The position numbers and the translations under genes were made by a program. From Chromohalobacter sp. 11-W (GTDB lineage Bacteria; Pseudomonadota; Gammaproteobacteria; Pseudomonadales; Halomonadaceae), in NCBI RefSeq assembly GCF_029889905.1, contig NZ_JARANZ010000001.1:186001-250000 (forward strand): a stretch of DNA of 64,000 nucleotides, written 5' to 3'. The stretch's first letter is position 1. Every line of letters begins with the position of its first letter. The notes beneath the pieces are model-generated. The model was not told where the DNA came from. It did not search any database and saw nothing but the letters and a program-made list of their open reading frames with translations. Below are positions 1 to 64,000 of the stretch, one piece after another.

Positions 1-630
1 CCCATTGATGAACGCGAGCGAGCGACTGTCGACGAGCGGCGGGCTATTGCCCATGCCGCTGCCCGGCTGGTGGAACCCGGTCAGGTCGTGATGATCGATG
101 CCGGCTCCACGACGACTCAGCTTGCCTGGCAACTGGCGGCTAACGGGCAAACGCTGACCGTAATCACCAACAGCTACCCGGTAGCACGCGCGATGGCGTC
201 CTCGGCGTCTCGACTGATCTTGTGCCCCGGCGACTTCAATGCCCGTGAAGGCGGTATCTTCGGGCAGGATACGACCGACTACCTGACTCGTTTTCACGCC
301 AACATCGCTTTCATCGGTGCCAGCGGTTTGACGCAGGAAGGCATTCTCGACGTCAACCGTGACGCTGCTTGGGTCAAGCGCACGCTGATTGAGCGCAGCG
401 AAAGGACCTACCTACTCGTCGACCACACCAAATTCGCCCAGACCGTACTCGAGCGCGTGGCGCCGCTGAGCGTACTCGATGGCATTGTCACCGACCGAGC
501 GCCCTCCGATGCCATGACGCAGCGTCTGGAACGTGCCGGCGTCGCCGTACATATCGCCACTCTCGAGGCTATCGACAGCGCGCTATCGGCGCGTGTCTCG
601 GACACTACTGCCCGCGAGGATACCGCATGA
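1..630 (+). CDS. DeoR/GlpR-family transcriptional regulator, C-terminal part (5' truncated by window)
   Basis: The frame is open from the first base, so the N-terminal helix-turn-helix lies outside the window and about 209 residues are visible. They match the DeoR C-terminal sugar-phosphate sensor domain: the effector loop DAGSTTTQLA, the IGASGLTQEGI segment and the DHTKFAQ motif occur in family order. Known members repress sugar or polyol catabolic genes and are released by a phosphorylated sugar. The stop overlaps the start of the HAD hydrolase gene by 4 bp (ATGA), so the two are probably translationally coupled. The regulated sugar cannot be read from this fragment. Confidence 0.9.
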   Translation, partial: PIDERERATVDERRAIAHAAARLVEPGQVVMIDAGSTTTQLAWQLAANGQTLTVITNSYPVARAMASSASRLILCPGDFNAREGGIFGQDTTDYLTRFHANIAFIGASGLTQEGILDVNRDAAWVKRTLIERSERTYLLVDHTKFAQTVLERVAPLSVLDGIVTDRAPSDAMTQRLERAGVAVHIATLEAIDSALSARVSDTTAREDTA

Positions 631-1430
631 GCGTTCCCCAGCCGTTGCAATGTGCGCCACGTGAGGCATTGGCCGGTGTGTCGGTGGTGCTGACCGATGT
701 CGATGATACCTTGACTCGCCATGGTCGCCTGGCGAGTAAAACGCTGGCCGCATTGGAGCGACTCGATGCCGCCGGTATTACGGTGATTCCGGTCACCGGC
801 GGTTGCGCTGGCTGGTGCGATCATCTCGTTCGCGCCTGGCCGGTCGCGGCAGTAATCGGCGAAAGCGGTGCCTTCCGATTTCGGCGCACGCAAGCGGGTG
901 GGCTGGACATTCACAGCGTGCGACCGCTGATAGCACTGCATGAGGAACAGCACCAACTGCTAGCGATTGCCGAGCAAGCGATGCGCGCCGTACCTGGATC
1001 TCGCTTGGCCGCCGACCAGCGTTACCGCCTGGCCGATGTGGCTGTCGACCATGGGCAAGATGTAGCACCCCTTGATGATGATGCGATTGCACGTCTAATC
1101 GCGGCTTTTCATGACGCCGGCGCTAGTGCTCGAGCCAGTTCAATTCACGTCAATGCCTGGTTCGGCGATCATGACAAAGCCACCATGGCGGATTGGGTGC
1201 TTGAGCATGACCTTGGCCTTCGGCCCGAAGAACGCCGAGATCGTGTTTTGTTCATCGGTGATGCGCCCAATGATGCGTCTCTTTTCCAGCGCCACCCGCT
1301 GAGCGTGGGCGTTGCCAACATAGTCACGCGCCTCGATCAATTGCCTCGGCCCCCAAGCTGGCTATGTAATGCCAGCCATGGCGACGGCTTCGTGGAAATG
1401 GCGGAGGCGCTGCTAGCCGCCAGAGCGTGA
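627..1430 (+). CDS. HAD-superfamily (type IIB-like) hydrolase
   Basis: This 267-residue protein has the HAD nucleophile motif DVDDTLT at about residues 24-30, a motif II candidate in IPVTGG around residue 55, and the acidic motif FIGDAPND at about residue 210. The layout (cap between motifs II and III) resembles the Cof/mannosyl-3-phosphoglycerate phosphatase branch, so a sugar-phosphate phosphatase is likely; the substrate is unknown. It overlaps the DeoR gene by 4 bp. Because DeoR sensors bind phosphosugars, a shared sugar-phosphate pathway is a reasonable inference. Confidence 0.85.
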   Translation: MSVPQPLQCAPREALAGVSVVLTDVDDTLTRHGRLASKTLAALERLDAAGITVIPVTGGCAGWCDHLVRAWPVAAVIGESGAFRFRRTQAGGLDIHSVRPLIALHEEQHQLLAIAEQAMRAVPGSRLAADQRYRLADVAVDHGQDVAPLDDDAIARLIAAFHDAGASARASSIHVNAWFGDHDKATMADWVLEHDLGLRPEERRDRVLFIGDAPNDASLFQRHPLSVGVANIVTRLDQLPRPPSWLCNASHGDGFVEMAEALLAARA

Positions 1431-1462
1431 ACAAGCGCTAACACGAGGGAGGAAAATGGATT

Positions 1463-2272
1463 ATGTTGCCGGCGGGATTTCTGTGTGCGACATGCGGGGT
1501 GCAGTATCCCGCGAGCGAGGCGCCGCCGTCGCGGTGTCCGGTATGTGAGGACGAGCGGCAGTACGTGCCGGCGTCGGGTCAGCAATGGACGACGCCGACG
1601 GCCCTGGCGGCGGGGCATACCAATACCTTTCGCGAGATGGCGCCGGGTCTACTGGCGCTGGGCACGGTCCCGAAATTCGCCATCGGCCAGCGGGCGTTCT
1701 TGCTGCGCACGCCCCACGGCAATGTATTGTGGGATTGCCTGAGCCTGCTGGATACAGCCACGGTCACGTTGATCGAAGCGCTGGGCGGGCTAAAGGCGAT
1801 CATCATTTCGCACCCGCATTACTACGCCACCATGGCGAGCTGGGGCCGTGCGTTTAAGTGCCCGGTCTATGTGCACGCAGCGGATCGCGAATGGATCATG
1901 GTGCCGGATGAAGCGCTAACTCCGTGGGAGGGCGAGACGCTGGAGGTGCTGCCGGGAATAACGGCGCACCGCCTAGGCGGTCATTTCCCCGGCGCCAGCG
2001 TACTGCATTGGGAAGCGCGTGGCCTATTGTTGACGGGAGATACGCTGCTGATAACGCCAGATCGCATGGCGTCGTTTATGTGGTCGTATCCCAATAACAT
2101 TCCATTGCCTGCCGACGAGGTGGCACGCATCGGCGAGCGTTTGCACGCACTGGAATTCGAAGCCGCCTACGCGGCATTCTGGGGCAGCGAGATCACCACC
2201 GATGCCAGCGCCGTGGTGGCGCTGTCGGTAGCGCGTCATTGCCAGGCATTGAAGGTGCCTCGGGCGAAGTGA
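1463..2272 (+). CDS. MBL-fold protein with N-terminal zinc ribbon and degenerate metal motif
   Basis: 269 residues. The first 30 carry two CxxC knuckles (CATC and CPVC), a rubredoxin-like zinc ribbon. The rest follows the metallo-beta-lactamase fold: a strand before SHPHYYATM at about residues 115-123, GGHFPGASVLHW at about 172, and LLTGDTLL at about 190. The canonical HxHxDH signature is replaced by HPHYYATM, so normal binuclear metal binding is doubtful. An SD-like GAGGGAGG lies just upstream of the start. Close family members in other proteobacteria are annotated only as MBL-fold hydrolases. Function unknown. Confidence 0.8.
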   Translation: MLPAGFLCATCGVQYPASEAPPSRCPVCEDERQYVPASGQQWTTPTALAAGHTNTFREMAPGLLALGTVPKFAIGQRAFLLRTPHGNVLWDCLSLLDTATVTLIEALGGLKAIIISHPHYYATMASWGRAFKCPVYVHAADREWIMVPDEALTPWEGETLEVLPGITAHRLGGHFPGASVLHWEARGLLLTGDTLLITPDRMASFMWSYPNNIPLPADEVARIGERLHALEFEAAYAAFWGSEITTDASAVVALSVARHCQALKVPRAK

Positions 2273-2318
2273 ACGCACACCTTTACAACCCAATGATGAC
2301 AATCATGGAGCGCATGAC

Positions 2319-2924
2319 ATGAAGCTGTATCTCAAGCCGGGTAGCTGCGCGATGGCCGTGCACATCGCGCTGGAAGAGGCCGAGTTGACCTACGAGATCG
2401 AGAAAGTGGATCTGGCTGCCAAGAAAACGGAGAGCGGCGAGGATTATCTGGCGATCAGTCCCAATGGGTACGTGCCCGCCTTGGTGTTGGACGACGGTGA
2501 GGTGATGACCGAGGCGGCGGCGATTCTTCTCTACGTCGCCAATCTCGCACCGGAGGCTGAGATGGCGCCTTCCCCGGGCAGCAAGGCGTATTTCGAGCTA
2601 TTGGGCCAACTGGTATTCATCTCCACCGAGCTGCACAAGAACTTCAGTCCTTTCTTCAAGCCTAACAGCGGCGACACCTGGCGTAGCATCGCGCAGAAGA
2701 ATCTCGAGACGCGACTCTCGCTGATGAACGAGCGCTTGGCGTCGTGTGACTACGTGATGGGTGAGCGCTTCAGCGTGGCGGATGCCTATCTGTTCACGGT
2801 GCTCAGTTGGGCGCAGGTGGTGGATGTCTCGCTGGACGCGTGGCCTCATCTGCAGCGTTTCGTGGCGCGCATCGCCGAGCGGGACTCGGTTCAGCGCGCC
2901 ATGCAGGCCGAAGGCTTGAAGTGA
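2319..2924 (+). CDS. gstA: Glutathione S-transferase, beta class (GstA-like)
   Basis: The 201-residue length equals that of E. coli GstA. The N-terminal thioredoxin fold starts MKLYLKPGSC and keeps Cys10, the residue that forms a mixed disulfide with glutathione in beta-class enzymes. A glutathione-contacting NGYVPALVLDDG loop follows at about residues 50-61, then MTEAAAI, and an all-helical C-terminal domain. Expected role: cytosolic conjugation or thiol transfer in detoxification. It is the last gene on the + strand before a convergent efflux operon, with only 28 bp between the stops. Confidence 0.9.
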   Translation: MKLYLKPGSCAMAVHIALEEAELTYEIEKVDLAAKKTESGEDYLAISPNGYVPALVLDDGEVMTEAAAILLYVANLAPEAEMAPSPGSKAYFELLGQLVFISTELHKNFSPFFKPNSGDTWRSIAQKNLETRLSLMNERLASCDYVMGERFSVADAYLFTVLSWAQVVDVSLDAWPHLQRFVARIAERDSVQRAMQAEGLK

Positions 2925-2952
2925 GCAATCGCTTGCGCTCGGCCCGTTGTGC

Positions 2953-4119
2953 TCAGCCGTGATCGCGCGGTTTGGCGTCGCTGACGTCGATATCCACCTC
3001 GACCATCATCCCAGGGCCGACCAGCTCGGTCGGCCCATCGTCGAATTGGATGCGCACCGGCAGGCGTTGGGTGATCTTGGTGAAGTTGCCGGAGGGATTG
3101 GGGTCCGGTAGTAGCGCGAACTGGCTGGTGGCGGCACGGCCGATGACGCTGACGTGGCCCTTGAAGGTGGCGTCCGGGAAAGCGTCGACGGTGATCGCGA
3201 CCGGTTGGCCCTGACGCAGCTCGCCGATATCGGTCTCCTTGATGTTAGCCTCGACCCAGAGTTTGTCGGGGTCGTGCATCATCAGGATCGGTTGCCCCGC
3301 GCTGATGTACTCGCCTTGATCGGCCAACGTCTTGTTGATCACGCCGTCGCTGGGGCTGGTGATACGCAGGTCGTCGAGGCGCAGGCGCTCCTCGTCGCGC
3401 TTGGCCCGGGCGGTGGCGAGATTCTGCTCGGCGATTCCCACCTGTTTTTTCAACACGTCGGGGTTGGGCAGTGGCATCTGCGAGCCATTGATGAAGCCCA
3501 CTTGGGCGTTGTCGGCCAGCGCCTGGCTGACTTCCACTTCTTGCTGCGCCTGAGCGTGCTCGGCCTTGGCGGCTTGGTAGGCGTAGTAATCCTGATCGCG
3601 GCGCTGTTCGGAGACTGACTTTTTCTTGTAAAGCGTGTCGGCGCGCTTGAACTCGCGTTGAGCCTCGGTGAGCCGTGCCTGGGCGGCTTCCTCGGCGGCT
3701 TGGCTGGCCTCGAGGTCTTGATGAGTCAGGTTCATGCCGCCTTCAAGCTGCTTCTGGGCCATCGCCAAGCGTGCTTTCTCGTAGTCGAGTTGGGCCTGCT
3801 GCGCGGCGACATTGGCCTCGAGCGATGCCATCTTGCGCTCGTCGGGCTTGCTGTAGAGTGCCGCCACGGCGTCGCCTTTCTTCAGCGTATCGCCCTCGGT
3901 GAGCGTGAAGTCGGTGATGCGACCGTCCAAGCGGCTGCTGACCGTAATTTGATCGGCCATCACGCGGGCGTCCTGAGCACTGACGTGTGTCAGGCGATGG
4001 GCGATCGCGAAGCCGATCCAGATCAGGCAGAGCACCACGAGAATCGCCAGAATCAGCCATTTGCCGCGCGATGGAAAGCGGCGTTTGTCGGTCGTCTGAG
4101 GTGTTGTGTCGTCGGTCAT
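2953..4119 (-). CDS. HlyD/EmrA-family membrane fusion protein of a multidrug efflux system
   Basis: 388 residues. A basic cytoplasmic tail is followed by one membrane segment (about residues 19-42), a barrel-sandwich (lipoyl-like) half near 50-80, a long alpha-helical coiled-coil hairpin (about 85-215, Ala/Gln/Glu rich), the second lipoyl half near 255-280 (SPSDGVI) and a beta-barrel domain. This is the EmrA-type periplasmic adaptor that links an inner-membrane MFS pump to an outer-membrane channel. It lies 77 bp downstream of the DHA2 permease and is probably co-transcribed with it. No outer-membrane factor gene is nearby. Substrates unknown. Confidence 0.9.
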   Translation of the reverse strand: MTDDTTPQTTDKRRFPSRGKWLILAILVVLCLIWIGFAIAHRLTHVSAQDARVMADQITVSSRLDGRITDFTLTEGDTLKKGDAVAALYSKPDERKMASLEANVAAQQAQLDYEKARLAMAQKQLEGGMNLTHQDLEASQAAEEAAQARLTEAQREFKRADTLYKKKSVSEQRRDQDYYAYQAAKAEHAQAQQEVEVSQALADNAQVGFINGSQMPLPNPDVLKKQVGIAEQNLATARAKRDEERLRLDDLRITSPSDGVINKTLADQGEYISAGQPILMMHDPDKLWVEANIKETDIGELRQGQPVAITVDAFPDATFKGHVSVIGRAATSQFALLPDPNPSGNFTKITQRLPVRIQFDDGPTELVGPGMMVEVDIDVSDAKPRDHG

Positions 4120-4157
4120 GGCAGTGTCCTTGGTCGAAACGTGCGTCGCGTGGGCGT

Positions 4158-4208
4158 CGTGGTCACTTAGTCTGCGTAGTCACTTGGTCTTCGTGGTCAC
4201 TTGGGCGT
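4158..4208. repeat. Three imperfect 17-bp tandem repeats at the stop of the efflux permease gene
   Basis: Units at 4158-4174, 4175-4191 and 4192-4208 share the core CGTxGTCACTT. The third unit contains the stop codon of the permease gene (TGA on the minus strand, 4197-4199). The other two lie in the gap before the adaptor gene. Looks like local duplication of the 3' end; a structured spacer in the mRNA is possible. Confidence 0.7.
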
Positions 4209-5750
4209 CGTGGCGCGCCAGCGGCTGAGCAGAAGCGAGGGAATCGCAACGATGAACAGGCTTCCCGTGAGCACCCAAAAGCCGTCCTGATAGGCGAGGA
4301 TGGAGGCCCATATAGCCTCGGTACGCTCCATCAGATACCCGGCCATGGCACTTTGCTGAGTGGCTGAGGCGCCGAGATGGCCGACCAGGTCGGCGAGCTG
4401 GTGGAGTTGCTGCTGGGCGAGAGCGTTATCGGCGTTGACGCCGGCGTTGAGCGATTGGCCGTGTTGCGCCGTCTGTCGGTCGAGCAGGATCACCAGCCCC
4501 GCCGTGCCCAGTGCGCCGCCGAGCTGCAGCGCGAAGTTGATGGCCCCGGAGCCGTGACCGGTCAAATGCCGGGGCAGCCCGGCGATGGCGTTGGAAAGCG
4601 TCGGCGGGGGAAACGAGGCCATGCCGATGGAAAGAATGCCCATCGCCGTCGCCAGGTACGCGAACGAAGTATTCCAGTCCATCTGCGTCATCAGCCACAC
4701 CGCATACATGGTGCAGGCGAGCCCCGGTACCGTCAGGCGATGCGGCGGATGACGGTCGCTCAACCAGCCCACCAGCGGCACCAGTACGCCCAACACGGCA
4801 GTGGAAGGGAGAAAGATCTGTCCGGCGGTGATCGGACTGTAATGCAGCACCGACTGCACGAATTGCGGCAGCAAATACATGATGCCGTAGAAGGTGCCGC
4901 CGAAAAGGAACATCGCCAGAGTTCCGACCACGAAGACGCGGTTGCGGAAGATCGCCAGATCCATCAACGGATGCCGGGAACGATTCTGCCAGATCACGAA
5001 CGCGGTGCCGCAGAGTAGGGCGATGAGAATCAGCGTCGGCACGCGCGGGTCGTACCATCCCCAACGCTGGCCGTTGGAAAGCGCCGCCAGCAGCGAGAAC
5101 ACCGAGACGAATAACAGCACGACGCCGGCCCAATCGAAGGGTGAGCGCGGGCCCTTTTGTTCTCGCGAGGGCAGGAAGAAGTAGCCCATCACCGCCGCCG
5201 CCACGCAGATCGGTAGGGTCACGAAGAAGACGTAACGCCAGGTGAAATGCTCGACCAGCCAGCCGCCGATCACCGTGGCCAGCGTCAGCGGCAGGCCCAG
5301 GCACATGCCGTACATCGCTGTCGCCATGCCGCGTCCTTCGGGTGGATAAGCCGCAAATAGTGCTTGCATGGCCACCGGGCGGATCAGCCCCGTCATCCCG
5401 CCCTGAATGACGCGCGCCGCGATGAGCATGCCCATGCCTTGCCCCAGACCACCGAGGATCGAGGCGGCAATGAATACGATCAACAAGCCGATGAAGGTGG
5501 CGCGCTGGCCGACGGCGGAGACCAGCCACGGCGCGACGAGCAGGGAGACGGTCGTCGAGGCCAGAAAGCCGGTGGACAGCCACTGCACCTGGGAGTCGCT
5601 CATGCCGAAGGCGCCCTTGATGTAGGGAATCGCCACATTGACGATGGTGATCGACATGCCGAGTGCCACGAGCCCTAGCATCACGGTCAGGGTGACCCAG
5701 AGGCGGTAGCGGGAACCATAACGTTCGAAAAGTTGATCGACCTGCGTCAT
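4197..5750 (-). CDS. DHA2-family MFS efflux permease (EmrB-like)
   Basis: The start is set at the ATG at 5750 (MTQVDQLFERYG), because the upstream extension is hydrophilic and lacks family character. The 517-residue product has many hydrophobic segments, consistent with the 14 transmembrane helices of the DHA2 family. Family-like pieces are VNVAIPYIKGAFG after the first helix, the WLSTGFL segment in helix 2 and the RVIQGG segment. Expected role: proton-driven drug or toxic-compound export with the adjacent HlyD-type adaptor. The 3' end lies inside a short tandem repeat. Substrate unknown. Confidence 0.9.
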   Translation of the reverse strand: MTQVDQLFERYGSRYRLWVTLTVMLGLVALGMSITIVNVAIPYIKGAFGMSDSQVQWLSTGFLASTTVSLLVAPWLVSAVGQRATFIGLLIVFIAASILGGLGQGMGMLIAARVIQGGMTGLIRPVAMQALFAAYPPEGRGMATAMYGMCLGLPLTLATVIGGWLVEHFTWRYVFFVTLPICVAAAVMGYFFLPSREQKGPRSPFDWAGVVLLFVSVFSLLAALSNGQRWGWYDPRVPTLILIALLCGTAFVIWQNRSRHPLMDLAIFRNRVFVVGTLAMFLFGGTFYGIMYLLPQFVQSVLHYSPITAGQIFLPSTAVLGVLVPLVGWLSDRHPPHRLTVPGLACTMYAVWLMTQMDWNTSFAYLATAMGILSIGMASFPPPTLSNAIAGLPRHLTGHGSGAINFALQLGGALGTAGLVILLDRQTAQHGQSLNAGVNADNALAQQQLHQLADLVGHLGASATQQSAMAGYLMERTEAIWASILAYQDGFWVLTGSLFIVAIPSLLLSRWRATTPK

Positions 5751-6246
5751 GCACGACCGCCGATATAGCAGGAACGGCGACATCGTGACGAGGACGCGAA
5801 CGAGAGAGAATGCAAAGCTTTGTCCTTGTGAGTCGTGAGCGTTACCCATGCCAGGCGTGCTGTCATGAAAACCGCAAGCAGGCAAATCGATAACGTGACG
5901 ATATTTTGTTAGCTAAGCGATTATGGCGTGTTTGCATGACGTCTTTCAACGTGCCGGGGATGAGACTAAGACACGCCCCGAAGCGGCCATCGCTGTCGCC
6001 GAGGTCATCTCACGTCGGTCTTAAGACTTTGGTCGTGCGTCTTTGGTCGCGGGGTGAGGGGGCGGCGCCCGATCTTGCGGAGGCGTGCGGGTCTCATGAC
6101 TGAATCGCTATCACTTTTAGCCACAAAACACATTAGATGGCTATCGGTACACGCATTAGGTTGGTGTCTGACTATGCGGCAGTCTGTTAACGAGCAGGCC
6201 TGATATACTCCTTCGTCATGATGCTGCGACTCAATAAGGCTAACGC
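5751..6246. other. Divergent intergenic region between efflux operon and mtgA
   Basis: About 500 bp without a convincing gene. Small open frames here lack ribosome sites and family features. An extended -10 candidate TGATATACT lies at 6201-6209, about 38 bp before the mtgA start; no good -35 is visible. The other half should hold the efflux promoter. Confidence 0.45.
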
Positions 6247-6951
6247 ATGACGCGGGATTGGTTGCGCAGGGGACTGCGCTTTTTGATGTTCGTGATACTT
6301 GGCTTCGTGGGGCTATCGGTGCTTCTGGTGCTGGTGTTTCGCGTGGTACCGGTGTTCGGCTCGACGGTGATGCTGGAGCGCAAGATCGAGTCGTGGGTGA
6401 GTGGCGAGCCGGTCTCGATCCACCAGCAATGGCGGCCATGGGCGTCGCTTTCCGACAATGCCAAGCTGGCGGTGATCGCCTCAGAGGACCAGCGCTTTCC
6501 CATGCATCACGGATTCGATTTCAACCAGATGCAGAAGGCACTCGACGCCTGGTTCAGCGGCGACAGCCTGCGCGGCGCCAGTACCATCAGCCAGCAGACC
6601 GCCAAGAACCTGTTCCTGTGGACCGACCGGACCTGGGTGCGAAAGGGCTTCGAAGCCTGGTTCACGGTCTTGATCGAACTGCTGTGGCCCAAGGAGCGGA
6701 TCCTCGAGGTGTATCTCAATATCGTCGAGTGGGACCGAGGCGTGTTCGGCCTGGAAGCCGCCGCGCAGCATTACTTCGGTGTGAGCGCCAGCCAACTCAG
6801 CGCAGCGCAGGCCAGCCGCTTAGCGGCGATTCTGCCCAATCCGCGTGAGTGGAGTGCGTCGCGGCCCTCGGCGTACATTCAGCAGCGCAGCCAGTGGATT
6901 CGGCAGCAAATGCGTCAACTGGGTGGCAGCGCCTACCTCGAGCGCCTGTAA
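6247..6951 (+). CDS. mtgA: Monofunctional biosynthetic peptidoglycan transglycosylase
   Basis: 234 residues with one N-terminal membrane anchor (about residues 10-38), then a GT51 glycosyltransferase domain. The GT51 motifs are present in order: SEDQRFPMHHGFD with the catalytic Glu (about 81-93), RGASTISQQTAKNLFLW, and KERILEVYLNIVEWDRGVFG. There is no transpeptidase domain, which matches MtgA and separates it from bifunctional PBPs. It polymerises lipid II into glycan strands at the periplasmic face. It stands alone in its own transcription unit or with the following dehydrogenase gene 58 bp downstream, which has no obvious functional link. Confidence 0.95.
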   Translation: MTRDWLRRGLRFLMFVILGFVGLSVLLVLVFRVVPVFGSTVMLERKIESWVSGEPVSIHQQWRPWASLSDNAKLAVIASEDQRFPMHHGFDFNQMQKALDAWFSGDSLRGASTISQQTAKNLFLWTDRTWVRKGFEAWFTVLIELLWPKERILEVYLNIVEWDRGVFGLEAAAQHYFGVSASQLSAAQASRLAAILPNPREWSASRPSAYIQQRSQWIRQQMRQLGGSAYLERL

Positions 6952-7009
6952 GCGTTGGCATCTGCTCGCCGCTGTCATCGCAGTCGCTTTTATCAGATAA
7001 GGAGCCTTC

Positions 7010-7939
7010 ATGAATTCCACTTCCGTGGCCATCGTCGGATTCGGCAAGATCGCACGCGATCAGCACGTGCCCGCCCTGCGTGACAACGCGGCGTTTACGC
7101 TCGATGCCGTGGCTAGCCGTAATGCGTCGCTTGAGGGTGTCGCGCATTTTCGCGATATCCAGACCCTGCTCGATGAGCGCCCGGATATCCAGGCGATATC
7201 GCTATGTGCCCCGCCGCAAGTGCGTTATCGACAGGCGCGTGCGGCCATCGCCGCAGGCAAGCATGTGATGCTGGAAAAACCGCCGGGCGCGACGCTGAGT
7301 GAGGTGGAAGATCTGCGTGCTCAGGCCGAGCGTGCCGGCGTGACGCTGTTCGCGACCTGGCATTCGCGGTACGCGGCGGGGGTCGCCCAGGCCCGTGAGT
7401 GGCTGAGTGAGCGTCGCGTGCGTTCGGTCAACGTGCAATGGAAGGAAGACGTACGGCGCTGGCATCCCGGCCAGGAATGGATCTGGGAAGCCGGTGGTCT
7501 GGGCGTGTTCGACCCCGGCATCAACGCGCTGTCGATCATCACTGCGATTCTGCCCGAACCCTTCTTTCTCACCCAGGGCGAACTGGAAGTGCCGGCCAAT
7601 CGCCAGGGACCGATCGCGGCGACGCTGGCGTTTCGCGATGCGCATGATGCCGATATTCGGGCCGAGTTCGACTGGCGCCAGACGGGGCCGCAGACCTGGG
7701 ACATTTACATCGAGACCGATGCCGGGCCGCTGTCGCTTACCCAGGGCGGCAGTCGTTTGACCATCGGGGATGAGGTGCTGCTGGAGGGCGGCGATGTCGA
7801 GTATCCCGGGCTCTACGCTCGTTTCGCCGAGCTCATCGCCAATGGCGAGAGCGATGTCGATGTCGCGCCGCTACGGCATGTTGCTGATGCCTTCCTGCTT
7901 GGCCAGCGCGTCAGCGTCAGTGCCTTCCACGACGACTGA
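7010..7939 (+). CDS. gal: Gfo/Idh/MocA-family dehydrogenase, D-galactose/L-arabinose 1-dehydrogenase-like
   Basis: 309 residues. The N-terminal Rossmann motif is VGFGKIARDQH (about residues 10-20), the family EKP motif occurs as MLEKPPG near 87, and WHPGQEWIWEAGG followed by LGVFDPGINALS occurs near 150-170. This pattern closely resembles the NAD(P)-dependent galactose 1-dehydrogenase (Gal) of pseudomonads, which oxidises D-galactose, and often L-arabinose, to the lactone. SD AAGGAG lies 6 bp upstream of the ATG. The AraFGH-like uptake genes 4 kb downstream make a joint role in oxidative galactose/arabinose catabolism plausible. Confidence 0.8.
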   Translation: MNSTSVAIVGFGKIARDQHVPALRDNAAFTLDAVASRNASLEGVAHFRDIQTLLDERPDIQAISLCAPPQVRYRQARAAIAAGKHVMLEKPPGATLSEVEDLRAQAERAGVTLFATWHSRYAAGVAQAREWLSERRVRSVNVQWKEDVRRWHPGQEWIWEAGGLGVFDPGINALSIITAILPEPFFLTQGELEVPANRQGPIAATLAFRDAHDADIRAEFDWRQTGPQTWDIYIETDAGPLSLTQGGSRLTIGDEVLLEGGDVEYPGLYARFAELIANGESDVDVAPLRHVADAFLLGQRVSVSAFHDD

Positions 7940-8036
7940 CTGATGCGACGCCGGCTCGGCGCTATGTGAAACTGGCTCCAGCGCCGACCGAACGCGTGTT
8001 CCTGTCGGCGTGACGATTCATGGATCGAGAACCGCA

Positions 8037-8804
8037 TTACATCGGCGGTATGGTGCCATCACGACCGACAATCACGATCTTGGCTTGGACCGGATCCTGA
8101 GTGATGTTGCCGGCGACGAAGACGGCTGCGCCAGTCTTGAGGTCGTCCATGGAGCCTTTGCTGACCATGACTGTCGGCACATCGCTAGGGACGCGAATCT
8201 GCTTGCTGCCATCGCCGTAGTCGACGGTCAGTGTCATCATGCCGTTCTCGTCGGTAGTGCTGTCCACGGTGCCGTTAGTCATGGTCGAACCGCTCGAGGC
8301 GCCGCCTATCTTGCCCTCCGCATTGTTGCCCATGGCGTCATCACTGCCGGTCGAGCTGACGGTGCCGTTGGTCACGGTGGAACCACTGCCGCTGCCGCCC
8401 AGTTTCTCACCGCTCGCGTTGCCATTGCTCGCACCGCGCGGTGTGTCCCACGGGTAGTCACCCTCTCCAGTCCCCTTCATTGATTCCGGAAAGATGACCA
8501 TTTCTAGAGCCTTGGCGGGTTGGCCGTCTTCGCCAGCCACGTTGGCGGTGCCGATGAAGGTACCTTTTTCGATCTCATCGAGACTGCTTTCACTGACAGC
8601 GGCGAGCCGGGTATTTTCGCCAAGCACCACGCGATGATTGCTATCGCCGGAGGTTGACTCGACAGAGAAGCCTTCATCGCTGACTTCCGTGATAGTGCCG
8701 CGTAGGTTGTTGGGTGTATCGGCGACGGCATTGGCAGCGAAACAGCCCACGGTGAGACCGAACAGCGCTATGCGGAGCGTGCGAGTTGCGTTGATGGTTT
8801 GCAT
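8037..8804 (-). CDS. Exported protein with internal repeats (DUF5666-like), function unknown
   Basis: 255 residues with a signal peptide (RTLRIALFGLTVGC...ANAVADT, cleavage near residue 28). A beta-rich segment follows, LRGTITEVSDEGFSVES with IGTANVAGEDG, then a MVIFPESMKGTGEGDYPWD block. Two copies of a roughly 21-residue Gly/Ser/Thr repeat centred on GSTVTNGTVSST and GSTMTNGTVDST come next (about residues 130-180), and a second beta domain ends the protein. Similar periplasmic proteins are known only as hypotheticals or DUF5666-type. It is convergent with the dehydrogenase gene. No catalytic residues are recognised. Confidence 0.7.
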   Translation of the reverse strand: MQTINATRTLRIALFGLTVGCFAANAVADTPNNLRGTITEVSDEGFSVESTSGDSNHRVVLGENTRLAAVSESSLDEIEKGTFIGTANVAGEDGQPAKALEMVIFPESMKGTGEGDYPWDTPRGASNGNASGEKLGGSGSGSTVTNGTVSSTGSDDAMGNNAEGKIGGASSGSTMTNGTVDSTTDENGMMTLTVDYGDGSKQIRVPSDVPTVMVSKGSMDDLKTGAAVFVAGNITQDPVQAKIVIVGRDGTIPPM

Positions 8805-8923
8805 GAAAAATCCTTCTTCTTGCGTGTGGTGAGCGGTATCAGGCTAAGTTTTCTGATAAGTCCGCTCGGTTGAGTGCAGTTGATCGTAATGAATTGTCAA
8901 GCGAGGGTGGTATTTCGGCTCGG

Positions 8924-9718
8924 TCAGATCCCCGCATACCAGGTGTAACCACGATCCTCCCAAAATCCTCCTTTACCGCCAGCGATGTCGTCAAAATCGG
9001 TGGCGAGTGTAATCGAGGAAAGATATTTCGCCATCTTGTAGCCAAGCTGGCGTTCTGCGCGAAGGCGCAGCGGCGCGCCGTTGGCGATCGGTAGCGGAGC
9101 ATCGTTGAGCGAATAGGCGAGAATCGTCTGCGGATGACGCGCTTCGCTCAAATCCAGACTCTCATAGTAGAAGTCTTCGCCGCCCAACTGATCCATACAG
9201 TGAAAGATGACGTAGCGCGCACCAGATTGGACGCCGGCACGGTCGAGTAGGTCGGCTAGTACCGGCCCACGCCACTGGCCGATGGCGCTCCATCCCTCGA
9301 CGCAGTCATGACGCGTGATTTGGGTGCGTGCGGGCATCGCCCGGAGTTCGTCCAGAGAGAGTGAGAGCGGGTTATCGACCAGGCCATTGATCCCCAAGCG
9401 CCAGTCGCGGAACTGGCCGGCGGCGAGCTGACGATAGCGCGAGGCCTGCGGGTCGGTGGAGCCGTTGGGCCGAAAGGTCTGGTCGATCATTGACGTCGGG
9501 TATTCCGGCGCCAATCCTCGCTCACCGGCGAGAAAGCGCTGCACGCGCAGGTTGAGTTGCTCGGCGAGATCGAGCGTGTCGACGACCTGCTCGTTCTGCG
9601 ATAGACGATCGCAACCGACCAGGCCCAGCGTCGCCATCCCCAATGATGCTCGCTTCAGGAAGCGGCGGCGCCCGCGGCGGTCGGCGGAAGAAGCATCACT
9701 TCGTTTCATGGTAAGCAC
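8924..9718 (-). CDS. Sulfite-oxidase/MsrP-like molybdopterin oxidoreductase with Tat-type lipoprotein signal
   Basis: 264 residues. The N-terminus has a twin-arginine-like signal (RRGRRRFLKRASLG) followed by LGLVGC, a lipobox, so export by Tat and lipidation are both suggested. The Mo-pterin domain contains TRHDCVEGWSAIGQWRG at about residues 136-152, where the Cys is the expected molybdenum ligand. GAPLRLRAERQLGYKMAKYL further on matches the family GxPxRL-x-GYK pattern. The start at 9718 or 9709 overlaps the cytochrome b gene by 14-23 bp. Expected role: periplasmic reductase or oxidase fed by the neighbouring cytochrome b. Substrate unknown; methionine sulfoxide reductase MsrP is a relative. 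Confidence 0.85.
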   Translation of the reverse strand: MLTMKRSDASSADRRGRRRFLKRASLGMATLGLVGCDRLSQNEQVVDTLDLAEQLNLRVQRFLAGERGLAPEYPTSMIDQTFRPNGSTDPQASRYRQLAAGQFRDWRLGINGLVDNPLSLSLDELRAMPARTQITRHDCVEGWSAIGQWRGPVLADLLDRAGVQSGARYVIFHCMDQLGGEDFYYESLDLSEARHPQTILAYSLNDAPLPIANGAPLRLRAERQLGYKMAKYLSSITLATDFDDIAGGKGGFWEDRGYTWYAGI

Positions 9719-10547
9719 TCCGTTGCGTTTCTGCCGCAGGTGTCTGGCATCGGCCTCCGGTCAGCATGTCCCGGATTTGCCGAATCGGGCCGCTCAATAT
9801 CACCATCAGTAGATGAATGATGACGAACAGCACTAGCGAACCGGCGATGATGAAATGGATCGAGCGCGCACTCTGACGACCGCCGAGCAGATCGAGTAAC
9901 CAAGGTGCTGCCGCGTTGACGGTGGGTGACATGCACATACCGGTGACAACCATCATCGGCAGGGCAACGAACAGCACGCCTAGATAGCTGAGTTTCTGCA
10001 GCCCATTGTAGCCACCACGGGTGCCATGAAAACGTAGGCGCAGGTGATCGAGGACATCTCGGCCCAAACCACGCCACTGCGATGCGGGCAGCCATAAATC
10101 GCGCTTCAGATGGCCGCTGAAGAGTGCATAAAGAGCGAACAGCGCCCCGGCGCCAGCGAACAGCCAAGCAAAGAAGAAGTGCCAAAGCCGCCCCATAGTC
10201 AGGAATTGGTAACTCGGCAGAGTGAGCCAGTCGGGAAAACCGCGCACAGTGGATTGACCATTGCTGCTGGAGTAGCCCAGAACACCGGTGGTATCGAAGA
10301 CCCAAGGGCCGAGCGCTGTCTGACCCTGAATGTCGCCGTCCGTGCCGCGAATGGCATACATCTCTAGCCAGGGGTTGTCGAAGTTCGAGGCGCTGCCCCA
10401 GTAAAGCGCCGGATGCGCATTGAAAATCTGCAGCCCACTCATCAACAGTACGATCAGGCACCAAAGATTGAGCCAGTGCCAAAGGCGAACGGGTAACCGA
10501 TGGCGATGTTTGAGGCGCGAACGGGGTTGCTCAAGGGTATCCGTCAT
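9696..10547 (-). CDS. Cytochrome b561-type membrane subunit partnering the Mo-oxidoreductase
   Basis: Start chosen at ATG 10547 (MTDTLEQPRSR), preceded by AGGAT; the longer frame adds an unlikely leader. 283 residues with four to five hydrophobic helices. His residues suited to b-type haem sit in LPVRLWHWLNLWC (helix 1), MGRLWHFFFAWL, and the late IHFIIAGSLVLFVIIHLLM. This is the thiosulfate-reductase/formate-dehydrogenase cytochrome b pattern. There is an unusually long loop between helices 1 and 2 (about residues 45-115). The gene overlaps the downstream oxidoreductase, so the pair likely forms a quinone-linked membrane complex. Confidence 0.85.
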   Translation of the reverse strand: MTDTLEQPRSRLKHRHRLPVRLWHWLNLWCLIVLLMSGLQIFNAHPALYWGSASNFDNPWLEMYAIRGTDGDIQGQTALGPWVFDTTGVLGYSSSNGQSTVRGFPDWLTLPSYQFLTMGRLWHFFFAWLFAGAGALFALYALFSGHLKRDLWLPASQWRGLGRDVLDHLRLRFHGTRGGYNGLQKLSYLGVLFVALPMMVVTGMCMSPTVNAAAPWLLDLLGGRQSARSIHFIIAGSLVLFVIIHLLMVILSGPIRQIRDMLTGGRCQTPAAETQRSAYHETK

Positions 10548-10797
10548 GGGCCAGTATCCTTGGCGGTAATGAACGATGGAGTCTGTTCTGATACGTCGGC
10601 TACCCGGCACTGCATGTATGCCAAAGTATGAAACGGTCAGTTACTTGGAATGCTAGGCCGGTTCGAAAGGTCAGTATAGTTGCTGAGTACCTCTCATTAC
10701 TTTAGAGGTTACGCCGCTTGTTGGCTATTGATCTTCGGGATCGACGCTGGCCTTGTCTGCTTACTTGGCCAAGGGGTTTTTTCGCTAAAGGAGGCGG

Positions 10798-11736
10798 CTA
10801 GCGTCCCCCGATAATTTCGCGCAGGGTCGACATCAATGCCGCAGCGCCGGGCGAAAGCCGCTGCTCGCGCAGGCTGACCAGGCCGTAGGGTTGCACGCTC
10901 AGCGCCTCCGGAAACGGCAGGATGCGAAATCGGGGTTGGTCGCAGAGCAGCTCGGCGACCTGCCGTGTGGTGACCGTCACGGTATCCGATTTATCGACCA
11001 TCGCCAGGGCCACCAGGATGTCCGGCGTATCGACGATCTGACGCGGCAACGCCACGCCGTGATGCAGGAATAGATGGTCGACCCGCTGGCGCATCAAGGC
11101 GCCGGGCGGCTGCAATACCCAAGGGTAGTCGACCATCGCCGCCAGATTCAGCGACTCGCGTTGAACGAGCGGGTGGTCGGCGCGGCATACGAAGCACAGC
11201 GCCTCTTCGCCGATCTCCTCGAAGACGAAATCGCCCGCCGGAAGCGTCGAGGGAATTCGCGCGATGGCGAAATCGAACTCGCCCTCCATGAGGCGCGGAA
11301 TCAGCGCGTGGCTGACATCCACGTCGATGCTGACCTTGAGGTTGGGACGGTCGCGATGCACACGCTCCACCGCACTGGTCAGCAGCGTGACGGCGGGCGC
11401 CATCACCGTGCCCACCGAGACACTCCCTGCGCTGCCCGCATGCAATGCACTCAATTCTTCGCCCGCCTGGTGAAGCGACGACATGATACCGCGCGCGTGT
11501 CGAATCACCGTCTCGCCGTACCAGTTGGGGGCGATGCCGCGTGGGTGACGGTCGAACAACACGAGTCCGAGCTGGTTTTCTAGCTCCCCTAGCAGTTTGG
11601 ACGCCGCCGGCTGACTCATGCCCAGTCGCTCGGCGGCGCGGTGCAGGTTGCGCAGCTCATCTAGCGCGATGAACAACTGCAAATGGCGCAACTTTAGTCG
11701 CACCTTCATGAACCAGTCAGTGGGCAAGGAGCTCAT
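10798..11736 (-). CDS. gbpR: LysR-family regulator, GbpR-like
   Basis: 312 residues: a winged helix-turn-helix (LRHLQLFIALDELRNLHRAA, then SQPAASKLLGELE, about residues 16-62) and a LysR substrate-binding domain. The sequence style (MKVRLKLRHLQLF; HPRGIAPNWYGE) resembles GbpR, the regulator next to galactose/arabinose periplasmic binding protein genes in Agrobacterium and Azospirillum. It is divergent from araF across 159 bp, the classic LysR arrangement, so it probably controls araFGH and itself. The inducer is probably a sugar or sugar-derived metabolite; this is inference. Confidence 0.85.
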   Translation of the reverse strand: MSSLPTDWFMKVRLKLRHLQLFIALDELRNLHRAAERLGMSQPAASKLLGELENQLGLVLFDRHPRGIAPNWYGETVIRHARGIMSSLHQAGEELSALHAGSAGSVSVGTVMAPAVTLLTSAVERVHRDRPNLKVSIDVDVSHALIPRLMEGEFDFAIARIPSTLPAGDFVFEEIGEEALCFVCRADHPLVQRESLNLAAMVDYPWVLQPPGALMRQRVDHLFLHHGVALPRQIVDTPDILVALAMVDKSDTVTVTTRQVAELLCDQPRFRILPFPEALSVQPYGLVSLREQRLSPGAAALMSTLREIIGGR

Positions 11737-11895
11737 GGTGTCTGGCCTCAGGAGAAAACAATAACAAAATGGATATCAGTATTTCTGTCAAGTGGCATTA
11801 GTAGGTTATTTCGCTGATGCCTATTGTTCAGACTGTTAAGAAACCTTTTCTGCAACACAACAACAACCCCTTTGAGGGATCCAGGAGGACGCCGA
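11737..11895. promoter_or_regulatory. Divergent promoter region between gbpR-like gene and araF
   Basis: The AT-rich 159-bp gap serves both genes. AATAAC near 11759 and GTTATT near 11804 form widely spaced inverted elements, and a T-N11-A LysR box could be accommodated, but no single operator stands out. The araF ribosome site AGGAGG lies at the right end. Confidence 0.4.
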
Positions 11896-12903
11896 ATGTC
11901 ATTCACAACACCGATGACGCGCAAGCTACTGGGAATGGCCGTGGGCTTGGCGCTGAGCGCTGGACCGTTGACGGCACAAGCCCAGAGCGATGAGGACGTC
12001 AAGATGGGCTTCATCGTCAAGAAGCCCGAGCAGGCGTGGTTCATCAATGAGCAAGAGGCCGCAACCGCATTGGGTGAAGAGAAGGGTTTCGAAGTGGTGC
12101 GCTTGTCGGGCGAGGACGGCCAGGAAGTGCTGAGTGCCATTGATAACCTCAACTCGCAAGGCGCTCAGGGCTTCGTGATCTGTCCGCCGGATGTGCGGCT
12201 GGGGCCAGCGATCATGAACCGTGCCAAGCAATATGGCATGAAAGTGGTGACCGTCGACGACCGCTTTATCGGCAGCGATGGCGAGCCGATGGAGAACGTG
12301 CCGCACTTGGGGATGTCCGGTTATAAGATCGGTGAGCAAGTCGGTAACGCCATCGCCGAAGAGATGGACAATCGCGGCTGGGATCCGGACGAGGTCGCGG
12401 CACTGCGTATCACCAACTATGAATTGCCTACCGCAAAAGAGCGTACCGATGGTGCCACGGCTGCGTTGCTCGAGTCCGGTTTCAAGAAGGACAACATTTT
12501 CGATGCGCCGCAGCAGAATACCGATACCAGCAGCGCCTTTTCGGCGGCATCGCCGGTGTTCTCCAAGCGTGGCGATTTCGAGCACTGGGTGATCTACGCG
12601 CTCAACGAAGAGAGCGTGCTGGGCGGCGTACGCGCGAGTGAACAGTACGGACTCGACCCTGAACAGGTCATCGGCGTGGGCATCAACGGCTCCGGCGCGG
12701 CGTTCGCAGAATTCTCGCGTGAGACGCCTACTGGCTTCCACGGTACTGTCGCCGTGAGTTCGACCATGCATGGGCGCCAGTCGGCGGACAACCTCTACCA
12801 GTGGATTACCGAAGGCGAGAAGCCCAAGGCCAATACCGAAACTACCGGTAAGCTGATGACGCGCGACAACTGGCAAGACGTACGGGAAGAGCTGGGTTTG
12901 TAA
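11896..12903 (+). CDS. araF: L-arabinose (pentose/galactose) ABC transporter periplasmic binding protein
   Basis: The start at 11896 follows AGGAGG; the frame extends upstream but the leader makes no signal peptide sense. 335 residues: a signal peptide ending near AQAQSDE, then a periplasmic-binding-protein type I fold. Segments [39 protein letters not shown] and [11 protein letters not shown], followed by [12 protein letters not shown], parallel E. coli AraF closely. It captures the sugar and delivers it to AraGH. First gene of the operon; a strong hairpin follows its stop, which should raise its expression over the downstream genes. Confidence 0.9.
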
Positions 12904-12908
12904 GATCG

Positions 12909-12942
12909 ATGCCCGCGCCCCGGGGCGCGGGCATGCTTTTTT
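12909..12942 (+). terminator. Hairpin/attenuator between araF and araG
   Basis: A perfect 13-bp inverted repeat (arms 12909-12921 and 12922-12934, ATGCCCGCGCCCC and its complement) is followed by GCTTTTTT. It has the form of a rho-independent terminator inside an operon, so partial termination or 3'-end protection of the araF message is likely. Confidence 0.85.
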
Positions 12943-12958
12943 CCTTCAGGAGTGCCGT

Positions 12959-14452
12959 ATGTCCGAGGCTTTTCTTCGTTTCGACGATATTACCGTCGAG
13001 TTTCCCGGTGTGAGGGCACTCGACGGTGTGAGTTTTGCTGCAAAAGCCGGCGAGGTGCATGCCTTGATGGGCGAGAACGGTGCCGGGAAGTCGACCTTGC
13101 TCAAGGTGCTCAGCGGCGTCAATCGTCCCTCCTCGGGCCAGTTGTGGATCGACGGCCAGTCGTATGTCTTTACCAACGCCCGCGAGGCGTTGGCTCACGG
13201 CATCGCGATCATCTATCAAGAACTCACGTTGTCACCCAACTTGTCGGTGGCCGAGAACCTGTTGCTGGGACAGTTGCCGGAGCGTCGCGGCTTCATCGAC
13301 CGGCGCACCATGAAAGCGCGTGCTCGGGAGATTCTCGAAGATCTCGGCGAGGGAGGGATCGACCCGGCCACCAAGGTGCGAGAGCTGTCCATCGGCCAAC
13401 AGCAAATGATCGAAATCGGCCGTGCACTATTACGTGACGCCAAGATCATCGCCTTCGACGAGCCCACCAGTAGTCTTTCCGTGCAGGAGACACGGCAGCT
13501 CAAGCGCATCGTCGCGCGGCTACGCGAGGAAGGACGCGTGGTGTTGTACGTGACGCATCGCATGGAAGAAGTCTTCGAGATGTGCGATGCGCTGACGGTG
13601 TTTCGCGATGGGCGCCATATCCGCACGCACGAGACGCTGGAAGGCGTCGATCAGGACACCTTGGTCGGGGAGATGGTGGGGCGTCAGATCGAAGACGTAT
13701 ATGGCTTTAGACAGCGCGCCATGGGCGATGTGTTGATGCGTATCGACGGTCTCCAGGGGCGCGGTGTGAACGAGCCGGTCAGCCTGGAAGTGAAACGCGG
13801 CGAAGTGTTCGGTCTCTTTGGACTTGTCGGCGCCGGACGCAGCGAGCTGATGCGCCTGGTATGCGGCGTGGAAACGGCCACCCAAGGAGAAGTGACGTTT
13901 CGCGGCAAGACCGGCGTCTTTACCTCGCCGGGCGAGGCGATTCGTGCGGGCATTGCCATGTGCCCCGAAGATCGCAAATCTCAGGGGATATTTCCCGTGG
14001 CGAGTGTCGCTGACAATCTCAATATCAGTTGCCGACGCTTCTTCAAGCGCTGGGGCGTGTTTCGTCATGCTGGTCGCGAAGCCGATAACGCCAAGACTTA
14101 TATCCAGCGTTTGAGTATCAAGACACCGAACCACCGTACGCCAATCAATACCCTGTCGGGGGGGAATCAGCAGAAGGTGATTCTCGGGCGCTGGCTGGCG
14201 GAAGAGATCGACTTATTCGTAATGGACGAGCCCACGCGGGGCATTGATGTGGGAGCGCGACGCGATATCTACACCCTATTGTATAACTTGGCGGAACAGG
14301 GCAAGGGCGTGATCGTGATCTCCAGCGACCTCGCCGAGGTCAGCTCGATCTGCGACCGCATCGGCGTCATGCGCGATGGCGCCCTGATCGATATCGTACC
14401 GCGCGAGCAGGCGACCCAGGAGCGTCTGCTGGGACTGGCGCTTCCGGCTTGA
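12959..14452 (+). CDS. araG: Sugar ABC transporter ATPase with two nucleotide-binding domains
   Basis: 497 residues, the usual length for AraG/MglA/RbsA. Domain 1 has Walker [10 protein letters not shown] (about 40-48) and signature LSIGQQQ with Walker [10 protein letters not shown]. Domain 2 has the degenerate P-loop [10 protein letters not shown] typical of this subfamily, signature LSGGNQQK and Walker [13 protein letters not shown]. The protein drives sugar import with the following permease. It starts 55 bp after araF, beyond the attenuator, with SD CAGGAG. Confidence 0.93.
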
Positions 14453-14504
14453 GTTTCCGACCAATCACGTTGCTCACCGCTAACAACATGAAGAGATTGA
14501 CCAC

Positions 14505-15506
14505 ATGAGCACAGAAAAACTGGCCGCTTCCGAGACCTCGTCGACGGCTCCAAAACCCCGGGCCAAGGCATTGCGTACGTTGCTCGATACCTCCGGGTTG
14601 ATTGCGATCTTTTTCGTCCTCTTTATCGCCTTGTCGGTATTCGTGCCGGACTTTCTGACCGGCCGCAATATCGTTGGCTTGCTGCTCTCGGTGACATTGA
14701 TCGGGACCATCGCGACCACGATGATGATGGTGCTGGCTCTCGGCGAAGTGGACTTGTCGGTAGCCTCCATTGTCGCCTTTACCGGCGTGGTGGCTGCCGT
14801 GGTGACCTCGACCTCGGGAAGCGTCTTCATCGGCGTGCTGGTGGGGGTAGCCGCCGGTGGCGCGGTGGGGGCCTTCAATGGCTTCGTGGTATCCAAGTTC
14901 GGCATCAATTCATTGATTGCCACTTTGGCAGCGATGGAGTTCGTGCGCGGGTTGGCCTACATCACTTCCGGCGGTGATGCGGTCATGGTCACGGTGCCGA
15001 GCTTCTTCGACCTGGGCAGTGCTTCATTTCTGGGGCTGACGTTGCCGGTATGGACCATGATCGCGTGTTTCGTGGTCTTCGGCATCGTGCTCAACATGAC
15101 GGCGTTCGGGCGCAACACTCTGGCGACCGGCGGCAATGCCGAGGCGGCGAGCTTGGCTGGGGTCAATGTTCGGCGTTTGAAGATTACCGTGTTCGCCCTG
15201 CAGGGCGTCGTCGCGGGTATCGCGGGGGTATTGTTGGCCTCGCGCATGGGACTTGGCGACCCCAATACCTCAATGGGGCTCGAATTGGCGGTAATTTCCG
15301 CCTGTGTGCTGGGCGGCGTCTCGTTGTCCGGCGGCGTCGCCTCGATCACCGGTGTACTGGTCGGTGTTTTGATCATGGGCTGCGTGCAGAACGCCATGGG
15401 GCTCCTCAACGTGCCCACCTTCTATCAGTATCTCGTGCGTGGGGCGATCCTGCTGTTGGCGGTGATGTTCGACCGCTGGAAGCAAACGCGCCGCGCCAAG
15501 GGGTGA
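14505..15506 (+). CDS. araH: Sugar ABC transporter permease
   Basis: 333 residues with about 8-10 hydrophobic segments and the BPD_transp_2 family features: LALGEVDLSVASI at about 80, and the EAASLAGVNVRRLKITVFALQ loop near 212, equivalent to the ATPase-contact loop in RbsC/AraH/XylH. It should form the membrane channel for the AraF-captured sugar. SD-like GAAGAG lies 10 bp upstream. The next gene, an SDR dehydrogenase, begins 7 bp after its stop, so the operon continues into catabolic genes. Confidence 0.92.
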   Translation: MSTEKLAASETSSTAPKPRAKALRTLLDTSGLIAIFFVLFIALSVFVPDFLTGRNIVGLLLSVTLIGTIATTMMMVLALGEVDLSVASIVAFTGVVAAVVTSTSGSVFIGVLVGVAAGGAVGAFNGFVVSKFGINSLIATLAAMEFVRGLAYITSGGDAVMVTVPSFFDLGSASFLGLTLPVWTMIACFVVFGIVLNMTAFGRNTLATGGNAEAASLAGVNVRRLKITVFALQGVVAGIAGVLLASRMGLGDPNTSMGLELAVISACVLGGVSLSGGVASITGVLVGVLIMGCVQNAMGLLNVPTFYQYLVRGAILLLAVMFDRWKQTRRAKG

Positions 15507-15512
15507 CGTGCG

Positions 15513-16298
15513 ATGCCGGAAAGAGCGCCGCGCCTGCACGCTAAGCATGTCTTCATCACCGGGGCCGCGGCCGGCATCGGTCGGGCCATGGCCGAGGCCT
15601 GTACCGAGGAAGGCGCGCGCGTATCGCTGGCCGACATCGACCTCGAAGGCGCGCAAGACATCGCACGGCAATTGCGCGATGCCGGTGGGGTGGCACTGGC
15701 GGTGGCCTGTGATATCGCCAATCCCACTTCTGTGAACGCGGCGCTCGACGCGGCACGCGAGGCGCATGGGCCGGTCACGACGCTGATCAATAATGCTGGG
15801 CGTAACGTCTTCCACGCCCCGCTGGAAATGCCCGAAGCCGCTTGGCAACGCTGTATGTCGGTGGATCTGGAAGGCGCCTGGCACTGCGCGCGCGGCGTAT
15901 TGCCGGATATGCTCGCGCAGGCGAGCGGCAGCATCATCAACGTGGCCTCGACCCATGCGTTTTCCATTCTGCCAGGATGCTTTCCCTATGCGGTGGCCAA
16001 GCACGGCTTGATGGGGCTGACGCGGTCGCTGGGGATCGAGTACGCTCGGCAGGGTATTCGCGTCAATGCCATCGCGCCGGGGTATATCGCCACACCTGCG
16101 GTCGAGGCACACTGGCAACGGTTCGACGATCCGGAGGCGGCTAGGCAGCGAATCGAGACGCTGCTGCCGCCTGGGCGCTTGGGAAAGCCACACGAGGTTG
16201 CCATGACAGCGGTATTCCTCGCCTCCGACGAGGCACCGTTCATCAACGCAAGCTGTATCACCATCGATGGCGGGCGTAGCGTGGTCTATCACGATTGA
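15513..16298 (+). CDS. SDR-family oxidoreductase, probable sugar dehydrogenase
   Basis: 261 residues with all classical short-chain dehydrogenase signatures: cofactor loop TGAAAGIG (about 16-23), LADIDL with Asp favouring NAD, NNAG near 95, catalytic Ser in NVASTHAFS, YAVAK (Tyr and Lys) near 160, and the C-terminal IDGG. Lying between araH and the GguC gene, it probably oxidises the imported sugar or a derived intermediate. A sugar 1-dehydrogenase or 2-keto-3-deoxy acid dehydrogenase are both possible. Substrate assignment is inference from context. Confidence 0.85.
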   Translation: MPERAPRLHAKHVFITGAAAGIGRAMAEACTEEGARVSLADIDLEGAQDIARQLRDAGGVALAVACDIANPTSVNAALDAAREAHGPVTTLINNAGRNVFHAPLEMPEAAWQRCMSVDLEGAWHCARGVLPDMLAQASGSIINVASTHAFSILPGCFPYAVAKHGLMGLTRSLGIEYARQGIRVNAIAPGYIATPAVEAHWQRFDDPEAARQRIETLLPPGRLGKPHEVAMTAVFLASDEAPFINASCITIDGGRSVVYHD

Positions 16299-16340
16299 GC
16301 CCGCCATGCCTTCGACTCGGCCTTCAGGAGAGCCCATCAC

Positions 16341-17348
16341 ATGCAACTCGCACAAGCTCGAAGCGACAATGGCGAGCGTTTCGTCCTGGTCATTGAGGAC
16401 GATCCGACACAGGCGCGTCGTCTAGACGACGTGGATAGCGTGCTTGCCCTGGCACTCACGGCGCTCGATCGCAATGTCGGGCTTGCCGCCTTGGTTGCCG
16501 AGTGGCCGGGAGAGGCCCGTATCGACGCCGTGGCGTTGTCCGATCAAGGCCATCTATTGGCGCCGCTCGACCATCCCGACCCGGCGCACTTGCTGGTCAC
16601 CGGCACCGGGCTGACGCATCTCGGCAGTGCCGAGGGGCGCGACAAGATGCACCGCCAAATGAACGAGGCAGATCAGAGCGAAGCGCCGCTCACCGATTCG
16701 ATGAAGATGTTCCGCAAGGGGCTCGATGGCGGCAAGCCGACCGGCGATGATTTTGGCGTGCAGCCGGAGTGGTTCTACAAGGGCGATGGCGGCATCGTCA
16801 TGGCTCCAGGCGAGGCGCTGCGTATGCCGCATTTCGCGCTGGATGGCGGCGAAGAGCCCGAAATCGCCGGGCTGTATTTGATCGACAACGACGGCGCGCC
16901 GCGTCGCATTGGCTATGCGCTGGGCAACGAGTTCTCGGATCATGTCACCGAGCGCGAGAACTACCTGTATCTCGCGCATTCCAAGCTGCGCGCCTGTTCC
17001 TTCGGGCCGACGCTGCTCGTCGACGAACTGCCCGACGACGTGCAGGGCACTTCACGCATCCGGCGCGACGGCGGTGTGCTATGGGAGAAACCGTTCATCT
17101 CCGGCGAAGATAACATGTGCCACAGCCTCGCCAATCTCGAGGCGCATCATTTCAAGTACGCGCAGTTCTGTCGGCCGGGTGACGTGCACGTGCACTTCTT
17201 CGGCACTGCGACACTGAGCTTCAGCGACGGCATCAGTGCCCAGCCGGGAGATGTGTTCGAGATCGACGCCAAGCCGTTCGCCTTGCCGCTGCGTAACCCG
17301 CTGGCCAAGGATGCCACTGCGCCCGTGCCGAGCGTCAAACCTTTGTAA
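16341..17348 (+). CDS. gguC: GguC/AraD1-family protein (fumarylacetoacetate-hydrolase-like fold)
   Basis: 335 residues matching the GguC family, found beside chvE-gguAB in Agrobacterium and in sugar-acid clusters elsewhere, with a C-terminal FAH-like domain. Visible landmarks are the QPEWFYKGDGGIV segment at about 140, IGYALGNEFSDHV, and EDNMCHSLANLEAHHFKY near 254-271. In related clusters a member of this family is proposed to dehydrate 2-keto-3-deoxy-sugar acids. It ends the ara-like operon and is followed by two hairpins. Together with the GbpR-like regulator the locus mirrors gbpR-chvE-gguABC. Confidence 0.8.
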   Translation: MQLAQARSDNGERFVLVIEDDPTQARRLDDVDSVLALALTALDRNVGLAALVAEWPGEARIDAVALSDQGHLLAPLDHPDPAHLLVTGTGLTHLGSAEGRDKMHRQMNEADQSEAPLTDSMKMFRKGLDGGKPTGDDFGVQPEWFYKGDGGIVMAPGEALRMPHFALDGGEEPEIAGLYLIDNDGAPRRIGYALGNEFSDHVTERENYLYLAHSKLRACSFGPTLLVDELPDDVQGTSRIRRDGGVLWEKPFISGEDNMCHSLANLEAHHFKYAQFCRPGDVHVHFFGTATLSFSDGISAQPGDVFEIDAKPFALPLRNPLAKDATAPVPSVKPL

Positions 17349-17361
17349 GTCTGGCAAGATA

Positions 17362-17390
17362 AGCCCCGCGAGTCAGCTTCTCGGGGCCTT
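17362..17390 (+). terminator. Terminator-like hairpin after gguC
   Basis: GCCCCG pairs with CGGGGC around a loop, followed by CTTTC. It lies 14 bp after the gguC stop and has a short T-run, so it is a modest rho-independent terminator. Confidence 0.6.
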
Positions 17391-17400
17391 TCGACCCGAT

Positions 17401-17440
17401 ACGCCAACGGCCGCTGGAATGCTCCAGCGGCCGTTGGCGT
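17401..17440. terminator. Long hairpin between convergent operons
   Basis: Perfect 18-bp arms at 17401-17418 and 17423-17440 around the loop ATGC. It sits 20 bp beyond the TRAP permease stop (minus strand) and after the gguC terminator. No T-run on either side, so it may act as an mRNA 3' barrier or bidirectional terminator. Confidence 0.6.
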
Positions 17441-17460
17441 TATGGCGAAGAGAGTGTTGG

Positions 17461-18762
17461 TTAGTTCATCGCCTGCGGCAGATACAACGCGATCTCGGGG
17501 AACAGGTGCAACAGCACCACGGCGAGGATCATCAGCAGGAAGAACGGCAGGGTAGCGCGGGTGATGGTGATGATGTCCTTGCCGGTGAGGCCCTGAATGA
17601 CGAACAGATTGAAGCCGACCGGCGGCGTGATCTGCGACATTTCCACCACGATGACGAGGTAGATGCCGAACCAGATCAGGTCGATCCCCGCGCCTTCGAT
17701 CAGTGGCATGATGATCGACGTGACCAGCAGGATCAGCGAGATGCCGTCGAGAAAGCAGCCCAGCACGAGTAAGAAGAGCGTTAGCACCACCAGCAGCATG
17801 GTGGGGGAGAGGCCCATATCGGCGATATGGTTGGCCAGTTGCATGGGCAGTTGCGTGAAACTCAGCGCCGAGGAAAGAAACGAGGCGCCAGCGATGATGA
17901 AAGCGATCATGCAGGCCGTGCGCAGTGCCGCGAAGAGCGAGTCGAGGAAGATGGTCTTGTTGAAATGACCGTTACCTCGTGCGATCAGCATCGACAGCAC
18001 CACGCCCACGGCGGCGGCTTCGGTCGGTGAGGCGAGCCCGCCGTAGATGCTGCCCAGGATACCGCCGATGAGCGCCAACAGTGGGATCAACTGAGCGCTA
18101 TTGCGAATCTTTTCTCCGAGCGGCATGTGGGTCGCGCCTTCGCCGGCACGCCCTTGGCGGTTGCCGACCAGCAACGACCAGCCGATCAGGTAGGTCATGA
18201 ACAGACCCAGCAATAGCAAGCCTGGCAGAATGCCGGCGATGAACAGCCGCGAGATGGACTGCTCGGTCACCACGCCGTAGACGATCATCATGATCGAGGG
18301 TGGAATCAGCAGGCCCAGGGTCGAGGCGCTGGCCAGCGTGCCGATGGCAAGATTGCTGTCGTAGCCGCGGCGTTCCAGCTCGGGCAACGTCATCTTGCCG
18401 ACCGTGGCGCAGGTTGCCGCCGAAGAGCCGCATACGGCGGCGAACAGGCCGCTGCCGATGATATTGGAATGCAGCAAGCGTCCCGGCAGGCGGTTGAGCC
18501 AGGGCGCCAGGGCACGAAACATGTTGTCCGCAAGACCCGAGCGAAACAGAATCTCGCCCATCCATACGAACATTGGCAGAGCGGTCAAATCCCAGCCGTA
18601 GCTGGCGCCCCAGAAGTCGGACGCCAGAATGGGCCCGGGCTCGAAACTGCCGAAGAACGTCAGGGCAATCCAGCCGGTTCCCAGCAGGGCAAAGGCGATC
18701 CATACACCGCTGCCGAGCAGCAGCGCCAGGGCGAGGATCGTGACGAGACTGAGGGTCAGCAT
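17461..18762 (-). CDS. dctM: TRAP transporter large permease (DctM type)
   Basis: The start is placed at ATG 18762 (MLTLSLVTILALA), preceded by GAGAGGAT; the longer frame adds a hydrophilic leader. 433 residues with about 12 hydrophobic segments and the DctM hallmarks: FGSFEPGPILASDFWG near the N-terminus, GLLIPPSIMMIVYG at about 150, and TPPVGFNLFVIQG near 380. It is the sodium/proton-coupled translocation channel of a TRAP importer. It lies after dctQ and dctP on the same strand. Substrate unknown. Confidence 0.93.
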   Translation of the reverse strand: MLTLSLVTILALALLLGSGVWIAFALLGTGWIALTFFGSFEPGPILASDFWGASYGWDLTALPMFVWMGEILFRSGLADNMFRALAPWLNRLPGRLLHSNIIGSGLFAAVCGSSAATCATVGKMTLPELERRGYDSNLAIGTLASASTLGLLIPPSIMMIVYGVVTEQSISRLFIAGILPGLLLLGLFMTYLIGWSLLVGNRQGRAGEGATHMPLGEKIRNSAQLIPLLALIGGILGSIYGGLASPTEAAAVGVVLSMLIARGNGHFNKTIFLDSLFAALRTACMIAFIIAGASFLSSALSFTQLPMQLANHIADMGLSPTMLLVVLTLFLLVLGCFLDGISLILLVTSIIMPLIEGAGIDLIWFGIYLVIVVEMSQITPPVGFNLFVIQGLTGKDIITITRATLPFFLLMILAVVLLHLFPEIALYLPQAMN

Positions 18763-18790
18763 GACAAGGCATCCTCTCGCGTATGGCGGA

Positions 18791-19357
18791 TCATGAGTCA
18801 CCGTCCTGTGGCTCGGGTGCCACATAGGAAGCAGGGGCTGTTAAAGCCGCGCGCAGGGTACCCAACAAGGTTTCGAGGAGCGCCACGCACATCAGAGCGA
18901 TGCCAACGACGAGAACGCTTTGCGGTATCCATAGTGGAATGGCGAGCAACCCCGAGGAGACATCGTTGTATTCGAGGCTTTCACGCACCAAGCCCACCAG
19001 TTCCCAAGTGAGCAGTACACTAAGCGCTAGCGCCACCAGCAGACAGAGCGTCTCGACCCATACGCGAGCACGCGGCGGCAGACGTGAAATGACCAGCGTC
19101 ACGCGGATATGTGCGTGGTGCGTGAAGGTATAGGCCATGCTTAGAAAAGTGGCGCCCACCAGCAGATAAGCGGCCATTTCCGAGACGCCGGGAATTTCGA
19201 GCCCCAGGCGCGCGTTGCCCGCCAGGACCAGCAACGCATCCAGGCAGCGCAGTAGCACTTGGAAGGTGACGATGGCACAGATCGCCAGCATGCAAGCCGC
19301 GGCGCCCCAAGCGCCGAGGCGATAGAGTCTGTCGAGTCGGTAGGTCATGTCGGTCAC
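18791..19357 (-). CDS. dctQ: TRAP transporter small permease (DctQ type)
   Basis: 188 residues with four hydrophobic helices, the normal DctQ topology, and the family features LEIPGVSEMAAYLLVGATFLSM and a HHAHIRVTL segment. It binds the large permease in the inner membrane. It lies 28 bp upstream of dctM. The start could be 19357 or the second ATG at 19348. Confidence 0.9.
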   Translation of the reverse strand: MTDMTYRLDRLYRLGAWGAAACMLAICAIVTFQVLLRCLDALLVLAGNARLGLEIPGVSEMAAYLLVGATFLSMAYTFTHHAHIRVTLVISRLPPRARVWVETLCLLVALALSVLLTWELVGLVRESLEYNDVSSGLLAIPLWIPQSVLVVGIALMCVALLETLLGTLRAALTAPASYVAPEPQDGDS

Positions 19358-19457
19358 TCACGAATCGGGGGGCGAAGACGTCATCTCCCATTCGCGACCG
19401 CCATGCAGAATGGCGATCACGAAGAGTCAGGTGTCGTCTTGGGTCGGATGTGACGCG

Positions 19458-20447
19458 TCAGTCGTCGGCCTGGCGCTCGCGATAGCGCTCGATCAGCATC
19501 TTGGCCTGATCGCCGGCACGTTCTTGCCAGTTCTCGAACAGCGAGTCGCCGGCGGCCTCGAGATCCTCGGCCAGCTGGCCGCTGGGCTTGGAAATCGTGA
19601 TGTCGTGTTCCTTCAAGGCCTTGGCACTCTCGGCGCTGTCCTCGCGGCTGGCCTGCCAGCCACGCCGTTCAGCCTCGGCAGCGGCATCCAGCACGGCTTG
19701 CTGTGTCTTGTCATCGAGTTGGTCGAAGGCGCGCTTATTGACGAACACGATGTTCTTGGGCAGCCACAGGTTGGCGTCGCTGTAATGCGAGACGTAGTCC
19801 CAGGCGGACATCGACTTGCCGGTGGAGACCGACGTGATCATGGCATCGACGCGTCCGGTGCTGAACGCGGTGGGAATATCGGCCTCTTCGGTTTCCGTGG
19901 GCGTGCCGCCAAGATTCTCGACGAAGCGCTGCGTGTTGATGTTGGGGGCACGCACACGCAGCCCCTCGAACTGTGAAGCATCGGTCAGCTCGAAGTCGGT
20001 ATAGATACCCTGCGCCGGCCACGGCACGGCATACAGCGGCATCAGGCCTTCATCGGCGAACATCTGGGTGATGATCGGCTTGGAGGCTTGCCAGAGATCG
20101 TAGGCGTCTTCGTAGCTACCGGCCAGTCCCGGCAAGGTATCCACTTCGTAGATCGGCGATTCGTTGGAGAGCGACGACAGGAATACTTCGCCCGCCTGCA
20201 CGGTGCCGCGCCGCACGGAAGGTTTGATTTCCGAGTGCGCGATCAACGAGCCGCCGCTGTGCACGTTGATGTCCAGTTCGCCGTCGGTAGCGTCGGCGAC
20301 GTCCTCGGCGAATTGTTTGGTGTTCTGGGTATGAAAGCTGGCATCGCCGTAGGGCGTGGCGAGGTTCCATTGTGCGGCCATGGCGCTGCTGGCAATGCCG
20401 AGCGAGCCGATTGCCGCGAGCCAGGCGAAGGAGTGCATCGTACGCAT
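19458..20447 (-). CDS. dctP: TRAP transporter substrate-binding protein (DctP type)
   Basis: The start at 20447 (MRTMHSFAWLAAIGS) follows TGAGGAATTG and gives a normal signal peptide ending near AMAAQWN. 329 residues with the DctP fold: an ATPYGDASFHTQNTKQFA opening, GSLIAHSEIKPSVRRGTVQAG, and FEGLRVRAPNI near 165, where the Arg normally salt-bridges a carboxylate. The ligand is therefore probably an organic acid. It is the first gene of the dctPQM unit, 86 bp below a LysR gene on the same strand. Confidence 0.92.
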   Translation of the reverse strand: MRTMHSFAWLAAIGSLGIASSAMAAQWNLATPYGDASFHTQNTKQFAEDVADATDGELDINVHSGGSLIAHSEIKPSVRRGTVQAGEVFLSSLSNESPIYEVDTLPGLAGSYEDAYDLWQASKPIITQMFADEGLMPLYAVPWPAQGIYTDFELTDASQFEGLRVRAPNINTQRFVENLGGTPTETEEADIPTAFSTGRVDAMITSVSTGKSMSAWDYVSHYSDANLWLPKNIVFVNKRAFDQLDDKTQQAVLDAAAEAERRGWQASREDSAESAKALKEHDITISKPSGQLAEDLEAAGDSLFENWQERAGDQAKMLIERYRERQADD

Positions 20448-20533
20448 GTTCAATTCCTCATTGTTATTGAACTTGGAAGACGAATTCATTCTTCAAGTGG
20501 CGATGCGTTGGCGTCAAATCGTTAATTCTGATG

Positions 20534-21478
20534 TCAAGTATCGACGTAGCCTTTCATAGTGGTCGGTGATGAAAGCTTTCCGTGATCCTGGGCGTAATCG
20601 GCGGCGCATTGCTTGGCCAGGCGAGCCACGCTGGCGCAGAAGCTCGGGTAGTTGGAACGGCGCCAGATGGCGTCATAGATCATCGGTGGCAGGGGTTCGT
20701 CCAGCGTCAGACGCTCCAGGCTACCGGCGTCTACGGCATCGCGTACCGTAGCGACCGGCAATACGCCGATGCCCAGCCCCTCGATGCTCATGCGCATGAT
20801 GGTCATCAGTGTGCTGGTGGAGTGAATGCGTGGCGTGTCGATGCCCAGCGCGGTGAGGTAGGCGACCAACTCGCTGTAGGGTCGCGCCTGTTTGCTGAAG
20901 GAGATGAATGCCGTGTCGGCGAAGGTCGCCATATCGCCATGGCGTAGTGTTGCGGCCAGCTCGGGGGCTGCGAACATGCCCATCTCGTAGGTGCAAAGCG
21001 GCGTCTGGATGGCGGAGAGTCCCGGCGCCAGGCCGTCCATGGCGAACAGCATGTCGAGGTCGTTCTCGGCCAGGCGTTGATGTAGAAAGGGGGAAATATC
21101 GACCATCAACTCGATGGTCAGTTGCGGGTAGCGCTCTGCCAGTCGGCGCATGAAGGTTGGGCACCAACTGCTGGCGATGGTCTCGATAACCCCAAGGCGT
21201 AGCGTGCCGGAGAACGATTCCTCGTCCTGGAACAGACGCATGGCCTCGTCGCGACCCTCGAGCAAGCGCTCGGCATGGGTGAAGAACTCGCGACCGCGAA
21301 GCGTGGGTTGTACGGGGCGCGCCGAGCGGTCGAGAAGCGACTCGCCAACGCTGTCTTCGAGCCGGGTGATGCGGTCCGAGATCGACGGCTGGGTGAGGTG
21401 CAGCTTGGTCGCGCCCTTGCGGAACGAGCCCAGACGCACCACCCAGACGAACGCCTCGAGTTCCTTGAAATCGAACAT
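20534..21478 (-). CDS. LysR-family transcriptional regulator
   Basis: 314 residues. The helix-turn-helix is FKELEAFVWVVRLGSFRKGA with TQPSISDRITRLE (about residues 3-46), followed by a type 2 periplasmic-binding-fold effector domain (IELMVDISPFLHQRL; EGLGIGVLPVATV). It lies upstream of, and in the same direction as, dctP, an unusual layout for LysR genes, which are normally divergent. The closeness suggests that it controls the TRAP genes. Effector unknown. Confidence 0.88.
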   Translation of the reverse strand: MFDFKELEAFVWVVRLGSFRKGATKLHLTQPSISDRITRLEDSVGESLLDRSARPVQPTLRGREFFTHAERLLEGRDEAMRLFQDEESFSGTLRLGVIETIASSWCPTFMRRLAERYPQLTIELMVDISPFLHQRLAENDLDMLFAMDGLAPGLSAIQTPLCTYEMGMFAAPELAATLRHGDMATFADTAFISFSKQARPYSELVAYLTALGIDTPRIHSTSTLMTIMRMSIEGLGIGVLPVATVRDAVDAGSLERLTLDEPLPPMIYDAIWRRSNYPSFCASVARLAKQCAADYAQDHGKLSSPTTMKGYVDT

Positions 21479-21553
21479 CGGTGATCCTGCACAGGTCGCC
21501 GCGCGCCCCCGCGCGGCGGAAGGGAAGCGGTGGTGAGTAGTCTTCTTGAAAAG

Positions 21554-21991
21554 CTATGCCTTCTTGAACAGCTGTGTCTCGCGATCTTTGAAGGCCTTGA
21601 ACTCCAGGGCATTGCCTGAGGGATCGTAGAAGAACATGGTGGCTTGCTCGCCGGGTTCGCCTTTGAAACGCACGTAGGGTTCGATCTCGAAGGCCACGTC
21701 ATGCGCGCGCAGCTTGTCGGCCAGGGCCTGCCAAGCGGTCATCTCGAGGACCACGCCGAAATGCGGCACCGGCACGCCATGGCCGTCCACTGGATTCTTG
21801 TGGCTGGCCACCGCGGTATCCTTCAGTGCGGGGTTGAGGTGGCAGACGAACTGATGGCCGAAGAGGTCGAAATCGACCCAGCTCTCCGATGAGCGGCCTT
21901 CGGGGCAGCCCAGGAAGTCGCCGTAGAAACGCCGGGCTTCGTCGATATCGCGGACCTGCACGGCAAGATGGAAAGGATCGCTGACGGCCAT
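21554..21991 (-). CDS. VOC-family protein (glyoxalase/dioxygenase-like)
   Basis: The start at 21991 (MAVSDPFHLAVQVRD) follows a perfect AGGAGG; the upstream frame is not needed. 145 residues in the vicinal-oxygen-chelate fold. The His of FHLAV, a middle His in VPHFGVVLE, and the Glu of GNALEFKAF fit the usual metal ligands. Members include glyoxalases, dioxygenases and resistance proteins; the substrate cannot be named. It is the first minus-strand gene opposite pxpABC and may be in one unit with LysR and dctPQM. Confidence 0.85.
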   Translation of the reverse strand: MAVSDPFHLAVQVRDIDEARRFYGDFLGCPEGRSSESWVDFDLFGHQFVCHLNPALKDTAVASHKNPVDGHGVPVPHFGVVLEMTAWQALADKLRAHDVAFEIEPYVRFKGEPGEQATMFFYDPSGNALEFKAFKDRETQLFKKA

Positions 21992-22205
21992 GGCGGCCTC
22001 CTCGGGATCGGTGGTGATTGGCATTCGTGAGCCTTGATTCTTTAGCCCGGTGCTGTGCGGCGTCAACTCGTTTTCCCATGCGGTGCGGTGAAAGGTTCCA
22101 CCGATATCGCGCATCACGAAAAACGATTGGACCGGGCCACGTGGGCTTTCTTAGAGTGAAATGCCGCAACCGTGAAAGCCGACGACAATAAAAGAGGTCA
22201 CGTTC

Positions 22206-22958
22206 ATGCCCCTTCCGCTTCTCAACTGCGACATGGGAGAGAGCTTCGGCAACTGGAAAATGGGCCTCGACGACGAGGTCATGCCCTATGTCGATTGCGC
22301 CAATATAGCCTGTGGCTTTCATGCCTCCGACCCCGACATCATGCGGCGTACCGTGGCGTTGGCCGTGCAACACGGCGTACGCGTCGGTGCGCATCCCGCC
22401 TATCCCGACCTGCAAGGCTTTGGGCGTCGCTCGTTGGCCTGTTCGCCGCGCGAAGTCGAAGACATGATGCTGTATCAGATCGGCGCGCTGGAGGGTATGT
22501 GCCGTGCCGAGGGCGCGACTGTGAGTTACGTCAAGCCTCATGGCGCGCTGTATAACGACATGGCCCGCGATCCAGAGCTCTTGCGCGGCGCCATGCGTGC
22601 GGTGCTGGCCTATGATCGCAGCTTGCCGCTGCTGGCCATGGCCACGGCGGATCCGGCGCCGATGCGGGCGCTGGCCGAGGAAATGGGCGTCACACTGTGG
22701 TTCGAGACATTCGCCGACCGCGCCTACGACCCGCAGGGGCGGCTGGTCTCGCGACGCGAGCCGGGCGCCGTGCATCATGATCGCGAGATCATCGTGGCGC
22801 AGGCGGTGAGGCTCGCCAAGGGCGAGGCGCTGACCGCCAACGACGGCAGCACGCTGCGTCTGGCCGCCGATACGCTCTGCGTCCACGGCGATAATGCCGA
22901 GTCGGTGGCTGCCGTGCGCGCCATTCGTGACGCCTTCGATGGCCTGGCACGGGAGTGA
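22206..22958 (+). CDS. pxpA: 5-oxoprolinase subunit A (LamB/YcsF family)
   Basis: 250 residues of the LamB/YcsF family, beginning with the hallmark [15 protein letters not shown] and continuing with [30 protein letters not shown] and [11 protein letters not shown], all highly conserved. PxpA with PxpB and PxpC forms an ATP-dependent 5-oxoprolinase that opens pyroglutamate to glutamate. The three genes are consecutive here in the order ABC. Confidence 0.95.
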
Positions 22959-22962
22959 GCCG

Positions 22963-23694
22963 GTGAGCGACCCAAGTATCGAAACGGTGGGTATGGACAG
23001 TCTCATCGTGCGCCTCTTCGACAGCATCGACGAAGAGAACATGCCGTGGATGCTGGCCGCCGACCGGGCCCTGCGCGAGGCCTTCGGCGAGGCGCTGATT
23101 GATCTGGTGCCTTCCTACACCACGCTGCTGGTGCATTATGATATCCAACGCCTTGATCTGCAGGCCGCTCGTGCCCGGGTGAGCGAGGCGCTGAAGGGCT
23201 TGGCGCCCGCGACGAGTGGCGAAGGCCAGCGGCATGTGATTCCGGTGTGGTACGACGTGAGTGTCGGCCCGGAGCTTGAGCGCATTGCCGAGTGTCTTGG
23301 CGTCAACCACGAGGACGTCATCGCGCGGCACTGCGCGCGGGATTACAGCGTTTTCGCGCTGGGCTTCGCGCCGGGTTACGCCTTCATGGGGCGTCTCGAC
23401 GATGCGTTGGCCACGCCGCGCCTGAAGACACCGCGCCAGAAAGTCGTCGCCGGCAGCGTGGCCATTGCCGAACGCCAGACGGCGGTTTATCCCACGCTCT
23501 CGCCGGGCGGCTGGAACATCATCGGACGTACGGCGGTGGCGCTGTTCGGGCGCGACCGCGAGGGCTACAGCCTATTTCGCCCTGGCGACAAGGTGCGTTT
23601 CGAGGCAATCTCCCGCGATGCGTTCATCGCACAAGGCGGCGATCCGTCGCCGCTGGCTGAGCGCGGCGACACCCCCACGGAGGCCCAGACATGA
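22963..23694 (+). CDS. pxpB: 5-oxoprolinase subunit B (KipI family)
   Basis: The start is placed at GTG 22963, four bases after the pxpA stop with GGGAG just before it; an ATG at 22993 is the alternative. About 243 residues with KipI/AHS1 features: VPSYTTLLVHYD, FALGFAPGYAFMGRLDDALATPR, GSVAIAERQTAVYP and SPGGWNIIGRT. It pairs with PxpC to form the carboxylase-like half of the oxoprolinase. Confidence 0.93.
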   Translation: MSDPSIETVGMDSLIVRLFDSIDEENMPWMLAADRALREAFGEALIDLVPSYTTLLVHYDIQRLDLQAARARVSEALKGLAPATSGEGQRHVIPVWYDVSVGPELERIAECLGVNHEDVIARHCARDYSVFALGFAPGYAFMGRLDDALATPRLKTPRQKVVAGSVAIAERQTAVYPTLSPGGWNIIGRTAVALFGRDREGYSLFRPGDKVRFEAISRDAFIAQGGDPSPLAERGDTPTEAQT

Positions 23695-24614
23695 AGGGAT
23701 TGATCGTCGAACGCGCGGGGCCGCTGGCGCTGATACAAGATGGCGGACGCTTCGGGGTACGCCATCTCGGTGTCACCCAGGGCGGTGCCGCCGATTGGGT
23801 GTCGTTGGGATGGGCCAATTGGCTGCTGGGTAACGCGCCGCAAGCCCCCGGCGTGGAAATTACCGTGGGCGGCTTGACCCTATACGCCGAGACATCGGTC
23901 ACGTTGGCCCTGACGGGGGCAGATCTGGGCGCGACGCTTGATGATGAACCGTTGACGCCAGGGAGCCGTTTCACTGTCGCTGCCGGTCAACGCCTGGCCT
24001 TTGAGAGTCCACGAGCGGGCTTGCGCGCCTATCTAGCCTTCCCGGGCGGGCTCGATGCCGCGCCGGTGCTGGGCAGCGTGGCCAGCACGGTGCGCGAAAG
24101 CTTGGGCGGGCTCGATGGCCAGGGGCGGGTGCTGACCGAAGGCGATTGCCTGACATGGGCAGGCACTGCCGGAGCCGAGCGCACGCTGCCCTCGAGCATG
24201 GGCACGTTACCGGGAGATGGAGAACGCGTGATGTTGGCGCTGGTGAGCGGCGCGCAGATCGCCGATTTCAGCGGTACCAGCGTATTCGAGGCCTTCAATA
24301 CACCGTGGCAGATCGATCAGCGTGCCGATCGCATGGGCGTGCGCCTGACCGGTTCTGAGCTGCGTTACTTGGGCGAGGGGATGGTCTCCGAGGGCATTCC
24401 GCTGGGCGCCGTCCAGGTGCCGGCCGATGGCCAGCCCATCATTTTGCTCAACGACCGTCAGACCATCGGCGGCTATCCGCGCCTCGGCGCGTTGACGCCG
24501 CTGGCCTGCGCGCGATTGGCGCAATGCCAGCCAGGCACTGAAGTATGGCTGACGCCGGTGGCGGCGGGGCAGGCGCGTGACGCCCATCTGCACCAGTTGG
24601 CATGTTGGCGCTGA
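23691..24614 (+). CDS. pxpC: 5-oxoprolinase subunit C (KipA/AHS2 family)
   Basis: 307 residues. It overlaps pxpB by 4 bp (ATGA). The KipA/AHS2 pattern is clear: LALIQDGGRFGVRHLGVTQGGAADW at the start, the PGVEITVGGL segment, RAYLAFPGGLD near 112, and SEGIPLGAVQVPADGQPIILLND then GGYPRLGAL toward the end. It completes the pxpABC operon. Confidence 0.94.
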   Translation: MKGLIVERAGPLALIQDGGRFGVRHLGVTQGGAADWVSLGWANWLLGNAPQAPGVEITVGGLTLYAETSVTLALTGADLGATLDDEPLTPGSRFTVAAGQRLAFESPRAGLRAYLAFPGGLDAAPVLGSVASTVRESLGGLDGQGRVLTEGDCLTWAGTAGAERTLPSSMGTLPGDGERVMLALVSGAQIADFSGTSVFEAFNTPWQIDQRADRMGVRLTGSELRYLGEGMVSEGIPLGAVQVPADGQPIILLNDRQTIGGYPRLGALTPLACARLAQCQPGTEVWLTPVAAGQARDAHLHQLACWR

Positions 24615-24639
24615 TGCGTGAAATGGCGAGGCGGAGCGA

Positions 24640-25080
24640 TCAGTCGCGCTCCGCCGCCCGCATCGGCATCTGATCGATAATGTGATACACCGTCTCCGGC
24701 GCGACGAAGCCTTCGAGCTGCATTTTCTTGCCGCCATCCTTGCCGATGAGCACCGTGGTGAACGGGGCGTCATCGTCTAGCGCCAGCGCCTTCATCAACG
24801 CCCGCGTCTCGAAGCGGGTCATCGGCTCGTCGTTGCGATATCCCTGCCCGTTTTCCACCCGATAGAGCACCATGTCACGCGCCTGGAATTTGGCGTGACT
24901 GGTTCTGAGCTGGGCTCTCATACGTTGGTAAGCGTCGTTGTCGCGCTGCGGGGAGACGATCACCAGCGGACGAAAAAGCCCGTGATCGGTGATCAAGGGA
25001 TTGGCGGGATCGGCGGCATGGGCGATGTTCATCGGACCAAGCAGCACGAGCATCCAGCAGGCAAGCAAGGCGGTTCGCAT
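24640..25080 (-). CDS. DUF4174 exported protein
   Basis: The start at 25080 (MRTALLACWMLVLL) has AGGAG 7 bp upstream. 146 residues: a signal peptide ending near AHAADP, then a thioredoxin-like small domain typical of DUF4174, with RPLVIVSPQRDNDAYQRM and FTTVLIGKDGGKKMQLEG. No CxxC is present, so it is not an oxidoreductase. Function unknown. It is convergent with pxpC and divergent from the RpiR gene, sharing the palindrome between them. Confidence 0.85.
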   Translation of the reverse strand: MRTALLACWMLVLLGPMNIAHAADPANPLITDHGLFRPLVIVSPQRDNDAYQRMRAQLRTSHAKFQARDMVLYRVENGQGYRNDEPMTRFETRALMKALALDDDAPFTTVLIGKDGGKKMQLEGFVAPETVYHIIDQMPMRAAERD

Positions 25081-25146
25081 GGCATCACTCCTTTGAAAGT
25101 AGTGCCAGTATGGCAGAGGCCTGCGGGCTGGGTAGTTTCGATATTT

Positions 25147-25186
25147 CATTTCCCGTATTGCAAATTAATTTGCAATACGGGAAATG
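25147..25186. promoter_or_regulatory. Perfect 40-bp palindrome, probable operator
   Basis: The sequence at 25147-25166 is the exact reverse complement of 25167-25186; the centre reads TTGCAAATTAATTTGCAA. It lies in the 159-bp divergent gap between the DUF4174 and RpiR genes, about 55 bp before the RpiR start. RpiR-family proteins bind AT-rich inverted repeats, so an autoregulatory operator is the best guess. Confidence 0.75.
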
Positions 25187-25239
25187 GATGCTTAGTCTTG
25201 AGGCAGAATCCTTGCAGTAGAAAGCGTCAGGAGCCTGCC

Positions 25240-26157
25240 ATGCCCGCCGACAATGCCGACTTACCACCTCGACGCTATGCCGATCTGCAACTGTTGGCGC
25301 TGCGTGCTCGACGCGGTGATGCCGCCGATCTGAAGCTTTCCGCCAAGGGGCTTGCGTTGCTCGAAGCCCTATTGGCCCAGCCCGAGACAGTGACCCTCTC
25401 AAGTATCTCGCAATTGGCGCAGCACCACGGCGTGAACCCTTCGCGCCTGACGCGGTTGGCGCATGCCCTCGGCCTGGAGGGATTCAAGGCGCTACAGGCA
25501 CTGTTTCGTGAAGATCTTAGCGATAGCGCCTTCTATTCCACGCGTGCCCAGCGCCTGCTGGATTTTGGTGAGACGCCCCGGGCCGAGGGCGACGCGCTGG
25601 CGGACGACCGCGCGCTCTGGCAGCAAGAGATGCAGAATCTCTCGGCCACCGTGGAGGCGCTGGATACGACGCAACTGGCCGCAGCAGCGGCTAGCATCCA
25701 GCGGGCGCGGCGTATCCACGTCATCGGCCTGCGGGCCAGCTTCGGAGCCGCGCATTACCTGGCGTATTACCTGGATTATCTGCGCGATGGTGTACACCTG
25801 GTCTCGGGGCACGCTGGCGTCAGCGTCGAGCAGGCCTTGCGGCTGGGTGAAGATGATCTAGTGATCGGCATCGCCTTTAGGCCTGAGTCGCGGATGAGCA
25901 TCGACTACTGCCGGCTGGCGGTGGAGCAGGGCGCTTCGCTGCTGGCGTTGACGAACCATCCCAGCTCACAGTTGGCCGCATTGGGCGAATCGACCTTGCT
26001 CGCGCCGGCCGAGGGCGCCTTTTTCTTCAATCCCATGAGTAGCCTATTCATGCTCGTCGAGCTGTTGTTGTCCCGCGTGGCCCGCGAGTTGGGGCACAAC
26101 GCGGTGCTCGCCCTGCGCCAGCGCGAGGCGCTGATCTCGCGTCTGCACGTCGAGTGA
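25240..26157 (+). CDS. MurR/RpiR-family transcriptional regulator
   Basis: The start at 25240 follows CAGGAG; the long upstream extension is antisense to the DUF4174 gene. 305 residues: an N-terminal RpiR helix-turn-helix (LSSISQLAQHHGVNPSRLTRLAHALG, about 48-74) and a SIS phosphosugar-binding domain (IHVIGLRASFGAAHYLAYYL; VIGIAFRPES). It is followed 55 bp later by an aminotransferase gene that it may control. A 40-bp palindrome lies upstream. Confidence 0.9.
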   Translation: MPADNADLPPRRYADLQLLALRARRGDAADLKLSAKGLALLEALLAQPETVTLSSISQLAQHHGVNPSRLTRLAHALGLEGFKALQALFREDLSDSAFYSTRAQRLLDFGETPRAEGDALADDRALWQQEMQNLSATVEALDTTQLAAAAASIQRARRIHVIGLRASFGAAHYLAYYLDYLRDGVHLVSGHAGVSVEQALRLGEDDLVIGIAFRPESRMSIDYCRLAVEQGASLLALTNHPSSQLAALGESTLLAPAEGAFFFNPMSSLFMLVELLLSRVARELGHNAVLALRQREALISRLHVE

Positions 26158-26212
26158 TATATTCGCTTACACCGCTCTTTTGCCCTTTTCTGCCGCTTCC
26201 CAGGAGATCGCC

Positions 26213-27544
26213 ATGCCTACTTACATGACTTCCCCTAATGTCTCCGGGCCCGCACCCAGCGCTGCCGAATGGCTGGGCCGGGGCTATGCCGATGATCACA
26301 ACGCCACCGCCGCCTCGGATACGCTCTTGATCAACGAGCAGTCGCGCCTACTCGAAACGCAGGGGCGGCGCATCATCAAGTTCGGGTTCGGCCAATCGCC
26401 GTTTCCGGTCTTCGCCCCGGCGGTGGAGACGCTGGCCGAACACGCCGCCGACAAGACTTATCTGCCAGTGCAGGGTATGGCGACGTTGCGCGAACAGGTG
26501 GCGGCTTTCCATCGCCACCTGGAGGGCACCGATTGGCGAGCCGAACGCGTGTTGATCGCCCCGGGGAGCAAACTGCTGCTGTTTGCGCTGATGAAGGCCC
26601 TGCCACGCGCCGAAGTGCTCATTCCGGCGCCGGCCTGGGTCTCTTATGCGCCACAAGCGCGACTCGCGGGGCAGCCGGCGGTACGTCTGGAAACAAGCTT
26701 CGATAGCCGCTGGCTGGTCACACCGGCACAGCTTGACCGGCATTGCCGCGCGCATGGCCCCGGTCTGCGGCTGTTGATCCTCAATGCGCCGGGCAATCCT
26801 ACCGGCCTGTCGTATGCGCCTGAGATGCAGCGTGAGCTGGCCGCGGTAGCCAAGCGACACGGTGTGTTGGTGCTCTCTGATGAGATCTACGGGCCGCTCG
26901 ATCATCGTGGGGCACATCGCCCATTTGCACACGATTATCCCGACGGCACTCTGACGACCAGCGGGCTTTCCAAGTGGTGTGGTGCGGGTGGTTGGCGCCT
27001 GGGCGTGTTGAATGTGCCCGAGGCGCTGGGCGATGAGTTGCTCACACGCTTGCTGGGTATCGCCTCGGAAACCTGGTCGAGCGTGGCGAGTCCGGTCCAG
27101 GCGGCGGCGATCACTGCGTATAGCATCACGCCAGCGCTGGAGACGTATCTCGAGGCCCAGCGGCAGTGGCTGAGCACGATCGGGCAATGGTGCGCGCAAC
27201 GCCTCGCAGCGGCCGGGGTTCGCACGCATGCGCCGGATGGCGGCTTCTATCTGTTCCCCGATTTCAGCGCATACCGCGAGACACTACGAGCGCGTGGGAT
27301 TACCACTAGTTCCGAGCTGACCGCGACGCTGCTCGAAGAGGCAGGTATCGCGCTCTTGCCGGGCAGTGCGTTTGGCTGCGAAGCGACGCAACTGACGACG
27401 CGTTTGGCCTATGTAGACTTCGATGGCGCGGCGCTTTTGGAGCGCGACTGCCCCGACGATCCCGAATCGGCGATGGCCGCGCCTGAGCTTGCCACGGTGC
27501 GTCATGGGCTCGAGGCGTTGACGGCCTGGTTGGGTGCTGTTTGA
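26213..27544 (+). CDS. Class I/II PLP-dependent aminotransferase
   Basis: The start at 26213 follows CAGGAG. 443 residues of fold type I aminotransferase: IKFGFGQSPFPVF near the start, LNAPGNPTGLSY at about 200, LSDEIYG with the PLP Asp, and the PLP lysine in SGLSKWCGAGGWRLG near 257. Broad aspartate/aromatic-type family; the amino donor is unknown. The neighbouring RpiR-SIS regulator and pxp genes suggest amino acid or amino-sugar metabolism, but this is weak inference. Confidence 0.88.
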   Translation: MPTYMTSPNVSGPAPSAAEWLGRGYADDHNATAASDTLLINEQSRLLETQGRRIIKFGFGQSPFPVFAPAVETLAEHAADKTYLPVQGMATLREQVAAFHRHLEGTDWRAERVLIAPGSKLLLFALMKALPRAEVLIPAPAWVSYAPQARLAGQPAVRLETSFDSRWLVTPAQLDRHCRAHGPGLRLLILNAPGNPTGLSYAPEMQRELAAVAKRHGVLVLSDEIYGPLDHRGAHRPFAHDYPDGTLTTSGLSKWCGAGGWRLGVLNVPEALGDELLTRLLGIASETWSSVASPVQAAAITAYSITPALETYLEAQRQWLSTIGQWCAQRLAAAGVRTHAPDGGFYLFPDFSAYRETLRARGITTSSELTATLLEEAGIALLPGSAFGCEATQLTTRLAYVDFDGAALLERDCPDDPESAMAAPELATVRHGLEALTAWLGAV

Positions 27545-27634
27545 ATGTTCACACTCTGTTACATAAAAAATGTGAACTCACCCACTACGCTGGCGTCACA
27601 ATGGCCACGCACACGTAATAACCTGGAGGTATTC

Positions 27635-28030
27635 ATGCAAAGGATCACTGCTCTTGTTTCAGCGGCTATGCTGACGACCGGACTGGTAGCGGCACAGACT
27701 GCCATGGCACAGCAGGAAGACCCGGCAGCAAGCGGGACAACCCAGACTCAGGGTGCGTCCTCTAAAGATTTTTCTGACGAACAACTTCAGCAGTTCGCCG
27801 ATGCGTCTGAGGAAATCGCGCAAGTTTCCCAGAAGTATACCAAGCAGCTTCAGAATGCGGATGACGAAGCCAAGCAGAAAGAGCTTCGTGAAAAAGCCAA
27901 TGAAGAGATGGTCAGCGTTGTCGAAGACAGCGGCATGAGCGTTGAAGAGTTCAACTCGATTGGCCAGGCGATCCAGCAGGATCCCGAGCTCATGAAGCGC
28001 GTTCAGGGCATGGTCCAAGGCCAGCAGTAA
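27635..28030 (+). CDS. DUF4168 exported protein
   Basis: The start at 27635 follows TGGAGGT. 131 residues: a signal peptide (MQRITALVSAAMLTTGLVAA...AMAQQ), a low-complexity linker, then a charged helical domain FSDEQLQQFADASEEIAQVSQ and GMSVEEFNSIGQAIQQDPEL, typical of DUF4168. Function unknown; often seen with stress proteins. It has its own terminator. Confidence 0.85.
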   Translation: MQRITALVSAAMLTTGLVAAQTAMAQQEDPAASGTTQTQGASSKDFSDEQLQQFADASEEIAQVSQKYTKQLQNADDEAKQKELREKANEEMVSVVEDSGMSVEEFNSIGQAIQQDPELMKRVQGMVQGQQ

Positions 28031-28097
28031 GCGAGCCGGATATTGCAGTATCGTCGCGCTTAGCGTCGATGCCAAGTGATACGAGTTTCGCAAAAGA

Positions 28098-28120
28098 GGC
28101 CACCTTCGGGTGGTCTTTTT
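28098..28120 (+). terminator. Rho-independent terminator of the DUF4168 gene
   Basis: GGCCACC-TTCG-GGTGGTC stem-loop (one G-U pair) followed by TTTTT, about 70 bp after the stop. Confidence 0.85.
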
Positions 28121-28188
28121 CGTGTTGAGCGTTCTCGAGGAGGTCTCGAGAGCGGCTCGTGAGTTCATATGCGCCGCCAAGTCGACAT

Positions 28189-28216
28189 GAAAAAGGCCCG
28201 CCACGATGGCGGGCCT
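28189..28216 (-). terminator. Rho-independent terminator of the PRC-barrel gene
   Basis: On the minus strand, GGCCCGCCATCGTGGCGGGCC is a stem with a short loop followed by TTTTTC. It lies 40 bp past the stop of the PRC-barrel gene. Confidence 0.85.
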
Positions 28217-28255
28217 TCTCATGCTTTCACCCTTTATGGGCGCAGAACCTGACGA

Positions 28256-28774
28256 TCAGTCGCTGATGGCATCGCTGGCATCGTCCAGCAAATCGGCGGT
28301 GGCCGACTTGGTGCTCTGCCAAGCGCTTTCGGCGCCTTGCTTGGTATCTTGCCATGCTTGGCGGGCCTGCCCTTTGGCATCCTGCCACCAGTCGTTATCG
28401 TACTCAGGTAGCTTGGCGACATCATCGCGCGTCATGTCGAGCGTGACGCGATAGTCCAAGTCGTCGAGATCGTCGGCGTTTTGTGTGTCGAGGGTGAAGT
28501 TGTCGCGATCAACAACGCGATGCGTATCGCCGAGATCGAGAACGCCTCCGGTTTCGATGACCAAGGCTTGGACGCTCATGTCCTCGCCCAGCAGCACGTC
28601 CTCGACGTCACCCACGTCTTCGTTGGGGTTTTCCGAGAGGAAAACATCGGCATCCATCAGCTCATCGCCTGAGTAGAGCCCTTGGGGTTGCGAATCGGCA
28701 ACGGCCAATCCCGTTAGCCCGATACCCCCGATGAGAATGGCGGTTTGCGTCATGCGATGCAGTGAGTGGCGCAT
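28256..28774 (-). CDS. PRC-barrel domain exported protein
   Basis: 172 residues. A signal peptide (ILIGGIGLTGLAVADS) precedes a PRC-barrel-like region, YSGDELMDADVFLSENPNEDVG and VQALVIETGGVLDLGDTHRVV. The C-terminus is Trp/Gln/Ala rich (WWQDAKGQARQAWQDTKQGA), probably an amphipathic helix. Similar proteins are surface or periplasmic and of unknown role. It is in the same direction as the CsbD gene upstream. Confidence 0.8.
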   Translation of the reverse strand: MRHSLHRMTQTAILIGGIGLTGLAVADSQPQGLYSGDELMDADVFLSENPNEDVGDVEDVLLGEDMSVQALVIETGGVLDLGDTHRVVDRDNFTLDTQNADDLDDLDYRVTLDMTRDDVAKLPEYDNDWWQDAKGQARQAWQDTKQGAESAWQSTKSATADLLDDASDAISD

Positions 28775-28840
28775 TGAGAAGCTCCTTCTTCGTCGGTTCT
28801 ATCTATTCGACGGATGTCGAATCGCTGGCGAGATGGGTAC

Positions 28841-29038
28841 TTAGATCGAACGAGCCCAGTCATCGGCGCGCTTTTCGGCTTCTTCCTTGGTGATCCCGTA
28901 TTTGGCCTGCAGCTTGCCGATCAATTGATCGCGCTTGCCGGCGACTTGGTCGAGTTCATCGTCGGTCATTTCGCCCCAGGACGCTTTGGCCTTGCCTTTG
29001 ACCTCGGTCCAACGGCCTTCTATCTGATCCCAATTCAT
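28841..29038 (-). CDS. CsbD-family stress-response protein
   Basis: 65 residues, the whole CsbD family fold: MNWDQIEGRWTEVKGKAKASWG then DELDQVAGKRDQLIGKLQAKYG, as in YjbJ. A GGAGG site lies 6 bp before the ATG. YjbJ-type proteins are small, abundant, stress-induced and of unknown biochemical role. It probably shares stress control with the neighbouring DUF4168 and PRC-barrel genes. Confidence 0.93.
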   Translation of the reverse strand: MNWDQIEGRWTEVKGKAKASWGEMTDDELDQVAGKRDQLIGKLQAKYGITKEEAEKRADDWARSI

Positions 29039-29157
29039 GGCGGTTCCTCCTGAACGTTTGCCAACAACGCGAGCGCTTCCTGCGCGTCGCGTCCATTACG
29101 AAGAATAACAGAGATGTGTGCTTTGACAATTACATGCCATGCGCCAGGACACACACG

Positions 29158-30033
29158 CTACATGAACAGCGCCAGCAGCAGCGGCACGTAAATGAAGGCT
29201 AGTAATGTGGAGCAGAACACCAGGCTGGCAACATATTGCGGTTCGCGCCGTGAACGTTGCGCGAAGAGATAGTTGTAGACGGCTACCGGCATGCTCATTT
29301 GCAGCACGAGCACGCTCTGCGCCAAGGGCGGGAGGTTTAGCAGCCAGCCCACGCCGAAGGCCACGCACACGGCGAGCGCCGTGCGCAGCAGGCTGAAGGC
29401 GAGCCCCGAGGACAGGCTGCGTACCTGGATGTTGGCCAGCGAGACGCCGAGGGTGATCAGCATCAAGGGGACGGTGAAGCCGGAGATCAGCTCTACCGTG
29501 TTGTCGATCCACAACGGCAGGTCGGTATCCGTCAGCAGGATGGCCACCGACAGCAGAATGCTATACACGGTAGGCGTGCGCAGCAGGCTCTTCAGCGGAT
29601 TGCTGCGGCTGATCATCATCACGCCGAAGGTGAACTGCACCAGGGCGACCGTCACCATCACGGTGATGGCATAGGCGAAGCCCTCGCTGCCAAACGCATA
29701 CAGCGCCACCGGCAAGCCCATATTGCCGGTGTTGGGATACATCATGGGCGCCAATAGCACGCGCCAGTTCTTGCGCAGCAGTAGCGCCATCAGCCAGGTA
29801 GCCAGCGCCATGATCAGAAGCACGCCCAGCGTACTCAGCATGGTACGCCCGAAGGTGTGGGCATCGATGTTGGCGCCGGAGAGCGAGGCGAGAATCAACG
29901 ATGGCGTGCCGACGTTGAAGACCAGTTTGGTGACAAAGTCAGTGGGATACGCGTATCCCAGGCGTATCCAGAAAAATCCGATACTGGCGCCCACGAACAC
30001 GGGAGCCATGACAGCGAAGAGTTGGGCGAGCAT
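29158..30033 (-). CDS. AEC-family (auxin efflux carrier-like) permease
   Basis: The start at 30033 (MLAQLFAVMAPVFVGASIGFF) is chosen because the upstream extension is hydrophilic. 291 residues with about 8-10 hydrophobic helices. Family features are a GTPSLILASLSGANID segment near helix 2, PNTGNMGLPVALYAFG near the middle, and PLMLITLGVSLA toward the end. AEC members transport small carboxylates or export metabolites. It is divergent from the ABC exporter gene. Substrate unknown. Confidence 0.88.
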   Translation of the reverse strand: MLAQLFAVMAPVFVGASIGFFWIRLGYAYPTDFVTKLVFNVGTPSLILASLSGANIDAHTFGRTMLSTLGVLLIMALATWLMALLLRKNWRVLLAPMMYPNTGNMGLPVALYAFGSEGFAYAITVMVTVALVQFTFGVMMISRSNPLKSLLRTPTVYSILLSVAILLTDTDLPLWIDNTVELISGFTVPLMLITLGVSLANIQVRSLSSGLAFSLLRTALAVCVAFGVGWLLNLPPLAQSVLVLQMSMPVAVYNYLFAQRSRREPQYVASLVFCSTLLAFIYVPLLLALFM

Positions 30034-30297
30034 GCGCGAGCCTGATTCAGGGTCTGCGTCCACGGTGCGGAGGTGGACGGGACGATGTTGAACGCGACTA
30101 TGAGGGTCGCGGAAAGTGCCATATGGGGTGCTATTGTCGCCAATCGTGGTGAATCGTTGCAACGTGCATACGAAAACGAGAATCCTTTACCTTGACGTGG
30201 CGCGAGAATTGGCAAGAATCGTGGACCACACTGACACTCATCGGCGTCGCGTATAACGCGGCGCGTCGCCACCTTCAAAAAACGTTTAGAGAACTGC

Positions 30298-31971
30298 ATG
30301 GAACTTTTGCGCGTCGTCTATCGCGATTACCGCTGGCCGTTCATCGGCGTCATGGTGTTGAGCCTGGCCAGCGCGGGGCTCGGTATCGGGGTCATCGCCT
30401 TCATCAACCAGTACTTGATCGAGGCCCAAGGCGACCCGCTTCTGGTACTGCCTCAGTTCCTGGGGCTGATCGCTTTGCTGCTGGCGGTCACGCTCGGTTC
30501 GCAATTGGCGCTGACCGTGCTTGGCCACCATTTCGTCTATCGACTGCGCGGGCGTCTCATCAAGCGGATTCTGGATACCGACATCGAACGGCTCGAGCGT
30601 CTGGGGAGCGCGCACCTGCTGGCAAGTTTATCCAGCGACATTCGTAATATCACCATCGCTTTCGTGCGACTTCCCGAACTGGTGCAGGGGGTGATCCTGA
30701 CGCTGGGCTCGGCCGCTTATCTGGCCTGGCTCTCGCCGGGGATGCTGTTCATCACCGCGCTTTGGGTGGCGGTGACCGTGGTGGGGGGCTGGTATCTGGT
30801 GTCGCATGTGTACCGCCATCTGGGGCAGGTGCGTGATACCGAGGACCGGCTCTACAAGGATTACGAGGCGGTGATCGACGGCCGCAAGGAACTGGCGCTC
30901 AATCGCGACCGTGCCCGGGCGCTTTACGAGGATGTCTACGAGCGCGATGCCAAGGCCTATCGGCATCACATCATCCGCTCCGATACCTTCCACCTGAGCG
31001 CGGTGAACTGGTCGAACATCATGATGCTGGGCGCCATCGGCATGGTGTTCTTCCTCGCCAATGGCCTGGGGTGGGCCAACACCAATGTGGCGGCGACCTA
31101 TTCGCTGACGCTGTTGTTCCTGCGCACGCCCTTGATCCAGGCGGTCGGGGCATTGCCCACGCTGTTGAGTGCCCAGGTCGCCTTCGACAAGCTCAAGACA
31201 CTGGAATTGACCGAGTATCGTGCCGAGTTCGGCGAGAACGCCGCGCATGGCGACTGGCAGACACTGGAACTGCGCGGCGTGACCTTTGCCTATGCAGCGG
31301 GCGAGCATGGCCGAGGGTTTGAAGTGGGCCCGGTCGATCTCACCTTATCGCGCGGTGAGCTGGTATTCCTGATCGGTGGCAACGGCAGTGGCAAATCGAC
31401 GCTGGCGCGCCTGCTGACCGGGCTTTATCAACCATATGCTGGCGAGATCTTCATCGATGGTACCCCCGTGGACGAGGCTGGCTGGCAGGCGTTTCGTAGC
31501 CGCTTCGCTGCCGTATTCACCGACTTTCATCTCTTCGATCAGGTGATCGGCCCTGATGGCGAGGCGCCCGATACGGCTTTGACCGAAGCCTGGATTGCGC
31601 GCCTGGGCATGGGCGAGAAGCTGCATTTCGATGGCTGGCGGGTCACCGACACGCAGCTTTCCCAAGGGCAGCGCAAGCGCCTGGCGTTGCTGCTGGCGGT
31701 GGCCGAACAGCGCGATATCCTACTGCTCGACGAATGGGCGGCGGACCAGGACCCGCAGTTCCGGCGCATTTTCTACCGCGAGCTGCTGCCCTTGCTGCGC
31801 GAACACGGCAAGACCGTCTTCGCCATTAGCCACGACGATCACTACTTCCAGCACGCCGACAGGCTATTGGAAATGCGCGCGGGGCAGTTGAGCGAATTGA
31901 CTGGCGATATGCGTGAGCGGGTGAGTCGCGACGCCGTGGCACGGCTCGAAGACACATCAGGCAACGTGTGA
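30298..31971 (+). CDS. Cyclic-peptide/siderophore-type ABC exporter (SyrD/PvdE-like)
   Basis: 557 residues: a membrane domain with about six helices in residues 10-300, then an ATPase with Walker [15 protein letters not shown] near 362, a variant signature [12 protein letters not shown] near 455 and Walker [14 protein letters not shown]. The DEWAADQDP motif and overall length fit the cyclic-peptide-export family (SyrD, PvdE), which exports non-ribosomal peptides or siderophore precursors. Being 130 bp upstream of a siderophore receptor gene on the same strand, it probably exports the siderophore made by the dfo-like genes. Confidence 0.85.
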
Positions 31972-32019
31972 GAGGGAAGAAGAGGTCAGCGTTGAAGGCT
32001 CGCCATTGTGAAAACAAAT

Positions 32020-32038
32020 CACAATTCTTATCATATGC
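32020..32038. promoter_or_regulatory. Fur-box-like sequence upstream of the TonB receptor
   Basis: On the minus strand the 19-mer holds ATGATAA and matches the classical Fur consensus at about 12 of 19 positions by eye. It lies 63 bp before the receptor start. Confidence 0.5.
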
Positions 32039-32100
32039 GATAGGCTTTGCTTGACGCGCGCTCCCAGCCGCCTGCTAATAAAATTTCACAAGGAAACCTC

Positions 32101-34167
32101 ATGTCCCGCTCCCTCTCCCCATCGCAGCCGATCAACGTGTTGTCGTCCACGGCACGTCGCCTGGCCATGGCATCGCTGCTGCTGAGCTGCCCGCTAGCGG
32201 CGCAGGCACAAGACAACGCGCCCCAGACCGATACGGTGGTCGTGACCGCGACGGCACTCAAGGTGGCGATGCCGCTTGCCGAGACGCCGCGTTCGGTCTC
32301 CAGCGTGAGCCGAGAAGAACTCGAAGCGCGTAACGTCCAGAGCCTCGACGAGACGTTTCGCTACCGGGCCGGTGTACTGTCTGGCATGTATGGCTCGGAC
32401 AACAACACGGATTGGTTCAAGGTCAGGGGCTTTGATCAGGCAACCTACCAAGATGGCCTACGTATTTATCGAACTGGTTACTATCAGTGGTTGCCCGAGC
32501 CCTATGGTTTGGAGAGTGTCGATGTATTCAAAGGGCCAGCGTCGATCCTCTATGGCGAAGCGCCCTCGGGGGGGATCATCAATGCCGTGAGCAAGCGTCC
32601 CACCGCTGAGAAACGAGGTGAGATCGAGATCCAAGCCGGTAACCGCAATCATCGCCAGTTCGGGATCGATACATCAGGACCCGTAACCGAAAGCGGCGAT
32701 GTGCGCTACCGTTTCGTGGGACTTTACAAGGAACGTGATGGCGTTCTGGATGGCACTGATAATGAGCGGGTCTACTTCGCGCCAAGTCTCGAGTGGGATA
32801 TCTCCGATGACACTCAACTGACCGTGCTGGCCAGCTACCAGAAGGACGATGGAGTTCCCGAAAACCCCTTCAAGCTTGCCTATGGCACGGTGCAGGACAC
32901 GCCGTTCGGCAAGGTGGATCCGGAGACCAACTACGGGGCGTCTGACTACGACAAGGACGAGCATACCCAGACGGCCATTGGTTACGAATTCAAGCACCAA
33001 CTCGATGACACTTGGAAATTCGAGCAGGATCTCCGCTATAGCCATCTCGATCTAGACCTGCGTAGTACCTACATCTTGTCACGTGTTGATGAGCGCACAG
33101 CTACTCGTGGCCATCTGCAGCGTGATGGAGATATAGACAGCGTTACCATCGACAACCGAATGGTCGGTAAGTGGTACACCGATCGTACGGAAAATACCTT
33201 GCTAGTCGGGGTGGATTATCAAGATCTCAGTCTCGATGGCAAGGAATATGATAGTGATTTTAGTGGTTATGACACCGTCGGTATCTTCGAGCCTGACACG
33301 AGCATTACGCCGGTGCCTGATAGTCAATTGACCGGCAGACAGATCGATAAGCAACAACTTGGCGTTTATGTGCAGGACCAACTGCGCATTGATGACCGCT
33401 GGGTGCTGTTGGGCAGTGTCCGGCATGATAGCGCTGATGTGAAAAATGTTGATGGGAGCACGGATGTCACGGTCGACGAGACTCAGTCCGAGACATCTTT
33501 CTCCGGTGGTATCATGTACTTGGGTAATAACGGTGTGAGTCCTTATATCAGTTATACCGAATCATTCAGACCAAGTGCCAATACTAGCAATGCCAACGGC
33601 GCGATTTTCGAAGCGATTGAGGGCCGACAGTGGGAAGCGGGTGTCAAGTACGCGCCTTCGAGCTGGGATGGCTATGTGTCGGCCGCAGTGTTCGATATTA
33701 AAGAGTCCAACTCCTTTGCTACGACGCCTGCAGGATATCAAACGCAGGAAGGTGAGAAGACCTCTACCGGTTTTGAGTTAGAAGGTGTGGGCTATCTCAC
33801 GGATTCACTCAAGCTGACAGCCGCTTATACTTATACGGATGCACGTGATGAAGATGACAACCGTGCGGCGCTGATTCCACGCCATATGGCATCCACGTGG
33901 TTGGACTACGATTTCGAAGGGACCGCCTTGAATGGGCTGGCAGTCGGTGCCGGGATTCGCCATGTAGGAGAGTCGGTCGATGGCAGTATCACCGTGCCTG
34001 ACTACACCGTGGGAGACGCTATGGCGAGTTACGCTTTCAACAACCATTGGACCGCTCAGGTTAACGTCAACAACATCACCGACGAAGAGTATGTCGCTAG
34101 TTGTGATTTCTGGTGCTACTACGGCGAGTCGCGCAGTGTAATCGGCAGCCTCAAGTATCGTTGGTAA
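32101..34167 (+). CDS. TonB-dependent siderophore receptor, FhuA/FoxA type
   Basis: The start at 32101 follows AAGGA. 688 residues: a signal peptide ending near AAQAQD, a TonB-box-like DTVVVTAT, a plug domain (PRSVSSVSREELEARNVQSL; FKVRGFDQATYQDGLR; VFKGPASILYGEAPSGGIIN) and a beta-barrel ending in aromatic KYRW. The late VASCDFWCYYGESRSV disulfide-like motif is shared with ferrichrome/ferrioxamine receptors such as FhuA and FoxA. Together with the DFO-like biosynthesis genes, it is probably the ferric hydroxamate receptor. It is convergent with fhuB. Confidence 0.9.
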   Translation: MSRSLSPSQPINVLSSTARRLAMASLLLSCPLAAQAQDNAPQTDTVVVTATALKVAMPLAETPRSVSSVSREELEARNVQSLDETFRYRAGVLSGMYGSDNNTDWFKVRGFDQATYQDGLRIYRTGYYQWLPEPYGLESVDVFKGPASILYGEAPSGGIINAVSKRPTAEKRGEIEIQAGNRNHRQFGIDTSGPVTESGDVRYRFVGLYKERDGVLDGTDNERVYFAPSLEWDISDDTQLTVLASYQKDDGVPENPFKLAYGTVQDTPFGKVDPETNYGASDYDKDEHTQTAIGYEFKHQLDDTWKFEQDLRYSHLDLDLRSTYILSRVDERTATRGHLQRDGDIDSVTIDNRMVGKWYTDRTENTLLVGVDYQDLSLDGKEYDSDFSGYDTVGIFEPDTSITPVPDSQLTGRQIDKQQLGVYVQDQLRIDDRWVLLGSVRHDSADVKNVDGSTDVTVDETQSETSFSGGIMYLGNNGVSPYISYTESFRPSANTSNANGAIFEAIEGRQWEAGVKYAPSSWDGYVSAAVFDIKESNSFATTPAGYQTQEGEKTSTGFELEGVGYLTDSLKLTAAYTYTDARDEDDNRAALIPRHMASTWLDYDFEGTALNGLAVGAGIRHVGESVDGSITVPDYTVGDAMASYAFNNHWTAQVNVNNITDEEYVASCDFWCYYGESRSVIGSLKYRW

Positions 34168-34202
34168 GCGTCACGTTATAAGAAGCCAGAAAGAAGAGTA
34201 AG

Positions 34203-34232
34203 AAAATGGCCCGGGAATCCCCGGGCCATTTT
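34203..34232. terminator. Bidirectional terminator between receptor gene and fhuB
   Basis: Perfect 13-bp arms AAAATGGCCCGGG at 34203-34215 and the complement at 34220-34232, with A/T ends giving a T-run on both strands. Fits termination of the receptor gene and of the fhuCDB operon. Confidence 0.88.
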
Positions 34233-34268
34233 GATTGATTGTCATATTTCACATGCCGAGACTATTTT

Positions 34269-34289
34269 CTTCCATCTTCCATCTTCCAT
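34269..34289. repeat. Three tandem CTTCCAT heptamers
   Basis: Exact head-to-tail 7-bp units at 34269-34275, 34276-34282 and 34283-34289, followed by a partial CTTC. They lie 8 bp past the fhuB stop; copy number could vary between strains. Confidence 0.8.
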
Positions 34290-34296
34290 CTTCTCT

Positions 34297-36306
34297 CTAC
34301 AGCTTCCTCAGCGACCACATGAAGTAGGCGCCGCCGAGCAGCGAGGACATCAAGCCGGCGGGAATTTCCTGCGGGAACAGCCACTGACGCCCCAGCCAGT
34401 CGGCCAGCACCATCAAGAGCGCCCCCAGCAGGGCGGCGGCGAGCAGGTGTGCGCGTGCTCGTGACGCACCCAGCAGGCGTGCCATATGCGGTGCCAGCAG
34501 GCCGACGAAGGACAGTGGCCCGATCACCAATGTCGCGGCGGCGGTGAGCAGGGCGACGACGCCGAGCAAGGAAAGGCGCGCCCGGTTGACGTTGACCCCC
34601 AGCGCGCGGGCGCTGGAGTTGCCCATCGGCAATAGATCAAGCCAGCGGGCCAGGCATTGCAATGCCAGCGTCAACACCACGGCACTGGCGACCACCACGA
34701 TGGCCAGTGAAGTGTCGACGTAGTAGGTCGAGCCCGACATCCAGGCCAGAAGTTGCTGCGTGCGAGGGTCGCCGTTGGCGAGCACGATGCTGCGTAGCGG
34801 ATCGAATAGCGCGGTGATGGCGATGCCCGTCAACAGTACGCGCTCCGGCTGAAAACCGCTGCGACGGTTGATCAGTAGCAGGATGCCTAACGTCGCCAAC
34901 GCGCTCAGGGTGCCGGCGAGCAGTAGCATCGGCAGGCCTACGCCGGGTACGAACAGCACCACGCCGATCAGGCCGATGGCGGTACCACCGCTGATCCCCA
35001 CGACTTCCGGACTGGCCATGGGGTTGCCGGTCACGCGTTGTATCAAGGTCCCGGCCAAGGCCAACAGCGTGCCGGCGCCCGCCGCCGCTAGCGTGCGCGG
35101 CAAGCGCCATTCATGCGTGGCGTGCCACACCGACCACGAGGGCCAGGCCCAGCCCTCGCTATTCTGGCCGAGCAACAAGGAAGCCGCGAGCGCGATCGTG
35201 AGTGCCAGCCCCAAGGCCATCAGCAAGCGGCCGGGGTGGCGACGACGTGGCGCCGTCAGCATGGGCGCTGCATGCGGACGGTCGCCCCCCAGCTTGAGGC
35301 GCGGAATCAGCCATAACAGCAGTGGTGCCCCTAGGGCGGCGGTCGTCGCGCCGGTGGGAATCATCGTGGGTAGCGAGCCGGAAAAGCGCTGCAAAAGCTG
35401 ATCGGTCGTGGTCAGCAGCAAGGCGCCTAAAATCGGTGCCCACAGCAAGCGTTGGGGCAGCGTGCGCGCGCCCAATAAACGGACGATGGCCGGTGCCGCC
35501 AAGCCGATGAAGCCAATGATGCCGATCACGCTGACCACACAGGCGGTGATGAAAACCGCCAGGCCGAGGCTCATCAATCGCAGATGCTTGAGCGAGACTC
35601 CCAGACTACGGGCGTTGACGTCGTCGAGCTCAAGGATCGCCAGCGGGCGCAGCATGAGCCCGGCCAGCACCAGCGCGATGGCCAGACGCGGGAGCAGGTA
35701 GAGCACGCCGTCCCAGCTATTCTGCGAAAGCGAACCCGCACCCCACACCATCAGGCCTCGTAGCTCTTCCTGGTGAAAGAGTATTAGCGTCGTGCTGACC
35801 GCCCCAAGGTAGAGATTGACCACCAATCCGGCGAGTACGACCACCATGGGCGCGAGGCCGCGTCGCCATGCCAATGCGAATACCAGCCCCATGGCCAGAC
35901 TGCCGCCCACTACGGCCACCCATTCGCGGCCGAGGAGGAGCAGGCCAGGGGCGAACAGCGTGGCGAGCAACAAGGCAAGTTGTGCCCCGGTGGCGACGCC
36001 GAGGGTCGTGGGGGCGGCCAAGGGGTTGCGCAACACTTGCTGCATCAAGACCCCGGCGATCCCCAGAGCGCCACCGGCCAGCAGGGCGATGGTCCAGCGT
36101 GGCAGCCAGCTGTAGTGCGTCAGCAACTGGTCGATGTTGCCTTCATCGGGGGCGAACAGCGCCTGTGCCCACTGCGCGACGGGTAGTTGCGTCGCCAGCG
36201 AGAGACCGCTCAGGGCGAGACACACCAGCGCGAGCAGTGTGCAGAGGCGCGCGGGGGTCAGCACAAAATGCGGGAACGGCAAAGAACGGGAGATCCAGTC
36301 ACGCAT
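34297..36306 (-). CDS. fhuB: Ferric hydroxamate ABC transporter permease (two fused FecCD domains)
   Basis: 669 residues, the length of E. coli FhuB, with two homologous FecCD halves (about 1-340 and 345-669) of some ten helices each. Each half repeats the pattern [22 protein letters not shown] / [19 protein letters not shown] and a late [16 protein letters not shown] or [13 protein letters not shown] segment that meets the ATPase. It forms the inner-membrane channel with FhuC and FhuD. It overlaps the fhuD end by 8 bp. Confidence 0.93.
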
Positions 36307-37231
36307 CGGGCGCCTCGTGGGTCGGCGGTGTTGCGGCCGCGTCGATGAGCGCCTGGCTCAGATGGTCGGCGAAGCGCGCCGCCGAGGGCGCGCCACCGAA
36401 ACTCCATACCGGTGGCAGCGTGAGCACGTCGTCGCGACGCACGGAAGGTAAATGCTGCCACAGGGCGCTCGACGCGAGGCGCTCGTCGACGCCGACGGGC
36501 ATCGGCTCGATCACGACCAAGCGTGCATCATCGAGCTTGGCCAATGCTTCCAGGCCCACGGTGGCGAAGCCCCAGTAATTGGTGGCGTCCTGCCAAGCGT
36601 TTTCCAGCCCCAGGCGCTGCATGACAGCGTTATAGAGGCTATGTTCGCCGAACACGCGCACATGACGGTCGTCGATGAACTGCACGACGAGCAAGGGGCG
36701 GTCGCCGATCTCCCGGCTAGCGAGCGATTGCCGTAAAAGGGCGAGGTGGGCATCCAGCCAGGCGAGCAGCGTGTCTGCCTCCGCCTCGCGGTTGGCAATG
36801 GCGGCGATCTCGCGGGTGGCGTTTTTTAGTCGCGTCCACAGATCGCTACCCGGGGTATAGAGCGCGACGGTGTCAGTCGGGGCGATGCGTTCGAGGCTGG
36901 GGGCCAGGGTACTGAACATCGGCGAGAGCAAAATGCGGTCGGGATCGAGCTGGGCCAGCAGCTCACGGTTGGGCTGCGCGCGCAGGCCGATATCGGCCAC
37001 CTCGGCGGGCAGCGACGGGGCGCCCACCCATTCGCGGTAGGCATCCGTTTGCGCCACACCCACAGGCGTTACGCCGAGTGCCAGCAGCGTTTCGGCGATG
37101 GTCCAGTCAACGGTGGCGATACGTGGCGTATCGGCGGCGCTGGCGGTAAGCGGCCCGGCGAGCAGCACCAGCAACGCCAGGGCAAGGAGGTGAAAGCGGA
37201 GATTGTCTCCGCGCATCGACAATGGCGTCAC
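36299..37231 (-). CDS. fhuD: Ferric hydroxamate periplasmic binding protein
   Basis: The start is proposed at GTG 37231, with GGAG 5 bp upstream; the internal ATG at 37216 has no ribosome site, and longer starts overlap fhuC. 310 residues: a signal peptide near [23 protein letters not shown], then the two-lobed helical-backbone binding fold of FhuD/BtuF ([49 protein letters not shown]). It delivers iron-hydroxamate to FhuB. It begins 10 bp after the fhuC stop. Confidence 0.88.
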
Positions 37232-37241
37232 AGCGACTCCA

Positions 37242-38009
37242 TCAATGCAGTACGGCGATGGGGTGCTCGCCGCCGGGGTGGGACATGACCCGCATGGGGA
37301 TGCCGTAGATGGCTTCCAGGGTGGCATCGCACATCAAGTCGCGGGGCGCGCCTTGGGCCAGGACTTGCCCGCTGTGCAGCGCGATCAGGTGATCGCAGTA
37401 ACGTGCCGCCATGTTGACGTCGTGAAGGACGATGACGACGCCTAGCCCTAGCTCGCGACACAGTGACCGCACCAGGGCCAGCACCTCGACCTGATGCGCG
37501 ATGTCCAGTGCCGCCAGGGGTTCGTCCAGCAGCAGGAAGCGGCTTTCCTGGGCGAGCAGCATTGCCAGCCACACACGCTGGCGTTCGCCGCCGGAAAGCG
37601 TATCCACCAGGCGGTCGGCGAAGGCTTCGGTATGGGTCAGTGCGATGGCACGATCGATCTGCGTCTTGTCCTTGCCGTTGAGACGCCCCAGCAGCCCATG
37701 CCAGGGATAGCGCCCGAAGCCCACCAGCTCACGACCGGTCAGGTTGTCGGCGCTGGGCAGATGTTGGGGCAGATACGCCACGTGGCGGGCGAATTCACGC
37801 GTCCCCCAATCGGCGAGTGGACGCCGGTCGAGGCGAATATGACCGCGACTCGGCGCTTGCTGCTGGGCGAGCAGCTTGAGCAGGGTCGACTTGCCCGAGC
37901 CGTTGTGGCCGATCAGTCCATAGACCTTGCCTTCTTCGAAGGTGAGGTCGGTGGGGTGCAATAGGCACTGGCCGTTGACCTCGAAGCTGGCAGCGTCGAC
38001 GTTGAACAT
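37242..38009 (-). CDS. fhuC: Ferric hydroxamate ABC transporter ATPase
   Basis: 255 residues of the FecE/FhuC family: Walker A GHNGSGKST at about 34-42, Q-loop YLPQHLP, signature LSGGERQRVWLAMLLAQ and Walker B FLLLDEPLAALD, then the switch His in VIVLHDVNMAARYCD. It energises import through FhuB. It is the first gene of the order fhuC-fhuD-fhuB, behind a weak Fur-like sequence. Confidence 0.93.
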   Translation of the reverse strand: MFNVDAASFEVNGQCLLHPTDLTFEEGKVYGLIGHNGSGKSTLLKLLAQQQAPSRGHIRLDRRPLADWGTREFARHVAYLPQHLPSADNLTGRELVGFGRYPWHGLLGRLNGKDKTQIDRAIALTHTEAFADRLVDTLSGGERQRVWLAMLLAQESRFLLLDEPLAALDIAHQVEVLALVRSLCRELGLGVVIVLHDVNMAARYCDHLIALHSGQVLAQGAPRDLMCDATLEAIYGIPMRVMSHPGGEHPIAVLH

Positions 38010-38054
38010 TACAGGTGAACCCCAAGCGGGAGAATCTTAGAGCGTAATCGTAAT

Positions 38055-38073
38055 TCAAATAAGAACGGTTATC
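38055..38073. promoter_or_regulatory. Possible Fur site upstream of fhuC
   Basis: On the minus strand the 19-mer starts GATAA and is AT-rich, matching the Fur consensus at about 10 of 19 positions. It lies 46 bp before the fhuC start. Weaker than the site upstream of dfoJ. Confidence 0.35.
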
Positions 38074-38094
38074 AAAACTCCCGGGGCGCCGAGG

Positions 38095-38631
38095 TCAGTC
38101 GTCGACGGCTTGGTGGCAGGCCTGAACGGCTTGAGCGATGTAGCGACCGGCCATGCGCTCCGAGACGCCGAGGCGTGTGGCGATCTCGCGTTGCGGCACT
38201 CCCTCGAGACGATGCCAAAGCAACGCCTGACGAATGTGCTGCGGCTGGTCGTTCAGGCATTTTCGTACGCACGCCAGGCGCTGGGTCTGGCAGGCATCTG
38301 CCTCGGGGCAATGCCGTGCACAGGCGAGCCCGGTGGTGGTGTCTTCCAGGGGAATCGTCTCGGGCCGCGCCCTGGCCTGGCGCTGATGATCGATCAGCAG
38401 GTTGCGGGCAATGCGGAACAGGTAGGCGCGAGGATTGGCGAGCGGCTGAGTGAGTCTCGCGCGCTGCAGGCGCAGATACACCTCCTGGCAGAGGTCGGCC
38501 GCCAGCTCCGGCGTATCCAGCTTGCCGGCCAGATAGCCGACAAGCTCCCGGGAATGCTCCATGAACAGTCTATCGAGTGTATCGACCATATGTCGGGTCC
38601 GTCCGTGGGTAGCGTCGCGTGATGGCGTCAT
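38095..38631 (-). CDS. FecI-like ECF sigma factor
   Basis: Up to 178 residues. The start at 38631 overlaps the dfoC stop by 4 bp (ATGA); an internal ATG at 38589 (MVDTLDRLF) is the alternative and gives 164 residues. Region 2 reads LFMEHSRELVGYLAGKL and LCQEVYLRLQ with NPRAYLFRIARNLLIDH, and region 4 reads REIATRLGVSERMAGRYIAQA, the FecI iron-sigma pattern. A Cys-rich linker (CARHCPEADAC) sits between them. No FecR anti-sigma is adjacent, so it may work like an iron-starvation sigma (PvdS type). Confidence 0.88.
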   Translation of the reverse strand: MTPSRDATHGRTRHMVDTLDRLFMEHSRELVGYLAGKLDTPELAADLCQEVYLRLQRARLTQPLANPRAYLFRIARNLLIDHQRQARARPETIPLEDTTTGLACARHCPEADACQTQRLACVRKCLNDQPQHIRQALLWHRLEGVPQREIATRLGVSERMAGRYIAQAVQACHQAVDD

Positions 38632-41156
38632 GCCGTCTCGGCGTGGCGCCGAGCGTCGTCCGTGTCATGCGCGGGTGGTCGCCAGGGGGCGATGGGGTTG
38701 TCCAGCTCGCCGACCAGCTGCAGATTTTTGGACGGATCGGCAAGGTCGATCATCTGCCGGTTGTTGCCCAGTTGCAGGCGGTTGAGACAGGAGCGCGCAA
38801 AGCTTGGCGCGAATAGGTCGTAACGCGCGAACTTATCAGCGAATTCGGGATGGCGGCGCTGGTAATCGAGAATGCAATCGGCGACGCAGTGCCAGAAATC
38901 GGATTCGGTGAAATCGCCCCGTGCCTCGCCATGCTCGACCATGATCGGGGCCAGGTAGCGGAAAAAGCAGTCGAAGGTATCGGTGAACAGCGACAGCACC
39001 TTGAGGTGTTCCGGCACGGCCACGGCCAGGCGTTTCACGCCTTCGGGAAGCGCGGCGTCGGGGTCCATGATCGCGCTTTCCTCGGCGATGTCCTTCATGA
39101 TCGCGCGCACCGGCACGTGCGCATCGAGCTGCAGAATCACGTTCTCGCCGTGGGGCATGAAGACCAGGTCATGGGCGTAGAAGCAGTGCAGGATCGGCGT
39201 CAGGTAGGCGGTGAGATAGCGCCGTAGCCAGTCGCGGGGCGTGAGCCCCGAGGCCTCGACAAGCGCCGGGAGGAGTGCCTGACCGTCCTTATCGCGATGC
39301 AGCAGCGCGGCCATGGTCATCAGGCGCTGACCGGGCGGCAGATGATTGAGCGGACTTTCGCGCCACAGGCAGGCGAGCATCTTCTTGTGAGGGCTGTCAC
39401 GGGCGACGGCATCCTCGAAATAGGCGTTGCGATACCCGATGGCGGCTTCCTCGCGCAGCAGGGTGAATCCGTTGTCGGCCAGGAAGGCGTCGCCGTCGAG
39501 CAGTGTCTTGAGCCATTCATTGATGGCCGGCGTCGCCTGCATGTAGTAAGGCGAAAGGCCGCGCATGAAGCCCATGTTGAGGATCGAGAGCGCCGTCTTC
39601 ACGTACCGGCGCCGGGGCTGCGAGGTGTTGAACATCGTACGTATCGATTGCTGGGCGCGGTAGCGGTCGTCGCCGGTGCCCAGGTACACGATACGCCGGT
39701 TGGCGATCTCGCTGGCAAAGCCGATCGCCAGCTTGTTGTGCCATTGCCAGGGATGCAGCGGCATGAGCAGGTAGGCTTGAGGGTCCAGTCCCCATGCCTG
39801 CAAGTGACGGTGGAAGCGTGCCACGGTGTCGCGGCCCAGCTCCTGTTCGAGCAGTTCGGTGTAGGACAGATCGCTCACGCTGCTGAATTCGGCACACTGC
39901 GTATGCACGGCCAGCCACACCAGATGGATGTCGGCGCCGACCTCGGGGGCGTAGGCATGGTAGTCGTCGGCGTCGAACCCGATGCGTCCGTTGTTGGCGA
40001 CGAAGCTCGGGTGGCCCTCGGTCATGGCGCTTTCGATGGTCTGGAAGTCGCCATGTGCCAGCTCGGCCGCCGTGAGTCGCTGATGCGCCTGCTTGTAGGC
40101 ACTGCCGGACAAGGTGCTGCCGATCTCCTCCAGATACACGGGAAGCGTCTCGTCGTCGAGGCCGAGCACGGCGCTGAACTCGATGATGAAACGCTGCGCA
40201 TCCAGCTCGGCGGGCTCGTCGTCGACGATCTTCGCGAGGGAGCCGGGGGCGATCCACCAGTGATCGAGCTGCATGCGACGTGCCCGGAAGCGGTAATGGC
40301 CGTTCGCACCGGGAATGGGCAAGGTGTAGTCGCCCCAATCGCCTTGCCGGTCGAGCCGGCGGGGCGCCACGAGGCGTTCGTGGGCGAATTCGGCGATGGC
40401 CTTGCGGATCAACTGACGGCTGGCCCGGGCCCAGCGCTCGGGGTCGAGATGGGCGAGGCGCGCGTCGATTGCCGGAGGCGTCTCCATGGCGGTGGTCTCC
40501 TGTTCCATGGATGGCAGTGGTTCTCTGGCTGGCAGACTTTCGCGGGAGAGCGCTGCCAGCGCCTGGTGATAGGCGGCGTGGAATTGGGCGCGGGTGCAGA
40601 ACGCCAGATGCGCGGTTTTCTCCGGCAGACGCACTTGGCGGTCGTAGCGAAAGCCCACCCGGCGGTTGAGCGGATGGATACGTTCGTTGCGGACATCGGG
40701 TTCGACGACCACGCGGTCTGTGGCGGGATCGCTGAACATCAGCGCCATCACGCTGCTGAGCACGCCCCAGGTGAAGCGGGGGATGCGCGTTTCCGGTGGT
40801 GCCACCAGCACGTGCATGCCCCGGTCGCCGGGGCGCACGTCGTAATGCGCGCCGATGGGATCGTGTTGAGGCTGGTAGCACTCGACCAGAAAGGCGGGGC
40901 GGCCTTCGAAAAAGCCCAGATAGCCCTGGCTGTGCGGACTTTCGTGCAGCCCTCTATAGAATGCCGCCACCTGCTCGCGGCTGTCGCCGCGCATGCCCCA
41001 AAAGCGAGCGTAGTCGCGGCTGACCCAGTCATGAATCAGGGCGCTGTCCGCATCGCAGTGGATGGCGCGCAGATGAAAGCGGCCGAGCCCGGGAATGGCG
41101 TCGGTGTAGGTATTGCCTGGATCGTACAGCGGGCTGAGAAAGGCGGATGTCGTCAT
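38628..41156 (-). CDS. dfoC: Fused acyltransferase / NIS siderophore synthetase (DfoC/BibC-like)
   Basis: 842 residues with two domains. Residues about 20-200 form an AlcB/IucB/DesC-type N-acyltransferase (HSQGYLGFFEGRPAFLVECYQ; NRRVGFRYDRQVRLPEKTA). Residues about 235-835 form an IucA/IucC/DesD synthetase, with EGHPSFVANNGRIGFDADDY near 372, LMPLHPWQWHNKL near 457, and NVILQLDAHVP near 675. A Pro/Glu-rich linker joins them. The fusion matches DfoC of Erwinia/Pantoea and BibC, which acylate N-hydroxycadaverine and then oligomerise or cyclise it. It overlaps the hydroxylase gene by 4 bp. Confidence 0.92.
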   Translation of the reverse strand: MTTSAFLSPLYDPGNTYTDAIPGLGRFHLRAIHCDADSALIHDWVSRDYARFWGMRGDSREQVAAFYRGLHESPHSQGYLGFFEGRPAFLVECYQPQHDPIGAHYDVRPGDRGMHVLVAPPETRIPRFTWGVLSSVMALMFSDPATDRVVVEPDVRNERIHPLNRRVGFRYDRQVRLPEKTAHLAFCTRAQFHAAYHQALAALSRESLPAREPLPSMEQETTAMETPPAIDARLAHLDPERWARASRQLIRKAIAEFAHERLVAPRRLDRQGDWGDYTLPIPGANGHYRFRARRMQLDHWWIAPGSLAKIVDDEPAELDAQRFIIEFSAVLGLDDETLPVYLEEIGSTLSGSAYKQAHQRLTAAELAHGDFQTIESAMTEGHPSFVANNGRIGFDADDYHAYAPEVGADIHLVWLAVHTQCAEFSSVSDLSYTELLEQELGRDTVARFHRHLQAWGLDPQAYLLMPLHPWQWHNKLAIGFASEIANRRIVYLGTGDDRYRAQQSIRTMFNTSQPRRRYVKTALSILNMGFMRGLSPYYMQATPAINEWLKTLLDGDAFLADNGFTLLREEAAIGYRNAYFEDAVARDSPHKKMLACLWRESPLNHLPPGQRLMTMAALLHRDKDGQALLPALVEASGLTPRDWLRRYLTAYLTPILHCFYAHDLVFMPHGENVILQLDAHVPVRAIMKDIAEESAIMDPDAALPEGVKRLAVAVPEHLKVLSLFTDTFDCFFRYLAPIMVEHGEARGDFTESDFWHCVADCILDYQRRHPEFADKFARYDLFAPSFARSCLNRLQLGNNRQMIDLADPSKNLQLVGELDNPIAPWRPPAHDTDDARRHAETA

Positions 41157-42532
41157 TTCGGCACCTCACAGGTCAACGGGACTGACTCGTCGGCGGTTGG
41201 CTGGCGATGGGCCGGCCGGGGCGCGGGGCGGAAGACGGCGTCGTCGGGCGTGCCGAACGTCTGGAAGGCGATGCGACGCTCGATGGGATAATGCTCGATT
41301 CCCGTCAACTCGCGGATGATGCAGGCGTTGCGATAGCAGGCCATGCCCAGGTCCGGCGCCGCCAAGCCGTGCGTGTGTCGCTCGGCGTTCTGCACGAAGA
41401 GACGCGAGCGGTCATGATCGATGCTGTAGAAGCGGTCCACCGCGAAACGCCCGGCGGTGTCGCGGCGAATGTGCTCGTGGATGGGCGACAGGAAGCCTGG
41501 CTCCCGATAGCGATAGCCGGTGGCCATCACCAGCGCCGGGGTCGTATGGCGGTAGGGCCGTCGTTGTTCGGTCTGGTAAAGGTCGAGTTCGAACGTGGCG
41601 CGTGCCGCGTCGTAGTGACAGTCCTGCAGCTCGGCGTTGGTCAGCAGGTGCGTGTCGACGGGGCCATCGAGCCGCTTGGCATACAGCAGGTCGTAGATCT
41701 CGTTGACCAGCGCCAGATCGATGCCCTTGTAGAGGTTCGCCTGTTGCGACATCAAGTCATCGCGGGTGGCCTGCGGCAGGGCGTGGAAGTAGTCGATGTA
41801 CTCCGGCGAGGTCATTTCCAGCGTCAGCTTGCCGTATTCCAGCGGAAAGAAGCGCGGCGAGCGGGTGATCCAGTTCAGGGTGTAAGCGTAGCGGTCGATG
41901 TCCTGCAGCAGGTCCTTGTAGATCTCCGCGGCGCTCTGGCCGCTGCCCACCAGCGTGATCGCCGGCTGCTGCTGGAGCCAGGCCTTGTGCGCGAGGTAGT
42001 CGGCGCTGTGGATGATCCGCTCGGCATGCGGGCGGCAGCACGCGGGCAGGTCGGGCTGCGTGCCGGTGCCGAGTACCAGCTTGCGGGCCCGATGGCTCGT
42101 CGCGGTATCGCGGGCGGTATCCACGCAGTGCACGACGTAGCAATCGTCGTCGGCATCGAAGTCGACGCGCTGCACCTCGTGATGGAAGCGGATCGACGTG
42201 AGCTGATCGATGGCCCACTGGCAGTAATGGTTGTATTCGCGTCGCAACGGGAAGAAGTTCTCGCGAATGTAGAAGGCGTAGAGCTTGTCCTGGCGCTTGA
42301 GGTAGTTGAGGAAACTGAACCGGCTGGTGGGGTCGGCCAGGGTGACCAGGTCGGCCAGGAAGGGCGTCTGCAGGGTGGCGTCTTCCAGCAGCATGCCGGG
42401 GTGCCAGTCGAAGCCGGCCTTGCGCTCCAGAAAAAGGCCGTTGACGTCCTCGAGCGGGTCCGTCAGGCAGGCCAGGCCCAGGTTGAAAGGGCCCAGTCCG
42501 ATGGCGATAAAGTCGTGAATCGGCGTTGGCAT
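41153..42532 (-). CDS. dfoA: Diamine/lysine N-hydroxylase (DfoA/DesB/IucD family)
   Basis: The start is placed at ATG 42532 (MPTPIHDF), with GAGAG 5 bp upstream; 42544 is the alternative. 459 residues of the flavin-dependent N-hydroxylating monooxygenase family: FAD motif GLGPFNLGLACL (about 12-23), FADPTSRFSFLNYL-like substrate region, NADPH motif GSGQSAAEIYKDLL near 199, and the C-terminal ATGYRYREP and HGLAAPDLG. It converts cadaverine or a related diamine to the N-hydroxy form. It lies between dfoJ and dfoC. Confidence 0.92.
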   Translation of the reverse strand: MPTPIHDFIAIGLGPFNLGLACLTDPLEDVNGLFLERKAGFDWHPGMLLEDATLQTPFLADLVTLADPTSRFSFLNYLKRQDKLYAFYIRENFFPLRREYNHYCQWAIDQLTSIRFHHEVQRVDFDADDDCYVVHCVDTARDTATSHRARKLVLGTGTQPDLPACCRPHAERIIHSADYLAHKAWLQQQPAITLVGSGQSAAEIYKDLLQDIDRYAYTLNWITRSPRFFPLEYGKLTLEMTSPEYIDYFHALPQATRDDLMSQQANLYKGIDLALVNEIYDLLYAKRLDGPVDTHLLTNAELQDCHYDAARATFELDLYQTEQRRPYRHTTPALVMATGYRYREPGFLSPIHEHIRRDTAGRFAVDRFYSIDHDRSRLFVQNAERHTHGLAAPDLGMACYRNACIIRELTGIEHYPIERRIAFQTFGTPDDAVFRPAPRPAHRQPTADESVPLTCEVPK

Positions 42533-42560
42533 GGTGGCTCTCATCGTTGAAGACCGGGGA

Positions 42561-44150
42561 TCAGGAGAAGGCGGCGGCGAGGTCATGTCGCCTGGGTGGC
42601 GCGGCATCGTCGCGCGTCAGGAAGTCGGCACCATGGGCCTGAAGGCGCTCCACGATCGTGGCCAGATCGTCGATGCCGGTCTCCGGGTTGAGCAGCGTGA
42701 ACTTGAGGTATCGGCGCCCCCGGACACGCGTCGCCGCGACGACTGCCTCGCCGTGGCGCGAGAGGGCCTGTCGGATATGGGCGTTGAGCGCATCCAGGCT
42801 GGCGTCGTCCAGGTCGTGGCCACGCGGCCGGTAGCGAAATACCAGCGTGGTGAGCTGTGGTGCCGTGATCACCTCGATGTCCGGCGCGGTCCGCAGCAGG
42901 TCGTACGTCTCGCGGGTCAGCGCGATGACGCGATCGAATAACTCGCCCAGGGCATCCGGCCCCAGCAGGCGCAAGGTCATCCAGAGCTTCAGGGCGTCGA
43001 GGCGGCGCGTGGTCTGCAGGCTCTTGTCGACCAGGTCCGGCGGCGCGTCGTCGTGCCGGCCGGCAGGATTCAGGTAATCGGCGTGATGGGTGACATAGCC
43101 GAGCCTCTGGCGTTCGGCGACCATGAAGGCGCTGCAACTGACCGGCTGAAAGAAGGACTTGTGGTAGTCGACGCTGACCGAATCCGCCTGTTCGATACCG
43201 GCCAGCCAGTGGCGGTGCCGTGGCGATGTCAGCAGGCCGCCGCCGTACGCGGCATCGATGTGCAGCCACACCCCATGCTGGCGGCAGAGCGCGGCGATAT
43301 CCGCCAGCGGGTCGATGCTGCCGAAATCCGTGGTGCCGGCCGTGGCGACCACGGCCATCGGAATCGTTCCTGCTTGCCGGCTCTCGGCCAGGGCGCGTGC
43401 CAGCGCCCCGGTGTCCATGCGGTAGCGGTCGTCGCAGGGAATCGGCACCACGGCACGGTGTCCCAGCCCCAGCAACGCGGCGGCCTTTTGCAGACTGACG
43501 TGGCTCGCCTCGGAGGCGAAGATGCGCAACCTGGCCGCGTCGGCGGGCAGGCCGTGTTCGCGATTCTGATGCCCGTCGAGGGCTGCGCAGCGATGATCGC
43601 GCGCGATCAACAGGGCCATCAGGTTGGACTGGGTGCCGCCGCTGGTGAAGACACCGTCCGCGTCATCGCCCAGGCCGATACGGCGGACCGTCCAGTCGAT
43701 CAGCGCCTGCTCGATGAAGGTGCCGCCGGCGCTCTGGTCCCAGGTCTCGACGGCGGTGTTGATCGGTGTGGCGATCGCTTCGGCGAGGATCGACGCCAAA
43801 GTGATCGGACAGTTGAGGTGCGCGACATAACGCGGATGATGAAAATACACCGCATCGTCGAGATACAGCCGTTCGACTTCCGCCAGCACGGCGTCGAGGT
43901 CGTCGAGCCGATGGTTCAGATCCAGCCCCTCGAAGCGTCGCTGCATCTCGCTGGGCAGAATTCCCGAGAACGGCTGGCCGGTCTCGGTCAACTTGCGTTG
44001 CACGAGTTCGATGCAGCGCTGCATGCCCTGACGATAGACATCGGCATTGCGCGGCATGAACAGGGCATGGTTCGCGTCTTCGCTCATCGCCCGAGATGCG
44101 AGCGGCCGGGAAGAAAGCGGCGCCATCCGAATGGCAGCGTTTTGACTCAT
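42561..44150 (-). CDS. dfoJ: PLP-dependent amino acid decarboxylase for siderophore synthesis (DfoJ/DesA-like)
   Basis: 529 residues of the group II decarboxylase family: SGGTQSNLMALL near 170, SEASHVSLQKAA, HIDAAYGGGLL with the PLP Asp, and the PLP lysine in SVDYHKSFFQPVSC near 330. DesA/DfoJ makes cadaverine from lysine for hydroxamate siderophores; a diaminobutyrate or ornithine substrate cannot be excluded. Later in-frame ATGs at 44126 and 44087 are possible starts. First gene of the dfoJ-dfoA-dfoC-sigma operon, 70 bp below a very good Fur box. Confidence 0.9.
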   Translation of the reverse strand: MSQNAAIRMAPLSSRPLASRAMSEDANHALFMPRNADVYRQGMQRCIELVQRKLTETGQPFSGILPSEMQRRFEGLDLNHRLDDLDAVLAEVERLYLDDAVYFHHPRYVAHLNCPITLASILAEAIATPINTAVETWDQSAGGTFIEQALIDWTVRRIGLGDDADGVFTSGGTQSNLMALLIARDHRCAALDGHQNREHGLPADAARLRIFASEASHVSLQKAAALLGLGHRAVVPIPCDDRYRMDTGALARALAESRQAGTIPMAVVATAGTTDFGSIDPLADIAALCRQHGVWLHIDAAYGGGLLTSPRHRHWLAGIEQADSVSVDYHKSFFQPVSCSAFMVAERQRLGYVTHHADYLNPAGRHDDAPPDLVDKSLQTTRRLDALKLWMTLRLLGPDALGELFDRVIALTRETYDLLRTAPDIEVITAPQLTTLVFRYRPRGHDLDDASLDALNAHIRQALSRHGEAVVAATRVRGRRYLKFTLLNPETGIDDLATIVERLQAHGADFLTRDDAAPPRRHDLAAAFS

Positions 44151-44220
44151 GGCATCACCTATGTCCTGGTGGCGTAAGAGGTCGCAACGGACATCATGAG
44201 GTTGCGACTTTCTTCCTTAT

Positions 44221-44239
44221 GTTAATGATAATCGTTAAC
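44221..44239. promoter_or_regulatory. Fur box upstream of dfoJ
   Basis: GTTAATGATAATCGTTAAC is a near-perfect palindrome matching the 19-bp Fur consensus at 16 of 19 positions. It lies about 70 bp before the dfoJ start and should switch the siderophore operon off when iron is plentiful. Confidence 0.85.
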
Positions 44240-44328
44240 AAATCAGTGTTGCCTACAGGAAGACGATGCCGGCCCCGGTTTCTGAACCGAGCAGACGCAT
44301 TTTTTTGAGTGATGCTTGGCGTGCCATG

Positions 44329-44356
44329 AAAAACGGCCTGCTTGGGAAGCAGGCCG
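44329..44356 (-). terminator. Rho-independent terminator of the IutA-like receptor gene
   Basis: On the minus strand CGGCCTGCTT-CCC-AAGCAGGCCG is followed by TTTTTC. It is about 30 bp past the receptor stop. Confidence 0.9.
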
Positions 44357-44385
44357 CTGTCGATGTGCCGGTCGAAAGGGCAGGG

Positions 44386-46479
44386 TTAGTAAGCGTGGGA
44401 CCAGCGCAATGTGTAGGTGCGCCCACGGCCCTTGAGGTCCCACAGCGACTGGGCGCCATAGGCTTCATAGAAGACGGCGGCACGCTGGCCCCAGATCGTC
44501 ACGTAGTCTTCATCGAGCAGGTTCTCGATGCCCAGGCTGAAAGTGCCGAAGGCCGTGTCCTGACTGGCCGTGGCGTCGACCGTGGTGAAGCCGTCGAGCT
44601 CGTTGCCCGAGGCATCGTCGAGATCGAAAGCGCGGTTAACTTGCAAGCGGGCGCGGGTATCGATGTCCGACCATTCGCCGTAGAGGGTCGCCTGGGGCAT
44701 GCTGGCGTCGGTGACGCTGCTATCCACCCATTCGCCGCCGACCTTTTCCTCGGAGGTCACGGCGTTGAACGTCGAACCGAGCGTCCAGTGTTGACCGAAG
44801 AAGCGCTCGACCTTGCCTTCCACTCCGTAGGTTCTGACGTCCTTGTCGATGGTGGTGACGCCGATCTCGAGATTACCGTCGTTGCTGTAGAGGTAATCGA
44901 TCGCTTTATCCGACCAGCTATAGTAGGCGGCAACCTGCGTCTGCCAGTTGCCACCGTTGAAGCGCCATCCAGTCTCGAGCTGTTGAGTCTTGATGCCGTC
45001 CACAGGATTGTCCGAAATGTCGAAGCTGACTCCACGATAGGCTTTGGCGATATCGGGAATCTCGAAGCCCTGAGTATACGAAAGCCAGGTCTGGTGGCCG
45101 TTGTGGAAGTCGTAAAGGGCCTTGAGATTGAACAGCGAGACATCGTAGCTGTTGGAGCCGCCGTCGTTGCCACCCTGCGGTTCGACCTCGACATCGGTTT
45201 GCTCGAAGCGCGCGCCGCCGGAGAGCTGCAAGTTCGGAGTGAGCTGATAGTCCGCCTGGGCGAATACGGCCAGGGTATCGGCCTGGAACGACGGGTAATA
45301 CGGATCGAGAACGCTGGTCTGGTCGAGTTCCAGACCGCCGTCGGAAGGTGCCAACGTATAACGCTTGGAATCGAACTCCTCGCGGGAGAGATCGAGCCCA
45401 TAGGTCACGCTCAAGGGATCGCTGAGCTGCGCGGTGAACGCCGCCTTGGCGCCGGTCAAGTCGGTGTTCTGCTCCGAGACGGTAAAGGCGCTTCCCCCGG
45501 GGAATGGATTGAAGACCGAGGACTCCTCGCGGTGATAGGCCTGAACGTAGAATTCCTGGCCCAACAGCGCGCGGTGATGGTAGTTAGCATTGAGATACAG
45601 CCGCTCGGTCTCGGGATCGACATCCGAGTCGTAGCCGTCGCGGACCTCGCTCCCCTGGATCTTGTCCGAATACGTCGCGCCGCTATCGTAATTCGGGTAA
45701 TAAAGCCCTTTGTTGCCCGCGTAGGCCGAATCGTAATACTGCGCAGTGACATCGAGGCGTTCATTCTCGCTGATCTTCACGGCGACATTGCCCATGAGAT
45801 CGACGGAACGGTTTTCCTGCAGGCCTGACTGGGCGATGTCCGGCTTGATGATCTCGCCATCGGCATCGTAGAAGGAGCCGTTCTCCTGTACCGCGATGGC
45901 CAGGCGCCCCTGAATGCGTTCGTTGCCGCCCGAGATGGATTGCGCCGCACGTTTGGTGAGATCGTCCGAATCGTTGAAGCCACTGGTCACGCCCAGCTCG
46001 CTCTCGAAGTTGAGACCTTGCTCGCCTTTCTTGGTGACGATGTTGATGATGCCCCCGGTAGCGCCGCCGCCATACAGACTGCTCGCGCCGGACAGGACCT
46101 CGATGCGCGCGATATTGAACGGGTCGATGGAATCGAACTGCCGCGACAGGCTGCGTGAGCTATTCAGCGACACGCCATTGATCATCACCAGCGCATCGCG
46201 CCCTCGGAAGTTCTGTGCATAGTTGGTGCGATTGGTGCTCGAACCGAAGTCGAAGCCAGGAATCAGCCGCCCCAAGGCCGATTTCAAGGACTGCCCTGCG
46301 TTTAATTGCTGCTGGAGCTGGGCTTCATCCACCACCCATGCCGCGCCGGGGATCTGGCTGATCTCCGTGGGCGTACGCGCGCCGACCACCACCATGGTGT
46401 CTTGCGTCTCCTGTGCTTGGGCATGCAGCGCCGAGCCACCGGCCGCCGCGATGAGGCCGAAGGTAAGCGTCTTTTTCAT
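44386..46479 (-). CDS. TonB-dependent receptor, IutA (ferric aerobactin) type
   Basis: The start at 46479 (MKKTLTFGLIAAAGG) follows AAGGGGAT. 697 residues: a signal peptide ending near AQAQET, a TonB-box-like DTMVVVGART, and a plug domain with TNYAQNFRGRDALVMINGVS and RQFDSIDPFNIARIEVLSGA, then SSLYGGGATGGIINIVTKKG, closely like IutA. The beta-barrel ends in RWSHAY. It probably imports a ferric hydroxamate; whether it serves the endogenous siderophore or a foreign one is unknown. Own Fur box upstream and own terminator. Confidence 0.9.
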   Translation of the reverse strand: MKKTLTFGLIAAAGGSALHAQAQETQDTMVVVGARTPTEISQIPGAAWVVDEAQLQQQLNAGQSLKSALGRLIPGFDFGSSTNRTNYAQNFRGRDALVMINGVSLNSSRSLSRQFDSIDPFNIARIEVLSGASSLYGGGATGGIINIVTKKGEQGLNFESELGVTSGFNDSDDLTKRAAQSISGGNERIQGRLAIAVQENGSFYDADGEIIKPDIAQSGLQENRSVDLMGNVAVKISENERLDVTAQYYDSAYAGNKGLYYPNYDSGATYSDKIQGSEVRDGYDSDVDPETERLYLNANYHHRALLGQEFYVQAYHREESSVFNPFPGGSAFTVSEQNTDLTGAKAAFTAQLSDPLSVTYGLDLSREEFDSKRYTLAPSDGGLELDQTSVLDPYYPSFQADTLAVFAQADYQLTPNLQLSGGARFEQTDVEVEPQGGNDGGSNSYDVSLFNLKALYDFHNGHQTWLSYTQGFEIPDIAKAYRGVSFDISDNPVDGIKTQQLETGWRFNGGNWQTQVAAYYSWSDKAIDYLYSNDGNLEIGVTTIDKDVRTYGVEGKVERFFGQHWTLGSTFNAVTSEEKVGGEWVDSSVTDASMPQATLYGEWSDIDTRARLQVNRAFDLDDASGNELDGFTTVDATASQDTAFGTFSLGIENLLDEDYVTIWGQRAAVFYEAYGAQSLWDLKGRGRTYTLRWSHAY

Positions 46480-46547
46480 TAGTATCCCCTTGGTGATGAG
46501 AGTTGTTCTCAAGCAGGGCTTAGGGTACAGAGCAGGGATAAAAACTC

Positions 46548-46566
46548 AATAACAATGATTGTTATT
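46548..46566. promoter_or_regulatory. Fur box upstream of the IutA-like receptor
   Basis: AATAACAATGATTGTTATT is a perfect 9-1-9 palindrome with about 12 of 19 matches to the Fur consensus, 69 bp before the receptor start. Confidence 0.75.
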
Positions 46567-46688
46567 TAGATTATTGTATGGGGGTAGAAGCTAAAGACAG
46601 GCAATAGAAAGCCAGAAGCCAGAGAAACAGAAGAGCGTAAGAAGGAGATAGGCAGTAGTGAAGCCAAACGTAGCGAGCTGCCAAGTGA

Positions 46689-47429
46689 TTACTGGACTGA
46701 GTTCGAAGGAATGGCCACGAGGCTCAACAAGCGTGAGGCTGTCTCGGTATATTGACCTTCGAGCGTCACGCCCGACGCCCAGCCGTCGCAGAGGGTACGA
46801 CGCAATTGCAGCGTGATGTGCCCTGTAACGGGATGCCAGTCGATGAGTGCGGCATCCTGAAAGTAAAAGCGCACACCGATCAAGGGATACAACGCCTTGA
46901 AGAGGCTCTCCTTGCTGGAAAATGCCAGGGTGGTGAACAATGCCTGGGCGTCATGATCGAGCCTTTTACACCAGGCGTGTTCTTCTGGGGTGAGAATCTG
47001 TGGCGCCAAGCGCTCGGCGCGCGCGGGGCTCAATAGCGTTTCCGCATCGAGCCCTAGGCCTTGCCATGCATCACGCGGCGCCGCCATAGCGGCGGCGAAC
47101 CCGCCGCTATGGGTGATGCTGCCTAGTGTGCCCTCGGGCCAACAAGGCGCACGATCAGCCGCAATTCCCGGCACCTCGACACGCCCTGTGGCGGCGTACA
47201 GGGCCTCGCGGGCACAAAGGCGCCCCGCCAGAAACTCGCCCCGGCGCTTGGCGATCGCCGTGGCCAGCCGTGCCGGTAATTCGATGCCTCGGGTGGCAAA
47301 GTCCGCTGCGCACACCGAGGGCGCCGTGAAATTCACCCCGCGCCAGGCGACGCCCGCTAGCGGGCGCGGCCAAGGCCACTGAGTTTGCCAGTCCTGACAA
47401 CCGGCGGGGAGATCGCACACCTCGGGCAT
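46689..47429 (-). CDS. entD: 4'-phosphopantetheinyl transferase (EntD/Sfp type)
   Basis: 246 residues with EntD-type motifs: KRRGEFLAGRLCAREAL near 60, GSITHSGGFAAA near 102, GLDAETL with a Mg-binding Asp, and FSSKESLFKALYPLIG near 168. It transfers phosphopantetheine from CoA to carrier proteins of NRPS, PKS or fatty acid systems. The dfo-type siderophore route uses no carrier protein, so its place next to the receptor is notable. It is 3 bp from the YceI-like gene upstream and 177 bp from the Fur-regulated receptor. Confidence 0.9.
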   Translation of the reverse strand: MPEVCDLPAGCQDWQTQWPWPRPLAGVAWRGVNFTAPSVCAADFATRGIELPARLATAIAKRRGEFLAGRLCAREALYAATGRVEVPGIAADRAPCWPEGTLGSITHSGGFAAAMAAPRDAWQGLGLDAETLLSPARAERLAPQILTPEEHAWCKRLDHDAQALFTTLAFSSKESLFKALYPLIGVRFYFQDAALIDWHPVTGHITLQLRRTLCDGWASGVTLEGQYTETASRLLSLVAIPSNSVQ

Positions 47430-47432
47430 TGC

Positions 47433-48041
47433 TTAGCGGTCCACCAATACAGCATCCAGCTCGACCGGTACCTCGTCATCGATCTGCTGATAGCCGAGTA
47501 GCCCGAGTACGGTACGTGCGGTCTGATTCTGCATGATCGCGCGGCCATCCAGCGACACCGATTCGGCATTGCGCACGTGAATCTCGTGTTCACTGTCCCG
47601 CGTGAAGCGCACCTTCAGTGGCTCCTGCTGCGACGCATCGCCATCCTTCACGCTGAGCATCAGCGTCTCGGTACGGGACTCGCCCACGGGTAGATCGTCA
47701 AGCACTTGGGGATCGAGTTGCGTGACCACCGTGGTCAGCTCGGTATCCGACAGGCTCGACATCCACGGCGGCAGCTCACCCAACTGATCGAGGATGTCGG
47801 TCTGGTTGAGCCGCACCGGCAAGCGTAGCGTGCCATCCTCCGCGATATGCCCGTTCATGCGCTTCAGTGCGTGATGATGCGCCACCTCTGAGCCGGACGA
47901 GGTGATCTCGGTGATCGTCGCCTCGACGCGAGATTTCTCCGGATCCAACTGCCAATCCGCCTGCGCCACGCAAGGCAGCGCGACCACGCCCAATGCCGCC
48001 GCCCAAGCAACACGACGCACCATTCGCTTCATTTGATACAT
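47433..48041 (-). CDS. YceI-like exported protein
   Basis: The start at 48041 (MYQMKRMVRR) has GGAGGG 7 bp upstream; the ATG at 48056 has no ribosome site. 202 residues: a signal peptide ending near CVAQADW, then a YceI-type lipocalin-like beta barrel (WQLDPEKSRVEATITEI, where YceI proteins open WxLDPxHS; AEDGTLRLPVRLNQTDI; VSLDGRAIMQNQTARTVLG). YceI proteins bind long isoprenoids; the ligand here is unknown. The next gene entD starts 3 bp after its stop. Confidence 0.85.
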   Translation of the reverse strand: MYQMKRMVRRVAWAAALGVVALPCVAQADWQLDPEKSRVEATITEITSSGSEVAHHHALKRMNGHIAEDGTLRLPVRLNQTDILDQLGELPPWMSSLSDTELTTVVTQLDPQVLDDLPVGESRTETLMLSVKDGDASQQEPLKVRFTRDSEHEIHVRNAESVSLDGRAIMQNQTARTVLGLLGYQQIDDEVPVELDAVLVDR

Positions 48042-48136
48042 CACCAAACCCTCCATGGGATGGAATCACACTCCAAGGGCCAATCACCCCTAGTCTCGTT
48101 TATCGGCATCCGCTATGATACTGCCCCGTTGCGTCA

Positions 48137-48213
<77 letters not shown>

Positions 48214-48292
48214 TACATATCAAGCGTTTATATCAAATAACGGGCGCATGGTTTTCCCCTAGGGGGCTGCATGGGGGGCTGTTGGTACAACA

Positions 48293-48487
48293 TCATCGTG
48301 CAGATTCCATCTTCTCCAATGCCTGCTCGAACACTACCTTCCTCCATCCCCGCACGCCCGGAGAGTACTCGGTTGGCGGCGGAAAAGTCTTGTATTTTGC
48401 CCACCAGTTGTAAAGCGTCTTGCGGCTAACGCCAATGATGCGCGCGCCTTCCCCGATCCGAATGATCTGGTTCTCACTGTATTTCAT
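48293..48487 (-). CDS. AlpA-like phage regulatory protein
   Basis: The start is placed at ATG 48487, which has GGAG 7 bp upstream (48493 is too close to it). 64 residues with an AlpA/MerR-type helix-turn-helix: NQIIRIGEGARIIGVSRKTLYNWWAKYKTFPPP. AlpA-type proteins activate excision in satellite prophages. The preceding broken HTH gene ends across this start (ATGA overlap), so the two were once coupled. It lies 80 bp from the tRNA. Confidence 0.75.
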   Translation of the reverse strand: MKYSENQIIRIGEGARIIGVSRKTLYNWWAKYKTFPPPTEYSPGVRGWRKVVFEQALEKMESAR

Positions 48488-48489
48488 GC

Positions 48490-48809
48490 TCATTCTCCGT
48501 AGTACCTGGCGCCGCCGGCGTCGTAATCGTCACGCTGACGCTTGCACTTTTGCTCCTAGCGCATCTGACGATGGCGCTCGAAGATCTCGCGGATCCCTTG
48601 TGGTCCTGATGACTCGCCGATAGTGCCGAGGGCGTTGTCGCGCTGCATGCGCAGCAGCGGGATCAGGCCCTCTCCACTGCGCTCTGCTCAAAGCGAAGTG
48701 AGGTGCCGAGTTGCAGGTAACCAATTCGATGCTTGTTTCCGTACACCCAGCCCACACTCATGCCTAAGCGCTGGGCGACCTGTTCGGGTCCGAGTAGCCC
48801 ATCTGGCAT
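48490..48809 (-). pseudogene. HTH control/excisionase-like gene disrupted by a frameshift and an amber codon
   Basis: From ATG 48809, preceded by a perfect AGGAGG, the frame encodes LGPEQVAQRLGMSVGWVYGN, then LQLGTSLRFEQSAVE, an HTH-17-like domain, and hits a stop at 48663. In another frame a good coding stretch continues (IPLLRMQRDNALGTIGES, then GPQGIREIFERHRQMR), is broken by TAG at 48556-48558, and resumes (EQKCKRQRDDYDAGGARYYGE), ending exactly over the AlpA start. Joining the pieces gives a protein of about 105 residues. A short intact 48-residue protein is the alternative reading. Confidence 0.6.
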
Positions 48810-48909
48810 ATCAGCCTCCTGCCTTCTTTTTTCCGCAGCGTTAGCTTGATGAATTATGGATTGTGATAAAGTCGGTACTCTTCTTTTAATGTTCATGGTT
48901 ACGAGTGCA

Positions 48910-49620
48910 ATGGCTAAGCCTACTGATTCCGATTGTTATGTTGAATGTGATGAAACCACCTTGGCTTCTTTAATAAGCCCTAGTGGGCCGGAGGCTACAA
49001 TTGGCTCCCTTCTCGAAAATCTTTCCTCCTACGCTGACGAAAAGACCAAAGAACTCAGTGAAGGCTTGTTGGTTTGTGAAGATCGGCTCAACAAATCAGA
49101 GCTCTCCCGGTCGCTTGTGATTGACCTTGCGTTTGACTTCACTAATGGTCCATGGAAGCTTGAAGAAAAAGCACAGCTCGCTTGGAACTTATCGGTAATA
49201 AAACTCGCTCTTGCTAAGCGTGCACTCAAAGAGGGCTCTGCTGAGCTCGCGTGGGAAGCCTTGGCGTCCGCCAGCTATTATTCGGGCTATTTTGAAGCGG
49301 CAACCTACACATCTGGGTCACCTACTGCACAGCGCTCTGCTAAAGGTGGCAAGAAGAGGGCGGAAAAAGTGGATGAAGCGGTTGTCCTTCTTTCCTGCCT
49401 CGTCAAAAACCAGCTTATAAATAACGCGCCGCGGCGCGGTTGGTCTAATCAACCGGCTACTGTAGAAAAAGTAACCGGCAACCTGCTTCCTCTTATCGAA
49501 GAGTTTAAGTTTCCATTGCCTGATCAGTTTGCCGCTCTCTGTGATATGGTTAATAAGCTCTTTGAGGATAATAAATCTATCAAAGAGGCTTACTTGGTAA
49601 ACAGAGGCAGTAGCCACTAG
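48910..49620 (+). CDS. Hypothetical protein, element cargo
   Basis: 236 residues from ATG 48910, with a weak GAG just upstream; upstream in-frame ATGs at 48856, 48889 and 48895 would run toward the divergent HTH gene. The protein is mostly helical and charged (LENLSSYADEKTKELSEGLL; KLEEKAQLAWNLSVIKLALAKRAL), with alanine-rich helices in the middle and a Lys-rich region (AKGGKKRAEKV). No family recognised. Base composition is lower in GC than the chromosomal genes before the tRNA, in line with transfer. Confidence 0.6.
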   Translation: MAKPTDSDCYVECDETTLASLISPSGPEATIGSLLENLSSYADEKTKELSEGLLVCEDRLNKSELSRSLVIDLAFDFTNGPWKLEEKAQLAWNLSVIKLALAKRALKEGSAELAWEALASASYYSGYFEAATYTSGSPTAQRSAKGGKKRAEKVDEAVVLLSCLVKNQLINNAPRRGWSNQPATVEKVTGNLLPLIEEFKFPLPDQFAALCDMVNKLFEDNKSIKEAYLVNRGSSH

Positions 49621-50005
49621 AGGCGGGATTATTTTCTTAGCAGTTAGGCACTCGCTTGTGCTGTATATCTTGGTAGATATGCCAAGTAGGGAGCCGGAGA
49701 TTCGGGGGTTGCCCGCATCTCTTGGCTCAGACAGCACGTCGAAACCGTGGTCGATTGGTGAAAGCTGCATGATGTGTCTCCTTCTCATTTTGGTTGGGCG
49801 ATGTGTCTGGTCCTTGTCACGATAAGATGACCCAGTGAGAATTCGAACATCACTGCCTAATGTATTTTTTTACGCAGTTGCGCAAACTTGCCGCTCGTTC
49901 AAAGCCGGTGATGCGGTGACGTTCGAAATCGGCGCGAACAACCGGGGCCGTGTGGGGTAGACGTGGCTATCAGAATTAGCAGAGACTGTGATCCAAGGAG
50001 CAGCG
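49621..50005. other. Gap with possible truncated minus-strand gene
   Basis: 385 bp without a clear intact gene. On the minus strand ATG 49770 has a strong AAGGAG and opens with MQLSPIDHGFDVLSEPRD, but the frame then runs antisense into the neighbouring gene to 49318 with no family features. It looks like the 5' end of a lost gene. The rest of the gap shows nothing clear. Confidence 0.35.
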
Positions 50006-50518
50006 ATGAATGCCGTAATCTTTCCTTTGATTCGTTTTTATTCCGAAGAGGGTACCGATCACAAGGGGCGGTCCATTGAAGACATCTGGGCCATGCCATC
50101 CTTCTGGCTGGAACATACCCACGATTACATCCAGTGGTTGTTTCCGATTCCCGAGGCAGGGCGCTTCAATGGTTTTGCGCCGCTATTGGACGAAGAAGCG
50201 CAGATCGTGTTTGCGGAATCTGACGAACTCAGGCAACGCCAGCGTAGATCGCTCGACATGATGCTGGACTTCTTCGGCTTGGTGCGTGAACCGTATGGTA
50301 TCGTGGCCTTGCCTCACCTCAACCCCAGAGAGCATATCTGGCTAAAGCGCGGCGGGCACAACCACCTGCGTATTTCGCGCATGATCCGCAGCCTGTATCT
50401 GTGTCATCAGCCGGAACTGGCCCGTGCTCTTCAGTCCGCCGTGATCGGGATCGGCACGCAGCAGGGCTTCGTGTCGGAGCAGTCGGTGGGTTACTGGCGA
50501 GCGGCGATTGAGGCGTAG
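50006..50518 (+). CDS. Opioid growth factor receptor-related (OGFr conserved region) protein
   Basis: The start at 50006 has AAGGAG 5 bp upstream. 170 residues that match the OGFr conserved region found in many bacteria: LIRFYSEEGTDHKGRSIEDI, FWLEHTHDYIQWLFPIPEAG, FNGFAPLLDEEAQIVFAESD, and LRISRMIRSLYLCHQPELAR near the end. The bacterial function is unknown. It is on the + strand between two unknown genes, with GC similar to the core genome. Confidence 0.85.
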   Translation: MNAVIFPLIRFYSEEGTDHKGRSIEDIWAMPSFWLEHTHDYIQWLFPIPEAGRFNGFAPLLDEEAQIVFAESDELRQRQRRSLDMMLDFFGLVREPYGIVALPHLNPREHIWLKRGGHNHLRISRMIRSLYLCHQPELARALQSAVIGIGTQQGFVSEQSVGYWRAAIEA

Positions 50519-50619
50519 GAAGGCTGATCCCGTCGCCTAAGGCGTGGCCAGCCGCTTCACGGTTGGGCTGGGCTTCGCTCGTCGACTTTGCAGAAACATT
50601 TTAATAATCCGGAGGTAGA

Positions 50620-51207
50620 ATGGCTTACTGGAATGACCCACGTGTCCGGGTGCTGAAAAAATACGGGATTCTGATCGATGCAGAACCCGAGGTACTAGAT
50701 AGCCTGCCGGGCAAGCTGCCACCGGCTGATGGAGACATGACCCTCCATCAGTGGAAGTTGAGTATCTTCGGGGAACCCGTTGACGTGGGCATCTTCTCGC
50801 TGGAGTGGCCTTACGGTAATACCAAGATGAAAACGCTGAATGGCTGGGGCGGCGAATACGTCAAGCAGGTTCTCAGGCACCAGGCGAAGGTCGCTAAGCA
50901 GCGCAAACAAGGAGAACTGGAAGCGTTACAACTGGAACTTGCCGAGGCAGCAGGCAAGGCCCATGTGCCCAAGGAACTACTAGAAGCCGAAGTCGACGAC
51001 CTGGAAGATTCACTGCAACCGTCGGTCAAGGAATTCTTCGCGCGTGAGCTGGAGAAAGTTGATGATGATGTCTCGATGGAGCAGCTACTTCAGAAAATGC
51101 TTCGGTTCATGAACACGGCAGCGGCAGGCTTCGCGCAGTCTCAGCAGCGGATAGAAAAGCTGCAAAAGCGGCTAGATGCCTTGGAACCCGACACGGCTGA
51201 TTGCTAG
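50620..51207 (+). CDS. Hypothetical protein with coiled-coil segments
   Basis: 195 residues. CGGAGG lies 6 bp before the ATG. An N-terminal mixed region (YWNDPRVRVLKKYGILIDAE) leads to long charged helices: KVAKQRKQGELEALQLELAEAAG and a C-terminal SQQRIEKLQKRLDALEP likely to form coiled coil. No family recognised. Its TAG stop overlaps a GTG start of the next small gene by one base, suggesting coupling. Confidence 0.65.
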   Translation: MAYWNDPRVRVLKKYGILIDAEPEVLDSLPGKLPPADGDMTLHQWKLSIFGEPVDVGIFSLEWPYGNTKMKTLNGWGGEYVKQVLRHQAKVAKQRKQGELEALQLELAEAAGKAHVPKELLEAEVDDLEDSLQPSVKEFFARELEKVDDDVSMEQLLQKMLRFMNTAAAGFAQSQQRIEKLQKRLDALEPDTADC

Positions 51208-51473
51208 TGATTGGAAGCAATGACTCGCCTGAAGCGCTAACCACTTTTCTGCTCCGTGACGGCAGCGTCTTGTTGCCGCATCACCACCCGTCGGAACAGC
51301 CCGGTGTGGCGCTCTTCACCGAAGTGAGTGCACGGCTGCAGGATAGTCTGAGCGATGAGGGCTTTGCGGTGGAAATGAATCTGCAGAAGGATGGTTCGCT
51401 CATCACGCTGAAGGTGGGTGAAGAGGACGACGAAGCGCCTGACTTCTCCCCACCCGAGCCGAAGTTACTGTGA
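51207..51473 (+). CDS. Small hypothetical protein
   Basis: 88 residues from GTG 51207, which overlaps the preceding stop (TAGTG); no other start fits better. The product has LLRDGSVLLPHHHPSEQPG and an acidic C-terminal tail (GEEDDEAPDFSPPEP). No family recognised. Coupling to the previous gene suggests a shared role. Confidence 0.5.
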   Translation: MIGSNDSPEALTTFLLRDGSVLLPHHHPSEQPGVALFTEVSARLQDSLSDEGFAVEMNLQKDGSLITLKVGEEDDEAPDFSPPEPKLL

Positions 51474-51500
51474 AGGTTGCCTGTGCCGCTCATGCGGCGT

Positions 51501-51527
51501 TTTATGCCGCACTGACCACGGCATAAA
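51501..51527. repeat. Inverted repeat between two small genes
   Basis: TTTATGCCG and CGGCATAAA are perfect 9-bp arms around a 9-nt spacer, flanked by further GCGGC copies. No T-run follows, so an operator or transcript hairpin is more likely than a terminator. Confidence 0.55.
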
Positions 51528-51566
51528 TGCGGCCCACTGGCCGCTGTGGGCTGCTAGAATCTTGCC

Positions 51567-51851
51567 ATGACCGACTCCGATACCCGCATCCCGATCCCTG
51601 CCTCGACCCGCGCTGAGCTGCTGGCCACGCTGGAAGGCTACGAGCACCTGCTGTTCGAGTCGATGAATCAGCCGGACTACGATGCGCTGCGTACTCTGTA
51701 CGACGCATGGGTCGAGCGGCTGGGCGACTCGCCGAAAGCCATCGCGATCTGCGATGCCCTGAATGACTTCATCGACGCCAACGTCGAAGAGGGCGACGCG
51801 GAGCGGGCCTACTTCGACCTGGTGGCCACGCTGCAGGCCGGTGGCGAGTAG
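51567..51851 (+). CDS. Small hypothetical protein
   Basis: 94 acidic, largely helical residues: STRAELLATLEGYEHLLFES, YDALRTLYDAWVERLG, AICDALNDFIDANVEEGD. No family recognised and no strong ribosome site; a TAGAAT -10-like box lies 8 bp before the ATG, which would give a nearly leaderless message. Convergent with yfjI. Confidence 0.55.
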   Translation: MTDSDTRIPIPASTRAELLATLEGYEHLLFESMNQPDYDALRTLYDAWVERLGDSPKAIAICDALNDFIDANVEEGDAERAYFDLVATLQAGGE

Positions 51852-51888
51852 GGTGGCGTCCACATCAAGAGGCGAGGAGCGACTCAGT

Positions 51889-53556
51889 TTACTCAGGCTT
51901 GATCAAATAATAGCCGCTTGCATCCACGAGCGCCCTAGCGTATGGATCTCGATAATACTCTTGCTCATCAAAAAACGGTAATGCTTCGACACGGTACTCT
52001 ACGCCGTTGCGTAAGGCTGGCAGGTCAGGGCCGCCGTAAATATTTTCACGCATCGTGTATTGGTTGTGCCTTTTGATTTTGACGTTGCCCATTTTTTGGA
52101 GAAGTCTCACTGCTTCGCGAAGGCGTTGATCGTTTTCTCTGCCACGCAGGCGGTAGGGACCGTATTGCTTCAAGTCCGTCATGGTAAATCCAAACTCTCT
52201 ACCGCGAGCCAGATGTTGGGGGAGGCTGGTTGAGAATGCATAGGGTTTTTGCCCGTCGTTATCTGCCCACTCGAGCAGGGTCTTTGCTAGCTCGTTGGCA
52301 TCGGAGACGACTTGCGGTTCTCCTGCAAGGTAACGTTGGAAATGCTGCGAACACTTTAGGACGAATTCGTAGCAGAACCTCAAGGTGTCGGAAGAAATAT
52401 CGCCTTCTTCCTTTTCGAAATAATGCAGAATGGCCGCCATGCGGCTGATATTCTCCATCAGTTTGGACGCATGGTCTTTATAATAAAAATACGGCTGGTT
52501 TTCCTGCATGGCATTTTCAATGCCTTGGCTGTATTCGTCCCACAGCTGGCTAGCCGATGCCGAGAAAACTACGACTTGTTTCTCATTGGTCATCTGATTG
52601 GCTGAGGGAATTCCGATTATAGAATCAGTTAAGAGTTCTTCGACACGATGATTAAATTCGTCAAGGCGAGGAAGCACGCCAAGCCGGCGTGTTTGACGAG
52701 TCCCTGCCATTTCTTTTGGTTTTACGACTAAAAAACGGGCTAAAAAACCCATGCCTCTAGCTTCCTCGCCGCGCTTGGAGAGAAAGCGACTAATAACGCT
52801 TGGCTGTGTCATCAGCGCCATGGTAAGTCGTGCGTCGGAAAGAATGAAACTCGGGCGTGTCATGCGATCCACGATCACGTCAGCGCCATCCCATAGCGTA
52901 TTTAGCTTATCGAGCTCCTGGAGTGCACGTCCGCTAAATACGCTGTTGGCTTCGCTGGTGAGCAGGCAGCCATGGGGGGAATAATCGTTCAATAACTGCA
53001 CGAGCGCTTGAGGCGTCGTGTCATCGTAAAGTAATCGAGGACGCTGAGGGAAAACGGGCTCCTTCTCTCTCAGTTGCTTTAACGCCTCTTTTGCTTTTTG
53101 GCTGGTAGTGTCATCGCCGTTCTTGATGGCTTTTCGTAACGAGCCTTCCCAGGCACGCACCTCTTGCTTCCAAACAGCATGCTCGCTCATGTAAATGTTG
53201 AGGCGCTCATCCGCGACCTCGACCGCTTTCCGATTGAGCGCTGTAATAGCCGCGAAAAAACGATTTTGCACGGTTGTTTTACGCTCTCCCGACTCGGCTA
53301 GCGTCAGTAGCATCAGCGGGGTCTGAATTCGAGGCCCTGTCGGATATCTCACATCGATCCAGCCTTGGCATGCCACAGACATGGCACCCAGTGCCGACAT
53401 TATTGCCATTTCTCTCGGCACTTGAAGCGCCGACTCCGCTTCTACTACCGCTGACCAGAATCGACTCTGTTCATGATACTCAGGCCAGTGATCGGGGCGG
53501 GTATTGGCGAAGGGGACCTGAACAGGCTCGTCTACCATGCCGTTGCTATCGTACAT
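51889..53556 (-). CDS. yfjI: YfjI/DUF3987-family satellite replication protein
   Basis: 555 residues, the usual length for YfjI. The N-terminus includes a P-loop-like LAESGERKTTVQNRFF at about 85-100, in the place where DUF3987 proteins carry GxxGxGKS, followed by a charged coiled region (about 105-170), PRLLYDDTTPQALVQLL, and LSDARLTMALMTQPSVISRFL. Members accompany satellites and prophages and are thought to be primase/helicase-like. AGGAT lies before the ATG. A nested inverted repeat is immediately upstream. Confidence 0.85.
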   Translation of the reverse strand: MYDSNGMVDEPVQVPFANTRPDHWPEYHEQSRFWSAVVEAESALQVPREMAIMSALGAMSVACQGWIDVRYPTGPRIQTPLMLLTLAESGERKTTVQNRFFAAITALNRKAVEVADERLNIYMSEHAVWKQEVRAWEGSLRKAIKNGDDTTSQKAKEALKQLREKEPVFPQRPRLLYDDTTPQALVQLLNDYSPHGCLLTSEANSVFSGRALQELDKLNTLWDGADVIVDRMTRPSFILSDARLTMALMTQPSVISRFLSKRGEEARGMGFLARFLVVKPKEMAGTRQTRRLGVLPRLDEFNHRVEELLTDSIIGIPSANQMTNEKQVVVFSASASQLWDEYSQGIENAMQENQPYFYYKDHASKLMENISRMAAILHYFEKEEGDISSDTLRFCYEFVLKCSQHFQRYLAGEPQVVSDANELAKTLLEWADNDGQKPYAFSTSLPQHLARGREFGFTMTDLKQYGPYRLRGRENDQRLREAVRLLQKMGNVKIKRHNQYTMRENIYGGPDLPALRNGVEYRVEALPFFDEQEYYRDPYARALVDASGYYLIKPE

Positions 53557-53577
53557 TTTTTATCCTAAACAATAACT

Positions 53578-53631
53578 AGCTTCTGCTATAACGGCTAGTA
53601 TATAGCGGTTATAGCAGGATTCACAGAAGCT
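53578..53631. repeat. Nested inverted repeats upstream of yfjI
   Basis: Outer arms AGCTTCTG (53578-53585) and CAGAAGCT (53624-53631) enclose inner 14-bp arms TGCTATAACGGCTA (53584-53597) and TAGCGGTTATAGCA (53603-53616), which pair with one mismatch across a 5-nt spacer. It lies 22 bp from the yfjI start. Operator or replication-origin role possible. Confidence 0.65.
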
Positions 53632-53770
53632 AACCGCACATTTACAGACCAAGGGGCCGCTGCGTGAGCGAGCTTGCTTTGCTTGCGTAGGGTTCTGGCA
53701 TCACGAATCAAACGATGCATTGGTCCGTCGCGCTCTAATACGACTAGGCGTTTATATCCGGGGTGGAGAG

Positions 53771-53902
53771 ATGGGAAGAAACAGGCCTGATGGGTTGGTA
53801 TGTCCCGTAGAATTAACTGAGTATGGCTACCGCTGGGAAGATGGTGGCATGATAAAAGCAAAGGGAATCATGAGCTGTCCTCCTGAATATGAAAATGGTT
53901 AG
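53771..53902 (+). CDS. Possible small phage-type protein
   Basis: 43 residues from ATG 53771, opening MGRNRPDGLVCPVELTEYGY and ending MSCPPEYENG; two Cys-Pro motifs are compatible with a metal site. GGAGAG is close to the ATG, with short spacing. It lies divergent from yfjI. No family recognised; may be non-coding. Confidence 0.35.
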   Translation: MGRNRPDGLVCPVELTEYGYRWEDGGMIKAKGIMSCPPEYENG

Positions 53903-53928
53903 GCCCGCCGATGACGGGCCCTTCCATC

Positions 53929-54621
53929 TCAGCGACGGCTTGAATCGAAGACGTGGACGTTCTGGCCGATGGGCTTGGTGTAGGCCTTGCACAGGTAGCT
54001 GGCCATGTACATCGCCTCGTCCATGGCACACCAGTCGTGACGATGCAGGATGCGTGACCAGGGAATCTCCGTGACCGGGTTCTCGCTTACATTGACCAGC
54101 TGGAGGAAACTCGATTCGTCGGCCACATAGCCCATCGCCTTCAGCCAAGAACGCATCATACGGTGGTAGAGGTTCTGGCGTGTGTAGATACCGTCATCAT
54201 TCGGTGCAAACATACCCAGGCTATCGAAGGCATCCTTGTTGAGTAGAATCATCAGGTGATAGTGGGGTTTGACACTGTTGGCCTGCTCGCGGGCCCACAG
54301 GTAGCGAGGCATCGCCGGATACTTGGTATTTGCCTTTTCCAGCTCGTAGAAGAAGAAACGAAAGAATCTGGCCAGGACGCCATTGTCGTTGTGCATGGGG
54401 AGTCTCGACATGTCATCGGGGAAGCGTAGATCCACTCGAAATGCAAAGGTGGTTCGGTTTTTCTCCTGGGCCAGATTGAGGGTGATGAGACTCCTTTCCA
54501 AAAAGTTTTCGATTTGCGGACCATCGGCGCGCTGCATGACCGAGTAGCCTCGGTAGATCTCTTCGTAAAAAAGCCGGAGCTTGTCATTGTAGGGATGACG
54601 CAGAGGAAACTGTTCAAACAT
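53929..54621 (-). CDS. YfjJ/YagK (inovirus Gp2-type) replication-associated protein
   Basis: The start at 54621 (MFEQFPLRHPYNDKL) has AGGTGA 6 bp upstream; GTG 54630 is less likely. 230 residues of the inovirus Gp2/YagK-YfjJ family: AFRVDLRFPDDM near 63, RYLWAREQANSVKPHYHLMILLN with an HxH motif near 110-130, and WLKAMGYVADE. The HYHL element recalls HUH Rep endonucleases, and the family is linked to replication of small phages and satellites. It lies beside yfjI, as in CP4-57-type elements. Confidence 0.85.
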   Translation of the reverse strand: MFEQFPLRHPYNDKLRLFYEEIYRGYSVMQRADGPQIENFLERSLITLNLAQEKNRTTFAFRVDLRFPDDMSRLPMHNDNGVLARFFRFFFYELEKANTKYPAMPRYLWAREQANSVKPHYHLMILLNKDAFDSLGMFAPNDDGIYTRQNLYHRMMRSWLKAMGYVADESSFLQLVNVSENPVTEIPWSRILHRHDWCAMDEAMYMASYLCKAYTKPIGQNVHVFDSSRR

Positions 54622-55311
54622 GGGATTCACCTTGCTAAAGGATTAGAGGGATCATTAGCAGCGGTGGTCTTGTCGAACGGTTGGCTAGAAGGCAGGAGAA
54701 GGTCGAGCGCGGTTTGTGACAACGCACTCTGGATCAGGATGCATTAATCCCAGGCGTTTATCAGAACGCCGGTATGGTCACATCCATCATCGCTGTCCAT
54801 CATGTCGTGAGAACGTGATGGTTCCATGAAGTGAGTGGGCCGGGTTTGCCCATACTCACAATGACCCCTCGTATGCATAATGGGCTTCACCAGTGAGCCC
54901 ATTATGCAAACCTATGGAATCTCTATAATACTCCCCCGTCAGTGACGCAGGGAATTACCCCAGGCCAGGTCTATTCCGTGAACTAAAAGCCCAAGTGAAA
55001 CCCGGCGAAAGCATCCCTTCAGGATTATTAAGAAATTCCGTTAGCCAACCGAAACAAGACACCGTGACGAATTACGCCATGGTTCGCTGCATCTCATCCT
55101 TCTGCGATGTGAAAAATTACATTCCTTCGCGCATCACTCCTAAATGCTCCGTCGTAGGCCGTAGAGACTGCTTTTCCATGGCTTAAGGACAGCTCGGCTA
55201 TAAGGTGTCAGGGACGGTTCTGTATCCGATTCAAAGAAAATTCAAACCTGTATTACCTCCTTGATAGCAAGCCGGTATTGCATTCTCAGTTCACTACCCG
55301 AAGGAGGTTTT
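54622..55311. other. 690-bp non-coding region with a 13-bp hairpin and promoter-like box
   Basis: No supported gene; a GTG-started frame at 54995-55186 lacks a ribosome site and family features. TGCATAATGGGCT (54874-54886) and its complement (54896-54908) form a perfect hairpin, and a TATAAT sits at 54923-54928. It lies upstream of the Gp2/YfjJ gene and of the zinc-ribbon gene, so it could hold an origin, an RNA gene or promoters. Confidence 0.5.
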
Positions 55312-55635
55312 ATGTCTGTGCATTGTCCGAGCTGCGGCTCGCATCACGTCATCACCCGCAACTATGGCCGGAAAGCGGGCGGTGCCACCGGGGCAGCCGC
55401 AGGCACGGCCAGTGGGGCGGCCGGTGCGATGGCCGGTGCCGAAACGGGCGCCCTGGTCGGGGCCTGGGCGGGTCTGGTGGGGATCACCGTGGGCAGCCTT
55501 GCCGGCGCGGTATTCGGTGGTCTGGTCGGCGGTACCGCCGGTGGGGTTGCCGGGGCCAAGCTAGGCGAGGAACTGGATACCAAGGTTCTCGATAACTATG
55601 CGTGCCGGGCTTGTGGCCGTACGTTCCGTCCCTAG
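55312..55635 (+). CDS. Zinc-ribbon protein interrupted by a glycine-zipper segment
   Basis: The start at 55312 follows AAGGAGG. 107 residues. CPSC at positions 5-8 and CRAC near 98 form the two halves of a likely zinc ribbon, separated by about 75 residues of Gly/Ala-rich sequence (GGATGAAAGTASGAAGAMAG; GSLAGAVFGGLVGGTAGGVA) of the glycine-zipper type, which could span or associate with a membrane. Known small glycine-zipper proteins occur on plasmids and phages. Role unknown. First gene of a + strand series with DUF932, ERF and YqaJ. Confidence 0.7.
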   Translation: MSVHCPSCGSHHVITRNYGRKAGGATGAAAGTASGAAGAMAGAETGALVGAWAGLVGITVGSLAGAVFGGLVGGTAGGVAGAKLGEELDTKVLDNYACRACGRTFRP

Positions 55636-55777
55636 GCCGCGTCACGCTCACATCTGAGCTTCCCCTGATTCAGGCCAAACCCCTGGTTTTGATCTCTTAA
55701 TAAACACGGTCTGCCCGCTGCCTCTGGTGGTAGCGGGCCGCTATGCCGTGTCTGACTGATATACAAGGAGTTTTCCC

Positions 55778-56746
55778 ATGGCACATCTGGTCGAACAAAT
55801 GGCTTACGTCGGCGATACCCCCTGGCACGGCCTGGGGCAACAGCTCTCTCCCCATCAACCGCTGGAGGTGTGGCAGCAGCAAGCCGGCATGGACTGGCAC
55901 ATCGATGAAGCCTCGGTGCGTTTTATCGCCGATTCTGCGTCTCATCTGGGCAGCATCCATTCCTTCCCCGAGCAGAAGGTACTCTATCGTTCCGATACCA
56001 AGGCGCCGCTATCGGTGGTCTCCCAGCGCTACAAGGTCGTCCAGCCGCAGGAAGTGCTGGAGTTCTATCGAGACCTCACGGAGTACGCCGGTTACGAATT
56101 AGAGACGGCGGGAATATTGAAATCGGGCAGGAAGTTCTGGGCGCTGGCCCGCAGCGGCCTGAGTACCTCGCTCAAGGGGCAGGACGAGGTCAACGGCTAT
56201 CTGCTGCTGGCCACATCGTGCGATGGCTCATTGGCCACGGTGGCCACGCCCACCACGGTACGGGTGGTCTGTAACAACACCCTGACCATCGCCGTGGATG
56301 GCATGACGCAGGGCGTGAGGGTGCCGCACAGCACCGAGTTCGATGCTCGGCGCGTCAAGCAGCAGCTGGGGATCTCCGTGTCGCTCTGGGATGACTTCAT
56401 GTACCGCATGAAAACCCTGGCCGAGCGCAAGATCAGCCGGGATGAGGCCACGGCGTATTTTCAGGCGGTCATCTGCAACGCGGACGAGCCCCTGGACGAT
56501 CCCTCGAAGCTGCCCAATTACCGGGCACTGAACCGGATACAGAAGCTTTACCACGGTGAAGGCCGCGGTGCCGATCTGTGTACCGCCAGGGACACCGCCT
56601 GGGGCCTGCTCAATGCCGTCACCGAGTACGTCGATCATGAGAAACGCGCGCGCAGTACCGATACGCGTCTGGATTCCGCGTGGTTCGGCCAAGGCGCCAA
56701 TCTCAAGGATAAGGCACGGGAGGCAGCCCTCGCACTGGTGGCCTGA
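55778..56746 (+). CDS. DUF932 (phage/plasmid-like) protein
   Basis: 322 residues. AAGGAG lies 8 bp upstream. The family pattern is clear: MAHLVEQMAYVGDTPWHGLGQ, WHIDEASVRF, VLYRSDTKAPLSVVSQRYKVVQPQEVLEFYRDL, and WALARSGLS near 120. It is the phage/plasmid-like protein TIGR03299/DUF932, common on plasmids and integrative elements next to recombination genes. Biochemical role not established. Confidence 0.9.
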   Translation: MAHLVEQMAYVGDTPWHGLGQQLSPHQPLEVWQQQAGMDWHIDEASVRFIADSASHLGSIHSFPEQKVLYRSDTKAPLSVVSQRYKVVQPQEVLEFYRDLTEYAGYELETAGILKSGRKFWALARSGLSTSLKGQDEVNGYLLLATSCDGSLATVATPTTVRVVCNNTLTIAVDGMTQGVRVPHSTEFDARRVKQQLGISVSLWDDFMYRMKTLAERKISRDEATAYFQAVICNADEPLDDPSKLPNYRALNRIQKLYHGEGRGADLCTARDTAWGLLNAVTEYVDHEKRARSTDTRLDSAWFGQGANLKDKAREAALALVA

Positions 56747-56830
56747 ACACGCCGACTCGACCCATCAACAGCATAGTGCCCGGTCAGGCAATGAACTGAC
56801 CGGGCGTTGTCTTTTCTGGAGGTATTTCCC

Positions 56831-57016
56831 ATGCCACAACCCCTCACGCTGGAGATCTGCCGGTCATTGACCCTCCTGACTCGTCAGCTACTCGGTGCAG
56901 ACCAGCCGCAGGTACAGACCCACGTCCTGGCTCGCGGCCAGGTCTACCGGGTCGCTGTGGTGCTGGAGCCCATCCCGGCTGACCAGATCAACACTGTCAT
57001 GCAGGACTATCTGTAG
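56831..57016 (+). CDS. Small protein of the recombination module
   Basis: 61 residues from ATG 56831 (GGAGGT upstream). LTLEICRSLTLLTRQLLGA and VAVVLEPIPADQINTVMQDY suggest a compact alpha/beta protein. No family recognised. It is 12 bp from the ERF gene and part of that operon. Confidence 0.6.
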   Translation: MPQPLTLEICRSLTLLTRQLLGADQPQVQTHVLARGQVYRVAVVLEPIPADQINTVMQDYL

Positions 57017-57028
57017 GAGATCGACACT

Positions 57029-57790
57029 ATGAATACGCAACCCATGAATCGGCAGGTAGCCGATCTGCCAACTACGCCATCCCAACCCATTAACGACAGC
57101 ACTGCGATCATCCAGGTGATCGAGCGTGCGGCACTCAACCCGGACGTCGATATCGACAAGATGGAGCGCCTGCTGCAGATGCAGGAGCGCGTCCTGGATC
57201 GTCAGGCCTTGATGGCCTACAGCGCCGCCATGGCAGCCATGCAGACCGAGCTGCCGAGTATTGCCGAGCGCGGCAAGGGCAACAACGGCCACTACGCCAC
57301 TCTGGAGGACATCGTAGATACCGTACGTCCGATCATGCAGAAGCACGGTTTTGCGGTGAGCTTCCGCATCCAGACCCAGGAACGCGGCATCCAGATCACC
57401 GGTGTGCTGATGCACCAGGACGGCCACCGCGAGGAGACCGGCATGCTGCTGCCCGCCGATGTCAGCGGCAACAAGAATGCCGTACAAGCCTTCGGCTCAT
57501 CGACCAGCTACGGCAAGCGCTACGTGCTGTGCGCGCTGCTCAACATCACCACACGGGGTCAGGACGATAACGGCCAGGCTGCGGCAACGGTGAAGCTCGT
57601 CACGCCCTTCCAGGCGGGACAGATCAAGCAGCTTATCGCGGTGTGTCCGCCGGCCACCCAGGAGTGGTTCGTCGGTAAGTACGCCAGTGCCGAGCAGGTT
57701 CCCCGCAGCGACTTCGACAAGCTGCGCGCGTCGTTGCACAAGCGCGCCAATCCTCAGCAAACATCACACCATCCGGCACGCGAGGGGTAG
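57029..57790 (+). CDS. erf: ERF-family single-strand annealing protein
   Basis: 253 residues. GGAG upstream. The ERF domain spans about 20-190: LMAYSAAMAAMQTELPSIAE, GHYATLEDIVDTVRPIMQKHG, GVLMHQDGHREETGMLLP, and the late SYGKRYVLCALLNI signature. Such proteins anneal complementary single strands in phage-type recombination. With the YqaJ exonuclease downstream it makes a Red-like pair. The C-terminus is polar and low-complexity. Confidence 0.92.
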   Translation: MNTQPMNRQVADLPTTPSQPINDSTAIIQVIERAALNPDVDIDKMERLLQMQERVLDRQALMAYSAAMAAMQTELPSIAERGKGNNGHYATLEDIVDTVRPIMQKHGFAVSFRIQTQERGIQITGVLMHQDGHREETGMLLPADVSGNKNAVQAFGSSTSYGKRYVLCALLNITTRGQDDNGQAAATVKLVTPFQAGQIKQLIAVCPPATQEWFVGKYASAEQVPRSDFDKLRASLHKRANPQQTSHHPAREG

Positions 57791-57832
57791 CGCCCTCGCT
57801 CTTTATGCCGTCTGATCATTCAGGAGAGCGTT

Positions 57833-58444
57833 ATGCAGATACTGACGTTGGAACAGGGCACGCCCGAATGGCATGCCGCAAGGCTGGGCATCGTCACCAT
57901 GTCCGAGCTCAAGACCCTGCTGGTGAAGGGTAAGGACCCCAGCGGCTTCGGTGCCGGGGCGTTGAGCTACCTGCACCAGCTGATCGGCGAGCGCATCACC
58001 GGCGAGCCCAGTGATGCCTTCCAGGGCAACAGCCATACCCAGCGTGGCCATGCGCTGGAGCCCGTGGCCCGCGAGCTCTACGGCGAGGCGACGGGAAACT
58101 TCCACCTGGAGCAGGTCGGGATCATCCTCAATCACGGTGCGGGCTACTCCCCGGATAGCCTGGTGGGCAGCGATGGCCTTATTGAGGTCAAGACCAAGCT
58201 GCCCAAGTACCAGATCGAACTGCTGCTGGCCGATGAGCTGCCCCAGGAGCATGTGGCGCAGTGTCAGGGAGGCCTGTGGGTCAGCGAGCGGGAGTGGATC
58301 GATTTCGTCAGCTACTGGCCGGGCATGCCGCTGTTCGTCAAGCGGGCCTACCGGGACGAGGCGATGATTCGCACTATCGCCGAGCGCGTCGAGGCGTTCT
58401 ACGAGGAACTGGAACAGCGCATGGCCCTGGTAATGGCCACCTGA
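57833..58444 (+). CDS. yqaJ: YqaJ-family recombination exonuclease
   Basis: 203 residues. GGAGAG upstream. The PD-(D/E)XK-like core is visible: [34 protein letters not shown] (about 67-86), [21 protein letters not shown] with the catalytic D-EVK near 112-125, and [20 protein letters not shown]. It resembles lambda exonuclease-type nucleases that make 3' overhangs for an annealing protein. It lies 42 bp after erf. Confidence 0.92.
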
Positions 58445-58455
58445 GGAGAAAGACC

Positions 58456-58520
58456 ATGATGCATTGCAAACTGGTGGCCGGCGAAGTCGCCGACACTTAC
58501 CACTTTACCTGCTACTGCTG
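58456..58520 (+). pseudogene. Truncated small gene cut by an IS fragment
   Basis: From ATG 58456, behind GAGGAGAAAG, the frame gives [20 protein letters not shown]. It then enters transposase-derived DNA near 58515, so only about 20 native codons remain. Without the insertion it would have been the next gene of the erf-yqaJ operon. Confidence 0.55.
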
Positions 58521-58721
58521 GCGATCGAGAAGGCCATGGCCAGCATCCGTGCCAAGGTGGAGCACCCGTTTCATGTCATCAAGACCCTCTTCGGCTACCG
58601 GAAGGATCGTTATAAGGGGCTGGCCAAGAACCAGGCGCAGCTATTCAGTCTGTTCGGACTGGCCAACTTGGTGCTGCCGACACGATGTAAGGGCCGAGTT
58701 AACGGGGCCAGTGCGCCCTGA
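58521..58721 (+). pseudogene. IS5-family transposase C-terminal fragment
   Basis: About 65 codons: [53 protein letters not shown], the typical end of IS5-group DDE transposases, including the catalytic-Glu region. No 5' part of the transposase or left terminal repeat is present, so the element was cut by deletion or recombination. A possible right-end sequence (GAATTGTTCAGCG) lies near 58838. Confidence 0.75.
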
Positions 58722-58856
58722 ATCTGGTATGGCAGCCTATTAGCAAGTCTGCCATGTCATAGAGGTCGCTCTGTGGTGGCCTGAACCAAGCTGATGAAGC
58801 AGAAAATTCGTCTCTGGCAGCTCCATAGACCGGGTGCTGAATTGTTCAGCGATTCC

Positions 58857-59762
58857 TTAGTCGAGAAAGGGCATTGCTTGCATTTCTTTTATCAGATAGT
58901 CAATAAATATTCTTATTCTCAGTGGTAGGTTTTTATTATTATAAGGGTATAGAATGTAGATGTCTGCGTTCGGTAGTGAAAAATCTTCCATAATTCTTAT
59001 TAAGGTGCCATCTTTGATATAACTATATACATCCCATTCGGCTCGGATTGCTATACCATGGCCATTTAGAGCCCAGCCCAGCACGGTTCCGCCATCATTG
59101 GAGACTAAATTTCCCTTGATTCGGATATTGAAGTATTCGTTGTTATTTTCAAATCTCCAGGCGCTATATATTTCTTCATTTTGGTTGTGCATTATGCAGG
59201 AATGATCTTTCAGGTCGTTGGGGTGCTTAGGCGTGCCATACTTTTTTAAGTATCCAGGCGTAGCACAAACTACTCGCTTGTGAGATGCGACTTTACGTGC
59301 ATGCAGGCCTGAATCAGCCAATTCTCCAAACCGGACGCCAAGATCGAAAGAGTTTGCAGTCAGGCTTAAGGGATGATCTGATAAATATAGTTTAAATTCA
59401 ATTTTGGGGTATTCTTCGACAAACTTCGAAATAAATTGGGCCATGTGCTTTCGCCCAAACCCAAACGGGGCGTTTATTCTTATAACTCCCTCCGGAGTGT
59501 TCTTTTTTCGACCAATTTCAGCAGTCATTTTATCAAAAGAGTTAATTATCGAATATGCATATTCGAGAAATACATGACCATCGGCGGTCAGGCTCATCGA
59601 CCGGCTGTCACGCGATATCAGCTGGCAACCAAGGGCATTCTCGATGCCTGAAAGGCGCTTACTGACGGCAGCAGAGGAGATGTCGAGATCCCTTCCAGCT
59701 TGAGCAAGACTATCCACTTTACAGAGGGTTATGAAGAATTCCAGGTCCGCGACAGATCTCAC
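58857..59762 (-). CDS. LysR-family transcriptional regulator
   Basis: 301 residues. HTH in RSVADLEFFITLCKVDSLAQ, then SSAAVSKRLSGIENALG (about 2-45); the effector domain opens RINAPFGFGRKHMAQF and shows the DLGVRFGELADSGLHARKV pattern of the AaeR/DmlR-like group. It is divergent from the tartrate dehydrogenase gene across 104 bp and probably controls it. The gene is AT-rich compared with the rest of the window, with many AAA/ATT codons, suggesting later acquisition. Confidence 0.88.
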   Translation of the reverse strand: MRSVADLEFFITLCKVDSLAQAGRDLDISSAAVSKRLSGIENALGCQLISRDSRSMSLTADGHVFLEYAYSIINSFDKMTAEIGRKKNTPEGVIRINAPFGFGRKHMAQFISKFVEEYPKIEFKLYLSDHPLSLTANSFDLGVRFGELADSGLHARKVASHKRVVCATPGYLKKYGTPKHPNDLKDHSCIMHNQNEEIYSAWRFENNNEYFNIRIKGNLVSNDGGTVLGWALNGHGIAIRAEWDVYSYIKDGTLIRIMEDFSLPNADIYILYPYNNKNLPLRIRIFIDYLIKEMQAMPFLD

Positions 59763-59866
59763 ATTAACCTCCAGGTTAAGGAAGGGATGACCTTTATCTT
59801 ATTGTATACGCGAAGGTTTTTCACCTAGGTTCTGTAATGTTCACATACAACGCTACAGGAGGAAAA

Positions 59867-60928
59867 ATGCGAAACCATCGTATTGCTGTGATCCCGGGTG
59901 ATGGAATTGGAAAAGAAGTTATCGAGGCTGGTAAGCAAGTCATTGACTTGCTAGCAAAGAAAAGTGGTGAGTTTACCTTTGATTTTGAAGACTTTGATTG
60001 GAGCTCTGATAGGTACCTAGAAAAAGGCTCGTATATCCCTAAAGGAGGGCTTCAGCATCTTGCGGGGTTTGATGCCATATATTTTGGTGCTGTAGGCAGC
60101 CAGCAAGTTCCCGATCATGTGTCCCTCTGGGATCTCAGGCTTGCCATCTGTCAAGGCTACGATCAATATGCCAATGTCCGCCCAGCACGTGTTTTACCAG
60201 GTGTAAAAAGCCGTTTACATGGCTCTGAAAAAATCGACTGGATTATCATACGTGAGAACAGTGAGGGCGAATACTCCGGTAATGGGGGGCGAGTACACCA
60301 AGGGCTTCCCGAAGAAGTTGGCACGGAGGTTTCAGTATTCACCAGAAAAGGAGTTGAGCGCATACACCGGTTTGCCTTTGAAATGGCGATGTCACGTCAA
60401 AGAAAAAAACTTACATTGGTGACAAAATCCAATGCCCAGCGTCACGGTATGGTCTTATGGGATGAGGTTTTTTTTGAAGTGGCGAAAGATTATCCGGAAG
60501 TAGAAATTGACCGTGAGTTAGTAGATGCAGTGACCACTAGGATGGTCCTTAAGCCTGAAACAATGGATGTTATTGTAGCCACTAACCTACATGCAGACAT
60601 AATTTCTGACCTAGCGGCAGCTCTTTCTGGGAGCTTAGGCATAGCACCGACCGCAAATCTAAATCCTGAACGCAAATTCCCTTCAATGTTCGAGCCAATT
60701 CACGGTTCAGCTTTTGATATTTCCGGTAAAGGTATTGCAAATCCCATAGGATCCTTTTGGACTGCTGTAATGATGTTGGAGCACCTCGGAGAAGAGAAGG
60801 CTGCAAAACAGTTAATGGCTGCCATTGAGCGCCAAACAGATTCTGGAATCCAAACAGCCGATTTAGGTGGCAAGGCAACCACAAGAGATATTACAGAATC
60901 AATTTGCAAAGATATCGAAGGACAGTGA
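59867..60928 (+). CDS. ttuC: Tartrate dehydrogenase/decarboxylase-like isocitrate/isopropylmalate dehydrogenase family enzyme
   Basis: The start at 59867 follows AGGAGG. 353 residues of the isocitrate/isopropylmalate dehydrogenase family: IAVIPGDGIGKEVIEAG at the start, YFGAVGSQQVPDHVSLWDLR (about 80-99), IIRENSEGEYSGNGG, NLHADIISDLAAALSGSLGI near 245 and FEPIHGSAFDISGKGIANP near 280. The SLWDLRL and ENSEGEYSG forms favour tartrate/D-malate dehydrogenases over LeuB. It probably oxidises tartrate, D-malate or a related dicarboxylate imported by the Tct genes. Confidence 0.85.
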   Translation: MRNHRIAVIPGDGIGKEVIEAGKQVIDLLAKKSGEFTFDFEDFDWSSDRYLEKGSYIPKGGLQHLAGFDAIYFGAVGSQQVPDHVSLWDLRLAICQGYDQYANVRPARVLPGVKSRLHGSEKIDWIIIRENSEGEYSGNGGRVHQGLPEEVGTEVSVFTRKGVERIHRFAFEMAMSRQRKKLTLVTKSNAQRHGMVLWDEVFFEVAKDYPEVEIDRELVDAVTTRMVLKPETMDVIVATNLHADIISDLAAALSGSLGIAPTANLNPERKFPSMFEPIHGSAFDISGKGIANPIGSFWTAVMMLEHLGEEKAAKQLMAAIERQTDSGIQTADLGGKATTRDITESICKDIEGQ

Positions 60929-61135
60929 GTTGTTTGGAGTGAATAAAAAATTGGTCCGTCTGACGTTTAATTGTGCCACAGGATAATTGGATATTATCGC
61001 GATAGAATAGGAAAATTTCTGTGGAGGAAGAGATGTATTCTCATGGGTGAATAATTAGGAGGTTGTTTTAAAAAAAATAAGAATTTCTTTTTGGTAATTA
61101 AAGCTAATAAAATCAAGACATATTGGAGACGCCAA

Positions 61136-62095
61136 ATGAAAATCTCAGCTCACAAAATCGCACTCACGGCTTCTATCGTTGCTGTGCTTGGCCTGCCCGG
61201 AGTGGCTTCTGCAGCTTACCCGGAAAAGCCGATTACCTATACCATCCCCTTTGACCCAGGTGGCGAGTCTGATGTTACTGCACGCTTCCAAGAAAAACAC
61301 CTTGAAGAACTGCTGGGCACAGATGTCGTCATAAAAAATCGGCCTGGCGGCGGCGGTGCCGTTGCTTGGAGCGAATTTCAGAATAATGCAGAGCCAAACG
61401 GTTATGAGATGATCGGGGTTAATATACCTCATATTATTGCTCAGCCAATCATGAGGAAACAGGCGGGATATGACACTGATGAATGGAAGATTGTTACTTT
61501 TTTTCATTCCACACCAAACGCCTTGATCGTATCAAAAGATAGTCCTTTCAAGGAACTTGAAGACCTTGTTGATTATGCGAAGAAAAACCCACAGGCGGTA
61601 ACTCTTGGTGGCAGTGGGACGTACAGCGCCAATCACCTAGGTGTGCTACGCTTCGAAAAGGAAGCAGGCATTGACGTTACTTACATTCCATTTACGGGCA
61701 CTGGTCCGCTTCCGGCAGCCGTTCAGGGCGGGCATGTTACTGGCATCTTTAACTACTCCATGCTGGGTGTCCAAATGCAAGACACGGCTCGCGTCTTAGC
61801 TGTCGCATCTGAAGAACGCGTTCCTGCACTTCCTAATGTGCCCACCTTCAAAGAGCTCGGTTATGATGTCGTAGGCGGCGCCTACCGAGGCGTGGCTGTT
61901 CCTGAAGGTACTCCTGATGAGATCGTGACCAAGCTCCAGCAGGCTTTCGCTGAGACGAATAAGCGCATTGCTGAAAAGCAAGAGCCGCTTGGCTTTGTCA
62001 TGACGGACATTACTGGGTCGGAAATTGATCAGGAGATTAAAAGGCTTCAGGAAGAATACAAGCCCATCTTTGAAGAAGCCTTGAATAATAAATAA
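61136..62095 (+). CDS. tctC: Tripartite tricarboxylate transporter substrate-binding protein
   Basis: The start at 61136 follows TTGGAGAC. 319 residues: a signal peptide (ALTASIVAVLGLPGVASAAY), then the Bug/TctC fold (KPITYTIPFDPGGESDVTAR; VVIKNRPGGGGAVAW; LGGSGTYSANHL). TctC-type proteins bind carboxylates such as citrate, tartrate or propionate-like acids. It is 207 bp after the dehydrogenase gene; a hairpin follows it before tctA. Confidence 0.92.
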   Translation: MKISAHKIALTASIVAVLGLPGVASAAYPEKPITYTIPFDPGGESDVTARFQEKHLEELLGTDVVIKNRPGGGGAVAWSEFQNNAEPNGYEMIGVNIPHIIAQPIMRKQAGYDTDEWKIVTFFHSTPNALIVSKDSPFKELEDLVDYAKKNPQAVTLGGSGTYSANHLGVLRFEKEAGIDVTYIPFTGTGPLPAAVQGGHVTGIFNYSMLGVQMQDTARVLAVASEERVPALPNVPTFKELGYDVVGGAYRGVAVPEGTPDEIVTKLQQAFAETNKRIAEKQEPLGFVMTDITGSEIDQEIKRLQEEYKPIFEEALNNK

Positions 62096-62100
62096 TCTTT

Positions 62101-62130
62101 ACCGCCCTGCCTATATTTAGACAGGGCGGT
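62101..62130 (+). terminator. Hairpin between tctC and tctA
   Basis: ACCGCCCTG pairs with CAGGGCGGT across a 12-nt loop, followed by TGTTTATT. A weak terminator or attenuator that would give more tctC than tctA product. Confidence 0.6.
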
Positions 62131-62173
62131 TGTTTATTACTTGCTAGCTAAGGCTTTAAAGGCGAGGTGTTAT

Positions 62174-63715
62174 ATGGACATGATGTTACAAGCCTTCATG
62201 TCAATCATGACAATTGAAGGCATGTTAACCATACTGGCCGGTGTAGCCGCTGGTCTGCTTATTGGTTCCCTGCCCGGTTTAACGGCTACTATGGCGTTGG
62301 CGGTACTTTTACCATTTACATTTACCATGTCGCCGCTGCAAGGTCTTATGGCACTCGGTGCAGTATATATGGGTGCCATTTACGGTGGTGCATTTACTGC
62401 GATTTTGATTAATACCCCGGGGACTCCGTCCTCTATCGCGACGACTTTCGATGGATATCCGATGGCCCGTAATGGGCGTGCCTACGAAGCTCTTGCTGCA
62501 GCTACAATTGCCTCTGTCGTCGGGGGGGTCGTAGGCGTTGCCTTTCTTCTGATGTTGGCACCTCCCTTGGCTCGATTGGCCGTTGTGTTCGGTCCTGCCG
62601 AGATGTTTTGGGTAGCTCTATTGGGGTTGACCCTTGTAGCCAGCCTAGCGAGTGGTTCTCTCCTGAAGGGGCTATTAGCAGGTTGCATGGGCATGCTAAT
62701 AAGCACCATTGGAGTGTCACCAATTGGCGGCGAAACACGTTTTATTTTCGGCATCCCAGCGTTGCAAGGAGGCATAGAACTGATAGTGGCCTTGATTGGA
62801 CTATTCGTTATACCTGAACTTATCTCAATGGTAGCCCAAGGGCGTGGCACGTTACCTGAAAGCGGCCAACTTAGCGACGGCGCTCTTTCCTCCGTCAAAA
62901 AAATGACGAAACATATCTTTCGAAAGCCCGTTAATCTAATTCGCTCCTGCATCATTGGCCAAATTATTGCTATTATACCTGGCGCAGGTGGCAATGTGAC
63001 TAGCTTAGTCGCCTACAATGAAGCGAAACGATTTTCGAAAGAACCGGAGACGTTCGGAAAAGGCAATGTCGACGGTGTAATAGCTTCAGAGTCCAGTAAC
63101 AATGTAATGGTCGCCGGCAGCATGGTTCCGTTACTTACATTGGGAATTCCCGGCGCACCACCTGATGCCATTATCCTTGGCGTGCTTCTCATGCATGGTT
63201 TGCGGCCTGGTTTGGATCTGTTTACGGAGACTGGCGTTTTGACGAACGGTTTCATTCTTTCAATGGGCGTTGCTGCGATATTCCTGCTCCCCGTTGGCTT
63301 GCTGGGTGGGCGCCTGATTCACCGTGTTGTTGTTAAAACACCTTTTTATTTTCTTGTCCCTAGTATTGCGATGGTGACTATTCTAGGCACCTATGCGCTG
63401 CGTAATAGCATGTTGGATGTGCTTATCATGCTTGTACTTGGCGTCGCAGGTTATTTTATGCGCTTGATTGGAATACATGCTGCTCCTATTGTATTGGGCC
63501 TGATATTGGGTGTAATTGCAGAGAAGGGCTATGTGCAAACCATGCTGGCAGCGGTTGTCGATCCAATTCCTTGGCTGCGGTTAGTAGATAATCCGCTATC
63601 GATCGTTTTGGCAATTCTTGTCATTGTCAGCTTGGCAACTACTTTGTTGCCGGTCTGGCTCGAGCGTTCTGGGAGGATGGCCAAGGTAGATCAAGGTAAG
63701 GGGGCAGGGCAATGA
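62174..63715 (+). CDS. tctA: Tripartite tricarboxylate transporter large permease
   Basis: The start at 62174 follows GCGAGGTG. 513 residues with about 11-12 hydrophobic segments and the TctA hallmarks: LIGSLPGLTATMALAVLLP near 30, YGGAFTAILINTPGTPSSIA near 70, and LTLGIPGAPPDAIILGVLL near 320. It is the sodium-coupled channel subunit. The stop overlaps tctB by 4 bp. Confidence 0.93.
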   Translation: MDMMLQAFMSIMTIEGMLTILAGVAAGLLIGSLPGLTATMALAVLLPFTFTMSPLQGLMALGAVYMGAIYGGAFTAILINTPGTPSSIATTFDGYPMARNGRAYEALAAATIASVVGGVVGVAFLLMLAPPLARLAVVFGPAEMFWVALLGLTLVASLASGSLLKGLLAGCMGMLISTIGVSPIGGETRFIFGIPALQGGIELIVALIGLFVIPELISMVAQGRGTLPESGQLSDGALSSVKKMTKHIFRKPVNLIRSCIIGQIIAIIPGAGGNVTSLVAYNEAKRFSKEPETFGKGNVDGVIASESSNNVMVAGSMVPLLTLGIPGAPPDAIILGVLLMHGLRPGLDLFTETGVLTNGFILSMGVAAIFLLPVGLLGGRLIHRVVVKTPFYFLVPSIAMVTILGTYALRNSMLDVLIMLVLGVAGYFMRLIGIHAAPIVLGLILGVIAEKGYVQTMLAAVVDPIPWLRLVDNPLSIVLAILVIVSLATTLLPVWLERSGRMAKVDQGKGAGQ

Positions 63716-64000
63716 TTCTCAGAGTCAATACAGATTTAGCGGCGGGCATATTTGGATTGTTATTCGCTTCTTTGCTCTGGTTTCCGCGTGAAGAGATGGG
63801 CAGGCTAAGCCTTATATTTCCTCGTGCAATATTGCTTATCACCGCAGTCGTGTCAGCTGTGTTAGTTATAAAGGCGTTCACTTCTCCAGCAGAGCGACAG
63901 ATCCTTATCGAAGGAAGCCCTAAACGAATATTGCTAATGATATTAGTCTTGTTCGCTTGGTGGTATTTAATTGGGGTTTTGGGATTTGTTACTTCAACTT
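63712..64000 (+). CDS. tctB: Tripartite tricarboxylate transporter small permease, TctB (3' cut by window)
   Basis: ATGA overlap with tctA. The visible 96 residues (MILRVNTDLAAGIFGLLFAS...) have hydrophobic helices at about 10-25, 40-60 and 75-92, as in TctB, which has four. The gene runs off the end of the window. With tctC and tctA it completes the transporter, though the order tctC-tctA-tctB differs from the usual C-B-A. Confidence 0.85.
   Translation, partial: MILRVNTDLAAGIFGLLFASLLWFPREEMGRLSLIFPRAILLITAVVSAVLVIKAFTSPAERQILIEGSPKRILLMILVLFAWWYLIGVLGFVTST

Follow-up and report, generated by a model that had tools for sequence, protein, structure and literature searches.

A FecI-type sigma factor gene without fecR ends a desferrioxamine-type siderophore operon of Chromohalobacter sp. 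11-W and probably serves the operon's own promoter

Gene organization of the siderophore locus

The window, i.e. the whole stretch of 64,000 nucleotides of Chromohalobacter sp. 11-W that was analyzed, contains dfoJ-, dfoA- and dfoC-like genes and a sigma factor gene, which, according to their open reading frames and Pfam domains, follow each other closely on the minus strand (Table 1). dfoJ and dfoA overlap by 47 bp, dfoA and dfoC by 4 bp. Domains and overlaps bear out the succession of decarboxylase, N-hydroxylase and fused acyltransferase/NIS synthetase that an earlier note on this DNA had described. The nearest relative with a chemically proven product is Halomonas gemina ATCH28, reported as a producer of DFOE (PMC10291192). 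Its decarboxylase (locus L216), N-hydroxylase (L131), synthetase (L131) and sigma factor (L131) are 64%, 67%, 62% and 52% identical to those of strain 11-W, and its cluster additionally encodes an MFS transporter, a siderophore-iron reductase, an AraC-type regulator and a FoxA-like receptor. The product of the operon is presumably of the desferrioxamine type, probably DFOE. Identities as DABA decarboxylase for the dfoJ product and as histamine N-hydroxylase for the dfoA product were set aside, the respective NCBIfam scores being far under the cut-off; with the RhbB model NF052646 the decarboxylase reached 386 bits (cut-off 900). Between the sigma factor gene and fhuC a weak terminator-like site was detected, but the terminator scan gave such sites at chance level across the region.

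Table 1. Features of the siderophore locus (positions in the window)
Feature	Position	Strand	Remarks
ABC transporter, exporter candidate	30298..31971	+	sequence
Second TonB-dependent siderophore receptor, no STN	32047..34167	+	sequence
fhuB-like permease	34297..36306	-	profile matches
fhuD-like binding protein	36299..37327	-	profile matches
fhuC-like ATPase	37242..38009	-	85 bp after the sigma factor gene; possible read-through gene
FecI-type ECF sigma factor	38095..38589	-	PF04542 + PF08281; directly downstream of the synthetase gene
DfoC-like fused GNAT acyltransferase/NIS synthetase	38628..41156	-	PF13523 (GNAT), PF04183 (IucA/IucC), PF06276 (FhuF)
DfoA-like N-hydroxylase	41153..42607	-	PF13434, 417 bits
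DfoJ-like pyridoxal-dependent decarboxylase	42561..44150	-	PF00282, 235 bits
Fur box GTTAATGATAATCGTTAAC	44221..44239		16/19; -10-like element about 20 bp upstream
FecI-type promoter GGTTCAGAAA (44288-44279), N12, TCGTCTTC (44266-44259)	44259..44288	-	before dfoJ; predicted target of the sigma factor
RhtA-like TonB-dependent receptor, no STN	44386..46512	-	RhtA model 578 bits (cut-off 1100)

The 16/19 Fur box that the earlier note had placed in front of the operon was recovered. Scored by plain matches to one consensus, it exceeded the controls: ten Markov resamplings of the window contained no site of at least 15/19, and ten others none of at least 16. In two other Chromohalobacter genomes the box is kept with at most two changes.

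Within the family, 39 of 201 genomes possess the synthetase gene, and the same 39 encode a close relative of the sigma factor, in every case adjacent to the synthetase gene, co-directional and just downstream of it. In classical dfo operons a sigma factor gene at the end is not the standard arrangement. Thus, the view that the present arrangement is unusual holds in comparison with those operons but not within the family, where it is the rule (39/39; 201 genomes sampled). A sigma factor gene has already been listed in the DFOE cluster of H. gemina ATCH28 (PMC10291192).

The sigma factor and its start codon

The sigma factor comprises 164 amino acids from its likely start, 178 if translation begins at ATG 38631. 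Profile models of FecI were matched with scores below the cut-off, and a PDB sequence search yielded 11 distant ECF sigma factors. According to the alignment and the AlphaFold model, a sigma2 domain (approximately residues 2-74) is joined by a linker (75-94) to a sigma4 domain (95-163). The mean pLDDT of this two-domain model was 88; the domains were confident and the linker weak, with 59 for residues 81-90.

The reported overlap of the sigma factor gene with the synthetase stop codon by 4 bp rests on the first ATG at 38631 and probably reflects a misplaced start codon. Of the 30 loci tabulated (of 39), 28 have an ATG four to six residues ahead of an LDxLF-like motif, L028 and L030 being the exceptions; in addition, an in-frame stop rules out the longer form in three Modicisalibacter-group genomes. 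The equivalent start in strain 11-W is ATG 38589, preceded by GGACGGA, which would leave a gap of 38 bp behind the synthetase gene. Since the disputed 42 bp (an N-terminal extension of 14 residues) differ by one base among three congeners, divergence leaves the choice of the start codon undecided.

A FecI-type promoter upstream of dfoJ

A promoter motif was read by eye from the loci of FecR-linked relatives of the sigma factor (sister sigmas). With at most one mismatch it precedes the large frame following FecR in 32/32 of these relatives, a count that is not independent because the motif was derived from the same loci; in 30 of the 32 this frame resembles a receptor gene. Thirteen more distant loci (L168-L180) showed no match with up to three mismatches. 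In strain 11-W, the copy upstream of dfoJ has no mismatch to GGTTCAGAAA-N12-TCGTCTTC. It is the only match in the window with up to three mismatches (0.03 expected) and the only one in the genome with up to two. A looser core of the motif gave 19 matches genome-wide with one mismatch, compared to 18 in the control, and only that of dfoJ was exact.

The remaining genomes of the family provided a test independent of the loci from which the motif was derived. Three Chromohalobacter genomes have an exact copy upstream of dfoJ. With at most two mismatches it was found at the operon in 27 of the 39 operon genomes, while 14 of the 162 others contained any match; with at most four, it was present in 36 of the 39 operon regions scanned but in only 1 of 60 mononucleotide-shuffled regions. 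Altogether 37 of the 39 family operons carry the motif, the 37th being that of genome G057. The other two (G140, G188) have, by eye, a degenerate copy with five mismatches, in which GGTTCAG and CGTC keep the spacing. The N12 spacing is fixed among the operon promoters of the family.

We infer that the motif is recognized by the sigma factor encoded at the end of the operon. The earlier note had suggested that this protein switches on receptor or exporter units, recognizable by a shared -35/-10 motif before the exporter, receptor and fhuC genes. Known systems lend some weight to a main role in activating receptor, exporter and fhu genes elsewhere, as FecI and AsbI are described to act in this way (PMC9249621, PMC10253897). 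Moreover, sister sigmas have the motif before a receptor gene, and in 15 of the 39 family genomes the site precedes a receptor gene followed by the decarboxylase, N-hydroxylase and synthetase genes. In strain 11-W, however, no match with up to three mismatches was found upstream of both receptor genes, the ABC exporter gene and fhuC, and the looser core did not exceed the control level. Sigma-dependent promoters at these genes were therefore rejected, and the suggestion is very unlikely to apply. Because the motif is confined to dfoJ, the sigma factor most likely drives its own operon rather than separate promoters of receptor, exporter or fhu genes. Five extra matches with at most two mismatches occur elsewhere in four of the 27 operon genomes; hence, a single promoter is a firm statement for the genome of strain 11-W, not for every relative.

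Proposed regulation of the operon

From the arrangement of genes and sites, it is probable that the FecI-family sigma factor, whose gene closes a desferrioxamine-type operon and which is devoid of a FecR partner, acts at the single dfoJ promoter and thereby forms a positive feedback under the control of Fur. Due to the position of this promoter, the sigma factor would drive dfoJ, dfoA, dfoC and its own gene, possibly with read-through into fhuCDB. Scored by the same plain matches to the consensus, a Fur-box-like site belonging to the sigma factor gene itself occurs in 25 of the 36 gaps of at least 80 bp between synthetase and sigma factor genes of relatives, and the gene of H. gemina (L025) has one. 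The Chromohalobacter gene lacks a separate Fur promoter, so that the loop would be closed. In iron-rich cells, Fur-Fe(II) bound to the box just downstream of the promoter would shut the loop. When iron falls, leakage would yield a little sigma factor, which would amplify its own operon and the siderophore output. A sigma-70 scan, with hits at chance level, revealed no recognizable promoter able to start the loop.

Among the open-licence PMC papers listed, reports touching on the sigma factor, the promoter or the linker cysteines were confined to PMC10291192 and probably PMC6104435. In the latter, a FecI orthologue and an adjacent siderophore cluster of C. salexigens are described to rise together at high salt while siderophore output fell, a trend that counts against the explanation preferred here.

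Absence of FecR and of receptor signaling domains

Neither FecR (PF04773) nor DUF4880 (PF16220) was detected across the whole 3.66-Mb genome. A distant FecR was therefore rejected, and the earlier description of a sigma factor without FecR stands, with no fecR elsewhere to pair with it. FecR is absent from 35 of the 39 operon genomes and lies away from the locus in the other four. By tblastn with a single FecR query, the 35 named FecR-less loci gave no match; L175, which was also unmatched, was excluded from the labels. By contrast, sister sigmas of Alcanivorax and Pseudomonas retain FecR (44 FecR-linked relatives found). Those of Alcanivorax adjoin FecR and a FoxA-like receptor bearing an STN domain (PF07660). 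Among the receptors tested, this domain was present in 3/3 FecR-linked but in 0/7 FecR-less ones, and both receptors of the window are devoid of it.

Most ECF sigma factors have an anti-sigma factor, which counts for a restraint by a non-FecR protein encoded elsewhere, and the search for anti-sigma factors covered PF04773 and PF16220. On the other hand, all 44 FecR-linked relatives use FecR, while the 35 named loci have no match to it and it lies elsewhere in only 4 of 39 genomes. Such a protein is thus unlikely. The disappearance of FecR, and of the signaling domain in the receptors tested, might also mark the sigma factor as a functionless leftover of a lost cell-surface-signaling system. 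This is extremely improbable in view of a reading frame without internal stop in 39/39 family genomes, a nearly invariant DNA-binding helix in the alignment and a promoter conserved with its fixed N12 spacing.

With the FecI-FecR-FecA system the locus shares a FecI-type sigma factor; for FecI, control of just one promoter has been described (PMC9249621). It differs in having neither FecR nor STN on the window receptors, and in that the predicted target is the biosynthetic operon holding the sigma factor gene. Likewise, the sigma factor is devoid of an anti-sigma part as described for the fusion protein IutY of Pseudomonas putida (PMC5411451), to which seven of the eight Alcanivorax sister loci are similar, having sigma factor and FecR in one frame of 381-390 codons counted from the start of the match.

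Linker cysteines as a candidate iron sensor

The sigma factor contains cysteines at positions 34, 90, 94, 100, 107, 111 and 158. Cys158, at the end of region 4.2, is common to 42 of the 44 FecR-linked relatives; the others belong to sigma2, the linker and the first sigma4 helix, and a cysteine-rich C-terminal tail of the OrbS or CorE type is not present. At least three cysteines in the linker between sigma2 and sigma4 were found in 30 of the 39 operon sigma factors but in none of the 44 FecR-linked rows. FecR loss is thus accompanied by a cysteine cluster, a candidate on-board iron sensor. It is quite possible, though rather less than probable, that the linker cysteines, perhaps together with Cys34, bind iron or another metal and act as a post-translational brake replacing FecR, by analogy with OrbS of Burkholderia cenocepacia, an iron-starvation ECF sigma factor (ECF243) that Fe(II) is reported to inhibit on board (PMC9023288). 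OrbS is described as Fur-controlled, free of an anti-sigma factor, in the service of siderophore synthesis genes and equipped with a cysteine cluster; for the sigma factor studied here, Fur control and target are predictions from the sequence. Its cysteines lie in the linker and at the start of sigma4, those of OrbS in the C-terminal tail (C196-X2-C-X3-C-X5-C), and OrbS, which serves an NRPS ornibactin cluster, is described as being expressed from its own, distinct sigma-70 promoter (PMC8908255).

An iron-starvation sigma factor governed by Fur alone, with the same promoter and with linker cysteines that are neutral or structural, would compete with the sensor part of the preferred reading only, and falls just short of being probable. 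It agrees with the lack of FecR next to a Fur box and with AsbI of Aeromonas salmonicida, an ECF sigma factor in a siderophore cluster with a Fur box, described as probably Fur-controlled and without an adjacent anti-sigma gene (PMC10253897). AsbI differs from the present case in driving transport rather than synthesis genes, and it reportedly does not regulate its own expression (PMC10253897). Furthermore, no more than one linker cysteine is present in 9 of the 39 relatives (Modicisalibacter group, Cobetia), which likewise have no FecR, so the protein manages without the cluster; five of the six Cobetia sigma factors have extra C-terminal cysteines instead. What speaks against control by Fur alone is the cysteine content of the linker, 7.6% in FecR-less rows versus 0.2% in the set made up of 44 FecR-linked rows and L175, while the remaining protein barely differs (2.3 versus 1.7%). 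Clusters of three to six linker cysteines also recur in most genera. Two points tell against the sensor: the four positions of the cluster vary, and the structural model has low confidence in the linker.

FecR loss and cysteine gain map to only one to three branches of a quick tree (120 columns, 37 of 79 inner branches open, near-identical rows included), hence the association between them lacks statistical independence; an independent-pairs test comprised one or two pairs and cannot reach significance. A conversion is proposed tentatively, as a course of events that is possible rather than probable: a ferrioxamine-sensing sigma factor would have become a self-contained switch by losing FecR and the receptor signaling domain, its promoter would have moved from the receptor gene to the biosynthetic operon, and the linker cluster (with Cys34) would have taken over the anti-sigma role, binding iron and blocking the binding of RNA polymerase.

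Significance

The sister sigmas, with anti-sigma factor and signaling receptor, and the family, without these sensing parts at the locus, form a natural before/after series, in which the family's sigma factor gene ends the operon that its product appears to activate. How an anti-sigma factor can be dispensed with thus becomes directly testable. The series also makes it possible to ask whether an ECF sigma factor can carry an iron sensor elsewhere than in a tail like that of OrbS, and whether desferrioxamine production in halophiles rests on a positive feedback at one promoter.

Organization of the locus and its product

The genome groups near Chromohalobacter; among named loci, that of C. moromii comes closest (sigma 91% identical). 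J is separated from the receptor gene by 235 bp, and C is followed on the minus strand by the ECF sigma gene, fhuC, fhuD and fhuB.

Features at the desferrioxamine-type operon (window positions)
Feature	Position	Strand	Remark
TonB-dependent receptor	44386-46512	minus	235 bp ahead of J
Fur box	44221-44239		before the operon
Decarboxylase J	42561-44150	minus	Pfam domain above cut-off
N-hydroxylase A	41153-42607	minus	Pfam domain above cut-off
Fused GNAT/IucA-IucC/FhuF synthetase C	38628-41156	minus	Pfam domains above cut-offs
Phosphopantetheinyl transferase	46689-47429	minus	adjoins the operon
Unknown 207-aa protein	47433-48056	minus	adjoins the operon

A homologue (53%) of the 207-aa protein also adjoins J in locus L049; an NIS operon does not need a carrier protein. 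Window positions 48000-64000 may be a recently acquired stretch, since their G+C (0.47-0.62, mostly <0.57) differs from that of the left side (about 0.6). In a model scan of the window proteins, J, A and C did not reach NCBIfam equivalog models; thus, the product could not be read from a model. The operon is homologous to that of H. gemina ATCH28 (L131), for which passages of PMC10291192 report desferrioxamine E, demonstrated by NMR.

Association of synthetase and sigma factor in the family

The synthetase was detected in 39 of the 201 Halomonadaceae genomes (E <= 1e-100). Sigma homologues occurred in 153/201 (E <= 0.001), close ones in 39 (E <= 2.5e-35), the next match following only at 1.3e-24; the cut was placed in this gap after the results had been seen. 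Comparison of the lists by eye revealed the identical 39 genomes. In all of them the two genes are co-oriented, sigma coming after the synthetase, with 50-371 bp between the synthetase stop and the conserved sigma core. Operon and sigma were present in 3/10 genomes of the genus sample. FecR was absent from 35 of the 39 operon genomes and located elsewhere in the other four.

The 4-bp overlap with the synthetase described in the earlier note depends on ATG 38631 and was not upheld, as judged from relatives' starts. Among the 30 of 39 loci tabulated, 28 have an ATG 4-6 residues ahead of the sigma core, and an in-frame stop rules out the longer form throughout the Modicisalibacter group, whose three genomes comprise two that bear this name and Halomonas sp. 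McH1-25. ATG 38589, preceded by GGACGGA, is therefore the likelier start.

Two synthetase matches each contain one in-frame TGA (G123:C154:128682-131111 and G059:C2:6161-8560) next to an open sigma gene; that of G059 (L049) was called as two open frames. Several genera (L048, L102-L104, L113, L118, L131 and others) carry an MFS gene, probably the exporter, between A and C; it is missing there in Chromohalobacter. In Halomonas (L113, L115, L118, L120, L131 and others; about 5540-7300), the sigma gene is followed by two genes. Position and passages of PMC10291192 suggest a siderophore-iron reductase for one; the other, an AraC-type regulator, is possibly a second regulator of the cluster.

Ancestry of the sigma factor and probable loss of FecR

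Eight Alcanivorax/Alloalcanivorax loci (51-59% identity) and 24 Pseudomonas loci (46-49%) encode sister sigmas. In a quick tree built without the linker columns, these formed with the Halomonadaceae sigmas one starred set of 75 rows; the FecR label needs two to three changes on this tree. FecR follows the sigma gene in all 32 sister loci, and then, in 30 of them, a receptor gene (by similarity). Sigma and FecR share one reading frame in 7/8 Alcanivorax loci (L105, L106, L107, L111, L112, L117, L119; 381-390 codons from the match start, sigma from 5001), resembling the IutY sigma/anti-sigma fusion of P. putida; in L145 they are unfused.

Five desferrioxamine clusters of Halomonas, Vreelandella and Salinicola have receptors that share 55-58% identity with the receptors of two Alcanivorax loci; the two Pseudomonas receptors compared reach just 22-29% with these. 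FoxA, the ferrioxamine receptor, was the best NCBIfam model, below cut-off, for receptors of Alcanivorax (L106), Halomonas (L131) and Salinicola (L036). The N-terminal signalling domain (STN) was present in all three FecR-linked receptors tested and in none of seven FecR-less ones, both window receptors included. The latter are only 35% and 23-24% identical to the Alcanivorax receptor, which suggests that Chromohalobacter has replaced its receptor. As more distant relatives are FecR-linked, we infer loss of FecR, not gain. The simplest reading is that a ferrioxamine surface-signalling module shed the parts used for sensing when the bacterium became a producer of the siderophore.

A conserved element before the operon

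The FecR-linked sister loci share the element GGTTCAGAAA-N12-TCGTCTTC after FecR, a candidate promoter for the sigma. It was defined on these loci and occurred at <=1 mismatch in 32/32 of them; none of 13 more distant loci (L168-L180) had it, even with 3 mismatches allowed. Before dfoJ it is present without mismatch and with the same N12. This copy is the sole match in the window at up to 3 mismatches (0.03 expected) and in the genome at up to 2; at 3 mismatches the genome gave three matches (control 1). When a looser core was searched with 1 mismatch allowed, the genome had 19 matches versus 18 with the reversed pattern, only the dfoJ copy being exact.

At up to 2 mismatches, 27 of the 39 operon genomes have the site at the operon, four of them with a total of five further matches elsewhere; any match was found in 14/162 non-operon genomes. 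Two Salinicola genomes share a second copy elsewhere with 2 mismatches (G055:C136:71517-71546, G077:C7:516287-516316). Up to 4 mismatches, the site was detected in 36/39 scanned regions versus 1/60 shuffled ones. The G057 site lies outside the scanned region and was found in the genome search at up to 2 mismatches; in G140 and G188, inspection by eye showed GGTTCAG and CGTC with unchanged spacing (5 mismatches). In 24 genomes, other Salinicola included, J comes directly after the site; in 15 (nine Salinicola and six Cobetia, by genus code) receptor-J-A-C does. Thus, a common motif unlike sigma-70, which the earlier note had proposed to look for, exists, but it is placed before the biosynthetic operon itself; in the window, receptors, exporter and fhuC have no match upstream at up to 3 mismatches.

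Possible control by Fur and cysteines

The Fur box seen before the operon in the earlier note was recovered, matching 16/19 positions of the 19-bp consensus; 10 Markov resamplings of the window contained no site >=15/19. Fur-box-like sites (>=13/19) were present in 25 of 36 synthetase-sigma gaps of >=80 bp and absent from the other 11; in 24 gaps the best site beat all 40 shuffles of the same gap. Hence, an additional start under Fur, for sigma only, is possible in most genera. In the three Chromohalobacter genomes the short gap contains no such site, and sigma would thus depend on the operon.

It is conceivable, though somewhat less likely than not, that cysteines in the linker between sigma2 and sigma4, perhaps with Cys34, bind iron or another metal as an on-board brake replacing FecR. 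A comparable case is OrbS of Burkholderia cenocepacia, an iron-starvation ECF sigma with a cysteine cluster in its C-terminal tail that Fe(II) inhibits (PMC9023288). FecR-less sigmas have 3-6 linker cysteines in 30/39 genomes and 0-1 in nine, while 44 FecR-linked rows have none in 40, one in three and two in one. In the tree alignment (43 FecR-less versus 44 FecR-linked rows), Cys34 of sigma2 occurs in 41 versus 8, Cys90 in 34 versus 1, Cys94 in 33 versus 1 and Cys158 in 43 versus 42. The structure model shows a flexible linker, with Cys100, 107 and 111 on the first sigma4 helix. Against a sensor speak the nine genomes with at most one linker cysteine (three of the Modicisalibacter group, six of Cobetia), the varying cysteine positions and the few changes of the trait on the tree. 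Cobetia sigmas without linker cysteines (genus code g6; L028, L030, L054, L055, L056) have extra cysteines in the C-terminal tail, where the OrbS sensor sits; L053 of the same code does not.

According to passages of PMC6104435, RNA-seq of C. salexigens showed that high salt induced csal1052, the FecI orthologue, together with the siderophore cluster csal1053-1056, although less siderophore was released under this condition. The gene order of csal1052-1056 fits the window locus, of which it may be the counterpart.

A scan of the region recognised no sigma-70 promoter that could start expression. As a whole, we infer a feedback loop of Fur and sigma at the dfoJ promoter. Fur-Fe(II) would hold this promoter, low iron would free it, and leakage would supply sigma. 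Sigma would then bring RNA polymerase to the same promoter, giving more siderophore enzymes and more sigma, until returning iron ends the loop through Fur and perhaps also the linker cysteines.
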